A DNA stretch of 64,000 nucleotides, from NCBI GenBank assembly GCA_951799445.1, contig OX637297.1, forward strand, positions 15,562,001 through 15,626,000. The letters run 5' to 3'. This stretch comes from Pseudisothecium myosuroides (taxonomy: Eukaryota > Streptophyta > Bryopsida > Hypnales > Lembophyllaceae). Shown here piece by piece: positions 1-64,000 of the stretch. How positions within the stretch are numbered: position 1 is the first letter of the stretch; every line of letters begins with the position of its first letter. The translations under genes were made by a program, and so were the position numbers. The notes below the pieces were generated by a model that did not search any database, had not been told where the DNA came from, and saw nothing but the letters and a program-made list of their open reading frames with translations.

Positions 1-2
1 AA

Positions 3-497
3 GATAATCCGATTCCACTTCTGCCTTCTCGTCAAGATGCAGCTCTTCCTCAGCCCCTCCAAGTACGGAATCCAGACTCCTCTGTTCCCATGGAGGCGTC
101 TGTACCATCCGTTTCCGTGGAGGCATCCGCACCCTCCCTTCCCGTGGAGGCGGCGGAACCCTCTCTCCTCGTTGAGATGTCATGCCATGATACGGCTCCC
201 CAGGTGACCCCTGCAGATGAGAGTTATCCTTGAGGCGAGGGTAACTTGCAGCAGCTTGCTGGCGTCGAGTTGCAGTCAGAGTCCATCCCGGAGACGCAGG
301 AGGGGGAAGTCAATATTGAACCTGTTCTCCCTTCGATACCTCCAGAAATTCCACATGGGCCGTGGGAAATGGTAAACCCCCCCCCCAACGACGACGACGA
401 GACCTTGGACTACGGGAATTACCTTAAGGATGCTGAGGCCATGGAGACAAATCAAGTACCCTCTCCTCAATCTTCAGACCCTTACAATTATTCATGA
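3..497 (+). pseudogene. Low-complexity ORF cut by the window edge, one in-frame TGA
   Basis: The frame is open from the left edge to a TGA at 495-497, broken once by TGA at 231-233, which reads as Pro-stop-Gly-Glu and would be Arg if it came from CGA. Between 84 and about 176 the DNA carries a 27-bp repeat, three full copies and a partial one. It encodes nine-residue units of the pattern VPMEASVPS, VSVEASAPS, LPVEAAEPS. The rest is rich in Pro, Glu, Ser and Asp. No domain is recognisable. It may be the N-terminal exon of the phosphatase-like gene that starts near 1031 on the same strand, because such proteins often have an acidic disordered leader, but I see no splice junction that proves it. 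It could also be an unrelated fragment. Confidence 0.35.
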
Positions 498-1030
498 GTG
501 ATTTGATTGCCGTGTGCTGGATGTTTGATGTGGATTCCATCATGTCTTCATTTCCCAGTCAGAGGCACTTATGTCTGCTGAATCTGACTTTCAGGAGGGA
601 GTGGACAGTCTTTGATTGTGTGGCGTCGACAAACAGTCCACATGTGATTGCCTCTTGTAGCACAATGTAGAGTTAGGAACGGAGGGTAGTTGGCACTTGT
701 ACATAATTCGCTAGAGATCAGCACACTTTCTTCCGGATGTATCTTAAAATATTTTGAAATAAATATACGCGACACATATTCAATGGACTCATGTCTAATG
801 AATTGATTTTGTCCATGTTTGTGCCCAGCCCAAAAAAATTAGAAGTGTGCACCGTCCATTGGCAATGAGGCAATCACTTAACGAAGGGGTTCTGCAGCCG
901 CTTAGTGGAAATCTTTGCTTGTCGCCGTTTTATAGCTCTCATGAATCTGCATTTCAACAGGTAACTACAACTCTCTTGTGTTATGCTTGCTTCAAGTAGT
1001 ACAGGCCCGCCGTGGAGAGAATTTGCCGTA
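498..1030. other. Spacer or intron ahead of the phosphatase-like exon
   Basis: No open frame of note on either strand. It ends with an AG at 1029-1030 directly before the open phosphatase-like frame, so it could be an intron joining the leader ORF to that exon. No donor was chosen with confidence. Confidence 0.3.
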
Positions 1031-1856
1031 GAAAGTGTCCTCGGTAGTTGTCGCACCGCGACAGAAGTGGTTGAACATCGTGTTTGACTTGAATGCGGTG
1101 CTTTGCGAGTGCATTAATCAGTCGGCATACACGGGTAAAACAAGATACACAATCGGCGATAGGGTCTTCAGCAATAAGCACCCTACCATTATTGGCCATA
1201 AGGCTATTTTTGTTCGTCCAGACTTGAGGGAATTCCTAGACGAGGTCTCCAATATCACTAATTGCGTCGTAGTCTGGAGCTCCATGGTGAAGAAGAACGT
1301 AGAGCCCATAGCAGGATTCCTGTTCCAATTCTGTAGTAAGTCCGAACCCTTGGACATCCTAGGACAAGAAAAGTGCCGGATGGTGGAAACCTCAAAGAAC
1401 CAATTCCTTAGACACGGTGGCGATCCCTTCAAGAGCCTTTTCCTCAAAGTGCTGGAAGATCACTTCTTCCTAGATCCAAACGATCCTACGGGTTTTAGTA
1501 GAGACAATACTATTTTCATTGACGACTCCCCCTTAAAGAATGTCCTCAATGAGAACGGGAACGCCATATTCCTCGAGAGCTAGAATAATTACCAGCGGAG
1601 GGACAAGGTTCTAATAGGAATGTTGTTGCCATGGCTAAAGCAACTCCACAAGGAGTGTCCACCGGGTAGTCTTCGGGGGTTCGTGAACTCGAATCGGATT
1701 GGCGAAAGCCCTCTGTCGCGAACCTCCTACGGTGCTAGCAAACTTTTGCACGGATTGAGGATGTGCGCCAGATACTTGGGGTCGCGTTTCGTTCTGCCCG
1801 GGATGGATTTAGTGATAGAACCGGAGCCCGAGCCCGAGAGCGACAAAAAGGACTAG
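1031..1856 (+). pseudogene. NIF/FCP1-like HAD phosphatase copy with an in-frame TAG
   Basis: The frame encodes a domain of the NLI-interacting-factor / FCP1 phosphatase type (HAD superfamily), which in intact members removes phosphate from phosphoserine. Motif I reads FDLNAVLCE about 20 residues in, where the usual form is DxDx(T/V); the second Asp is Asn. Then come VRPDLREFLDEV, the strand VVVWSSM, and the acidic motif IFIDDSPLKNVL. TAG at 1581-1583 follows AIFLES and the same frame continues with MLLPWLKQL, the C-terminal helix usual for the family, to a stop at 1856. The stop sits where Trp is expected, so TGG to TAG is likely. There is no ATG at the 5' end; the exon probably starts after the AG at 1029-1030. 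The tail is acidic (EPEPEPESDKKD). With Asn in motif I and a stop before the last helix, activity is doubtful. Confidence 0.72.
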
Positions 1857-2125
1857 ACTTTCTTGTGTCACCGTAGACTCTAGGATGGATTGTACATTTT
1901 GTAAATGTGGATTGTTTTTGTGTATGTAATTCAAGTGTATCATTAAAGTTTTGAGAGTCCATTCCAACTTGTGGCCTCTCTCTTTGTCTCTAGGGTGCTG
2001 TTTTGTATTCTTGGACTGCTGTGATATTCTGCATTGCATGTGATGTCTTCGTTTATCCATTGGTCAAAGATAAATGTTTGGGGCTTCTATGCAATCGGGG
2101 GTGGCTTTAGTTTGGAGGATCCGAT

Positions 2126-3015
2126 ATGCATATGCTCAAACTGAATCAGCCTATGACAAGGAGCCTTTTGTCTGGATCGGAGGCGTCGCTCTTGAGAAGG
2201 TCCGGCTCGGAAGGGGGGAGCTTCTTGGCATCTTCGTATTCGAGGCCTTTTGTTTTCGGCTCTGCCATGGATGCGGCTTCGGCGGCCATAGACTTCTCTA
2301 AGGGAAATGTGGAGGAAGGCGTCGTCGACAGCCCGCCGAGTCGAGGACCGGTCGGGACCCCAATCTGCTCGTCGTCGCCTAGTCGACTGCATTCGCAGTC
2401 GCCAACTCCCTGCACCCCAAACGCCCCGCACAGGAAATTTTATGCGTGCAACGATGGACATGCTAAACATCTTTGCCTCAACGATGCAGAGCTGTTGCTG
2501 GTCGAAGTTGGTCATAAGTGTCTCCTCGTTGGGGATCAAAAAACGAAGTTGCTTTCCGGTGAATGCAATGGAGGTCGGAGATTGCAACTTGGAGGCATCG
2601 TTGAGTCCCTTCGCCACAAATCCGGGGGGAGCGGTTCCATGCCTTCCCCTATACCTATTTTCAGCAAACCAGTTCTTAAAAAGCATCAGCGATTACATGT
2701 CTCACATTCAATTGCTTCTGCAGATCCGTATATAAACACTGTCCATAGGTTGCTACCAGGACCGCCTCCTCGAAGTTCTAGAACTCTTTCCAACGATGAT
2801 ATTTATTCTCGAATCGAACGCAAGTGGCGGAGACAAGTCAAAGACATACTGAAGCTGGGGAGTTGTAGCCCCTTCCGGAGTGCAACTGAATACGCGATGC
2901 CTTCCCGGCGCGAGGATATTCTTAGAGGGTATGCCAAGTAGAAAGCGCTGGAGGCGGAGAAAGAAGCGCTGGAGGCAACCAAGACCAGTTCTTTCAACAA
3001 GAACAAGCATGTTTA
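2126..3015 (+). pseudogene. Unrecognised 297-codon ORF with one in-frame TAG
   Basis: The frame runs from ATG at 2126 to TAG at 3013-3015 with one TAG at 2939-2941. Reading through it gives REDILRGYAK-stop-KALEAEKEALEA, a charged helix that plainly continues, so CAG to TAG is the simplest explanation. The first 110 residues are Ser, Pro and Gly rich. The middle holds CNDGHAKHLCLNDAELLL and LVGDQKTKLLSG. The end is basic and helical (YSRIERKWRRQVKDILKL). I do not recognise the family. A 199-codon open frame lies antisense at 2087-2686, but only the plus frame keeps a coding look past its stop. It lies 270 bp after the phosphatase-like copy on the same strand and may belong to the same multi-exon gene or mobile element. 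Confidence 0.4.
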
Positions 3016-4757
3016 GCAGAGTCGTTCTTCTTCACAATGGAACTTCTCCGAATAATAATCATTACTATTAATAGAATAGCCATTGCCATACAAAAAATGA
3101 TCATTTTTTAGCAAAGTAGAGTGCTTCATGTGCACATAGCCTCTACTATTTTCTCACCAGGTCATTTAGAATTAAGTAGATGTCACTTCCTATGATTGAA
3201 GTGAATTATATAGATACGTGAGATAAATTGTTTCATATGTACATGGGTTCCCAAGTAAATTCATGTCCGTCAATGTAAAGTGGCCTGCTTTTAATAATGT
3301 CACATACTTTTTGGCTAAGAATCATGTAGCGTTTTTGAAATGTAACATGCTTCCATCTTGCTTTGTACTTATAATGTTTAATCTCTTAATCGTATTATTT
3401 TAGTGTTGCCTATATTTATCTTTGACTTAAAAAATTTATCTTTGAATGAAGGGACTTAAGGTCTAAAAATGACCAGTTTCCCTCATTTTCATGAATATGG
3501 CCTTAATTAGTAAGTTATGAATTGTTGAAATTAAATGGCATTGTTTTGTCCACTTGCATGTTTGTTTTTTAATACAAGAGTGTTGAATAAGACACTCCTA
3601 GGTTGTATGTTTGAACTAAAAGCTATTCTACGTTTTCTCCATATACACTTGACCAAGGTGAAGTTTTCCTACATATCGTTTAAAACAAATGAAGGTAGGT
3701 AAAATTTCAGTCAATTTCTTTAGTGACTTTTTTTTCTAACACTTTTGCCTTTATTTTACTTTTCAATTATCTTTTTTTCCTTATAAAGAATATAGCCTAC
3801 AAAAAATTGCATTGACTTTTGTAATATAAATAATGATAGAGTGCCATAATTTAGGCCACTTTTCCAAATTAAGTAATTCTAGGGAACCTTTTAATGGTGC
3901 CTTGGAGGTAAATAGCCCCCCAAAAAATACCCCCGTGCTGCATGTGGTGCACAAAATATTCTATGAGTGACCTCAACCCAAGGCACAAACTAGATTAGTA
4001 TGTGCAACTTTACAAAAAAACACTATTGGAAACAAATGTTGTATGTCAGGGAAGTCACTTAGTATACATATTGGAAACCATGTGAGATTTAAGATAGGAT
4101 ACTATAGATGTCCTCAACTATTAACATTCCTCCAAAATACAATGAATTTTTACAATTACAAAAACGCTATGATCCAAGCTTTTTCTACATCTGGTGGCTT
4201 TTCCTGTCTCACCGCTTTCTTCTTTCCGAAGCTCAACTCCCCACAATGGATTCTACCCCCCAAAAGCAAGATCAAAGTCCAAGCTAGAAGTCAACAAAAT
4301 AACATTTTTTTTTAAAATCTTATAATTCCTTCAAAAATAATGATTTTTCAAATAAATAACTTACGTTTTCTTTCCTAATCACTCAACTACCAAAGTCCAA
4401 AATTTCAGCAAAAAAAACATATTTTGAGTGGCGATATTTAGGGTTATTTGAAGAATATTGCTTTTTGAGGACATCTATATATATTTATTGCATTTACAAT
4501 TTTAAAAAATATTATATCTAATATAAAAAAAATTAGGGTATTATAACCAATATATGGTTATGTTTAGTACCATATATTAGATTTTACTTTAAAAAAAATA
4601 AAAAGGCAATAATATGTAGGAAAAAATAATTTTGTAGAGTGGGTACTTAATGTCTTTAAAGAAGAGATGGTTCAAAAAGTGACACATTATTTGTCTCAAA
4701 ATATCTGTGAACCTTAAATGAGGGGCTTTGGGTGCCTCAAGAGTGATTTGTAAAGTC
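3016..4757. other. AT-rich intergenic DNA
   Basis: No supported gene. The only ORF (4043-4315) has no family look and is interrupted by homopolymer runs. Poly-A and poly-T tracts are common. Confidence 0.5.
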
Positions 4758-5047
4758 CTTTGAAGTCACTTAGAATTTGAAGAATCTATCACAAATTTTG
4801 CTTCAATATACTCTTATTTGTTCACTCCAAAAGTAGAAAGCTATGAAAGAGCTTGGTGGCCTATCATTATTAGGTATGTAAGAGCTTGGTGGTCTTCAAA
4901 CTTGGATGAAAAGTTTTTTAGCTCCTAAAAAAATTTTCATCCAAATTTGAAGACCACCAAGCTCTTTCATACCTTTCTATTATTTGGAGTGAACAAATAA
5001 GAATATAATAAAGCAAAATTCATGACAAATTTGAGGTGACTTCAAAG
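4758..5047. repeat. 290-bp foldback (inverted-repeat) element
   Basis: The two halves are near-complements. CTTTGAAGTCACTT at the left end pairs with the AGGTGACTTCAAAG side at the right end. The arms stay paired through GAGCTTGGTGGTCTTCAAA to an axis near 4925, around CTTGGATGAAAAG and its complement. Whole-length pairing with no coding capacity suits a MITE or foldback transposon. I saw no clear target-site duplication. Confidence 0.75.
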
Positions 5048-5086
5048 CCCAGTTATATTGTAATGTAGTCTGATCTTTTCTTTGTT

Positions 5087-5290
5087 GAGTACTCAACGAC
5101 GCTAGCATGCGAGCTTGGAGCGGCGAGCTTGTGAGCTGCGAGCATGTACCTTGTGAGCGTAGAGCTTGAAATTTTTTTTTTTATGAATTATTTCTAAAAA
5201 TAAAACTGTTCTATATTTTTCTTTGAAAAGAGGAGAAAATTTACTATTTCTAATAAGTTATAGGACCTATGACCACTACCCCTATGACTG
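5087..5290 (+). repeat. Dispersed GAGC-rich repeat, partner of the inverted copy near 24.1 kb
   Basis: AGTACTCAAC is followed by GCTAGCATGCGAGC, several GAGC/GTGAGC blocks, a T-run and a stretch with CTATGACC. Read in reverse complement, 23980-24118 shows the same order: AGTACTCAACC, GCTAGCAGGCGAGC, CTTGTGAGC, T-run, TCTATGACC. Similarity is patchy, so both look like old copies of one repeat. Confidence 0.4.
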
Positions 5291-6086
5291 TGGATTTCAG
5301 TATATAAAACTGTTATACTTGAAAATCTCGATATTCTACGAAATACGACCTTCTTACTTCGGTGCATAATTTTGGACTTTGCTCACCTTCTACAATTCTA
5401 CTCTATATGCAATAATAGATTTTTTCTAAAACACAATACAATCAACTGATCAACTATTATTCACAAAAAGAAAGGTGGTTATTACATACCCTCTACAACA
5501 ACTGTTCCATATCAGCTCTAAAGCCTTAGCTCAGTATTGAGAACGCACCTACTAGCGTAATTCAGGGCCTCACAAAATTCCAACTCGGGCCATCGGCTTA
5601 GAGTCTATTGGACCTGTCGCATATATAGTCCAATCTAAAGGAGTGACTATTTATTGGGATTTATTTTTTAGTGAATGCGGAAGACATCTTCCTTAAAAAA
5701 AAATTGAACATGAAAAATAAAGAGGGAGAGGAAATGAAATTTAAAAAAAATTTGAAAAGAAGTGGGTTTAGGTTCAAAATAAAATAAAAACAAAATTTAA
5801 AAAAGTAAGGGGAAAAAAAAAAAAAAAAGAATGGGAAAAAAATGGGAAAGGTCAAAGAAGACAAATTAAAATAAATTATTTGATAATTATACGTCCGTTA
5901 TTGGATAAGGGGTGATCATTGTAGTTCTTGGTCATTCACACCCTCATATTGTTAAATGACACATATTTCCATACTTTACAAATGCATAAATATATTCTAT
6001 TCCATATGCTCCAAATCATTTCAATCATACAAATTATATATTAATACGATGCAAATGAAGTACAAAGAAGAATGTCGATTGCCCCC
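5291..6086. other. AT-rich spacer with a purine-rich tract
   Basis: No gene is supported. Between about 5690 and 5865 the plus strand is almost entirely A and G with an A-run near 5815-5828; the minus-strand ORF there is just this low-complexity tract. Confidence 0.5.
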
Positions 6087-9000
6087 CTATTCTGAAACAT
6101 TGATGATCCCTGCTCGAAGTAAAAGAAGCTTCAACTCGTTGAAGCTATAACTGGGTGCATGAATGAACTGGTCATTATGGATGTCCATCTTGCAGAAGTA
6201 CCGATACAGGTAGTACAAGTGTTTGCAATTCACATACGCTTAACGCCCTCCAATAGCAGAAACGGACATTTGAACAAAGTCCGGACATGTGCATGAGGGA
6301 AACATACCCAATGTAATTTGGTACACATTTCTGTTTGGATCTACCCCAGTCTCTAATGACACTATTGCACCTAGACTTGGAAAAGGAAGCAAGGTCACTC
6401 CAAGAATTTGCCCTTTCACGTTTCCAGCACTCTCCCACTTGATCTGTTGCTCTGTACTTGGTGCATTTGCATTCCGTCGAATGGTTTGGTTGTTCCTTAT
6501 TGTTGGATACACACCTACATCTTGTGGCGGCGGGTGATCATAGTAGACACTCTTGAATATCTTCAACATGTTGAAGAGTCGTCGTGGTGACAATGTAGGG
6601 CGCTCTTGGAGCTGAAAACCAGCATGTTGTAAATACAATGTCTCCTCTCGATTGAGGTTGGTCCTGGTCAAAACAAGCCAAACCTCCGGCACCTCAGGCC
6701 TATCTATAACGTACTTGCGCTTTGTACCTTTCACACATCTTTCAATGTCATCTGAACAAAACCAGAAGTCTGCCATGACCTCTCGTTTAGTCCCGTAATC
6801 TTCCTTTCTACTACGGTAGGTGGGAGCTGGGGTTCCCTTCCATCCTCTTGCAATTCTAGCAATGCACTTCATATTTGATGTCCGTTGCTGTGCTTGACAT
6901 TTTGCGTTTGATTTATGGCTGATCCTTGCAATGTGCCACTTTGACGTATTGCAGTCGCTTTCAAATGCAATCGTGACATGCTTCGATGGTTGAACCTCAG
7001 TATGCTTTCTTTTCCCCTCAAAAGTCTCCATAAAAGCTGTATTGGACCTTGTTCGAACACGAGGTTGAGAGAAATTAACTTTGTCAGGTCGATGTGAGTC
7101 TCTAGCATCACCAATGGGAACGTCCAACTTCTTCTTTGTGCTCCCAAAGATCTCTTCTCCTTCCAAATGCGATATGCGAGTTCCAATACCCTGAGCTCCA
7201 GGCAATGTGTTCAATGCCTCTGCCATTTTTTTAGGGTCTCCGCTTCGTCTTGCAGCTCTCAGCTTCAACTCCCCCTTGGATGGACCAGATCCACATGTAT
7301 GACCTTTTAAGTAAGCACGGTAGTTTGTCATTTGGGTCCATGCACGGATATATCATCGCAAGTTGCGTCAAACAAATTGTTGCCTCGGTTGCCTGACATT
7401 TGAAGCCACTTGTTATGAATTGTTTCTGACAAGTTGCATGATGGCATGTCCGCCAGCTCCTCCAAACTCAAATCCTAGAAAGCCATCCCACAAATTAAAA
7501 TTCATTAGAATCATTTCAGACATCAAAGTTAATAACCACATTGAATTAAAAAAAATAGTCCACATACACTTCAATATAATTAAACAACATTACAATCTTT
7601 GGAAGAAAATTAATACACATAAATATTTCCTTTACAGAGAAACTTTGCAACAAACATACAATTCAATTTTTTTTTTCCCACCATGGGACCCAAAAAAGGA
7701 GGACCACAAGGGTGCCCAAATAATACCGTTGGATCCGACGGTAGTCTTTTGGTTCCCTTGAGGTACCCTTGTTTTTGGTCCCACGGTGGGGTGGGGGTGG
7801 GGAAAAATGCGTATGCTGTTCTACATGTTACATTACTCAAATCAAATATGAACAAACCTTCTTTGCACACTAGTATTTTACAAGACTACAATGCAACATA
7901 GGATTCCAAATTATATGCGAATATACCATTTGCATGAATCCTCCCCATTGCCGATATCTGAAATGCCAAAATGCCAGCCAATGCTCCAAGTGATGAAGAG
8001 CATCTTCATTGGCAGCTCTAGAGGATAACCACCATGATCGAATTGCAAGGTAACGTGTCTCTGCCTCCTCCATCGTCTTTGCATCTTTGTATTGCTTGCA
8101 TAGAGTATTGTGCTGCTATTGAAAGGCCTCCTTGATGTGCTTTTGAGTGTGCTTTTGAAGAGAAGTACTCCAATGCAACAAGCATGTCCTCTCCTGATTC
8201 TCCATTTTCTCATTGGTAGAACCAGATTCATAGACAATACGGATAGCATTCCAATTTGCCATAGCACTGTCTGCCATGAACCCCTTGAAGTTTGGGTGAT
8301 CTACTCCATGTCGTGACATTACAACATTCAAAGACCTCCAAAATTGCACTTGGATCTCAGTATCTTCAGATTGCATGTCACATATTGAAATGGTCATGAC
8401 CTTCTTGTATTCTGGATCGTACACGTGGCAAGCCATCGTCGTCCACTCCTTCACACGTTTCACGTGGTCAAACATCATCCACGCATTCTGCAGATTCCCT
8501 CCGGGTTGCATGCGCCTCACCAGGTCCACTCCACATCCAGGTCCTTCAGTCAGCATCTTGAAAACATACACTTTCTCTTTTCCTTGGCCAGGGAAGACGC
8601 TATCGTGAATGTATTCAAACCTACACTCCTTCTTCATAGTCATAATGCTGTCGATGACCCCCCCACGGTTGTTTGAGCAAAATGAAGATATCACATTGCG
8701 TATGTTTGGACTGCTTAAGTATTGAAAACGGTCCATTACCTCTTTGAGCTCTTCACCCTTCAACAGCTCCTTCTCTCCTTCTCCGTTGTGAAATAGGTAG
8801 TTTGTTAGAAATTCCTTGCTAGCAAAAAGAGCAATTGCGGAGTTGGTGGCCGTCGGTGTTTTGGCAACCTGCTCTGCAATTAGTCCACAAATTTCTTCTG
8901 TGGAATCTCTATACATGCCTTTCACAACTGGGTGCCCATGATCTCCAAAGTGAATGGCAGCCCTACTCATTTTAGGATTATCACTATAGCAGTAGTACAT

Positions 9001-10086
9001 CCTAGCATCGCATGTGCTCAAGCACGTAGGTGATTTTCTACAAAGTTTGCAAACTAGAGAAGAATCTTTGGGAGGACTCTCCCTTATTACAAAGGGAAAC
9101 ATTGTGTAACCACTCCACTCTGTTTCATTCTTCTTAGAAGCCCTCTTCAAGTAATCACACTGTAGATTCTCAAAAATCAGTTGACCAGCGCTGTATGACT
9201 TGTGAAACTTGAGATTGTCAGAGTTGTTAATGTTAGTCGTCACCAACTTACACCAAGGATGTCCGTCATATCGCTTGTCCATTCCTTCCAAATTCTTGGC
9301 TGCCGATGAAGACGAAGATGACCGACATGGAGGGAGTTCAAAAATGACGTCCCCGTCGAAAACTACTGGAAGGAACTGAACACGATGATGCTTCACGTTG
9401 TTTACATCCATCGTTGAGAGTTCGTTTTGCGAACGATGCATACTGGCTAGTCTCCTCAAACACTCCATTATACTTACTCGATCAACTGGAGTTGGATGCA
9501 CTGGAGGTCGCGAGAAACAAGATTGTACAGGATCATTTGACGGGGTTCCTGATAAACTATTCACAAATGAGATATCATGCGATACATGTGGACTTTCGGA
9601 AGGTACCTTATGAAGTGTCAAGTTTGGGGACTCTCCTTCCGACTCACTAGATAACTCTATGATAGTATCCAATTTCTCAACCTTCACTGTCCGCAAAATT
9701 GCAGTGCTTGGGAGGACTAGAAACACTTGACGAGGTGGACTTGGCAGAAAACTTCGAGACATGTACGGCATGTCCACTGTAGAGTTATCTGATTGACGAC
9801 TTACTATCTCAGTAGACACGGCTAGCACAGACAAGGGAAGTCCATAAGCTCTATAATTCCCGGAAGACAAATACCAACAATGACCTTCTTCTTCAAGTGA
9901 CTTCACAATCGGGATAAATTGTTGTAACTCCCCAGACTCTAAATTCTTCTCTTCTTCAACGTAGATTGAGGACTCCACAAATCTAAAGCGTATATGAAGG
10001 AGGTGGCTCAGAACTCTAGCACGCCCTCCTTCATCGACCGGAAACACCAATGGAACCTCATGACCATCTACTCGAATGAAAGCCAT
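6087..10086 (-). pseudogene. Mutator-like transposase copy with SWIM zinc finger, broken by two stops
   Basis: The chosen start is the ATG at 10086 (MAFIRVDGHEVPLVF); a longer start at 10167 adds only a hydrophobic leader. A Cys/His-rich region CKLCRKSPTCLSTC...HFGDHGH precedes the transposase core. Core landmarks are VYDPEYKKVMTISICDMQ, then GFMADSAMANWNAIR and RTCLLHW, matching the DDE-plus-C..H layout of Mutator-like elements. TAG at 8116-8118 interrupts KEAFQ-stop-QHNTLCKQ. The frame then runs through RSWWLSS and FWHFRYRQWGG to a donor at 7926 (ATG|GTATAT). After an intron of roughly 580 bp holding a core hairpin, a second long frame ends in CTCPDFVQM...VNCKHLYYLYR, a SWIM finger (CxC...CxH). 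TAA at 6240-6242 falls between the two zinc-ligand pairs. The end is TAG 6087-6089. The acceptor is not fixed. Two stops make it unlikely to work. Confidence 0.72.
7677..7790. repeat. Core hairpin A (GGATCC-core palindrome), 114 bp
   Basis: Left arm begins CCCACCATGGGACC and right arm ends GGTCCCACGGTGGG. The arms pair for about 50 bp on each side of core CCGTTGGATCCGACGG at 7726-7741. A T-run lies just outside the left arm. It sits inside the intron of the Mutator-like transposase copy. Confidence 0.85.
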
Positions 10087-10257
10087 GATTACAACACATG
10101 CAATGGAGGAAGCAAAAAACAAAAGCAATGGAGCTTTGGTGTGCATTACAAAACTCTTGAACTTCATTTGGAACTACAATTTCAAAAATAGATAGTGCAA
10201 ATTGATCATGGGGAACTCTACCATGATGTAGTAGGTCAATTTCAAATTCAAATTGCA

Positions 10258-10800
10258 TGATGACGTACGTAGTTCTAGGCCGCCAACCTTTACCTTCATG
10301 ACGACCGTCTTTTTGAAAGAATGAGGTTAGGCGGCTATGTCAGATACTTTGCTAGGTGCATGCTCTTAATTCTTGCCTTGTCAGTATTTTAGGAAGAATC
10401 ATAATGATAGTAGGCAACAATGCCAGTCATCTTTAAAGTGCATGCACTCTAAGTAGTTGCACTCCAAAATTTCAAATAATATATTAGATTACATGCATCA
10501 CTGCCTCACCTCAGATATATTTCCTAACAGAGTTGCTCTACTACTGCGAAATCCATAGTTCTTAAGATTGACAGCGCATTCAACTACATGTCAGTAACCA
10601 CAGCTAAAAAATATATGGCGGCTGCCTGTGTGTACTCTCCTACAAGATGGCATTTATTATGCAACCTCAGCACTAAGTTTGGACGACTACAAGTTGGCCC
10701 TTTCTCCCTGAAAGAGTCTTTTCAATTTGGTCGCAAAGGTTTTCCAGTACGTATCTTGTGGATGAGTGCTCATGTTCATTTCTGTTCTCCTATGCTTTTA
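10258..10800. other. Spacer upstream of the transposase copy
   Basis: Nothing beyond short chance ORFs is visible. The ORF from 10588 becomes coding-like only after about 10801. Confidence 0.4.
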
Positions 10801-11095
10801 GATTACCAAAGCTCAATCTCTGTTGCTCTGAAGCACACAAAGAAGAGGAAGAAGCGTAGTTCTCTATATTTCTCCTCTTCTAAGGCATTGAAGAGATCAA
10901 GGATGACCCGAGGGAAGAAAGTTATGTCCAAAACTAGTGATGCGACAGTAGGCGAGCTCCGAAGTCTCTTCGCTTTGAAGGAGGAGGTAGCGGCAGAGAG
11001 GACGACGTTGGCGGCCCAAACGTAGATGCACAGCATGAAGTAACTGAGGATACTAGCGTTGAAAAAGTTACAGGACATCAAGTTGTCTTCATTGT
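10801..11095 (+). pseudogene. Short helical coding remnant with two stops
   Basis: An AG at 10799-10800 precedes a frame rich in Lys and Arg (KHTKKRKKRSSL) and then a charged helix with MTRGKKVMSK and LRSLFALKEEVAAERTTL. TAG at 11023-11025 and TAA at 11041-11043 follow closely and the helix resumes after each (MHSMK, LRILALKKLQDI). Both stops sit where Gln would suit. It ends near a possible donor at about 11095. I do not recognise the family; a coiled-coil tail of a transposon gene is one guess. Confidence 0.3.
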
Positions 11096-11570
11096 AAGCT
11101 TCTCTCTATCATACTTCCATTCTTTGTAATGCATTGTACCACCTAAGTTATTGGGTTGCTTCATTGAAACTTCCATATGTTCTGTAGTGAGGGTATTCCA
11201 TGAATTCAATGAAATTAGATTCATATACTCCATGTGCACTCTAATGACGTCCATAATGTAATCCATTATCCATAGACTTAGAATTAGGAATGGATACCAG
11301 TGTAATACATGATAATCACTAATCATAAGAAAATATTTAGGTGAATCATGAATACGTAGGGAGGAAACAGTGTGGTTTTCATTTGTGGTTTTAGGGTTGA
11401 AGCTTGACTAGAATGAACTTCAAAGTCCATGGGTAGATGCTTGTCTTAAATCCAGTTTTATCTCATTTTTTCCATAAGAATTGAACAAGAATTCTCAATA
11501 TTAATATCAAAGAAACTGATCTGACGTATCATTAATGTATCTATGTAAAATTACATGGAGTAAATAAATG

Positions 11571-11759
11571 TACAGTAGAACATCTCTAAGTTGATAGAGT
11601 TGGGACTGGTCTAACACATTGAGTTAGAGAGGTTATTACATTAGGAAGGGCCATCATGTTCGTACGTGGTTCATACTATTAAGTTGGGACCGACAATTAA
11701 TACTTCCTGACAACGTTTTATTAACTTAGAGGGGATCAACTTAGAGAGGTTCTACTGTA
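11571..11759. mobile_element. Emigrant-like MITE, 189 bp
   Basis: The ends are inverted repeats. The left starts TACAGTAGAACATCTCTAAG and the right, in reverse complement, starts TACAGTAGAACCTCTCTAAG. TA at both ends fits a TA target duplication. The terminal CAGTAGAACCTCTCTAAGTT resembles the termini of Emigrant MITEs (pogo/Tc1-mariner superfamily). It has no coding capacity. Confidence 0.7.
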
Positions 11760-12315
11760 AATATCTCTAGATAAACTAATATGGTTTCTTCCCATCCTTT
11801 GAATTCCAAAATTTGAATACATAATTGTACATCATGAAGTTAGTATAATATATTTTTACTATAATTTTTTCACAATAGACAGCACGTGGGAGACACATTA
11901 AAAACCACTTTACGCCAAGAATATATTAGAAAAAGGTGTATATACATTCAACACTAAAAGAGAACCTTCATAATTGTAGCAACATCAAAATTTTGGGTAG
12001 ATACCATGTATGATGTCAACATGGCGTTCATCATAAGTACTTTGGTGCAACCCCAATCATTTTAAATCTTCTGTACAAACCTAGGTAGCATCAACAGAGT
12101 GTGCCTTAGTGTGCCCTATACAGTTCTATTCCTAGAAATTCATAGTAAATAGGGGCCTTCTTCAAAAATTCAAATGTTTAACTATAATTTTGTGACCTTA
12201 AATTGCAAATGAAAACATAATTACTCTTTTACTAGACCGTGCATCTAACCATGCTGAAATGGACATGATTTGTTGCATTTACCTTCATAAGGTTGTTAGC
12301 AACACCCACATATTG
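11760..12315. other. AT-rich spacer, no gene seen
   Basis: No supported coding frame or structured element. Confidence 0.4.
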
Positions 12316-12568
12316 TACACAAAATAGTGAAATTAGGTTAACCCATACTAATTTCTTGACATTTTTCACTATAAAAATATTTTAAGTTATTGTATAAGAA
12401 TGCAGTACTTTTGAATTAGTTATTGTTGTAATTAGGACTGATGAACCTCCATGTGTAAAAATGAAAATCTTCTTAGATATATTTGTTGATTTTCATGGCA
12501 TGTACAGTTACTTTCTTGATGTAAGGCAACCGAATTGTTAAGGCAACCTAATTTCAGTATTTTGTGTA
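12316..12568. mobile_element. TA-MITE copy 1, 253 bp
   Basis: It is bounded by TA and starts CACAAAATAGTGAAATTAGG. The right end is the complement of that terminus (CTAATTTCAGTATTTTGTG). The interior matches the copies at 15717 and 22614 in order: CTAATTTCTTGACATTT, TTATTGTA.AAGAAT, GAACCTCCATGTGTA, TTTGTTGA, AAGGCAACC. Confidence 0.85.
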
Positions 12569-13660
12569 GGTTAAATCACTGTATGGAATCAGTGCACAGA
12601 GTCCTCATGGATTAGAAAATGTTGCAGATGCCATGTGTTTAAAAAAATACCTACGAAAAATTACCAAAGTTTAGGATGTTGTACATAAGTCATGCAGGCG
12701 TCATGGATAATTTATTACTATATTACTATGGTAGGGAGAAATTGGACTTGGATTATCTAAAATTTGAAAGAGAAGCATGAATTTCCTCGGATTTGTTGAA
12801 ATTTCGCTCAAAATCCTTGAATTGCATAGAATTACATAGCCTAGAATTTATTTTCTTATGCACAAAGTTCCGCCACTTTGTGATAGCTAAAAAATATTGG
12901 TAATTTTTTGGTGAAGCAAAATGTAATTTTGGGGGGCAAAATAGCTAAATTACTACTATATTTTAATACCAATAGCCAAATTCTACCTAGGTATCACCTA
13001 GTTTTCTTATAGATATCACCAAGTATCACCCAAGTATCACAAGAGTATCAAAATAAGAATTGGCTCGTTCTTCCAAATAATTTAAAAATCATTGAACCCC
13101 AATCTCAGACGGTCAGACCTGACAAATTTAGATGGATGGTAATTCCATTTAATTGCATATCTGTAACTTATATGCTCAACCTGATATGCATTGGAATTCT
13201 GTGACTTCTGACATTCCCTCAGGAGATTATGGTTCCGAAATTCCTTTTCTGATCCATTGCCAATTTAAAGTTGGCAAGTTATTCTTGCGAATTTGAACTG
13301 ATGAATATCAGGATACTTTAACGAGATTTAATTCTAAATTGAGAACCTTGTAACGTTGTCACAAAATCTAAGATCTCGATTTAGATTAATTCTACGGTCC
13401 AAAATGAAGAATTTTAACTTGCCACGGCTTGAGACTTTGGCACGATACCTAGCTGATTATTAGGAAGCTCGACCGGCGGTGGTGTCTGCTGAGTCGCCTG
13501 AGCACCGATTTTGCTGAATCAGCGGGGAACTATAACTTGAATTTGTGGATCAGAAATTGCTACATTCCTTTCCTTTTGGCCTCTTCATCCGCTCACCGTC
13601 ATTGCGACATCTTCACGTCAGAGTTGCATTCGAGCTTGATATTTTCTCCACGATTTGCAG
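12569..13660. other. Spacer upstream of the ParB-methyltransferase gene
   Basis: No gene is supported. A short run of imperfect AGTATCACC units lies at about 12990-13050. Confidence 0.4.
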
Positions 13661-13675
13661 GAACCAGTACTTACC

Positions 13676-13768
13676 ATGACGGACACACAGAGCACTCGCA
13701 GTCGCAAGAGGGAGGAAGCAAGAAACGCAAGACTTGAAACTTTACCAGAGTCCTCTGCAGCAGTTGAG
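13676..13768 (+). CDS. Exon 1 of the fusion gene, with the likely start codon
   Basis: ATG at 13676 opens 31 codons with a Ser/Arg-rich basic start (MTDTQSTRSRKREE). The donor GAG|GTACGC at 13769 is in phase 0 and matches the phase-0 acceptor at 16653-16654. The start is chosen because upstream sequence in this frame has no coding look and an AG lies just before the exon. The following intron is about 2.9 kb and holds four core hairpins and one TA-MITE. Confidence 0.55.
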
Positions 13769-14218
13769 GTACGCATCGCAACCGCTTCAGTTCATCTTTT
13801 GCCTTACTTAGATGAGATCAGATTTTGCATCTTGAATCGAACTTGAATTTTCAACTTAGATCAATTAGCGATTTGCCGATTTCAATTAGTATGTCAAGAT
13901 CACGAGACTGGATGAAGTCGATAGAGATGATGAAAGAGTGGGAATGCTCTGGTGAGGATCGATTTAGAGAGAACTGATGGAGAGACAATATCCATGGCAG
14001 CCTAATTTTTGACGAAGAGAAAGGTCCTCGACCTGGGAGATATTCATCGCACGTTCAATGATACTCTTACTTAATTGAAAGAGAGTGACCGTACTGGAGA
14101 GAGATGTTGCGGTTTTACCCTTTTGTGATTATATGATAAGGTTCGATACAGGTTTTAAGGATCTAAAGAGAGAGTACAGAATCAACCTGTACGGAATAAT
14201 CTTGAAAAAGAAAAAATT

Positions 14219-14336
14219 GAACCTCGGCAGTACCGATTCTTGGAGTAGCCGCAGCCACCCCAGAAAGCACCGTCGGATCCAACGATGCTTTCTGGGGTGG
14301 CTACAGCTACCCCATGAATCGGTACTCCCGAGGTTC
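14219..14336. repeat. Core hairpin B, 118 bp
   Basis: Left GAACCTCGGCAGTACCGATT pairs with right AATCGGTACTCCCGAGGTTC, and inner CCACCCCAGAAAGCA pairs with TGCTTTCTGGGGTGG. The core at 14270-14285 is CCGTCGGATCCAACGA. It lies in intron 1 of the fusion gene. Confidence 0.88.
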
Positions 14337-14606
14337 TCAGGTTGCATTCTTGTTCAAATGCCGCCATCTCCTTTGTGAGTTGACAGAGTGGTACGTAGAT
14401 TGGACTGCCTTGCACAGGCTTCACTTCAAGGTTGAATTTCCGAACTTCCTTGTTCTCGATGAGAGGCGTACTCAATCGATGTCTCATAGGAGCTTCAAGT
14501 GTTGGTGATCGACCGATCGTCCACCCAATACTCATTGAGGCTATTAGTCGATTAGTTGCATCTCAGTCAATTCGACGCTTGTTGCTCAGAAAAATGCAAT
14601 CTGGTT

Positions 14607-14718
14607 TTCTTGAGGTACCGGAAACAGGGGTAGCTTGAACTACCCCTGGAAGTACCGTCGGATCCGACGATACTTCCAGGGGTAGTTCAAGCTACCTCTG
14701 TTTCCGGTACCTGAAGAA
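14607..14718. repeat. Core hairpin C, 112 bp
   Basis: The arms are almost perfect for about 55 bp. AGGTACCGGAAACAG pairs with CTGTTTCCGGTACCT, and CTACCCCTGGAAGTA pairs with TACTTCCAGGGGTAG. The core at 14654-14669 is CCGTCGGATCCGACGA. It lies in intron 1 of the fusion gene. Confidence 0.9.
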
Positions 14719-15177
14719 ATGTTTATCAGGTTTCTTAGAACTTGATCTTGGACTAAACTTCTATCAAAAGCCGTAAGTAGAATGACGTACTTCGTTTGAC
14801 AACTCACGTGTCAGTTTCAATTCGTAGCTTAGACGTCATTTTTGGGCCGGAGTGTGAATTTTCTCTACCATTCGAGCTATATAGCTCCGATCGAGATGAA
14901 GACTTCTCAATATTTCAAATACATCTGTTGACGTACTAGTAGTCGTCATTCTTGCTGGTCGATCGATGGACCAGACAACCATGTAGGCACGCGCTGATTT
15001 CTGAATTTTGATCTAGTCCATTAAAGACTACAGCATGCTTGAATTGATTTTCTTGACTTGTGACTTCAAAAGTAGTCTCTCCGTCATCTCAGAGATTGAA
15101 TCCGGAAGAATTTTGAAAGAGTACGAACTAAGCAGTTTCCTGCTGCAATGTTTACAAGCTCATCGATGGAGCAGTCT

Positions 15178-15297
15178 GGTACCTTGCGGGTACCAGAAAG
15201 GAGAGTACCAGTAGATAGCTCGGAAAGCACCGTCGGATCCGACGGTGTTTCCTGGGGTACCCGCTAGTACCCCTCTTTCTGGTACCCGCAGGGTACC
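15178..15297. repeat. Core hairpin D, 120 bp
   Basis: GGTACC ends face each other. GCGGGTACCAGAAAG pairs with CTTTCTGGTACCCGC. The core at 15230-15245 is the full 16-base palindrome CCGTCGGATCCGACGG. GGTACC occurs repeatedly in the arms. A T-rich tract follows directly. It lies in intron 1 of the fusion gene. Confidence 0.9.
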
Positions 15298-15716
15298 AAA
15301 CAAGGATTTTTTTTATTTTTTATTTATTTTTTCATATTTTTAATATCTATTTGTTAAATTTTTTATTTTTTATTTTTTTTCATTTTTTTATTTAAAAAAA
15401 TAAATATTATTAAAATTTACATATTAATTATTTATTTATATTATTTATTTGGATTCAGATTTTCATTTAAATTTTTGTTAAAGACATTCCAATTTTATTT
15501 GAATTTAATTATGGGTTAATTTTCAGTTAAAGCCGTTTTAAATTTTAGTTCAATTATTTTGAAAATCATATTTAGTTCTTATAATTAATAGATGATTAAG
15601 AATTTTAAAAACTCATTTCATTGATTACTAATTCATTTAGAATTGATATATTTTATTTTATTTTCAGATATATATTTAATGAATATTTATGTTGTATTCT
15701 AAACTTCACACAAATC

Positions 15717-15969
15717 TACACAAAATAGTGAAATTAAGTTGCCCCACTCTAATTTCTTGACATTTGCCACTATATAAAAATTTTCAGTTATTGTACAAGA
15801 ATGCACTACTGTTGAATTAGGTGTTGTTGTAATTGAGACTCATAAACCTCCATGTGCACAAATGGAAATATTTTTAGAAATATTTGTTGACTTTGATGGC
15901 TCGTAGAGTAACTTTCTTAATGTAAAGCAACCTAATTGTTAAGGCAACCTAATTTCACTATTTTGTGTA
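15717..15969. mobile_element. TA-MITE copy 2, 253 bp
   Basis: Same termini and interior as the copies at 12316 and 22614: TA, CACAAAATAGTGAAATTAAG at the left, CTAATTTCACTATTTTGTG plus TA at the right. It is inserted in intron 1 of the fusion gene. Confidence 0.88.
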
Positions 15970-16320
15970 TGTGATGTGTTTTTAACTGTTCATTTATGAC
16001 ATATTATAATATATTATTGCAAATATATTCTTGGAGAGTAATTTTATTATTTAGTTTCATTTTCAATTTAGAATTTTGATTTTATATTAATAATTTTTTT
16101 GGAAATTGTCAGAAGTTTTCTTATTTACTGATCCTTAAATTCTTATATAAGATTTTGTGTATATGCATTCGCCACTTGAATCTTCATTTCTACTTCTATT
16201 TTGAGAAGTATTCACAATTTTGATTTGAAATGTGTATTGGAACTTCTGTTTTTTGGACTATTAGGATGTGCAAAGTTATTTGATGGATTTTCTAAAAGTG
16301 ACCTTGAATTCCTAAAGTTC

Positions 16321-16430
16321 ATGATGGGCACCAAAACTAGGGGTACTACTTGGTGCCCATAAAAGGTCCGTCGGATCCGACAGACCTTTTATGGGTACCA
16401 AGCAGTACCCCTGGTTTTGGTACCCATCAT
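16321..16430. repeat. Core hairpin E, 110 bp
   Basis: ATGATGGGCACCAAAACTAG pairs with CTGGTTTTGGTACCCATCAT, and inner CCCATAAAAGGT pairs with ACCTTTTATGGG. The core at 16368-16383 is CCGTCGGATCCGACAG. It lies near the 3' end of intron 1. Confidence 0.9.
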
Positions 16431-16654
16431 TAGCTTTTTACTATTGTTAAAACTTCAGAGGTGAGGATAGACCCATCCATATAATAGTTTGATTATTTAT
16501 AATTTTGTTATTTTTATTTAGAGAACTCATTTCGAAAGACATCATGCTCAATGGCTTGTTTTGTATAACTATTGTTATTATGCTTTTGCTTTATGCCACA
16601 ATGAAAATAACAGGCTTGTAAATTGGACATGTGTACTGCAATTTGCTTATACAG

Positions 16655-17125
16655 GCTGTGGGTGCCTATCTTGGTCAAGCATCATCTCCCATGGATGAAA
16701 GAGTACCTATTCCTACTGAAGTGGTTCCAGTTTTAGAGGTTGGAGCGCAATCAGAGCCTGTCACTCGTGCTCCAACGAACGTGGACATCTCCAGCGATTC
16801 TGAGGCAGAGGAAGGTGAAGAGGACGACTTGGTAAGTACTGGGGCCATTGTGGATCCAGTAGATCTTCCTACGGACTCAAAGAAACGGCCACGTGGGAAC
16901 CGTTTTAGTTGGCAGAGGAATTGGAAGGGAAGGCAACCTGTTTTCTCATTGGAAAGCTCAGAGACTGAATATAGCTCTGAACCAAGTGTGTCCGAATCCG
17001 TTTGTAGCCCTCTGCAAGAAGAATACTGCGATTGTGCATGTAGTGCTAGTACACCGAGACACGAGATTGTCATCATTCATCTGAGCTCTGACTCAGATGA
17101 ATCGATAGACATAGACTCATCATAG
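16655..17125 (+). CDS. Exon 2 and its read-through: acidic region with SUMO-interacting-like motifs
   Basis: The acceptor at 16653-16654 opens AVGAYLGQASSPMDERV and an acidic stretch VDISSDSEAEEGEEDDL. A consensus donor GTAAGT at 16832 joins in phase 0 to the exon at 17341. However, the frame stays open past that donor for almost 300 bases, is Ser and charge rich, and ends in EIVIIHLSSDSDESIDIDSS before TAG at 17123-17125. VIIHL followed by SDSDE has the form of a phosphorylation-dependent SUMO-interacting motif, as does VDISSDSE. Either the intron is sometimes retained, giving a short protein, or the second part is a coding remnant. RNA evidence would decide. Confidence 0.45.
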   Translation, partial: AVGAYLGQASSPMDERVPIPTEVVPVLEVGAQSEPVTRAPTNVDISSDSEAEEGEEDDLVSTGAIVDPVDLPTDSKKRPRGNRFSWQRNWKGRQPVFSLESSETEYSSEPSVSESVCSPLQEEYCDCACSASTPRHEIVIIHLSSDSDESIDIDSS

Positions 17126-17340
17126 ACAGGATTTTGTTGTTTACTTCTAGCATTATCTGGATATATATATGTGATGGCCATGACTTTTGTTGGCTTATTT
17201 TTCATGTATTTACTTCCATATTTTTCATTTCATATATATTGCTATTGTAAGCTTCACAATACCATAGATTCATTAACTACTTTAGTGTTAATAGTTTGTA
17301 AAATCATTTGTAACAGATTTTGTTTTGTATTGTCTTTTAG

Positions 17341-18306
17341 ATGGAATTATCCCCTGTAAATGAAACTCAGGAGGAGAGAGTTTTGGAAACTCCAAAAACG
17401 GGTGAAAAAGCTCAGCCGGATATTGTAGGTGAGGGTGCGGTCCCATTTATGGAAGCGGACGTGGAAGAGGATGAGGAGAAGGAATTGTTGGAGGATGAGC
17501 TTCGTCGACTTTAGAAGGTTGATTCTGTCGCCACTATCAATTTGCTGAGAATGAAGCCAGCAAAGATGTTTCGGCTTCAGATTCCTCTTTGTAGGCTTGT
17601 AGCGATGCCAATGGTCCGGCCGACATTGTTATGCGACATCAAGAAACTGGAGACCGAATTCGTGTTTGGATATCGCGAGGGAGCAGCAGTTTTTTACGTG
17701 TCAACCACCAATGAGGCCGAGGAGACATCTGAGTTCACTATCGATGAAATGAATGGCTGGAATTCGATATGGAACAAGAAGAATGATGAATTCAACGATT
17801 ACATTGAGTCTGAGCCAGCATTACGATTCTTGAAGAACTTGAAGTTCTTTGTCTGCGACGGAAATCATCGACTTCAAGCCTGGATGAGGTATATCACGAG
17901 GATTGAATATGCAAACCCGGATTTTCACTGTCTGGTGGACTGCATTGTCTTGGACACTAAGGGGAAGAAGTTAGTCATGCAAGTCATGCATGATATAAAT
18001 AAGTAAGTACGCAATTCTCCTTTTAGTTTGCATTTCTAAGTACTTTGTAATCATTTTAAACTTCATGTGGCGAATTTTGTTTGGGAGAAATGACCTACAT
18101 TTGGTTTGACATGCAGGGCGACGGAGGACTCTCACGTTAAGACGAACTTGGTACATGATTTGTACCGGGTTCAGAAGTACGGTCAGCTTCCGTTCGAGAA
18201 GTTCAAGGAGTTGCTGAGGCCCTCAGAAGTCAAAATATGTGTCGGTAAACCGAGCAAGAAGTGGTATTCTATGCCTCAGGAAGTGTTTACTTCATTTTTC
18301 TTTTGG
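17341..18306 (+). CDS. ParB-like region of the fusion gene (two exons)
   Basis: Exon 17341-18002 joins in phase 2 to 18117-18306. After an acidic leader with TAG at 17512 (RRL-stop-KVDSV, probably CAG), the frame reads MFRLQIPLCRLVAMPMVRP. About 100 residues on comes FFVCDGNHRLQAWMRYI, which matches the ParB/sulfiredoxin-fold signature of a strand ending in Gly, then N/E-HRL and Ala. MHDINK across the splice, then TNLVHDLYRVQKYG, matches the following helices. In ParB proteins this fold binds nucleotide at the G(N/E)HR site. The assignment is by motif only and the N-terminal half of the fold is weak. Confidence 0.6.
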
Positions 18307-18414
18307 GTAAGCATTTCCATGTGGTCACATTCTCTGTTCTCATTATATTGCTTTATAATTTACTCTTTTAATTTGCACGTATTATTTCATTCACAAGGTG
18401 CTCGTGGTTTGCAG

Positions 18415-19258
18415 CAAGAAATTGCACAGGCGGCGGACGCGGGGGTGAGAAAATATAACGAGACAACCGAGTTTGAACTCAAGACTCCAGATGGTGTAGC
18501 TTATGCCATGCGGATTGCAGCGAAAGAGAAGAATCGAATATTAATCATGAAGATGGGTAAACTCTTATTAGTCGCACAGCCAAGTAACAGGGCCGGATTT
18601 CTCCAAGAGGTCAGTTTAATTTTCAATGGATTGATGACATGTTTTCATTTTGATTTGCATGTCATCATTGGTATAAACGAATATTGGATTTTTTTGCAGG
18701 TGGAGAAGCATTGGACCGCAAATGAGTCTCCCGAGATGACATTGGAGAAACTACAGATGGTGGCGACATGTGCCACTACATCTTTTCACAAGGTGAAATT
18801 CTTGCAGTGGTGAACTCATCATTTCCATCTCGTGAAGCTCGGAAGTTTCCGCCAAGACCCGTTTCTGAGGGTCATCTTGGGCCTTTTTTGAACAAATGTG
18901 TTTTTTACGCCGGGGTGAGTGACTATGTGCTGTACTTATTCAAATTTCTAAGTTTTTTGAAATTCAAACACAAGTATTCTATTTCATGAATTGTGGGGCT
19001 AATCTGTGTGTTCCTTTAACAGATTGAAGATGCTACTGTAGAGTATTTTGATGATGTTGTCAAACAAGACAACATTCCAATCAACTACGGGGGCCCGCAG
19101 CAGCCAGAGTTCTTAGTAGAGTACTTGGAGGGATGGCAGAGGAAGCTTTGGAAGCAAGCTTTTGGACCATTCTTGAAAGGCAACAGCCCGTTCAAAAAGG
19201 GGGACAACTTCATGACATTGGAAGGGACAAATCTTGTCGTTTGAAGGGTGTTATATCG
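18415..19258 (+). CDS. Helical middle of the fusion gene (three exons), frameshift and TGA
   Basis: Exons 18415-18609, 18700-18914 and 19023-19258 encode a mostly helical region (QEIAQAADAGVRKYNETTEF, VEKHWTANESPEMTLEKLQM, IEDATVEYFDDVVKQDNIP) with no family I can name. Within the second exon the frame changes at about 18785-18810: CATTSFHK continues in one frame and VVNSSFPSREARKFPPRPV in the next, with no room for an intron. This fits loss of one base. TGA at 19242-19244 reads NLVV-stop-RVLYR and would be Arg from CGA. The exon ends CG|GTATGA and joins in phase to 19693. Confidence 0.6.
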
Positions 19259-19382
19259 GTATGACCAAAAAAATTTATAATGTATTTCTTTGTAATTATG
19301 TGTTTCTTAAGATTGTGAGGACGTGCTTATTTCGTCTACAAGATGCTAAATTTTTTTTTGTTTTCCTAATTTTTTTTTTTTT

Positions 19383-19484
19383 AGAGAACCCAAAATGGGA
19401 GTACCTTGAGGTACCTCTAAAACCACCTGCGGATCCGACGGTTGTTTTAGAAGTACTTGAAGGTACTCCCGTTTTGGGTTCTCT
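19383..19484. repeat. Core hairpin F, 102 bp
   Basis: AGAGAACCCAAAATGGGAGT pairs with ACTCCCGTTTTGGGTTCTCT; the next segments also pair. The core at 19426-19441 is CCTGCGGATCCGACGG, one internal difference from the shared palindrome. A T-run abuts the left arm. It lies in the 434-bp intron 19259-19692 of the fusion gene. Confidence 0.87.
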
Positions 19485-19692
19485 TCTTTATTCCCAATAT
19501 TTTTTGGTGGCTTTATTGGATATTTTGACAATTTGCCGATAGTATTTTTGTGTATTATGAGAAACAATAGTTTCCATTGTTGTTTGATCTCATGGCTTAT
19601 TTTACCATTTACATTTTTGTAGAAATAGTTTTAGGATTTCAATTTTCATTTTTTAAATATTTTGTAATGATTGGTTTGCTTTTGTATTGTAG

Positions 19693-20416
19693 GTACTTCA
19701 AGCTGGAGCTTGAAGCCAAAGGTACAATCGCCAGGAATGACCTCCCTCCGTTTTTGTCCACATGGTTGGACCGCAGTTCCAGTGTTGGCATGTACACTCC
19801 AGCCCAGATGCGTACCTTCACGACAGCTCATCTGAGAGGTGGGGGTTGGTACTTAGATTGCAACGGCACTTTCGTTCATCCGTCGGAGCTACAATTGTGG
19901 CAATCTTTGGAAGGCAAAGGCGTTATTGATTACGTGGTTGATAAGTTTGCAGCATTGACTAACAAGCAGAGAAAAAGGGCCATTGCAAGGAGGGAGGTCA
20001 ATGATAAGAAGAAAGAAGCCAGGCTTGTGAACCTGGTGATCACGAAGGAGAAGAAGGAAGTGGAGCAGCAGGAGAAGTTGGCGGAGAAGGAGAAGGAGAA
20101 GGAAAAGGAGAAGGAAGAGAAGGCCAAGTCGAAAGGCAAGAAAAAAGTTGATGGAGGTGGTCTAGTTCGAGCTTCTTCGACGGTCGATCAAGGATCCCAG
20201 ATGCAAGTGGGATCTCAAAGCGGGATGAAGAGGAAGGCACTTTCACAGCTGACTGAAGAAGTCATCACTCATAGGACGCAAGTGATTGTTTTGGGTGATG
20301 ATGACGCGATTAACATGGAGGATTTGATTCTGAATCTTTCCATTGAGGATGTTGTAGAGAACATGGACTCCGATCCGCCGAATTGCTTGACAGAGGTGCT
20401 AGAGTTCTTGAGGAAG
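19693..20416 (+). CDS. Exon 8 of the fusion gene: conserved block and charged linker
   Basis: The exon reads YFKLELEAKGTIARNDLPPF, then WLDRSSSVGMYTPAQMRTF, without stops. It then enters a long Lys/Glu helix (KEKEKEKEEKAKSKGKKK), probably a coiled coil or single helix linking the front and back parts. The last third is acidic (VLGDDDAINMEDLILNLS). The donor AAG|GTAATT is in phase 0. Confidence 0.65.
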
Positions 20417-20520
20417 GTAATTTTTTTTATTTTGTTTAGCCTTTCATGAATGAACTTAACGAAATGAAAAAAAGTTGGGTGAATGATTAATTAATTGTTT
20501 GCTGTAATTTATCTTTGCAG

Positions 20521-21539
20521 CTGTCGGCAGGAAAGCCTCGCATGTACGGAGGTGTAGTGAACCGGTTTCCGGGAGTGGACCTTGTGATTTTCGATTGTCC
20601 AGATAATTTGCCCGTGCCGGGAGTGTCTTTAACTAAGAATGAGGTGCCGACGTGGAACGCGAACAAAGAAAACGAGGCTCTTCAGTCGGCTTTTGCTTTT
20701 GCCGAGCGGCATCTACAAGACGACGGATGCATGATTGTTTTTCACTCTTGGTGTGTAGATTCCAAGAGTAATATAGTAGGATTGTGTGAGACATATCCGA
20801 TGGTGAAGTTCAAGGAGTTGTGTGGTGTCAACCGTCTGCCGTTGACATCCGCTATTGAGTCGGGTTGCACGGTAAGTGTAATGTTGCATGATGAAATTGA
20901 AGTTTAACTTGGTGATGCATCTTGGTATTGTAGTTTTTGACGAATATTTGATTGCAATGATTGCAGACGATGAAGTTTGGCGTCAGTATTCTTGTAAAGA
21001 ATCTTGGCGACGAGGCAAAATCAAATTTTTGTTTCAAACGATAAATGGCGATGAAGAAGGCTAATGTTGACCTCCTTTGGAACGACATGATCAACAATTA
21101 CACTTTCGATGAGAACATGGCGATGAATGGTGATAAACCATGGTGAGCGAGTCGAGAGAAGGACCCTTGCTTCTTGCAAATGCTCATTGAAGGCACGACC
21201 GTTGAAGGAGATTTGGTATTTGATTGCAGCGCATCTATAGGTTAGTCTTTCATTTTATTATTGAAAATTTGAATGAGGTTTTGCGAAATGAGTCATTGAA
21301 CTGAAGCTTTTGAATTTGTGAATTTCAGGTGCATCGATTCTCGCTTGTTGTGGCTTAGGACGTCACATTGTGGCTTTGGAGGAAAACAAAGACATTTTTG
21401 ATGCCCTCCTAGAACCCTTGAAGAAGGAGGTTCCAGTTGTAGTGACAACACAACCAATGCCAACAGTTGTTGAATCACAAGATCCCGAGTCGGCACCTGT
21501 GGTGCCCAAGAGGTTTATTCGGAAAACTAAACCTAGTAA
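20521..21539 (+). CDS. Permuted amino-methyltransferase-like region (three exons), two stops
   Basis: Exons 20521-20871, 20967-21240 and 21329-21539. LVIFDCPDN lies where beta-class DNA amino-methyltransferases carry motif IV, usually D/N/S-P-P-Y/F/W; here it is DCPD, which would likely not support catalysis. A helix-strand FAFAERHLQDDGCMIVFHSW follows, as after motif IV. Next come KPW (motif X-like) and GDLVFDCSASIGASIL with GRHIVALEENKDIFD, the form of motif I and II (FxGxG, then acidic residue). Motif IV before motif I is the beta-class order. TAA at 21042-21044 and TGA at 21144-21146 (KPW-stop-ASRE, probably Arg) break the middle exon. Alternative reading: a methyltransferase-derived fold without activity. 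Confidence 0.6.
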
Positions 21540-21634
21540 GTAAGTTTCAATTTTTTCCCTCATTTCTTGGCATGAGGTAATATTCATGCTTCAAAAGTCT
21601 AACATTGTAATATTTACATTTGCAATCACACAAG

Positions 21635-21887
21635 AGTGATGGCAGCAAATGCGTTGATGAAGAATAGAAGTCTTCTATTCAGTCTGGAGAAGACTTTTGA
21701 TCTTCCAGTGTATGCCCAACAGTTGGCTTTGGCGTTTGCAAATTTTGGCTGTCAGAAACCGGAACGCAAAAAAAATAACTATGCTTTGAATGTTTTAAAT
21801 TTTATAGATAGGTCAGCGTCTGAGGGTAGGGAGACTTCTGAGTCGTCTACTGCGGACAATTCAGCGACCGAGTCTACTGCGACTTAG
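21635..21887 (+). CDS. Last exon of the fusion gene
   Basis: It joins from 21539 in phase (AA|A = Lys). ALMKNRSLLFSLEKTFDLPV and ALAFANFGCQKPERKKNNYA form a compact block, followed by a Ser/Thr/Glu-rich end and TAG at 21885-21887. The block is stop-free. Function unknown. Confidence 0.65.
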
Positions 21888-22613
21888 ACTCACGAGATTG
21901 ACATATCTCGCGAGTTACTGTATTGTGTGTTGGTTATGATTATGATTGGATTTGTGTGTTTTATGGCTAAATCGTGGGCGTATTTTTTTTTTTTTTCCAT
22001 TTGAGCAATGCGTTATTTCTTTGGGGTATGCAATAAGTGATAAAAGTAGTAATATAAGAATGAGCACATGTGAAGGGCCCCAAAAAAAATTAGGATTGAA
22101 AATAATGATTTCAATTAGTATAATATGAGGTATGTAAAATGTCTTTAGATGTATCCTAAACAGAAACGGTTACATAAAAATGGAAGGTAGTAGTGATAAA
22201 GAAAAGTTAAGATTTTTTATTGTTTATGAATTCAATGGGAGAGATGTCCTAATTCTGGATGACGGTCTGGCATTGAATCCGACATTTACACTATATTTTA
22301 CTCTTATTCTAAATTCATAAAACTTTTATGATCTAACTTATGTACCACTCTTAATCTGAGAATTTGAAAAAGATCATTAATTTATCACATGCATTTTTTT
22401 TGTTTTGTACTATAGTAGTCGCTATGCAAGGAATAAAGGATGGTCCCTCCCAAATTAGACCTTTGTGAATGAGCCACGGTAATAGAGCCCAGTACTTAAA
22501 CACCCAAGCATGAAACCCCGATCTCATGCATTCTATGTTTTGTTTAGCGCAGAATTTTAGTTAAGCAGAGCCTAATTGATGTTGTATTCACCAATCACAT
22601 GAAGTTTTTGTTG
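21888..22613. other. AT-rich downstream DNA, no gene seen
   Basis: A T-run lies at about 21981-21996 after the gene. No polyadenylation signal could be singled out. Confidence 0.35.
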
Positions 22614-22867
22614 TACACAGAATAGTGAAATTAGATTGCCCCACACTAATTTCTTGACATTTGACACGAAAAAAAATATATTTAGTTATTGTACAAGAAT
22701 ATACTACTTTTGAATTTGATATTGTTGTAATTGGGACTCATGAACCTCCATGTGTACATATGAAATTTGTTTTTGAAATATTTGTTGACATTAATGGCTT
22801 GTAAGGTAACTTTCATGATGTAAGGCAACCTAATTGTGAAGGCACCCTAATTTCACTATTTTGTGTA
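22614..22867. mobile_element. TA-MITE copy 3, 254 bp
   Basis: TA, then CACAGAATAGTGAAATTAGA at the left and CTAATTTCACTATTTTGTG plus TA at the right. Interior order is the same as in the copies at 12316 and 15717. It lies 730 bp past the end of the fusion gene. Confidence 0.88.
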
Positions 22868-23979
22868 GTTAGCCTAGGCTTTTATTTAGCACAATTGAAT
22901 ATAAACCCTATTAAATAACAACTACGTGTGGTGAACTATCTTATTGATATCTTATTGAACATTTTGATTGGCCTCTACTTATATTTTGATGAGGCTTACA
23001 TTCATAATCCCATAACATATTAATTAATAGGAATTCTTGATGCAGCCATTACATTTCAGGACGGCCCTGTGAGGTATTTCCCTCGGTTTGTGTGTAATTT
23101 ACCTGTTCTCATATGAAGTTGACCCGACGATGGTATGCTGAACTAGCCTAAGTGCATGAACTACATACATTCTTTGTACTTGCTACTTAACATATTCATT
23201 TCCTCACAAATTGGGCTTAAATTTTTATCTAAACATAGAGCTGTGAATATTCGTTTGCGGCTTCATGACAAAGCCTTGAAATTGTATAACTCCTTGAATC
23301 TTCTTTGTTTAGCTAGGATTTGCATTTGTAGCCTTTGTTTGTTGTTTCCACATGCATTATTGTTTTCTAGAAAATAGGCTTGCATCAGGCATTTTTGTCA
23401 AAGATGGCTTCCACTTACTCAAGCTACCTAGAAGTGTTAGGTATTGTTTGTGTTTTTATTGTACTTGATATATTTTTTAGACTTCTTAAAATATTGTCGA
23501 AAAATCTATTCTTCAAAGGAAAATTGGATTGGAGTGTAATCGACGTTCTTTCATATTTTTTAGAGCTTTGTAGACTTAGATATGACTTTGTACATGTAGG
23601 AGCGCTAAAGGATTAAAGAACCCATTAATTTTAAACAGTAAACCCTACACCAGATTCTGTAGTTGTAAGTAGTGTAAAAAATTAAAATAATATAGCATGT
23701 GATATATTCATGGTAATTGGGAATTAAAATTTAACCCTAAACCCTTTTTTAATGAGCCAAATTTAAAAAATTATATATATTGATAGACTGCAAAATAAAT
23801 GATCATCAAAAAATGATACCCCCTATTAATTACCCACCCTAAATGTATATCTTTATTTTTTTAAGATTGCACCCTTGAGGTGATTATATTCAAAATTGAC
23901 AAAATTTGGTGGTTGCAAATAATAATTAAACTAATTTTTCAGAAAAGCCTCGAGGTTGAAGAAAATGACCTCACATCTC
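22868..23979. other. Spacer, no gene seen
   Basis: Two short open frames (23156-23377 and 23380-23616) encode hydrophobic low-complexity peptides with no start context or family resemblance. I do not call them genes. Confidence 0.35.
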
Positions 23980-24118
23980 TTGAATCTTATGACACCCTAA
24001 TCCCACGGTCATAGATCCCTCATCTATTTTTTCTTCAAAAAAAGTTTCCCGCTCACAGGCTCACAAGTTCACAGGCTCGCCTGCTAGCAACCCTGGTTGA
24101 GTACTTGCACTCATTGTA
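23980..24118 (-). repeat. Inverted partner of the GAGC-rich repeat at 5.1 kb
   Basis: The reverse complement repeats the motif order seen at 5087-5290 (AGTACTCAACC, GCTAGCAGGCGAGC, CTTGTGAGC, T-run, TCTATGACC). Similarity is partial. Confidence 0.4.
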
Positions 24119-24894
24119 TTGATTATAATATATTGTAAATGATAGGCAACAAGTTGTTTGACACAACTAGAGTATATTGTTTATAGTCTGTAAATGCATT
24201 TGTTTAGCTATACTACATTTGTCCAAACATATTGTATCTTAACTTTTAGTAACCATAAAAATAATGGTTTGAAAGAGAAGAGATGAAAGAATAAAGAAGA
24301 AAAGGATAAAAAACAATAATAGGAAAAAAATCATACAACACCTATTAGTTCTAATTTTTTAAATCTAATATATAGGGCCAAAAAATTGGACTTAAAAGTG
24401 TATTAAAAATAATATAGGGTTCTATAATAAATGGCAATTCAGAATTATTTTTAACATTAGGATATATTAAATTACAAAATATTAGATAAATAGTTCCCCC
24501 ATAAAATACCCTTGATCTCTTCTATATACTAATCCATTAAGCTAGTGACTCCCCCACGCATTGTATAAAGAAGAAGCAAGCCACTAAAGTTCACCATATT
24601 CCAAAAATGTCTAGATTTTGAACTTCAAATTGCTTCCAAATACTCAAAACAACTTGGATTGAAATGAAAATTTTACCACAATAACTAGACTTCAAGGGAA
24701 ACAAAACCAAACAAATTTTGATTGAAAATAAACATTGGATGAAGGAGCTACAAGCCTCCAAAGTTGTAGCCATCAAAATGCAATTTGGTGAATTTAAATT
24801 GAACCTGTGAACTTAGAATGGCTTTCCAAAACTTCTCTCTAAGCCTATGCACCATACTGCTCTATGCAGCTTCAATGGAGCCGTACGGAACTGG
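24119..24894. other. AT-rich spacer, no gene seen
   Basis: Nothing supported on either strand. Confidence 0.35.
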
Positions 24895-25035
24895 AGTGAC
24901 TCCTGTTGATAAGTTTTGTTGCCCCGTGCAGAGCGACTCTTGTTGACGTGTTTCACACCTGACTCCTGTTGATGAGCTTCATCACCTCGCACAGAGCGAC
25001 TTCTGTTGATGAGTTTCATTGCAGTGGCTCTGAAC
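24895..25035. repeat. Degenerate tandem repeat, four units of about 30-37 bp
   Basis: Units start GACTCCTGTTGATAAG, GACTCTTGTTGACGTG, GACTCCTGTTGATGAG and GACTTCTGTTGATGAG, with CAGAGC before alternate units. On the minus strand they read as Lys/Arg/Ser-rich repeats. They may be a coding fragment of an old element. Confidence 0.45.
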
Positions 25036-25079
25036 GACTCCAAGGCCACATATGCAGGAGCCTTCTAGTGTCACGAGGA

Positions 25080-26541
25080 TGAAAAAATTGCCCAACGAAG
25101 TCACGCAAGCACCTACTGTTGGGGAAAACTCCCCGTGAACAATATCGTGAATAGTACCGGCTTCTAGAGTGGCTAAGGCCTCTTTACATGTATCGGTGGG
25201 TGGAAGGAGTCAACAGGGTCGAAATATAAAAACCACTTTTATGTTGCTTCTACATTGTGGAATACACTGGGATTGGTAGAACTCTCTCTCCTACTTCCAC
25301 GCTTGCCGATCATCAGTGACATTGTTCTTGTCTTCTAGTTGCTTTTCTTGCCCATAGGGCTCACATGTAAGGCCCTCCTGCCATGTGAGCTAGGCCGGTG
25401 AAGTTCGCCGAGGAGCTACAGGCCCGAAGTTTACAATTGTCTTGTCATGTGGACCCGATGGGTGGGGAGAGATCGAGTAAGAATCCCCCACGTATTGATT
25501 CCTTCAAGATTGTTCCATCTTGTTCCATCTTCACCAATGGGGTTGTCCACCAATGATTGGTGAAACTTGAAATCCTTCTTCTCCGCTCACCGAGGCCGAC
25601 AAGACAATCGATGTTCACTTCTTGTCCTCTACTGCTTTTTCTGCTAGCCCGGCTCACATGGCAAGAGGCCCTAAGCTGGCCCTGAGAGTGGCTTCTTGTT
25701 TCCGGAGGGTTTGAGCGAAGCCGCCCGAAACGAGTTTGATTTAGGACAGCGGCTCTACACGACTTTAAAGCCGCATGTGCGTGAGATCTGAATCAATAGC
25801 TGTGGTGGGTGGATTTCACTATTTCTCACCTCTCTTAAAGAGTCTGACTCCTTCTGTCCCTGCTAGTTCAAGGCCTTTTGTCGAAAACTGGCCGGGTTCG
25901 TTGGGCTGACACAACCGGGGTACAGTGCTTTCTTACCGGGCGGTTTTCTTTCATGTGGTATTTATTCGAGCGGTAAAAACTCAATGTTCCAGTACTACAA
26001 TAGTGATCCGATCACGACTTAGGATTTTAGTCATCCGGCATTTGTATAAACCTACAATCATCCGACCCCATGCCCATCATCCGGCCCCATGCCCATCACT
26101 TGACCCCATGCCACATACAGCAACGTACCCCGCAGACCCATGCCCATCGTGACTGGCTTCTGCGTTTAGGTCGCTTTAGGGTTTTAGGGTTGGTTTTCCA
26201 CGTTTTGCGGCCATCGTATTCTCAACCGATGACGACGTTTTCTCATGCGGTTTTAGGGACTGCTATAGTTCAATGGTGCTACGGTTTGGTACGCAAGGGG
26301 GATTGGTTGACTCTGTTTCAGTATCTGCGTCATTGTCGTCTGTTTAGTACTGCCCCTACTAAATTCTGTACTACCGATGCAAGTTCTGTCTTTAGACGTG
26401 TGTAGAGTTGTTTTGTACTCTACGATTTCTTACCACAGCAATTTCTACAAAGGCGTTCTGGTGTGTGTTCTGCAGTTTAGGGTCATTGTCATATGAGTGT
26501 TTCCTCCAATCATGAGCGACTGTGCGACATGTACGTTTCAG
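25080..26541. other. Unassigned DNA upstream of the second transposase
   Basis: A less AT-rich stretch with no supported gene. TGTTGGGGAAAACTCCCC at about 25117 looks like the start of an LTR and an A/T-rich motif lies near 25225, but I could not define a second end or a primer site. A short CCCCATGCCCATCA repeat lies at about 26062-26115. GTTTTAGGGTTGG near 26172 is a typical plant promoter-proximal motif. Confidence 0.3.
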
Positions 26542-29500
26542 GGCACTGAAGTGTATCAAGGCGGCCACGGCATTTGGATCCACAGCCTCCAATCCGTCTG
26601 TCCACATTGATAAATCCTCCAGGGACATTGGAAGATCCACTGTGTCCTGGGATAACTTGTACGAGGAGCAATTCCCCGTGAATGTGCGGCACATTTTTGC
26701 AAAAGTTCAGTGTCCGCCTGCTGGGCCCATAAGCAAAGTGGACTTGCTATGGGATCTTCAGGAGACGCGACGTGTGCGGCGGGTGAAGGGAAAACCCAAC
26801 AACAACGGGGTTGTGATGGAGCAGTGTTTCATCCCCACCAGCAGGGTGCAAGACTTCATACGCGGGATGGAGAACAGCAACGGAGTAGTAACTTGCAAGT
26901 ACGTGAAGATATGCACCAAGCCACAGAAGGGAGAGCTCAATTTTTGTGCTACAAAAAGTATGGCGAAGGAGGTAACCCGGTAAGTTTGCTTTTGCCCTCA
27001 TGCCCTAATTCAATTCTGTTCTGCATTGGTCCTTATTTCAGGACACTTTAGCAGTGTTTCTAAGGCACGCGGGGCTTTTCTTTTGATTGTGCAGTTATCA
27101 TTGCGAGTATGGTCCCCAAGACCACACTGGGAACATCAAGACGTAACGGCCTTGTTACTACCAAAACAGAGACCGAAGGTGCTTGTCGCTGGAGCTGCGG
27201 CGACTAAACGTTCCAAAGCCAAAACATTTGATGCGCATGACGGAAAATTGCAAGCCGACAACCCCCCTAAGAAAAGGGGGAGGAAGAAGTCCACAGCGGA
27301 TCCCTTGGTAGGGACTGCGGCTTCTAATCCCAAGCGCACATGGAAGGTGAAAGATTCCTCAAGGGCTAATGCTCCTATACATGCGCCCATCTCTGTCGCA
27401 GACGTTGCGGTCCTTGCACACCATGCGGCTAAGAAAGCTGACCTACGCACATCAGAACAGCATAGTGCGGTGGTTCTGTCGCCAAACACTAAAGCACCAC
27501 GCAAAGGGAGGCCTCGAAAAGCTGAAGGTGTCGGTCTCTCTCAGCCTACCCTTGTGTCGCTCCCCACTTCCACTACTCACTACCAAGACATTGGCAATTT
27601 CTTGCGACTAGTGACAGTAGACCTGAATTTAGCAGCAGATGGCTTGGATGTGGAACAGTATCTGGACCCGACGCCTGATGCTAAGGTCCCCCCTTTGTCG
27701 ACATCCGCTGGCCAAAAGTCCCGTAAGACCCCCAAACCGGTACAGTGCAAGCGCCCGCAAACTTCAAGGAAACATTTGAGAACATTGACTGCAGCCGCTT
27801 CTCACTTCGATCTAAATGCCTTGTCCAATGAGGTCGACAACGAGACCACTTCAACAGTCACCGATGACACATCTGAGAATGGTTTGGTGGTGGTATTGTA
27901 CGCAGCTCAGAGAAATGCAGCTCCAGTGCAAATTAATGATTTGCAACGAAAAAATGCTCCATTACTGTTGACTTCAGCTGCAACAACTACTGCTTCCGCT
28001 CACAACTCCATTGGCAAACCCGTTACTGGTGGAGCACAATCTTCTGCACTTGCCACAGTTCTTCCTGAAGACTCTTCATACTGGAGGGGCAGGAACCTGC
28101 TCCGTCGTGGGTTTCTGCAAATATGGAGAACACTGCTGTACATATGCCCAGGGAAAACAATGATCCGAACGCACCAGAAGCCAGCGGGAGGACCGCTGCA
28201 GCTCCACCAGAACGTGCGCCTAAAAAACCTAGAGACTCCCAGAAGCAATGGGGAGGGTCGCTGAAGCGAGGATGCCTTGCGTCCTTTAGTGTGAAGAGCT
28301 TGTACCTAATGCCGCATGTTACAGAGATTTCAATTTACCAGGGCGACCATGTCAACGTTTCTGGTGTGCACTGCCATGGCGTGCAGAACAGTGGTGACCG
28401 TAGTGCATTTTCCTAGCAATTGTCTGCAGATATCATGGAATTTGTCATCAGGTTACTCTGTGATGGTCATAGTGTTCCGCAGGTGATGTCAAAACACATT
28501 CAAGTGGTGAAGGAATCCCTCATGAACGGCAAGGACATTTCCAGGGTCATGTTTCTACATGAATGGGACGTGCGCAACTTGGCCACTAAGGTTGCGCGTG
28601 AGACCTACATGCTGGACCCGCATGATGTGAAGAGTGTGCAGCTCTAGGTGCAAGCCAACCGCGACAGTGTCTTCTTCTACCAGGAAACAGGTGCAGTGAC
28701 GCAGGGAGAACTCACCGCGTCCACTATACCCTTCACCATTGGCTTACAAACGCCTTGGCAACGGGATGTCTTGCTTCAGTTTGGCCATGAAAGTGGGGTT
28801 TCACTTGATGCCACGTTTGGCACCAACGAGAATAAGGTACGGCTGGTGAGACTTGGTTTTTGGGTACTAAATAGGTCTGCATTGCTGTGGTCTGTTTGGA
28901 TTTACAGTGTCTACTTAATTGGAATTCATTGCTCATAATTCACTTCACTCTTGTCTTCTGCAGTTTCCCCTATACACGGTCATGGTTTTTGATGAATGGC
29001 ACAATGGGTTCCCTGTGACATTCATTCTCACGTCTTGTTCTGGACAAGACAACCTCACTCCTTGGATGAGGGCGTTGGACAGCAACCTCAAACGCACTCA
29101 GGCTGACTGGAAGCCCAATGCCTTCATTGTCGACTGCACACAGGGCGAGATCAACAGTCTCAGGTAAAATTTCCCTTGTTGTCCATGGTTTAGATCCTTC
29201 CTCCTCTGAAAGTGTGGCTCAACTTCAAGGTCTAGCTGGCTGCCAGTCGCTTCGGTTGAAGTTGGATACGTAGAGATACACACACTTCAACAGCATAGGA
29301 TGGAAAAATTGTCAGAGGTATTGTTTACCCTTTGCACTGTACCAACTCTCCATTCCAAAACACTGACTACACGCTTCATGAATGACGCATGTAGAACTGT
29401 GTGGCCGTCAACAAACATCTTCTTGTGCTTGTAGCACATGCACCGAGCTTGGCAAACGCAGGCATGCATCAAGATTGCAGATACAATTTTGCGGGCTCAT

Positions 29501-30587
29501 ATCTTGAAGGGCCTGTGTTCCGTCATGTATGACCGCACAGGACCGGGTGGTGATGCAGCCACGGCCTGGGCTATTCAAAAATTGGAGCTTCTGCGGACTT
29601 CCTACCTTGCTGCTCATGAGTTTTGGGATTATGTCTGAGACCAGTGGATACCAAAGGTCCACATGTGGGTGGTGGGCTATAGGCATTTGCCATACGCTAG
29701 ACAAGACACTAATGCTGCGGTCGAAGGTTACCACAGTTACATGAAATCTGTACTAAAGGCGGAGCGTACTCGAATGACCGGTCGTCGGGTGGACTGGTGC
29801 ATACACGTCCTCACTGGGGATATACTCACGCACTACTGGTACCACCGAGTCCGCAAACAATACGGCTTTGTCAACAATCGGAAGGAGCGGAGGATTGTAG
29901 TGTCTACGCTTATTCTGGCACGGGACATACCAGACAGCGACGTCACTTTGCCTCTATTTGAAGGTGGAATGGCGTATGTTACGTCTGTTACACATCGGCA
30001 TGTGCGGTATGTTGTGCACAACCCGACGGAGTTGTGGATGAACTACAGCTGTGTGCACTCGCTCAGAGGCAACACCTGCAAACACAAGGTGAAGGTCCTC
30101 AGAATCCTGCATCCGCGATTGGTGGAAGGGACTATTGCTAGGCACTGTGGGACTCTAAAGGGGAAAAGTGCAGCTAATTTGGGTCACCTCTTAACCCCCG
30201 GAGGGCGCTATAGAGGTCGGGCCCCCTCGTTCCACAAGACCCGCGTCTACCTCCAGGACTCTGAGAGAAGCTGATGGCAACCGAAACACTGTGGACCTGC
30301 ATACGACTTTGGCAGCACAGGCAGTTGAAATTCAGGATTTCGTTTTAGGAAATGTCACTCTCATTGAACACATGCATGCGGATTTGCACAGGCTTCTTGG
30401 GAAGATGAAGATTTTGCCGAGCGACCAGGAGTCCGGAATTATCCACCCTCAGAGGTCCAATCTAGTGTTTCAGCCAGTGCAGGATGGTATGGGAATGCGA
30501 TTGGAACACATGCAGGACATGCTCGAGAAAAGCAGCAGACCGCCAGCGTTGAGAAGATTGCGCTTGGGCGGGGAGTCACCCGCTTGA
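26542..30587 (+). pseudogene. Second Mutator-like transposase with AT-hooks and SWIM finger, decayed
   Basis: Exons: 26542-26979, 27095-28836, 28964-29163, 29395-30587. After CKYVKICTKP come two AT-hook-like motifs, KKRGRKK and RKGRPRK. The transposase core shows SLDATFGTN (first Asp), FIVDCTQGEINSL (second Asp), FLCL-stop-HMHRAW (C..H) and NAAVEGYHSYMK (Glu), so the DDE triad is visible. The SWIM finger reads NYSCVHSLRGNTCKH; the first Cys of CxC is Tyr (30044-30046, TGC to TAC). In-frame stops: TAG 28414, TAG 28645, TAG 29432 (Trp expected before HMHRAW) and TGA 29636 (Arg expected before DQW). Frame changes lie at about 27140, at 28070-28110 and near 30259, after which the frame continues as READGNRNTVDLHTTL. 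It cannot make a full protein as it stands. It converges with the zinc-finger and protease gene on the minus strand. Confidence 0.78.
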
Positions 30588-31442
30588 TTGGCAGTTGCTC
30601 TTCCTCCCACCTTGAAGTCCAAGCGTACCTGCTTTCCAAACATTAGCCGAATGCGGTAGGCAACATTGTTTAGGTGGCGTAGTTGTCTTACAGCACTCAA
30701 TGGCGCCGTCGTTAGTTTGGGTCGGGCGCATATCCTTTTCATGGATGTTGCATCATTTTCAATAAATAGTTGGCCACTACAACATGAATTTGTGAGTAAG
30801 TACTGTGCCTTTTTAGCATATCAGTCATTCTCTTCCAGCGTGCACCTCAGACCACAATTAGACCACGATTCCAAATAGTGTCCACATCAGGCCAACACAA
30901 TTCATGACTAATCCAGTGCAGACCTCACGCGCTTCATGTAAGAACTACATTTGACTACCACTGCTATGTTGTGCTGTGAAAGGGTTGTAAGCCCTATCCC
31001 CCAGCATCACAAAATGAAATTACATTAACGTACCCCAATACGGGATGCACATGCAAATGCCACAAGTGTCTTCTAGACTCACAGTTCTTAAAAAGACGTA
31101 CACAGTCTCCTCTGCAAGACTTCAGAGTGACATTCAATTGTTTGGCCCCTACTCTTACGGTCTACATGCTCTGTACAGTAAGCAGGTTATATTCCTCTCC
31201 AACATACTAATTTATGTAGTGTGTGCTGCAAAATTGGACAAAAGGGTCCTCCTCCCAACGACAAAAATCACACTACTAGTTCCCAGTCCGACACTTCCGT
31301 AGACAGTTGTCGGACATACTGAACCCATATCGCAGCGCCCCAAAACAAAACCCAATAGACGGCCCACATACGAAAATTCCTGTGAAGAACCACTGTTTCA
31401 CTATCTATGTACATTGTCCTTGTCACCTATCTTTCTAATGCT
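30588..31442. other. Spacer between converging genes
   Basis: No supported ORF. It separates the end of the transposase (plus) from the end of the protease-like gene (minus), so it should hold both 3' ends. Confidence 0.4.
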
Positions 31443-32715
31443 TTAGTTCAGCATAACCACGCTGGAGTCGGGATGCGGTGTGTATATCACTCTGTATGGC
31501 GCGTCATATACCTTTGAAATAGACGTGCATGTCAGCTCGTCAGCCACTGCCACAATCATGTTCTTCTGCATTTCTGGACCTCGTTCCGCCTCGTTCATCT
31601 GGAAATGAAACATAGACGACGCCTTGGTAGGTTCAAGGATGCGTTCGTCGCCATGGAATATTCGGAGGTACGACTCCTTGAAACGGAGTACGTAGAAGCC
31701 ACACTCGTAGGAACCCAGTTGATCGAAGCACTTCACCTCCTGCGCAACCTCCGGCATTAGAAGTCACGGTTCGTAAAGCAACTCCCACACCTTTCGAACA
31801 CGTCCAACATACTTGAGGTCATGAAGTGCGGTGTGCATTCTTGCGCTATCTAGGTTCAGCACACTAGTCCGTGTGAATATGTACAGCAACCAGTGTTTGT
31901 AGCCGACATACGAAACCAGGACTTCCACGTTTGCGGGGCAAGTAGGGTACAAACGAGATGACACTAAGTACTGACAACCCCATTTGATGAGGGCCTCGTC
32001 CGTTTTGGCCTCAAATGCAGCGGGAAGGGTCGCCTGCATAAAAGATGACGCTATGTACACCTTGGCACGGGCTGCAAACGAAACACTCCACCATAGTTGG
32101 TGGCTGAGCAGTTCAACGATGTTCTGTCCAAGAAAATGCCTTGTTCTCTTCAAGTCTCGAATCTGCTAGACGTCCACGGGAAGTGAGTCCCACTCTGACC
32201 CGTAGAAGTTGATGGTGGTGGTCTCCACATCACCCGCGCCCTTACTGCATCACATACATTGTACACAGAGTGTCAGTGTTTCAGTGTTCCAACAGGGTGG
32301 TCAGTGCAAGGTAGCGCAAATGACCTAATTTTAAAGGAAACGCGGAAGACCAGTGGTACCTGGGCAAGGCCTCCATGAGCTCTTCCATTTTCAGAGAGTT
32401 GTACGTCCTAACAATGGAGACTTTAGACCAGGCATCACCGGTCCGGTCGCCAATGGCAAAAGGAGCAAAAGTCACCGTCTTCGGATGTTGCATTCTCCGT
32501 GGCCGGTCCGGAACATCTTCAAGCTCTGGCTCTGGCTTCTTCGATTCTCCGTCACTGTCCTGGTTTGCCTCTGCGAGAGGGTCGACGGGGTTGCTCAGGA
32601 TTTCAGCGAAAGACTCCTGGAGGCTGCAAGGAGACAATTTCAAGAGGTTCACTACACTACCGCTCACGATGTCGCTGTTGTCGTAGCACAAGAAAGTAAA
32701 ATCCCTCCAGTAGAC
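31443..32715 (-). pseudogene. Ulp1-like (C48) cysteine protease exons, two stops
   Basis: Two exons join in phase: one entering from the right and ending at 32360 (CAG|GTACCA), then 32244-31443. Upstream of the protease fold the first exon reads PKTVTFAPFAIG and GDAWSKVSIVRTYNSLK. The second carries GSEWDSLPVDV, then KHWLLYIF (catalytic His), VLNLDSAR (Asp) and FDQLGSYECGFYVLRF (Gln and Cys), the full C48 pattern of SUMO or ubiquitin-like deconjugating proteases. TAG at 32166-32168 lies before the core and TGA at 31764-31766 between Asp and Cys (LYEP-stop-LLMPE, Arg expected). Plant Mutator-like elements of the KI type are known to carry ULP genes, and a transposase of that superfamily converges on it here. 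The coding look fades at about 32715, next to the gag-like fragment. Confidence 0.75.
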
Positions 32716-33930
32716 GTTCTAAAGCGTTTAAAACCATCTTTTGGGTGACTCGTGTATCGTTCCCTTAGAGATCTATATCGAACTTCTATAGTGATGACCG
32801 GAAATAGATTCGGAAACCACAATAATCACAAGCGTACCGGATTCTAAGACGGAAAGCTAAAAATATACAAATGATTTCTTTCCATCCGGTTGGACTATCT
32901 CACTTCAGTCCTAAACCGCTCAACAACAATAGGGAAGTGTCTCTACAATATACCACTCCCTTACTCACAAATATAACTCTGACTCTAGGATTCGAAACCG
33001 GAACCGGAAGGAGTGTCATTACCCTGTGCCTCTTCCTGTTTCTGCTCTCGGATCCTCAAAACAAGTAACCGGTTTGAAGTTTAGCCTCTATGTCAGAGGG
33101 TTCCGCATATTTTAGTTAAGGAAGGCGATGTGAATTCCTACCCTTCGATATTTTAGAGTGACTGAAGTTTCACTAAAAAGAAGAAAAATAACAAAACACA
33201 AAAAGAAATAGGATTTTGGTTGCTCCTCAAAACTAACTTGGAAGCTCAATCCGGATCAGTAGGTCACTCAGGAAACCCCTACCGTCCTCACAATACTACA
33301 ATGACAGACTTTTCCAACCCAAGTTCCTAGGTAGAGTTGCTACTCGGATCAAAAACCGGATACAGAAAACATCCGGGGGCACTCATCTTCTTCCAAAACT
33401 TGCAAACATAGCTACCCGCACAAATAATGGTTCTAGCATTACCGGCATACCAACCTAGCATCAAGACTTTTCAGACCAAAGCTTGGGATGTGGAAATCAA
33501 TACGCTTTGCAATGGAAAATGAAAAAGAACACAAGTGTAGGACAAAATTATCCTATCAAAGCCCGGGATTGAAACTAACTTCAACCCCCTAAATACCATC
33601 CCAAAGGAACCCAAAAAGGCCCCCCTTGGAAATCCTAACTACAGATCAGAGAATGACACGCGTCATTTGCCTAACCTTCAAAATCCTAAATCTAAGTGTT
33701 AACTGCCTAACAGCCAGTCCTTTTCCTAGAAACTCGGGTCCTACTATCCAAGTACATGCAGCCGGAAAGTAACTAACAGTGACTTTCTTTTACTTTCCTC
33801 TACTTAACTGAACTCCAACTATCTTTAACTTTCCAAAACTAAACTTAACTGAAGTCTGCTTTTACTTTTGAACTACAAAAATTGGAGTTCCACTTAACTC
33901 CTTAACTTAACTTCTAAAAACAAACTCTAT
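32716..33930. other. Non-coding part of the inserted retroelement-like segment
   Basis: It carries frequent ACCGGAA/TTCCGG-type words that also fill the DNA to 36.2 kb, which sets 32.72-36.3 kb apart from its flanks. No LTR pair was identified by eye. Confidence 0.35.
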
Positions 33931-35699
33931 CTACTTCTTCTGCCTCTTGGCTGGTGTTTGTGTGGTCTTGGCCACTCCTTTCCTTGCTGACTGTGGCTTA
34001 CTCCCAGTAGGCTTGGACGCTTTCCCTTTTGGCGAAGTTGGCGGTTTACCTCTACCCTTTCCATGCGCCGGTTTTGATTCCGGTTCCAATTCCTCTTTGC
34101 CTTCATCACTCTCCTCTCCTCACTCGGACTGGTCCTCCTCCTTCTCCGAGGTCTCTGGCGATTCACCTTCTTCTGATTTGAGCTCGATTGTAGGTGATGC
34201 CTCCCTTCCTCGCTTGGAAGTTTCTTTCCTTCGTGTTTCAGCTGATGGCTTGTTCGATTGACCGGAAAGGGTACTCTGTGGCGTTCCCTGGTCCGGTTCT
34301 GCAAACTTGCTCTGACTCCAAGTCTGGGATGCGGGTGAAAGCCCTTTTTCGGTTACCGTGTCAATCTTCAACTTGGTCATGCTGGATGGTGTAGTCTTCT
34401 CCTCCCGTTCTCCCTTTGACTTTCGGTCAGCTGAACCCTTGGACGGTGTTGCCCTACTTGAGGTCTCCTTCTTCACCTTTCCGGTTGCCTTCACCGGTTC
34501 CGTCTCCAACTAAAAGCCCGCAATGTCCAAGACCTCCCTCAACTCAAACAAGGTACACTCCATCTTCTCATGATACGACACTAAGACTTGAACAACCTTG
34601 GGTCCCATCTGAGATCCCTCCTTGAGAACCTCAGCCTCAAAGAGTTGGGCTTTGTTTAGCACCTCGCCCGAATTTGCCACAAATTTTCGGATTCGGTTGA
34701 GAGTTTCTAAGGCTTCAGCCGAGAGCTGTCTACCTTCACTCTCAGACTTCTTCTCTAATTCCTTCTTCAGATCCTTTATCTGAACGATTAGACTAGCTAT
34801 CCGGTTTTCTAACTTCAGGGTCACCTCCTTATCACTCAACATTTTCTCTCGGATGCCCTTCAGTTCACTTATAATGACCCCTAGAGGATCAATAGACTTT
34901 GCCCAAACCGGATCCTTACTAGCCCCCTTGCTTGCTACTTCTTTGCCTTTCTTATGGGGCTTCTCCGGTTCTACATCCGGTTCTGACTCATCTACAAATG
35001 CCTCTCTCTGCTCTTCCGGTTCCAGACTGATGTCGTGTTGCAACATGACGATTGCAGACTTGTACTCAGTTACCTCCTTTCCTCTCAACAAGTCATTATG
35101 CTCATACAAATGGAAGAGAAAAGGAGACAAACCGGAAGGCCTTGACTTCCCTATAATCGCTACCATCTTCACAACCACCTCCTTCAACACTAGTCCCCAA
35201 CTAATTTTCCTCTCTCCGGTCAGCGCACCAAATATTGTCTTGGCTATAGTGAGATTGGCCCGGGTAGGACGTTCCGGATTCAGAATCAAAACTAGGAACT
35301 CTAGCACTCTCCTATGCCTTAGGTTGATACAATCCGCCACGGCATAACCATCCTTGGGGTGGACAGGGTTACAAAACTTACCCCGTCAAACTCATGTTGT
35401 CGTCCAGCCAATCCTTCCCCGTCTTTCGGAAAGTTGTAGACCTCGCTCCACGTATCCGGAGTCCATCCGGCTGGCAGCGACCGGATCGTATGGTGCCATT
35501 TGCTTGACTGCTTCTTGAACAGCTCCCCCACCATTGACTCGTTCTTCAGGTTCCATGGCCTCCGCAGGAACCCATCACAACCCAGCCCTTTCAGATCCTC
35601 CCTCAAGAGCGCCATCTCCTTGACATTCTTTGGTAGTCCGGGCACTACTGACCGGAGCTTAAATAAAGGTGACTCCTCTCCTACTTCAGCCTTCACCAT
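33931..35699 (-). pseudogene. Gag-like retroelement ORF with a frameshift and two stops
   Basis: From ATG at 35699 the frame reads MVKAEVGEESPLFKLRSVVP and on to HEFDG. At the C-run 35381-35384 it must shift by one to continue as GKFCNPVHPKDGYAVADCIN, then PERPTRANLTIAKTIFGALT and GLSPFLFHLYEHNDLLRG. This pattern belongs to the putative plant transposon proteins that stand in the gag position of some plant LTR retroelements. A Glu/Lys coiled coil follows, then a basic Ser/Pro/Lys tail to TAG at 33931-33933. Internal stops are TAG 34510-34512 (AGF-stop-LETEP) and TGA 34120-34122 (DQSE-stop-GEESD). No reverse transcriptase is visible. It seems to interrupt the minus-strand gene on either side. 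Confidence 0.55.
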
Positions 35700-36386
35700 G
35701 ACTCTAACCACCGACTTGGATCAACTACAAACCCTGAGCTCTTCCTGCCCTAAAACAATTGTGCACTACTTGTTCTCTCCCACAACAACAATCAGCCTCA
35801 CAACCGCTTAACCGGAATCTTAAACTTGCACTCCTCCAAGCTCTGAGCTCCAAACTCTATTGCAAACATTCACTCTTAACCGGAAAACACCAGACTCAAA
35901 AGATAGAGTGCGGAGGCTTCTCCTTGACCCCTACTTCTCTCCTAACCGTCCGGTTCCCCCGCCGTTGGAACTAACCGTTCCCATCCACACCGGAAAATAA
36001 TTTCTGTTCAATGGCTCTCCAGTTTTCCCGTTAGTGACTGTTGGCCCCAGTTCCCGTTCCCGTTAACCGGTTTGACCGTTCCCAAACTCCTGGAATCCCG
36101 GTTAGGATCCGACATAGGTTTCCGGTTTCCGGTTCAAGACAGGAACAACTAAGATCCGTCTTAACCATTTTATCTCTTTTAGAAGATCCGATGGTTACTA
36201 ATCTAAAACTCTACTAAAATATGTACATAATCCTATAAAACAACAAAAAAAAATTGGAAATAAAATATCTTTAACCTAATTCCATTACAAAGTAATAGAA
36301 TTTGGCGTTCTGGGCTCCGACAGCTGTGGCCCAGAATCTCGACTAGATTTGGGGGAGTCACAGGCTCGGGCAGGCCTTGGACGTTC

Positions 36387-36590
36387 AAATCCTACGTCTG
36401 GATGTCGTCCACGATCAGGGATCGTTGCAACTGCGACAAATCCTGCGCCTGGATGTCGTCCACAATCACGGATCGCTGCAACTGCGATGAATCCTGCGCC
36501 TGGATGTCGTCCACAATCACGGATCGCTGCAACTGCGACGAATCCTGCCCCTAGATGTCATCCACAATCACGAATTGCTGGAACTGCGAC
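36387..36590 (-). repeat. Four 51-bp coding tandem repeats (17 residues each)
   Basis: Units 36387-36437, 36438-36488, 36489-36539 and 36540-36590 encode variants of VIVDDIQAQDSSQLQRS on the minus strand. In the first plus-strand unit CAG has become TAG at 36392-36394, and in the fourth at 36551-36553, while the sister units keep CAG at the same places. Confidence 0.9.
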
Positions 36591-38302
36591 ATAGTGACTG
36601 GGGCTAAAATCTTCACAGGTTCTTGCACTACAGCGGTTTCTGGGTCCACGTGCAGCTGCGACATCATCTTCCCCGGTGACAACTCCTCGCGGGGAACCTC
36701 AAAGGGTGCGGCAGTGTTACGTAGTTGAACCGCCCACGTTGCTGCATTGTCCTCTTCGAATGCGTTCTCCAGCGATTGGACCAATTCCAATATCTGACCC
36801 CGAATTCCCTGAACTCGGCCCGCCCACCTCGGTTGGTTCTTATTCGCCACCCAACCGATGTCAAAGTCCTTGCGCAGGCACAGACATCAGGTCCATATCT
36901 TAGACTGCTCCCCCCAATGCTCGTGTGTGGTTGTCTACCACATCCGAAACACTGCCGGGTGGTGCATGGCGAGGTCCTGCAAGGCGCGGACGCGCACGGT
37001 TTTGACCCACTACATAATGCCATCCAGCACTCGGTCCTTCTTGCCCTCGCATACAAGCTGGGCATCCTTCAACATGGTCGTGTGAACGACATCGGGTTCC
37101 CAGTCCACCATCCCTGAAAACCGGAAGGGCGCTTTGAAAATATAAATACTTAGCGCGCGTAGGACATCTCTGTGGCTACGGCAGAGGGAGCGTACAACCG
37201 CACGACTGACGCCAAAAATTGGGCACGTCAGTTGCCTAAACCTCCCATACACGGAGGTCATCGCAATCCTCAACACCCGCATGAAGTGCGGCGCCTGTAG
37301 ACACGGCACTCGCTCCGCCAGGAGTATGCGTCAAACCTCGTCGGCCTCCTCGTCTGAAAAGCACAACACGGCGTTCATTGAATCGGACAGTGGGAATGCA
37401 AACAACAGAGCTCTTGGTCGAAATACTAGAAACGAAATAGTATGCGGAGGAAAGCACTTACTGTTGTGGCGCCAGGGGAGTGGTGGCAACTTGTGGAAAA
37501 CGATGACTTGCGAGACTACCCACCACAGGGGGCACCAATCCCACCGGTAGCCTTCACAACGGAATTCTGTGTCGCGGGAGAACTATTGGACAGCCTCATC
37601 CACAAGCTGCTCCTGCCAAGCCTTAATTTGGGCGCGCCTGTCTTCGAAGGTCTGCGAGTCTAACAAATACTGAAGATACGTAGCAAGGCGCTCGATATCC
37701 GGTGGGACCTGCCGGTACTTCACATGCTGGCAAATGCTCTTGACTGCACACCCAATAGCAGCGCTGTCGGGGTAATCTTCTTCCTACACACACAACGCGC
37801 ATTGTTTCAATGAAACACAGTTGCAACAGGAAAGTTCAAGACAACAAATGAAATTCAATGGGCTATTTGGAAGCAGGGCAATTGTTTGCTTACCAGCGCC
37901 TTGCACGACCACCACATCGTGCATTCACGAGTGGCGGCTTGGAAACGTCTTGCAGACCTGGATGAGTAGAAGTCGCGGTTGAACTCCTCCGTTGTCTAAC
38001 CCCAGTACTCCCAACCCAGCAACTGCGGCCTGTTCTTGACAAGGTGGAAAATGTTCGGCTCTCTGATGGGCTCTGGCTCTGGCTCTCTCCGAAAATCCGT
38101 CCATAGGGCATCGGCCTTCACTCGTGCCCTCATCTGCACTTCGCGCTCATCCCGTTCCAAGCACGCGCTCCGCCCAGAGTTGGTCTTCTCCAAGCCCGGG
38201 TGATACACACAAGCCTGAGGTGACCCCAAATCGCACATCCGGTACCACTGGAGTGCGGCGTTACCCTCGAAATTCCCCGTCTATGGCACTATGTTGAACT
38301 AC

Positions 38303-38398
38303 GGTGGACGCGGACTGCTGCCGGGAGGATTCTACAGCGCTGTTGGCGGCGGTGGACGGGGGCTGCTACCGGGAGGATTCTACAGCGGTGTTGCCGGC
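38303..38398 (-). repeat. Two 48-bp coding repeats, each with a TAG
   Basis: GGTGGACG starts units at 38303 and 38351. On the minus strand each encodes NPPGSSPRPPP with flanking TAL or TPL, preceded by TAG (38380-38382 and 38332-38334). Because both units share the TAG, the mutation may predate the duplication, or the gene may have ended here. Confidence 0.7.
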
Positions 38399-40354
38399 GG
38401 TGGGGTAAGCACGGCATCGTCTTCCATGGGCTGGTTCTCATTCGCCAACGACGCCTCAATCTGATCGGCGAAGAAATGCAACGCGTCAACAGTGCCACAT
38501 GCCTTGCCTGCAGCCGCGCTACCCAGGGTCTGGCACGCATCCGCCAGGTCCCCAATTGGGTTCATATTGTCGATATCATCAATGCCGTCGAAGTCCTTGG
38601 CAGCAGGTCCGTCTCCCGCGCTGTCGTCGGAGACCACTACCTGCGCGGTGTTTCTTCGAGGCGTAGGCGAAACAGCCAGCTTCTCCCGTTTAGCAGCAGG
38701 CGCCAACTCCAAGGGATGCTGCGTAGTACGCTTAATCGGACTCAGGCCGTGTAGCACCCCCTTCTTTGCCGCATTTGTCTTCAGCTTCGCAGCTCTCTCT
38801 TCCAACGTGAGTCCTGCAACAAGGTGCTGGCCCACGACTGGCAAGGCCTGTAGAACACTGCGCCCTACCACAGTGCGCTAAGAACGGAGGCGGGTACATT
38901 CACTCGCCACCGTCGACCCTCCGTGAACTTCTGGCGGCTGATGCACACTGCTTACGTGCACGTCACCCTCATGGCGCCCACGTGACGAGTCACACTGCTG
39001 CGAAGGCGCAGCAGGAGATTTTGGCGCAGTCAGAACATTTCCTTTCGCAGATTGAGGCTGTAGGAGGTAACTCTTCTGGAACTCCTCCTGGAGTGCATCT
39101 GGTAACTCTTTAGTCACCTTGTTGCCGCCAGTGGCACCCTTGTCCTCAGCACGTGTAGCCTCTATGGCCTGACGAACAACTGCGCGGGGCGCTGGCGGTA
39201 CCACAGGGGTGCTGTGTGGCAGCGGCCCCTTCATATGCACCTTGAAGTGAAAGTTATGAGGGCCAAAAGTGACCGTCTTTGGAGGTCCTTGCTACGTCTT
39301 AGCCTGAGGACTGGCCTCATGCTCCTGCACTTTCTCCGCCAACGGGGGGCCTTTTGCTGGTTCCTCTCGCCTGACACGCCTCTTCAAGGGCTCTTCATCA
39401 CTGTCCGACAACTCAGTCGGGACCTTCGCCGGTGGGAAGCTATCTTTTATGGCCGGAGTTCGCTTCATCCCCTTTGCCGCGCCCGAACCCTCCGAAACGC
39501 TGGCGTTCCTGAGCATGTTGTGTTGTGCGATGCCTTCGTCTTCCTCGTGGTCCTCCAACGGTGCTGGTGGCAGAACACTGGGCCCTGCGCATTTCAACCG
39601 GCGAACAATCTTGTCTTCAACCTCGTCCTCCTTCCCCTTCCTAATCATTTTGCTCACCTTACCCTGACCCCTGCCCTGGTCAGGATACGACAGCATGTGC
39701 TTCGGCATTCCCTCATCATCCTGCACAGCAAGACACTGGGAATCCCACCGGTGTTTGTTGAGTTGCATTTTGTTGGAGAATATTTTGTCGCCGCAGTGCA
39801 CACACATGAAGAACTTGCAGCTTGAATTACCGGGCTTCGGGATGTTCGTGTATGCTTGCGTCGCGCACTCTTTCAGCAACCGCATAAAGTTCTCCTGGGT
39901 GAGGTAGTTCACGTCAATGGTACGGGAGTCGATAGTCACCGAGGCCCAGAAACTAGGTTTCTTCAGCGGTGGTGGTGGTGGCTCGTCAGGTCTCTTCACC
40001 ACCTCATCCTATAGAGAGTACTGGACGGTTTGGCTTAGTCACTTGTGCACAACATGCTAGAAATCTATCTCGTCATTCGCAGTGTCCCTACTCTGCAGTT
40101 TACGGAACTGCATTCTAATTCTAAGGAAGGAACCCGGACCCTAAATCATAAAACCCCTGCAGGTCATTCATAGCACGAAAATCAGACAACATATGCGAGT
40201 TTACCTTCCTACACTATCAAATATGAAGTCTTGTTTGGGCGCAACGTACCTGAAAGTCGTCGGAGAAGGTGTCTTCAATGCCACTGTCCTGCCCGGCGGG
40301 GCCCTCCAAGGATGCCGCCTCCTTCACCCGCCTCGTGTTATTCGATCTTGCCAT

Positions 40355-43300
40355 GTCGCAGCAATAAGTGACTTTGGCACCGGCGTCGGCGAAGCTGAAC
40401 CAATTCCAATACTCAATCACCTCACCCCACCGGAACACTGGTTTGTAGTAGTAGTAGCTATCAGGGCACCTCGCGCCAAGCCTGTAGTCAATCAGTCACA
40501 CGAGGTTTGTTCAAAACCTACTTACATGTCGTGTGAGCCTGCTAAAAATACGAAATTGTGAATGTGACCTCGTCCTTCCTAATGTTTTTGATTTTGAACA
40601 CGGAATCCCTACTGCTCACCTTGCGTTCTCTGTCATCTGTATCGGCCTATCCACAGGAAGACTCAAACCCTAAAAGCTAATCCTTAAGGAGTTCCTAAAC
40701 CGTCCCCCCGTAAACAGAAACGCCGACACCTCTAAAACCTGCATTCTAAATGAAACGCTCTTCCAGATATTCCCTAATTGCGGTCGGGAGCTGAGCGTCG
40801 ATGTCGCCAACTTACTTCACACATTCAGACCCTGCGGTGAACTTCTGCGAGCACACAGAATTCAGCAAGAAAGAAGAGTAGAGTGAAACCTGAGGAAGCA
40901 TAGTGCTGGCCCAAAACATCTTCATTTTTGCAGTCGCAGTTCATTCCTTCGGAGTTGACGTCTTCATCGCCGTGCCCATTTAATTCTTCCGCGTCCGTCC
41001 GTCGCAAATTATAGCAACACTTGAGAGAGAAGTCGACACCTCTGGGACAGCAAGCTACGTGGAAAAACTTGCCTTGAAATCCCGTGCCTCGTTCCCTTGG
41101 CGCTCGTCCAGTGACTGAACCCTAGAAAACCTGGCAAACTACGCAGACGATGCAAGAAATCGTGACGGAGAGATGAAAACTAAAATCACAGCAAGGCGCA
41201 AAGGAAGCAAAGCGCTTGGAACTCAAAACACTACGCAGAGTTGGTCCAGTCAAAGAAGAATGGAACAGACGACAGGGGCTGCTAAGTGGAGACCCCAAAC
41301 CTGGAAACCCGTGCGCGGTTCGGGCGGCAACAAAGCTGGGAGCGTACCCGACCGAACCTGAAATCGAGGCTCTCTCCGATCCCGACTAATTAGAAACCGC
41401 CACGTGTCTCGGAACACAGGCCAGGGCGGTGAATTCTTTGGGATTCTGATTCAGTTCCTTGCACCCAAAACTGAAATTTCTAATAATGTATAATTTTCTG
41501 ATAATGCTCATTCGATTGTCCTTTATGCAAAAATGGCCAAGCCATCCCGTCAAGCCATTATTACCCTTAACTAACTCATACCAGAAATGATTTCAGTCAA
41601 TTCACGTTCTGTATTATCACATGACTCAAGCCCTGAGTGCCAAAACAAGCCAATTAGGACTTGGACATGAATTAGAAGTGAAATAAAACATAACCTGCTA
41701 GCGATTTTTGGAAGTCCACATATTCTCAGAATTATTTTTCAAGTCTCGTTGACAAACGGCGGTGGAAATTCATTAGAATTGTGTATGTTAGGCCCTTAAC
41801 CCTAAACCCTTGTACTGGCACCCCTTTTTTTATTTGACCTGGGAAAAGAGCATTGCAAGAGTGCAATCCATTTTGGAATCAAAACAACCTTGTAATCCCA
41901 CATTATAGTCTTTCAATTCCTAAATGATATTGTTGTATTTTCTTTTCCAATGTTTTGGGAAGCAAGTGTAGTTCCAAATTTGCCCGGTCCCCTTCTAAAA
42001 AAGGACACATCAACAACTTATCTAAATGTTGGCTTTGTCTACATGTGCATTTTATAATCTTTTTGGAAAAAGAAAATAGTTTGTTCCAACGGAGGTCATC
42101 ATATGTTAAGCCATTTTATCTCGTTCTAGTCCATAGGCAGTTGTAGATTTTCTATTTAGAACTGAAATTGAAATTCCTTCATGTTACACAAGTGCTTTTA
42201 AGATTTGATGGAACATCTCAATCATAAAATGTGTGTACTACATTACAACGTTGCAACCACCGTTAGTGGCACGCTTCAACCGTGACCCTCAGTTTTTTCC
42301 GCACTTTGTATCATTAATGTGTAAGCAAAATTCAGTGTCTTGTTTATGATGGAGCACTGTAAAGGAATAATTTTATATCCAATTTATGCACCCCTCAACC
42401 ATATAACAATTAAAAAGGTTTTTTACTAATTAAATCTTAAGCACAAAATATTGTGAATTTTAGCTCAATTCCATGATGGTCACCAAATTTGAGAACCGAA
42501 TTTTCCACAAAAAAGCGGGATTCAATTCCAAATATAGCTCCTAAACCGCCCTTGACGTGAACATTCTAACGCATTTTGTGTTTTGACACAATCTTCTTTT
42601 CAATTATTTTATTTATTGAAAATGATGTTCACCTATTTTAATTTTTTAACATAATAAAAAATACACAAATATATTCATTATCGCAAAAGAGTGATTTTCT
42701 ACTATACCATATAATTATAAGTCCACATGATTTTTTGGATCTAATGGCATTGTTCCCTTTTCTAGAAATTTGGGCCATTGAAAAACCAGACTGTCTACCA
42801 CTTACACGTCAATTGGACCTCTTATAAAGAATTCTTGATTTTATGATGAATAAACAAATAGGATTCCAAAAAAGACTGGGAATATTAATAAAAAATGACT
42901 CTATTACCTCTAATGAATGAATTACTATAGGAACAAAAAAAATTGAAATAGAGTGTAGTGCACATTTCACCACATTTACCTCCTTTTGGGGTAACTTTGA
43001 GTGCGATTTGACCAAATTTTCTTTTTAAATGGTTGACATGCAAAATATGGGTAACCCTGAACCCTTAACATACCCGTCACTATTTGTCTACCCTAATCCC
43101 AAAAGATGTGAGTTTGGATTTCAGTTGTAAATCAACTTCCGTGAAATGATGTTTTCTTAAAAATTTATCCATGTATCTGTAGAATTGTTTAACTTGCACA
43201 CTTACATAATAGTAATGACAATAATTAACAATGACTTTATCGAAATTGTCTTCTAAAACTTCATATGTAGTGGACGAGCATTTGTCCAATGCCTAGTAAT

Positions 43301-46199
43301 ATTTTTTAAAAATCGTAGAGGAAAAGCCTAATTGGGAGCTTCAAGTGCTTTTGGCTAGCTCAAACGAGCCAAAGAAGCACATGTGGTATACTTGCAATAG
43401 CTCGCTCAAAGAGGTTTAAAAGTGAACAACACAATATACAAAGCCTCCTGAAAATGAGACGGCATTTATTTGAATGTTAAAGTTTCCAATTCATGGTACT
43501 AGTAAGCCTATTTTCCAAGGAGTCTGCCAATACTATTTCTAAACCGTATTGTAACTGCTACACCTAAATCGGTAATGAATCAAAAAAGAAATTTAAAAAC
43601 CTTCATGTAAACGGTAAGACATTATTATTAAGAATGTTTTGTCAGGAAGTTAATATTTTTTGGAGACTGTCAAAATTTACAATTAATTTGGATAACAACA
43701 AAAATAGTGAAATATAGCAATGCGCATTATGCTTAGTTAATAAATAAGAATATAAATCCTTAATACTATTTAAGCTCAAATCTCACAATTATAGAACATG
43801 GACACTCAACCAACATTTCAAAGCACCCCTGTTTAAATAAAATAATGCAAACATAACACAAGACTGTCCACGAAATTGCTCACAAGATTTTTTTTGAAAT
43901 GGTTTAAAAATTTATCCTTAGGTTATTACCTGAATGACCCCCTTCAAAAATAGGTAGTGAATGCATTGAAGGGCTCTACTAGAAAAGAATGGTTATGTAT
44001 GCGCAAAATTGACCTAAATTCACACAAAAAATGTCAAGACATTTTGTTTGCGCTCTCTTTTCTGAAATGAAGGAATTTTCAGTAGATAGAATCTGTCACG
44101 AAGAAGGTTGTACCTATATAATTTACGTCAATCATGTAACAGTGTGACCATTTTTATAGGCTTGATTCAAACACCACAATTTCAAAACTAATTTTAGGCC
44201 TTGAACACCTTAAAACTGTGAACGTTTGTTTCTTAAGCTGAGCGAACTTAAAGGTTCTGAGATCACCTAATTCATTGATTTCAAAATCCCAAATACAAAT
44301 TTATGAAAGTCAATAATGAAGATACGTACAAAGTTTGAATCACATGGAAATAGGTTGTAGTTTTGAAGAAAAGGGGGTAGTCCGCAGGAAAGGGTTTATG
44401 GACTTCGGCCTAAACTCCACGCGACAATGGCATTGCATCTCCTACATTTAGTGTGGAACAAAATACGTGACGTAAAATTGTCATATTCTATGTTTTACTA
44501 TCGCTTTTGGCATGGAAGTCCTCAGTTCCTACCTAAATCCTCAAAACAAATTGCACACTTGGGCATGGCCTCCTTGTGAAACCGGGCGTGGCCTCCACAT
44601 TACACCCTTATCCTTGAAGAAGTGTAGAACGCAATTTGCAATTTCTACACTTTATTCTCCAAAGGCATATGCAATGGACCAAGGTGAGTCCTATACCCAA
44701 CTAGCGAAGGTGTTAATAAGTGAGGACATGAATATCGTCCTTCAAATGTTGAAAACATTCTAACTCGTCCATGTAGCAAGTCAGTTCGAGATCAGAAAAG
44801 GCTCTTCATGTCTTTGCAGCGGCACTATCTTTTGCTAGACTATCGACAGCTTTTTTGCTAAACGGAAAATGAGCAAGCCTTCTTTATTTAGCAAACAAAA
44901 ATAAAATAACTAGGTTCGAAAAAATTGTTTAGGCCACTAAAAATATAAAAACTTCAAATCAAAATTGTCATTTATACAAAACGGGAAGTAAAACAATTTT
45001 GTTCAAATGGACAGAATATTTAGACACTGCAAGTGAACCCCCCGGATTTAGTCTCTTTGAAAAATTCGAATTTATAAATAAATGAGGTCAATAATAAAAG
45101 CACTCAAATGTAATCGTGAAGAGAATACTTACTGAATAAGTTTAAAGTTAAAGTTGGACTCCATGAAAAAGTTACAAATGTAGTACTTCTAAGGTAATTG
45201 CATTCGCCGTGCATGTTCACAATTTTCAATCTCTCTAAAATTATGCAAATATGGCACAAGACTATTGGAGAACTTCTCACAAGATTTAAAAAAAAATTGG
45301 CTACAAGTATATGTTTATGGTAAAATGTAAAATAAGATCTTTTTTAATTTACTAAGAATGCAAGAAATGATTATGTGGAGATAGAATTCTTATGTAGGAG
45401 TATTTATATCCTGAATTGAACTTTAAAATGTGAATTCTTTCTTTTCGCACTTTGTAGGTTATTTCCGGTTTACATGTAGGCATATCTATATTTAAAATAC
45501 ACCATTTTGTCACAAAATTATTCCCTTATACATGTAAGCCTTCTCAAACTTTTGTTATTCAATATGAGCAGAATATACTACAAATCATTTAGCTATGAAC
45601 AAGTTTGCACCATATACATGGCATACGTGCATCTGAATTGGTGCCTCATTCAAAAATCTTCCTTTCCAGAATTTTTATAACATATTTCACTAAATCGTAT
45701 CACATCACTCCCATCGGTCTTACTCCATAAACAATAGCGCCGAAGACCGAGAATTATACTGTTTAGAGAGACCATCGATGCATCATCTCGCATTCCATTA
45801 AGAAGGGCAGAGAGGAAAATGTATTGAATTTCCAAGGGCAAATCCAAAACACAATTGATCTAGCATACTCAATTGAGTATTAAATTAAGATTGATGTTAT
45901 CAAAGGAAACATCAGGTTTGACAAATTGTACATAATGGTGTAATATGCTACAAAGAAGGGAATAATCTTTCAAACATGTACTATCTATCTACAAGCTCTA
46001 ATGAAAACTGCATCGGCAAAATTACAAGAATGAATGGCACCTTAATAATATAAGAACCAAAGTTTTTGTTGTACCACTGGAAGAAAATGTTTGGTCCGTC
46101 AACCATGACCTCTGAACACACTATAACATGTACTTGGATTAATAAATAAGCGGGAAGCACTCGCAAAATGCCCAATTAATCGAACTGGGCGTTAATGTT
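40355..46199. other. Long stretch with no supported gene
   Basis: From 40.4 to 41.4 kb the DNA is less AT-rich and should hold the 5' end of the minus-strand gene. The small ORFs at 40825-41007 and 41173-41361 are not convincing. From 41.4 to 46.2 kb it is AT-rich with short chance ORFs only. A small hairpin lies at 43347-43382 (GTGCTTTTGGCT against AGCCAAAGAAGCAC). Confidence 0.45.
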
Positions 46200-47345
46200 G
46201 TGAGGCATGCAATATTTATAAATTTAATCTAAGTTAGTATTAATTCCTTTATCTATTCGTGTACGCATATTTTTTTGTATTTATATATTTATGTACTTAT
46301 ATATAAATATATTCATATACTTGTTTGTTTAGTGTTTATTTATTTTATTGATCACGTAGCTCATAGAATTGTTTTAACTCTTCTTTGCTACATGTAAATG
46401 TTTATTTTGCCCTTCGTATAGCATTTTATTTACATGTTTCTTTATGATGCACACTAAAACTCACTCTCTATTTAACGGGTCTGGCACAATATGTCACGGT
46501 TTGGCTCGCTCTGCTCTCTTGTTTTGCGTGTTGATGGCAGAGTTTGTCCTCCAGCACTTTTAGGTGCTCTCCGCCTAAACCACGCAGTAAATCCACAGGA
46601 TAAATGCGCATTGTTTCAGCAGCAGTACTTTATTGGCAATTTCTATTTAGGAATGGATTCATTATTTTATTGATGAATTGATTCATGTATTTAATTTTTT
46701 TAGAGAATCACTACACACAAGCAGTTATGAATGTATTTATTTTCGTATTGAAAGTTTTTGAAATTTTATTATTTTAATGTATTTATTTTATTGTTTGTGA
46801 ATAACCTCTTCAATTTATTTTTCCAAAGCCTTCTATGTGGGTGTTCATTTATCCCTTTCGTTATGTAGATATTTATTTATTTATTTGTAAGGTGTTTTTT
46901 TGATCCCCTTTTTAATATACTTATGTAGTTTTCCTTTGTATTTGGGTTCTTCATTTATACCCTTTTTAATGTAGATATTAAATTATAAATATTGTGAATG
47001 GTATTGAATTTATTTTCTTCGCAAGGTACTTATTTAATTCTCCTTTTTCATGTCTTAATGTGATCATTTATTCCCTTTTGAATGTACACATTCACTTATT
47101 CATGTATTTGTGCGGTAATTAGCCTAAACCCTTGTCAATATACTTTTGATTTTCATTTTTTAGGGTATATTAATTTATTATATATAATTTTCTTCATGTG
47201 TATTTCTTGTGTTTTAATATATTTCTTCATGACCGTGGTGCTTAATTTAGTCCCTACTTAATGTACTTTTTTAGTTTCTTTCTTTTTCGTGTTCATTTAT
47301 TATATATAACTTTCCTCATGTATTTATTTTTTAATATATTTATTC
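46200..47345. repeat. Degenerate AT-rich satellite-like DNA
   Basis: TTTATTTATT-type words with scattered GTGTGGTGG and TTCATTTATT blocks, grading into the clear tandem array that follows. Confidence 0.4.
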
Positions 47346-47932
47346 ATTAGTGTGGTGGTTTATTTATTACATATGTAATGTGCTTGTTCATTTTTTCTTT
47401 ATTTATTGTTCATTTATTATTTATTACTTTCTTCATGAATTCATTTTTGAAAAGATTTATTTATTAGTGTGGTGGTTCATGTATTACGTATTGAATGTAC
47501 TTCTTTATTTTTTATTTTTTTGTTGTTCATTTATTATTTATTACTTTCTACATGAATTTTTTTAAATGTTTCCTTATTAGTGGCGTGGATAATGTATTAC
47601 ATATTGCATGTAGTTGTTTAGTTTTCTTTTTTTGGTTGTTCATTTCTAATTTATTGTTTATGACTTTCTTCATGAATTTATTTTTGAAAATGTTTATTTA
47701 TTAGTGTGGTGCTTCATTTATTATGTACTTAATGTATTTGTTTATTTTTCCTTTTTTGTTGTTCATTTATTATTTATTATTTTCTTGATGAATTTATATT
47801 TTAAAATATTTATTTATTAGCATGGTGGTTTATTTATTACGTACTTAATCTACTTGTTTATTTTTTATTTTTTTGTTGTTCATTTATTATTTATTACTTT
47901 CTTCATGAATTTATATTTTAAAATATTTATTT
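47346..47932. repeat. Tandem array of about 117-bp units, five copies
   Basis: ATTAGTGTGGTGG or a near match opens units at 47346, 47463, 47576, 47700 and 47816, and again at 47933. Each continues with a TATTACGTA-like block, TTGTTGTTCATTTATT and CTTCATGAATTTAT. ORFs here are repeat by-products. Confidence 0.8.
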
Positions 47933-48490
47933 ATTAGTGTGGTGATTTATTTTTTTAACTACTTCATGTACTTATTAGGTTTCCCTTTTATTTAGGTTGT
48001 TCATTAATTACTTTCTTTATGTAGGTATTCATTTATTTAGTTAATTATTTGTATGGTGGTTTATTTAGTAGTTTTTTAATGTAAATACCACTATTTTCCT
48101 TTATATGTTATTGTTCATTAGTTTGTTTGTTCATGTCTTTGTTCACAGTTTATTTTATGTGCGTGTGCACTTCATTTTTAGAAATATGGTTCCTCACAAT
48201 CTATGAAATTCATGTACTCCCTCTTTTTTTTAAATTTTTTCATGAATTTGGAATTGATCAATTAATTATTGATTAACAAGTTTAGGAATCAATTAAGAAA
48301 TTCATTAGGTCATTAATTGATTGATTAGGTAATTTAATTGATTAATTTATTCATTAGGTCATTAATTGATTAATTAGGTTTTTTTTTTTTTTTTTTTTTA
48401 TTTTTTATTTTTTTTAAATTTATTTACTTTTTTATTTTTTTATTTTTTTATTCATTAATTGATTCATTCATTAATTGATTTATTCAATAA

Positions 48491-48650
48491 TTGGTTGATT
48501 AGGTAAGTAATTTATTCATTTACTTATATATTCACCCAGTAATTTATTCATAAGGTCATTTACTCATTAATTGGTTGATTAGGGAAGTAATTTATTCATT
48601 TACTTATATATTCACCCAGTAATTTATTCATAAGGTCATTTACTCATTAA
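48491..48650. repeat. 80-bp direct duplication
   Basis: TTGGTTGATTAGG recurs at 48491 and 48571, and the following sequence, including TATATTCACCCAGTAATTTA and CATAAGGTCATTTACTC, is repeated almost exactly. Confidence 0.8.
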
Positions 48651-49320
48651 TTCATTTACTCATTTATTCATTTATCCATTTATCCATTTACTCATTTATT
48701 CATTTAATCATTTATTCATTTAATCATTTATTCATTTAATCATTTATTCATTTAATCATTTATTCATTTAATCATTTATTCATTTAATCATTTATTCATT
48801 TAATCATTTATTCATTTAATCATTTATTCATTTAATCATTTATTCATTTAATCATTTATTCATTTATTCATTACTCATATACTCATATACTCATCTACTA
48901 ATTGATTCATAAGGTCATTTACTCATTTATTCATTTAATCATTTATTCATTTACTCATATACTCATATACTCATCCACTAATTGATTCATAAGGTCATTT
49001 ACTCATTTATTCATTTATCCATTTACTCATATATTCAATAATTCAGTAATGAATGAATGAATGAATGAATGAATTTATATACTTATATAATTATATACTC
49101 ATTTATTGATTAATCCATTAATAATTTAATGAATTAATTCATTTACTCTATTATTCATTTATTCATTCATTTATTTATATATTCATATCTTTATATACTC
49201 ATTTAATCATTAATCCATTAATAAATTCATGAATTGATTCATGTATATTATTATTCATTTATTCATTTATTCATTTAATCATACACTCATGTATTCATTC
49301 CTTAAATTTAAATTATTTTC
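48651..49320. repeat. ATTCATTTA microsatellite region
   Basis: About eleven tandem copies of ATTTATTCATTTAATC lie at about 48690-48865. These are surrounded by ATTCATTTACTC-type 8- to 10-base units and a GAAT run at about 49047-49075. Confidence 0.85.
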
Positions 49321-50153
49321 TAATATTCATTTATTCACTTTTGTACTCATGTTGGATTTTCTGGTTATGTATTCATTTTATGCATTACGTTTTTATACCC
49401 AGTATGGTCCGCAATTTTAATCTCCCTAAACAATCTTTTTCTATTATTTGTAATCTGGATTTTTACCAGTTGGAATTGCGGAAATATATAAAGTGCCCAA
49501 AGAAAGGGACCTAAACCCGCTACAGCCTAAACCCTAATCCTATAGCCGTTGCCGCAGACCCTAAATCCGCCGCGAAACACTGGCCACCTGTAACCGGGCA
49601 GACGTTGTCACCGAAACACTGTACAAAATTTACCGGCCCACTGTCTGACAGCCACTAAAACAGACGAGCTCGTGCTGGTTAGTTCCCCCAATTTTATCGC
49701 TCAACTACCCAACCAATACGGGTACCATACGTGAAGGTCTGATCCGGCAGTCAAGTGCCGGATCTGATATTTCCACGTCAGATTCTCAGGGGTCCACGTC
49801 ACTTCAGACCATTCACATAATGACACGTGTCACTTTTTTTCAAAAATGATTTAATTTCTGTCGAATCTGACCTTCATGTAGGGTAACAAGGACGCAGGAG
49901 GGCCCAGCAGGGGTCAGAGGGGAGCAGGCTATTCAATAGCCGCTTTCCGAGGGATGAGAAATAGTGTTACCCATGGTGGGTCGAGCACATGGCTGGACTT
50001 CTCAAATTCAATGACTTAGAGTAATAAGATTCATCAACAGACCTGGCCTATACCGGCACAGTGCAAATTTGAAGACTCTAATTCTCTCTACGCCCATGCA
50101 CCACAAGCATAACATTCAGTAGCAGACAGTTGAGCTGCCTTCCCCCGGACGGA
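49321..50153. other. Spacer, no gene seen
   Basis: From 49.5 kb the base composition returns to mixed. CCTAAACCCTAATCC-type words occur near 49530. A small hairpin GATCCGGCA/TGCCGGATC lies at about 49742-49765. Confidence 0.35.
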
Positions 50154-50218
50154 ATGGTGTGGTATATTCCACACCATTTCATCCGTCGGATGAGATGGTG
50201 TGGAATATACCACACCAT
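50154..50218. repeat. Hairpin G, 65 bp, related core half
   Basis: The two arms ATGGTGTGGTATATTCCACA and TGTGGAATATACCACACCAT pair around TTTCATCCGTCGGATGAGA. Each arm is also nearly palindromic on its own. The centre holds CCGTCGGAT, the left half of the core shared by hairpins A-F, but lacks GGATCC. Confidence 0.8.
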
Positions 50219-50371
50219 CAGTAGCTAATATACATGCGTCAATTTTGTCAGAGAGTCAGTCAGCCGGCCATAACAATTCAAGGTACATTTAAAATTAAAA
50301 CAAACCCAGAGTTCATACATGCACTTATTAAATAAAACACAATAAACATTCCGCACCCATACATTGTGTAT

Positions 50372-50550
50372 TTTGAAAACTCAAAATATTTTTGGCTTTG
50401 TATGAATTCAAGCTAAATGCTTGGTTCATTTTTTTAAAATTTTTTTTGGGGTGTTTTGTAACATAACAAAACACATTAAAAAAATAAATAAAAAAGAACC
50501 AAGCATGTAGCTTGCTTTCATACAAAACCAAAATCACTTTGGATTTTCAA
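50372..50550. repeat. Foldback of about 179 bp
   Basis: TTTTGAAAACTCAAAA...TTTGTATGAATTCAAGC at the left pairs with GCTTTCATACAAAACC...GGATTTTCAA at the right, around a T-rich centre. It touches the next foldback. Confidence 0.7.
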
Positions 50551-51166
50551 GTGAAAAGACAATTCAATATATACACATGGGGTGGTAGGAGGTAGAACAA
50601 CCCATGTGGGATAAATATTTTAGAATTTGTAGTTTCTCAAGCATTCAAAGTTAAGTCAAAAATAAAGAATTGTGTTAAAAGTAGAATTTCAGACCACATT
50701 TAGGCATAGTAGAATAAGTTTTCTCAAAAAATTTTGAACTACAAAAAGTTGGTAAATGAAGATAAGTTTCACCTCCAAAAATCCATTTGGCATTTTGAAT
50801 CTCCAATCAAAAGTTAAGGACAAATTTGAAAGAGGGTTTGAAATGAACCTTTTTTCTTTAACATTTTAAAAAAAACTCTCTCAACTTTGTCCATAACTTT
50901 TGATTGGAGATTCAAAATGCCAAACGGATTTTTGGAGGTGAAACTTATCTTCATTTACCAACTTTTTGTAGTTCAAAGTTTTTTAAGAAAGTTTATTCTA
51001 CTATGCCTAAATGTGATCTGAAATTCTACTTTTAACACAATTCTTTGTTTTTTACTTAACTATCAATGCTTAAGAAACTACAAATTGTAAATTATTTATC
51101 CCACATGGGTTGTTCTACCTCCTACCACCCCATGTATATATATAGAATTGTCTTTTCACTTGAAAA
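50544..51166. repeat. 623-bp foldback with arms of about 285 bp
   Basis: TTTTCAAGTGAAAAGACAAT at the left is the exact complement of the right end. Inside, GGGGTGGTAGGAGGTAGAAC pairs with GTTCTACCTCCTACCACCCC, and AAACTTATCTTCATTTACCA pairs with its complement. The axis is near 50855. ORF 51066-51341 starts in the right arm and is not a gene. Confidence 0.88.
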
Positions 51167-52280
51167 AACAAACAAGTTATTGATGGAAAATGATCGTGTA
51201 GCATTATTCATTGGATTCTTTGCCAACATCTTCTTCTACAAATATTTGTTGATTTGTATGTTGGGTCCTAAGATTAACAAAAAAAAAAATGGAACTTACC
51301 GTAATCTATTGCCACTATCCCCGTACCCACACTTACATTAATTATCTGAGGATGAATTTCGTGGATGAGGACTCGAGAGAGGTAACATCGGGAAAAAAGG
51401 GTCGGCCCAAACAATACTGTTGCAGTATTTGTTCAGTATTGCGTCAATGTTTGAACAGTCCAGTACTGAATTTTTATTGCAGGAGTACAGTTGAGGAGAT
51501 CATTGCGTGCAATATTGCATCAGTGCCACATTGATATTATCTAGGAGTTTGCTTTTTTGTACTGTATTATTGATTGTTCAATAAAATTTCAGTGTTGAAT
51601 TTTTTTAATTCGTCAATAATGAAAATATACTTCAAATGATGTTTTGCAATACTGCAATGACGTATAATTAGTGTATACAGATAATCTTTTTCAATAAAAT
51701 AACATGCATTTTTTAATTATTAATTTATTCAATTTCTATACTGTTGCAGTACCGCTAGTGCAAAATTGTTTTATAGGATAATATTCTAATCATATTGCAT
51801 TTATGTGCATTTCTAATTTCAAAAACCTCCAAAAGATTACATACTTTGCTTCAATTGATGCAATTTCAGTGTAAGATTCATAACGATCACAATTTCAAAG
51901 TAGAAAACACTGATGAACTTTGAAATGCTCCAAAACATCAGAAGTGCAACTTTGAAATTGCTTTGAATTGAAACACCAAAACTGCCATCTGCCTTCACTA
52001 AAACTGAAGTTCTTCTCTTCTTCAACTCAAATAGCTCACTCAATTCTACAGCTCAACTTCCACAAATATAAACATGATTGAATAGTTAAGAGTGAACTCG
52101 CAAATTCATCAACACAATTTCATAGCTCTATGCCAACAACTAATTTGCTTCCATATTATTCTCCAAAAGGCACAAACAAATGCTCCAGAATGTCATTCTA
52201 TCAAATGAACCAAGAAGCCAACCAATGAAACATATAAACTCCCAAACTTTACTATTTAAAAGGCCTGTACATCAGAAACC
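51167..52280. other. Spacer, no gene seen
   Basis: Nothing supported. GCAGTATTG and CAGTACTG words recur at 51420-51770 without a clear period. Confidence 0.35.
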
Positions 52281-52488
52281 AAAAACCAATATCTCAGTGT
52301 ACAACACTTACTCACCGTCTAAGTCATCTCCCAACACTTCTCGCATCAAAAAACAAAAACCAATATCTCAACACTCAAACATTGTCTACGTCATCTCCCA
52401 CACTTCTCGCATCACAAAACAAAAACCAATACCTCGATATACAACACTTACTCATCTTCTATGTCATCTCCCAACACTTCTCGTATCG
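52281..52488 (-). repeat. Tandem triplication of the 3' end of the downstream gene
   Basis: AAAAACCAAT starts units at 52281, 52355 and 52421 (74, 66 and about 68 bp). On the minus strand the last unit holds the final codons REVLGDDIEDE and the TAA of the gene. The other two contain decayed versions of the same end (MREVLGDDLDGE plus TAA in one). Confidence 0.8.
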
Positions 52489-55440
52489 GGTCTCCATCTT
52501 CGGCGACAATTATCTCAATCTTTGTCAACAAGTGTCGACTCTCGAGGATGAATTGCTTCAAACCTTTGATTTCTTTCTTGTGCAGTCTCATTTCACTTTC
52601 TTTCATGTTTCGATCGCCGTTCATTGCCAAATACATGACATGAGCGAACCATGCTAGCTGTTTTGCTGTCAGTTTGAGAGGTTCTGCCGTTGAGTACTTG
52701 CTACCAAACTTGACAAATGCTATGGTGTTGCATACATCATCAGATCCAAAGGGATCGTCTTCATTCCACCGCCAACGATTGCCTGCATTACAAACAAAGT
52801 ACAGATTTGTGATTCAATATGCAATTCTTCTAAAACAATGTGATATCTAGGAGTAGTATAATTTGACGAACAGTTGTTCAACACTGAACACTAATGCTGA
52901 ACATGAGGCTCAACTGTAAGTGATTGAAATTTTTTTTTCCAGAAAGATACAAACATAAATTGCATGCCTAATATTCTCCTTCACATGGTACAATAACTAT
53001 TGTCAATGATATTGAACTCAATAGCTTATGTGGAGATTTTGAAGCCACTGAGTACTGCACTGTCATGCTGCTACTGAGACTTTTGACTTATACTTCACAT
53101 ATTGCAATTTTCTCTGACTCATTACTCTTGTGCAATTTCACAGTATCACACAATGAAGTAACTTCAAAAAGATGTTGTTAATACCTTAAACTCAATTAGT
53201 GTGCTACAACTGAACAAAAAGGACTAGTACTATTCACACACGATCATACCTGTAGCTAGCGGTATTAGGGTCCGCTTCCATTCTCCAAGCTCTTCTGGGG
53301 TTCCTTGCTGCGGTTTCGGCACCCCCATATTCCGCCACAATTGAGTGCGGGCAATTGTGGAGAGCCTTCCACGCCTATTGGTTATCATTTTCTTCACCTT
53401 CTTCCTCAAGCTCTCCACCCAAACTCGGTCAAATACCTTCCGAGTGATGGTATCAGAAGTAGCAGTGCCAAAAGCCTCCAGAATTGCCTCCTTCATATGC
53501 TCCTCCTTTGGAAATGGCCTGCTCTTTTTTGGGTCTAAATCCAACAGTAAACGCTTTGTAATTGCTGGCATGTGGCTTTTGACCAACTCCCACCTCGCAA
53601 CTTCAGGTTTTGGTCCTTCGAAAGTGTTTTTCTGTAACAGACTCTTCAACAGGGTAACTTCCTCTCTCAAATCTTGATTTTGTAATTCCAATGAGCGTAT
53701 TTTGCGCCTCAAAGTGTTTTGCCCGCCACTCTCACCTGAAACAATATAACTGAAGATTAGATTACTCATACAAACATTAGAATTACAAAAATCTACCACG
53801 TCTTAATGCAGTCTTCCGCCACATTCCGCCACCACCCCTTTCCTTCGGGACTCTGCAAAAAAAAGGAATACGAGCATGAGCTCTTTGCTGCACAATAACA
53901 TACACCAATGATTTCATGTGCCTCGATAGCATGCATCAAAGACAAGCTTCTATTGGTAGCCTTAGTCATGTCTCACGAATCAACACAGCCTTCGAAGCTG
54001 TTCTGTTCCACAACTATTGGTTTGTTTCAAAGTCAACAAAGCCTACGCCAATCAAAGCATTGTCAAGTTAGACACAGAACAGGTCAAGCAACCACACTGC
54101 AATACCAGAGCACAGCTACGCTACTGTTCTACAACAACCCTACAATCGCTAATCCTTGCAAAATGGTGCTCCTCTCTCGGAAAAAAGATTGCGCCATGGC
54201 AACTAGGAAGTCTAGAGCACAAACAATGCAAACATAGACAATTTCATTGAAATGGCAATATTATTTTAAAAAGGCATGAAAATAGTTCAGAATGTCCATT
54301 CTAAATCTACATCAGTCCTAGATGGTGAAAAAGGCACACCTTCAAAGTGGCACTTGGAATACCACCATTTTAATGAAATTGCCCATAAACTCGCATCTCC
54401 CACTGCAATGTACACTGCAAGCCACGGATGACCAAAAGTTCGTGACGGTTATGAGAGGATCCCATTGCTGCCAGAACAGAATGCAGGTTCTAAAAACATA
54501 TAGTCACCCATCCTTCTTGCATTCCTGGCTCACTTGAAGTTTATGAGAAACAACAATTCAAAGAATTTATGCAACATCATCTTGGTTGCAGCACGACTGA
54601 GAAAAACTTCCTCAGCCCTGTGGAGAAATTCTAATCTATTCCCACCGAGGAATAACGTCATGCATACTAGGCCACTAGAAAATCATGTGTTACTTCATTG
54701 ACCTGTACAAAGGGTTATAGGAAAACAAATCTTATATCATAGAATTCCTACTCTACTGTGAAAGAGTGGAACTCAATACTTCTTGCACATTCAATTAAAT
54801 TATGAAAACATGTTTCCTCTGCCGTGGTCTTCAACATAGAAGTAAGGTAGGTACACCCAAATGTGAAACTGAACTTGCACCCCCATCTCTACTATGTGTT
54901 CATCCCCAAAATCAGTTCTGTACCTCTGTAGAAGAAACGCTTTTAGTACCAAACTTTGTTCCTTGACAACTTTTGCATACAGTATCCAAATGCCACGTTC
55001 TCAAGTGCATTGGAACCTGCTTTCACTTGCCAACAAGAACACATGAAAATCAAACCAGTCTAATAATAGTATATAGGCTCAGTAGCAAAAAGTGGCGGTC
55101 TTGGGTGTACCTAGCTTAGTAAACTAATCTCACTAAACAAATTCAAACTAATAAGTGTAATGTCTGTGATATGTAATAGAGGTGGGTGACGTTCAATTCC
55201 GAAGTGGTCTACATACGACGACCTGTGCCAACAAAGGGGTCCTGACATAAAAGTTTAACACAAGTGAAATGGTGCATATCAATTTCCTCTAAACTGCCCA
55301 TTGCTTTCAAGAGAATACCTTGCACAGGAATCCTCTGGAGTACTTGTTTCTAGTGCATAATCTTGTACTGCCTCATTGCCTTCCATCCCAGCGTTCCTTG
55401 AAATGCATGATGCAGGAGCCAACAAAGCCTGCAACCATTC
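52448..55440 (-). CDS. Unknown four-exon gene, open throughout
   Basis: Exons 55440-55319, 53852-53800, 53735-53250 and 52782-52448 join in phase at all three junctions (AG|A, C|GT, G|GC) and encode about 331 residues with no stop before TAA at 52448-52450. The first exon reads EWLQALLAPASCISRNAGME and needs an upstream exon, since it has no good start. The second is basic and Gly-rich (VPKERGGGGMWRK). The third opens with a coiled coil (LELQNQDLREEVTLLKSLLQ), then a helical domain with KKSRPFPKEEHMKEAILEAF and RTQLWRNMGVPKP. The fourth reads FGSKYSTAEPLKLTAKQLAW and ends acidic. I do not recognise the family; the basic coiled-coil pattern could suit a DNA-binding or regulatory protein. It is the only multi-exon gene here without in-frame stops, so it is probably a live host gene. 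Confidence 0.68.
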
Positions 55441-57625
55441 CTGATGAAAACACTTCAAAGTTTAGATACGCACGACATGCACCTAATTGACAGTGCCTCT
55501 ACTCCTAACAGAAATAATCGACTTTGTAATTCGATATACAGTTCCGTGGAATCCTCAGTGCAATCCCTAGTGTAATCTTCAGTGACTGACTATTCAATTT
55601 CGAATTCAAGGTCGTGGCAAGTCCCTTCCAAACTCATCAGTCAGTTTGTTGAGGTCACCTCGTCAAGGTGGCTTTCTGAATGCTTTTCTGGACAATGTTA
55701 AGGTGGGCATCTGTCAAAGGTTCTTGCTCAAGCTCATACGCGTAGACAGGGTTCACCCTACAACAAGCACATAAACATTAGCATGACCTCCTCATCGTAC
55801 ATTACTCAAACATTCCAGGAATACTGTCTCAATGACAAAAACTAATGAAGATATGAACTGCAAATATGAAACTGATCGTCCATTCATTGCTCTAGTACCA
55901 CAGAGAAGCTCCAGAAAAATTCTCTGCCATCGCCTGTTAATGCACAATATATGCTTAAAGCTTACATAGAAAGTCAGCATTCAACTCCGGAGGTTGGCAT
56001 TCTACGTTCTGCTGCAGAGGTTGATATCCCAGTGAAGGATTGGAATTCAAGTTCGACTTTGTCGCAGTCTGAGAGCAAGCCAGCCTACTTGCTGACCACA
56101 GAAACCTCGCCAACGGCACTGAGTGCATCGCCCAAGCCTGCTTAGAATTTATCAGATTTTGGAAACAGGTTACAGACAGGGGCTACTGGCCAGAATAGGG
56201 CTACTAAGAATCAAGAACCGTATGACAAGTGTCGAACGTGATCTCCTCGTTATGACAGGTGCTACAGCTTCACTACCTTAGAAAGAGTGTTCATCAGCTC
56301 AGAGAATGGCCGGGTTCCAGAATGAGCTTACCATATACGTTTGATCTACTTATGGTAAAAATGGCCTTATTTGTTTTTTTGGCGTGAGTGTCAGAGATTG
56401 TCCCCTTCTATTTGCCCTCCTGGAACCTCAGATTTTTGGCAATCCTGGTTGTCAGAATCTGCGCAATCAAATGTCACAATTGTAGTAGTTTGAAACCTTC
56501 CGTGTTAACAAAGACGATGCCCACACAAATAAGGATACAATTCTTGTCCGCACTTAGGTTTCTATGTCCTATGACTTGATTAGTTTTCTTCTCAACGCAC
56601 AGGGTTTTCAGATGAAATGCATTTCTAATGGACTTGTTTGTGTACAGAGTTCTTGTGGCTTGAGTACGGTAAATGTATTTGCTAATGGAACTCCTTCAGT
56701 CCCACATGTCATGGTAATGTACTTCGGGATGAAATTAACTTCTGTGTATGGTACAGTTTTCTTACCGTACATAAACTTCAGTATACTATGGCGTATGAGG
56801 TTCCTTTGTTGCCTAAAATGATGTTCGGAAAATGTCTCCGCTCTGCACACAAAGTTCTAATGTGCGGAGGAACTCTGTTCAAGAACGGGAGGCCTTAGAG
56901 TAATTCAAATTGAAGTTCATTTTCATGTACTAGGACATTACTTAGATAATGAGATGGCATGAATGCCGTGTTAATTTCGACACAATCTTAACTGACTCTA
57001 AGTTGCCATTGGAAGATGCTAACATGACTTCAAAACATTGTAACACCATTTGCATCACACCAAGAGGACGCCTACAACGACTCTACTATGCATTCAGTGA
57101 ACATGAAGGACTCTGTCTTCAAAATACGACTTCGGTAAATTAGTACAGTTAGAAAACGTTTGTATAGTCATTAGTAAGCGGTAAATTCCATTTTCATCAA
57201 AATATCAATTTCAAGTACTTTGGAACTCACCTGGAGCCTCTAGACGTTTTCCCACAGGTTTACTAAACAGTATACATCATCAAAACTGATCAGTAGGTAT
57301 GAGAGATTTCGCAAGTTTGAACACTTTTCAGTCTAAAACTACTTCTTCAATTCTGAAAAATATTTGTTTTGCCTTCACAACTTAGAGTGTGGACAATCAG
57401 AACCTCGACTGTGTGTGCGTCTCCAATACAGATGTAGAACTTGGCTTCCTCCCCAGCTTCCTCCATCACTTAGTCATGCATATGTCGAAATATTGGTTGC
57501 ATGTCGTGAAGCGAGTTCATTGTTGCTGGGCACGTGATGCCATCAAGGAGTGGTGGGGCTTCAAGAGAACAGGAAGTCGTCAAAACAAATTCAAGCTTTC
57601 AACATACAGAAGAACTTTTCCCTAC
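55441..57625. other. Possible long intron(s) of the minus-strand gene
   Basis: A possible exon on the minus strand at about 55757-55650 reads VNPVYAYELEQEPLTDAHLN after an AG, but its phase does not fit the exon at 55440. Plus-strand ORFs here (55951-56145, 56564-56821) show no family resemblance. Confidence 0.3.
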
Positions 57626-57800
57626 CATGGCTTTGAGGCTCAGAAGCTCTTGAAGGTCTTGGATTGGAGGGCGTAGCTGTTTGGTTCCGGGATGGTATCC
57701 GAGATGCAGGATTTGCATGCGCACTTGAAGTAGGACCGGGTATGCGAGTGGGATTATAATCCCGATGTTGCGACGCGTGATCTTCATTTTCTGAAGCCAT
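57626..57800 (-). CDS. Candidate first exon with ATG, Ser/Pro-rich
   Basis: ATG at 57800 opens MASENEDHASQHRDYNPTRI and a Pro/Ser/Asn-rich stretch to a donor at 57625 (CATG|GTAGGG). It could be the 5' exon of the gene at 52.4-55.4 kb, but it ends in phase 1 and the next known exon starts in phase 0, so a missing exon would be needed. It is disordered and lacks a domain. Confidence 0.3.
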
Positions 57801-60800
57801 GTTTCTCTGAGTGACATTTGCTAAAACATAGACATTGGAAACTGAGATTAAAACCCTCGAGAACCGTAAAAAAAGCATAAAACATTGAGAAGCTTACACA
57901 TCTATGAACGTATGAAACATCATAACGTCATACATGAAGGCCCCAAACACAACTTCATTGCCACAACAGGAAGACATGAAACAATAGCCATGTAGCGCAC
58001 TGTAGATGCAAGCGAAAACCAGGTGGACAGTGGGACTCTTCAGTCCTAATTATCCGTCTGTACAAAAATAAGGCATGCATTCAAACTTGTAGTCAACGAC
58101 AAACAAACAGAACCCCAAAAAAGGTAATATTGAACAGAAACAAAAGGAAAGCAGGTCCACTCCGAAAGAGCGAAGCTGAATGATACAAATTCAACAACTA
58201 CTTCCTTGGAATACTGCCCTCTGCTATTCACAACGCGAACTGCAACTGTATGGCCAGCACGTGAGATGTACGCAAACTGATACGAACATCATTGACCAAA
58301 GGAATAAAAATAACTACGCTGCTTGGATGCATGCACTTGTTTCATTTGCGGTGATGATGTTTTTTCCGGTTTCTTACTTGATGCATTTTCGTCTCTGTGG
58401 TAGAGGCTTTCGCTACACGATTTCAGTCGTCCCTCTAAGGAGACTCTCTTTCGGTCGTCCCTCTAAATTCTGAGAGGAATTCCGAGAAACCAGACACTCT
58501 GACCGTTACAGTCCAAAATTCCACATAAGAGAAGCTGGAAGCGCTTACCTGAGCTGACGAGCCTCGACTGATGTTCACTGGGATTCCAAGGAAGGATTGC
58601 TGAGGGGAAAGATTGGAGCTCCGACTCTATGCAATTGAGCCTGCAATCTCCGCTGCAGGAGAAGCTAGTTAGGCGTCTCGTGGCTGATGATAGCAGAAGT
58701 CAACAATGCAAAAGTACGTTACATTTGGCACAACTGTGAGTGCCGCCGTCATGCGAATTAATTTCCCCTATTGTAGAGCAAGAAGAGCAACAGTGCCACT
58801 ATCCGGGCCAAGGGCCCCTCCGCCGCCATGGTCCCATCGATTTGGCGAAAAAAGAATAAAAAATCGGCGCCACCGATCGTGAGTAACCGCTCGATCTCGA
58901 CTGTTTGCAGCTCCGCTTTTTCCGCGACCGTTGACATGACTACAACGTCTGAGTTGGTTGTTGCAACTTCACAGCTGGCGCGTTGTCTCTGCGTCATGAG
59001 GTCTGCTCGTTGGGCAAGAATGGATGTCCCCGAACAGTGGCCGGGGATGCAGCGACCGATTCATGTATCGCTTCAGTCTACCAAAACCAACTTCGATCTC
59101 CAAGAATACGAAACAAATGGAATCTGACGCAATTGTCGATAGAACGGCAATGAGCAGCTACCTACCAGTGGTATTACTAGGCGATGAAGGATGCGCTCTG
59201 TAGCAAAGCACAGGCAAAGCGATCACATTTTCCCATGAGCGAATCAACCACGAGGTACAACCATCCATCCGTTGTGGCTCCAAAATTTTTACAAACCTCG
59301 ACTTATGCTCTCCTAGCAAACACCCCTTCCCAATTCTCTGAGTCCAAATGTCGATGTGCATGCTTCATCGCGACGACGTGTTTGCTCGACAGGAATGGGC
59401 AAATTTGTCTACAAGAAATAATATTCGTTATTCCATAGTTTTGCTTCCGCATTTTGGAAATCAAAATGCTTCGTCCAAGCTAATTGGTATTGGAAAGTTT
59501 GAAGGCCTTAGAGTAATTCAAATAAAACTGCTTCGGGTGCAGACTGTTTAGAATTTGGCTCCTGTATGTATTCGGGACTCTACGACCTGCTTCCTAAATT
59601 GTTTGTTGCTTCTGCAGATGCTACTGGTGGTGGCTAGTACTTCTGACATCCTTTTTTCTATGCAAATATAAGTGATTACACGCCTTGGGATTTTATTCCG
59701 CATATTCCGAAGGCATCTTCACAGTTTAGGCTCGAGGTAAGAGTCATCATGCCGACCCCCTCGTATCATTATCCTTTCACATGTTTAGTATGCCGAAGTG
59801 TAACTAAAAATGCCCTAGGTACCGAGTTCTGCTGTTCAGAATACTTTAAAATGGAAAGAAACTAACTGAGGCTGAGGCACCAGTAGTCAATCACTGTAAA
59901 GCAATTTTGGAGCAGAGTGTGCGGTGTAAGAGGTGGTGCAAATTTTTCCCGTGTAGGAAGATAGGTCATATGGGAATAGCAAAATTTCCAAAAAATTTTA
60001 TTCCCAGAATTGAAATTATTGTGAAATTTGGGAGCCAGAAAGTATTCTTGACTAGTAGCCAATGTCTAAAGTCTTCCAATTCTAATCATTGAAGACACTA
60101 CTATCCCACTGACTACTAACTACTTCCTTGGTGACCAATGTGGAACATGTGTCATAACCTTATGAGTCCCAACCCTAACAAGTACCAAAAATCACACATT
60201 CCAAGCTTCAGATGGAAATCTGTTCCAGCACTGGTTAAAAATGTTGCATCTCCTTAGGTTTGTTATCGGGCATGTTTGACAATTGATGCCTCAACCTTAA
60301 GTTCTTATTTTTAGCAGTTCATATTTTCTGTAAATTATTTTTGAAGTCCAATTCTAGCATAAGAAATCCAACTTTGAAAATGTATGACTGTGATTTTTGT
60401 ATTGGAGAGTCTGTGCAAAGGTGTTCATTGCAAATCTTGATTTTATAGTGTTCAGGGCCTTTGTAAATGATTTTGAAATATATTAGATCTTCGAGGACAA
60501 ATCACATTAGCAATCTATTTCAAAAATTGTTCACTAGATTTTCAGAAGTTATAAAGTGATTGGAGGTCTGTCAGTTATGCCCTTGAACCTGATTTTTTTT
60601 GGTGACCAATATTCTAGATGTGGCACATGAAAAAAGGATTAAGACAGTTCAATAGTTTCGACAGTTTCAACACCCTCACAAGTTACGATGAAATAATATA
60701 ATTTTTCATTCTATAAGTGATATTATAGTGGTTTCTTTGTCCATGTGATCTCTAACATGTCTAGTTTGAATTTGTATGTTTACAAATCCAAAACCATTGA

Positions 60801-61840
60801 TAAATCTTATTTCAATGTTGCCTTTTAAAAAACAATACATTAAATTCTCTGACGCTCAAAGAAGGCTTTTAACATTTTGGGCTTACAGTGGACCCTACTA
60901 GGAGTTCCAGACATGTTGAAAGCTAAGTACTGATTAGTGAAGGAATGGGTGGGGAGGAATTCAAGTCTCGTAACCTAGCAATCCTGCCTTAGAAATGCAA
61001 CCTGTAAATTGCAGGCAATTTTGAAATCGTGAACCCCCAAATGCCTTTGTGCTTCAATCCTCAGTGGACATTTTTTTTCAGGGATTTAGATGTGCCAAAA
61101 ATATGCATATGTTGTGGAATCAAATGTACTAGACCTCCCATTTGTATAATTAGGATTTGCATTACATGCTGCGGTCCTGAAAACTGAACTGGAAATGTTC
61201 ACACATATGTTCTAAAAAGTTTGCATGTTCTTGACAGGTTCTCTCTTTGTTAGCTATGAACCACCTATTCAACATTTGAAGCACGTTGAAGGTGTATTTG
61301 GCATAGCTGATTACTTTTATATTGCGGGGCATGTAACCTTTCAGTCACTCTATTCAGCAGTAACATTATATAAGTTGTTGGAAAGTCTTAGTAATGGAGC
61401 AATTATCTTGTGATTTATGTGGTGCCCAACCATTTAGACATAGAGGGGTGTGGGCGCAAGATTACCCACCCTTGGTAATAAAGCAAACACCGACCAGGTT
61501 CTATGCCTTTATCCACATTTTTTAATATATGGGGGTGATGTGAGCGCGGTCCACTGTGCCTTCCAAGCAATGGATCTTTTTTGCTAACGTTTCCTAAGTT
61601 TCGTGGATGGCAGCGAATAATTAGTAATGCATGTAGCAACTCACAAGTTAACTGCAATGTTCAGAGTGTTGGTGAAATCCTAACTCCCTAACTATCTATC
61701 CTATGTCGAGGGTCGACTGAGTAGTGGGTGCCATTTATAACGTCCTTAACTACGTAAAAAAAGGAACCCTTATGTTCCTTCCATGAACCCCTAAGACTAT
61801 CTTGGGTTTCTAAAACTCCACCTAGAAGTTCTACTTTTTA
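57801..61840. other. Unassigned DNA, no gene supported
   Basis: Overlapping short ORFs on both strands at 58.76-59.13 kb give no consistent protein. A 20-base word GGCCTTAGAGTAATTCAAAT is shared between about 56890 and 59503, hinting at a dispersed repeat. Confidence 0.3.
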
Positions 61841-62830
61841 AAGCTACCCCTACAGTTCCAACTTTGGAATGTGACTCTAGATTTACTTCTTTAACTTGGT
61901 TTTTAACTACTGACTTGTGCTCGGTATTGACTTTTAATTCTAGGTTTCTATTCCTACATTAACTCTAAGATTTACCCTTGAATTTTTAACTCTAGGTTTT
62001 AACTTTTAACTCTAAGGTTTTACTCCTAAATTAACTCTAAGATTTACCCTTGAATTTTAACTCTATGTTTTAACTTTTAACTTTAAGTTTTTACTCCTAA
62101 ATTAACTCTAAGATTTACCCTTGAATTTTAACTCTATGTTTTAACTTTTGACTCTAAGGTTTTACTCCTAAATTAACTCTAAGATTTACCCTTGAATTCT
62201 ATGTTCTCATTTCTAAACTACTCTAAGATTTACCCTCTAAAGTTAACTCTACCTCTTCACTTTCTACTGTAGATTCTTATTCCTAATTTAACTCTAGGTT
62301 TTTGACTTTTAACTCTAAATTTTTACTTCTAAAATTAATCCCCCATTTTAACCTCTGGGTTTGACTCTACGTTTTCACTTTGACTTTAGATTTTTCTACT
62401 TCCAACTAACTCTAAAATTTTACTTCTACCTCTAACTTTTAACTTCTACTTTTAGCTTTTCACTCTAACTTCTTACTCCCCAATTGACTAAAATTTAACC
62501 TTTAAATTTAATCTAAACTTTTGACTTTTGACTTTTGACTTCTACTTCCAATTTTAATCCTATCATTTTAATCCTAGATTAACTCTAAATGTTATCCTCC
62601 TAAGTTTAATTCCAACTTTTAACTCTAGGGTTTTGACTTCTAATTTTAACTCTATTTTTAACTCAACGATCTACTTCCTAAGTGGATTCTACTTTTGACT
62701 TCTATTTCCTACTCTACTTTTTACTTCCCAAAGTTAACTCCAACTTTCGACTTTTGAATTTTAACTTCCCTAATTAAAATCTCAATTTAATCCTAGGTTT
62801 TTAACTCGCTATTTGATCTTTAATTTTAAT
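61840..62830. repeat. TTAACTCTA-rich degenerate repeat region
   Basis: TTAACTCTA, TTTTAACTTTTAAC and CTTTTGACTTC words fill nearly 1 kb. At 61958, 62030, 62101 and 62172 the words line up as tandem units of 71-72 bp, each opening with ATTAACTCTAAGATTTACCC. The plus strand is poor in G. Confidence 0.75.
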
Positions 62831-63867
62831 CCTAAATCCTCCCTCTAATCTAATCCTAATTTCTGTCCATTGTTTCTTGTGGTTCACTTTTAATTAAAAT
62901 TCCTCCGTTCTACCCCCTACCGCTTAACTTAGCCTAACGCAGTCAGTTTACGGTCAAATCTTAATTATAAGATGTTTTCGGAAACCTCTATTCCTAATCT
63001 ATCAACTTTTGAATCTAAACTTCTAATTTACACTAATCTCGGATGCTAATCACGTTCTAAGGGCTGATTAGAAAAACAATTGCTAATTAGGGAGAAACGA
63101 CTAGGATTAGTTTAATGACCCACCTCGTTACTGCTAGTGTCAGAAATGACGTCATCCCCGTCCACATGCGCGTCCTCGTGCTCCATGGTGACCACTCGCG
63201 ATTGTCTTCTTTTATTTTTGCGTTACGGTTTTTATTTATTTTATTTTTTTCAAGGCCCACGGCTTAATTTGTAGAAAAGAAAACGTTACACGTATGATGT
63301 TCTAACCCTTTCCCCCCATTTCCTTCTCCTTTTCTTTCTCTCTTCCTTCTTCTACACTAGCACTATTCCACCTAAGCTTTTATGAGTCTTACACTATGGT
63401 TTCAAACTACGAGAAGGGTTTAAATGTTCTTCCTACCCTCTTACGCAACCTTGCTTTGTGTCATCCTAATCCTCCTCCCAACGGTTGCAAGGAGTTCTTC
63501 TAGATTTCCTACCTAATCTCCTAAATAGGCACTATTCATCGTCTCTCTCCCTTCCACTCCTATAATACATCCTTCTCCCTAATTTTCTTCCATTGTGTGT
63601 AGGTGTGAGTGGTGATGCAGGTTGAACCGGATGTTTTTGTGCAGGTGGCGTGTGGAATGGCAACCTCTATTTCTCCCTCCTCCCTTTTGTATTTTTAGCC
63701 CTACTCCTACTTCAACCCCTCTTAGTACAAAATTAGTCCAACATGCTTTTGGTTTGTTTTGCGTTTGTTTGTATTCGGGTTTGGGGAGAACCAAAAATAA
63801 ATAAAAAAAACGAGAGAGTCCAAAATTTGGGGAGGACCCCAATGGCCCCAGCCTCCCCTGCTGGATT
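62831..63867. other. Spacer, no gene supported
   Basis: Pyrimidine-rich tracts (for example at 63310-63350). ORFs at 63579-63842 are overlapping shadows on both strands. Confidence 0.35.
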
Positions 63868-63963
63868 GAGAGAGCTGCTGTACCGAGAGAGCTGATGTAT
63901 CGGACAGTTGCTGTACCGGGAGAGCCGCTGTACCGGGATAGCTGCTGTACCGGAGAGCTGCTG
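63868..63963. repeat. Minisatellite of about 17-bp units at the right edge
   Basis: About six units of the form GAGAGCTGCTGTACCGG with small changes (GATAGCTGCTGTACCGG, GAGAGCCGCTGTACCGG). Confidence 0.8.
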
Positions 63964-64000
63964 GCCTTCCCGGCTGGCTGGCTGGGGGGTCGGCCAAAAA

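Follow-up and report, generated by a model that had tools for sequence, protein, structure and literature searches.

The locus analysed here raises the question of how the two arms of a hairpin can remain matched to each other while their sequence changes. The window, i.e. the whole stretch of DNA under analysis, comprises 64,000 nt of Pseudisothecium myosuroides (GCA_951799445.1, contig OX637297.1, 15,562,001-15,626,000, forward strand); loci with L numbers, such as L064 and L037, are stretches fetched from the 388-Mb host genome and compared with the window copy. A sequence-only reading had reported six near-perfect hairpins, and all were confirmed at the following positions, with centre CCGTCGGATCCGACGG carrying 0-2 mismatches (the palindromes have no assigned strand):

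7677..7790, hairpin E1, inside the inferred gene A intron; also found at this position in 14 further transposon copies
14219..14336, hairpin E2, in the interval separating genes A and B
14607..14718, hairpin E3, also in this interval
15178..15297, hairpin E4, likewise in this interval
16321..16430, hairpin E5, directly upstream of where the open stretches of gene B begin; also found at this position in 9 further copies, with one flank as the main guide in those that have diverged
19383..19484, hairpin E6, inside an inferred gene B intron; also found at this position in 7 further copies, in three of which a single flank gave the placement

The core occurs seven times in the window within 3 mismatches, against 0.02 expected; the seventh occurrence (50183) is part of a different hairpin, and a profile search of the window for a seventh family member returned none. 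DNA folding z-scores of the six hairpins range from -6.5 to -17.4. The same reading held that only centre and fold are shared, which proved wrong: starting at the centre, the twelve arms can be aligned over 50 nt without a gap, with a mean between-element identity at positions 9-50 of 57%, against 25% (sd 6.6) for arms compared with random window places. This identity drops from 0.61 at positions 46-50 to 0.21 at positions 51-55, marking a sharp 50-nt module edge, and no clustering of the arms into ordinary TIR families was seen. Within elements, arm identity is 71-98%, and of the 720 possible deals of right arms to the six elements, the real one ranked first. In five of the six, pairing runs 7-12 bp past the module into site-unique sequence (P 0.006 to 0.0001), E6 being the exception. 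A three-hairpin alternative fold was rejected: on the six elements it has a covariation score of 0.294, whereas the long hairpin scores 0.538. Within each arm, the inner palindrome matches its own partner only slightly better than a dealt one (5.64 vs 5.31 of 8; reached in 3/2000 deals), as measured on 29 non-redundant hairpins minus two seemingly mis-centred and plus five others; the 29 derive, after removal of redundancy, from 55 of 61 candidates with at least 34/50 pairs and one hairpin from L032. Protein searches with translated hairpins gave nothing useful.

All six hairpins are found inside one DNA transposon, which carries two divergent genes:

5094..24095, whole transposon, 19,002 bp; left end CAACGACGCTAGC, right end GCTAGCAACCCTG
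5084..5093, target-site duplication, left copy, GTTGAGTACT, 10 bp
24096..24105, target-site duplication, right copy, GTTGAGTACT, 10 bp
6087..10173, minus strand, gene A, transposase-like, delimited by 58 homologues, tblastn and three-frame translation; ends approximate
16622..20907, plus strand, gene B, several exons with approximate boundaries; frames conserved in other copies

Mutator-like elements (MULEs) are recognized by target-site duplications of 8-11 bp, terminal inverted repeats (TIRs) and a DDE transposase with a WRKY/GCM-type zinc finger and a SWIM domain. The TIRs of the window transposon are imperfect, about 45 bp long, and contain GCTAGC and GAGC repeats (TIR alignment); its left end is common to five other copies, with unrelated flanks outside. 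A second copy, C7, is bordered on both sides by the 9-bp duplication AAAATACTC (left L067, right L056), so that target duplications of MULE type occur in 2/2 copies with both ends in hand. The open reading frame of gene A spans 8116-10173, with similarity continuing to about 7924 (tblastn), an inferred intron at about 7926-7475 (splice signals by eye) and a later exon at 6240-7352; the second half of a SWIM-like CxC..CxH motif stands beyond an in-frame stop (6240-6242) in the window copy. Gene B has open stretches at 16622-17125, 17515-18006, 18094-18813, 19571-20449 and 20491-20907, and its reading frames are kept across other transposon copies, some with stops. For gene B, nothing exceeded the cut-off in Pfam or NCBIfam or fell under E 0.001 in PDB, and PDB sequence searches with the profiles of both genes gave no useful match; one gene B exon has a sub-threshold match to DUF1015 (E 0.003, 17.0 bits vs a cut-off of 25.8). 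No ParB-type fold emerged, and the structure prediction of one gene B exon (mean pLDDT 38) was set aside. Searches of viral contigs for relatives of gene A and for the arm pattern yielded nothing useful. Taken jointly with the account of the hairpins given below, the element is probably a large, two-gene MULE-like DNA transposon.

The association of the hairpins with this transposon extends to the whole host genome. The genome search with up to 3 core mismatches that the earlier reading had proposed returned 1208 places, fewer than the 1554 obtained with a reversed control pattern; therefore, only exact cores were mapped. They number 37 (complete count), 33 of which are no farther than 20 kb from a match to gene A or B, in zones that make up 0.65% of the genome (40/44 gene B rows were used, four being second pieces of loci already counted). 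Fetched DNA ties the remaining four to the same transposons: two in L052 adjoin gene B and right-end homology, one in L065 lies between a gene A homologue and a right end, and one is in L066, a locus sharing 96% identity with L065 along 2.1 kb. Twenty stretches were chosen around core matches, and hairpins are found there by construction. Exact cores in viral (10 loci) and prokaryote (20 loci) collections were dismissed as chance cores and not family hairpins, with an arm-arm identity of 6-21 of 41 versus 29-40 of 41 in the window.

These data bear on a possible origin of the hairpins as small mobile palindromes of MITE or foldback type, matched at birth from diverse sources and later inserted into the transposon. 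That all belong to a single family whose edge is sharp at 50 nt is in keeping with such an origin, as is the presence of several hairpins per transposon, with arrays of six each in L065 and L066. Conversely, direct repeats longer than 4 bp around the hairpins were found in 0/6 cases, except for GGTACC-type family words (arm ends 44-71, offsets up to 3), all 37 exact cores are tied to the transposon, and matched changes go on at one site after insertion. Mobile palindromes are thus disfavoured and very unlikely; the earlier suggestion of a self-copying palindromic element finds no support in hairpins that occupy fixed sites in one transposon, and free-standing self-copying palindromes as well as independent dispersal of the exact cores traced were rejected. 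Derivation from organelle palindromic repeats moved to the nucleus is likewise countered by the location inside a nuclear transposon.

Comparison among transposon copies showed that 2 x 50-nt palindromes of a single family, alignable without gaps, occupy fixed sites in many of them: the inferred gene A intron, the A-B interval, the start of gene B and the inferred gene B intron. The E1-site hairpin is present in 6/7 copies picked at 82-83% identity, and even copies that are no more than about 65-75% alike retain hairpin sites; in copy L040, 52 bp spanning the centre of E2 are deleted. Own-pairing tests, with near-duplicates left out, used 8/15 E1, 6/10 E5 and 6/8 E6 copies. Own pairing amounts to 317/400 at E1 against a dealt-arm mean of 278.7 (reached by 7/20000 deals), 261/300 against 246.0 at E5 (3/720 deals) and 250/300 against 225.7 at E6 (6/720 deals), copy kinship being ignored in all three. 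Matched double changes were counted 152, 49 and 66 times at E1, E5 and E6, versus 46.9, 9.1 and 17.5 expected, in pairs that are non-independent. Thus the earlier proposal that pairing outlasts sequence holds, also at single sites across transposon copies, and the arms change jointly over deep divergence. Over short divergence, the arms of E1 drift separately: the six close E1 copies (window, L040, L039, L038, L043 and L036) present no matched double change in 15 pairs and have stable mismatches in common, and the L036 hairpin has decayed to 29/50 pairs. Judging by the absence of matched doubles and by this decay, correction happens rarely or depends on the site.

Covarying base pairs are commonly taken as proof of structural selection. 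The transposon might need the hairpin, as DNA or as RNA, and compensatory point mutations might be fixed singly; this is a possible explanation, though an improbable one. It agrees with the retention of the sites in the diverged copies and with arm words such as GTACC, conserved beyond pairing in the 29-hairpin set. Rates of change are uneven: E1 changes about as fast as its flanks in six pairs, E5 is faster in window-L040 (8% vs 4%), and E6 is slower in 3/4 comparisons. The E6 hairpins of L035, L044 and L054 are each 97/100 identical to that of the window, with flanks 89.5-91.6% identical, i.e. 3/100 differences against 8-11%; this slowdown hints at function and would be better explained by selection than by mutation alone. 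However, it is small between L035 and L044 (96/100, flanks 93.9/95.2%), and selection accounts poorly for the stable mismatches common to the close E1 copies, for copying of flanks beyond the 50-nt module and for the lack of strand bias in G.U pairs. The latter number 13 on the plus strand and 17 on the minus strand, against 15 other, and give no support to the structured RNA proposed earlier. In one version of this idea, small RNAs would be produced from the introns and the intergenic region of the transposon and pairing would be kept for processing, as the position of E1 and E6 in inferred introns and the strong folds might suggest; nevertheless, palindromes fold equally on both strands, wobble bias is absent and searching the window against Rfam at gathering scores gave no match, making hairpin RNA genes highly improbable.

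The key sign of template switching is the apparent copying of unique flank to the other side of a hairpin. In L064, the right flank at arm positions 53-59 reads CACCACC, which is also the reading of the left flank of L064; the sister copy L059, like L058, L060 and L063, has AACAAAA there; flanks of L059 and L064 are 98.8/95.9% alike, those of L058 and L064 91.1/87.1%. The tract is thus polarised by four relatives and rests on four substitutions. In the L037 group (five near-identical copies), the right flank agrees with its own left flank at 18/19 positions and with the right flanks of five other copies at 9-13/19, the left-right agreement of other copies being 7, 11, 11, 11 and 17 of 19; this tract is unpolarised, and an ancestral longer palindrome, broken in other lineages, is a possible alternative.

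The hairpins are probably best regarded as long-kept internal parts of a MULE-like transposon whose arms are matched by episodic template-switch copying. During replication, a hairpin strand would fold back, and the polymerase could shortly jump onto the opposite arm as template and then return, so that one arm, sometimes with the adjoining flank, would be rewritten from the other; rare events of this kind would clear away mismatches that had built up and convert a single mutation into a matched pair. The expected rewriting in situ, at times including flank, is seen in the L064 tract and in the coevolution at three sites. Among the earlier suggestions, the best fit is that one arm is repeatedly renewed from its partner through gene conversion or snap-back repair, as backed by the joint arm change at orthologous sites and by the flank apparently copied across the hairpin; identical traces would be expected from gene conversion between the arms or from exchange with a different copy. 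Palindromes are deletion-prone, normally unstable DNA; because the hairpins nonetheless stay at the same sites, we infer, less firmly, that the transposon requires at least some of them. They might constitute a cis-acting set of palindromic landing sites read by a transposon protein, with gene B as candidate, the conserved centre and the GGTACC words being recognised and template switching keeping the sites usable despite drift; this role, doubtful at present, likens the set to the clustered sites of partition and replication protein systems. A large transposon thus keeps a set of strong palindromes long-term at fixed sites, and many homologous palindromes in alignable copies of graded age make selection and template switching separable branch by branch.

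A literature search covering titles and abstract openings, with subscription journals mostly outside it, gave no palindrome set in one transposon among the matches listed. As to known systems, the element resembles MULEs in its 9-10 bp target duplications (two copies tested), TIRs and SWIM-like motif, and in gene A the fold searches point weakly to GCM/WRKY and IS256-type transposase; it differs in its 19-kb size, two divergent genes and set of about six 100-bp palindromes, and no family model exceeds the cut-off for either gene. MITEs and foldback elements are also palindromic and non-coding, whereas the scans showed neither target duplications around the single hairpins nor exact cores dispersed independently. 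The Tm1 Mutator/Foldback family of root-knot nematodes combines, judging by the title, Mutator-type ends with foldback structure (PMC3169594). Volvox short palindromic repeats, as outlined in PMC2670323, occur in organelle and nuclear DNA, mainly in organelles, and are similarly related-sequence hairpins found in introns and between genes in both orientations; they are shorter (14-79 nt in the plastid) and have TAAA/TTTA loops, whereas the moss hairpins are 100 nt long, loopless and tied to one nuclear transposon. In sponge mitochondria, two types of repetitive hairpin elements differ by complementary substitutions, according to PMC2800124, although their stems are short and often looped. A related process is quasi-palindrome correction: as described in two reports, template switching makes and maintains hairpins (PMC8794818) and lengthens arm-arm identity of quasi-palindromes in yeast (PMC3820800), so that arms of imperfect palindromes become matched; here, by contrast, the process is deduced from natural transposon copies and from many homologous palindromes.

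All six hairpins, E1 to E6, lie at the positions where the sequence-only reading had placed them and are far above chance; its claim that elements share no more than centre and fold is refuted, since 12 of 12 arms align gap-free for 50 nt outward from the centre, with the consensus TCCGACGGTGCTTTTAGGGGTACCTAGAGGTACCCCTGTTTTTGGTACCC. This alignment, an arm identity between elements of 57% against a background of 25%, and the return to background beyond position 50 identify the hairpins as one diverged family. Within single hairpins the two arms agree at 71-98%, and in the gap-free alignment of the six elements both-side changes are present in 29 of 48 pairs, versus 13.5 in shuffles. Pairing extends 7-12 bp beyond this 50-nt module into site-specific sequence in five of the six elements.

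The hairpins are located in a large transposon, which also hosts an ordinary short element:

Window 5094-24095: repeated unit, its terminal repeats imperfect and its duplication, GTTGAGTACT, 10 bp long
Window 12316-12571 and 15717-15972: ordinary element of 256 bp whose inverted ends read TACACAAAATAGTGAAATTA, present twice (86%) within the big transposon

A third stretch resembling the 256-bp element is found near 22611-22868. A hairpin of about 249 bp, formed by nested inverted repeats (4783-5031), lies a short way left of the transposon, and also outside it, at 1032-1583, there is an NLI-interacting-factor-like phosphatase exon (Pfam PF03031, E 1.5e-08).

A second transposon copy, on C7, displays a 9-bp duplication; both the duplications at the target and the transposon ends are consistent with a Mutator-like element (MULE). 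Gene A, the transposase-like gene on the minus strand, contains a SWIM-like motif, spotted by eye and carrying an in-frame stop in the window copy; the gene A model weakly resembles GCM/WRKY domains and ISCth4, a transposase of the IS256 type, with an unrelated mannosidase scoring equally high. SWIM-like, GCM/WRKY and IS256-type transposase domains are those expected of a MULE. Since neither the motif nor the fold similarities of gene A reach significance by themselves, and searches for known families yielded no match, the label MULE-like is a judgement.

The 388-Mb genome has one LEAFY SAM domain match scoring 103.6 bits and four weaker ones, against none in 14 control genomes; LEAFY is not known outside plants and related algae, which makes a plant host probable. 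The exact 16-base core occurs 37 times, clustered, in this genome; 33 of these occurrences are within 20 kb of a match to gene A or gene B, an area corresponding to 0.65% of the genome, and the other four are linked to the same transposons through fetched DNA, this tracing covering the exact cores. Gene A DNA gave at least 40 scored matches (244 candidates) and gene B DNA at least 44, a gene B match being at most 25 kb away at 23 of 40 gene A places. Twenty 10-kb stretches (L0xx) were picked around core matches and fetched: 19 share blastn pieces of at least 60 nt with window 4000-26000, and the remaining one, L053, matches other copies and the window hairpins only; a covariance model found hairpins in all 20, as expected from this selection. 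Within the window, the seventh core match (up to 3 mismatches allowed) derives from a distinct, near-perfect 65-bp hairpin at 50154-50218; each of its arms is a palindrome in its own right (ATGGTGTGG..CCACACCAT), and its centre is CATCCGTCGGATG. An inverted repeat at 50538-51172 has 302-nt arms, 93% complementary and separated by 31 nt, pieces of which are also in L062.

Orthologous hairpins can be compared because transposon copies share hairpin sites; in more diverged copies the site was placed by a single matching flank only. At E1, E5 and E6 a copy's own two arms agree more closely than arms redistributed between copies: the score of the true pairing was reached in 7/20000, 3/720 and 6/720 deals, respectively. 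Matched double changes at these sites are about 3-5 times the expectation, the copy pairs not being independent; for example, position 16 of E6 reads A/A in the window copy but T/T in L041 and L044, and position 20 of E5 reads G/G in the window copy but A/A in L040. Two results speak against a constant process: six close E1 copies, compared in all 15 pairs and differing by between 0 and 14 changes in each arm, show no matched double, and E1 decays to 34/50 pairs in L043 and 29/50 in L036. In the close copies up to five positions are altered in both arms, unmatched. Hairpins can also be lost: relative to the window, L040 has a 52-bp deletion across the E2 centre (around 2542), apparently between ACCCC repeats, and around 2884 it lacks the E3-E4 interval, a single hybrid hairpin remaining.

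Signs of copying are also seen in the flanks. In L064, substitutions at four positions have made the flank immediately right of E1 a copy of the left one, and the direction is clear, since L059, its sister, and three more relatives retain the other sequence. In the near-identical copies L037, L039, L041, L044 and L047 the right flank of E5 agrees with the left flank of the same copy at 18/19 positions, versus only 9-13/19 when compared with right flanks from five other copies; between left flanks, agreement of this group with other copies is 13-15/19, and 4/19 with L054, which is shifted by an indel. This tract is unpolarised, and a longer match may have been lost in the other copies instead; a similar 17/19 match in L049 is likewise unpolarised. 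Selection for pairing would not be expected to copy unique flank sequence.

In six pairs E1 diverges roughly as fast as its flanks. E5 changes faster than its flanks between window and L040 (92/100 versus 96%); E6 is slower in three window-copy pairs (97/100 versus 89.5-91.6%), so that it may be constrained, and hardly slower in L035-L044 (96/100 versus 93.9/95.2%). The E1-site hairpin is kept in six of seven copies picked among the more diverged (82-83%), and L062 has other DNA at this site. Two related loci contain arrays:

L065 1457-2786: six-hairpin array, regularly spaced
L066 1098-2426: six-hairpin array, regularly spaced, at a locus related to L065

Spacings are about 139 and 330 bp, and the L065 array belongs to a shorter related element, probably of about 11 kb judging from its ends. 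Persistence at fixed sites suggests that the hairpins may be of use to the transposon.

On the ordinary side, the hairpins are part of a transposon and mutation by template switching is already known; on the unusual side, this transposon keeps a set of strong palindromes, and its copies give a direct view of arm rewriting.
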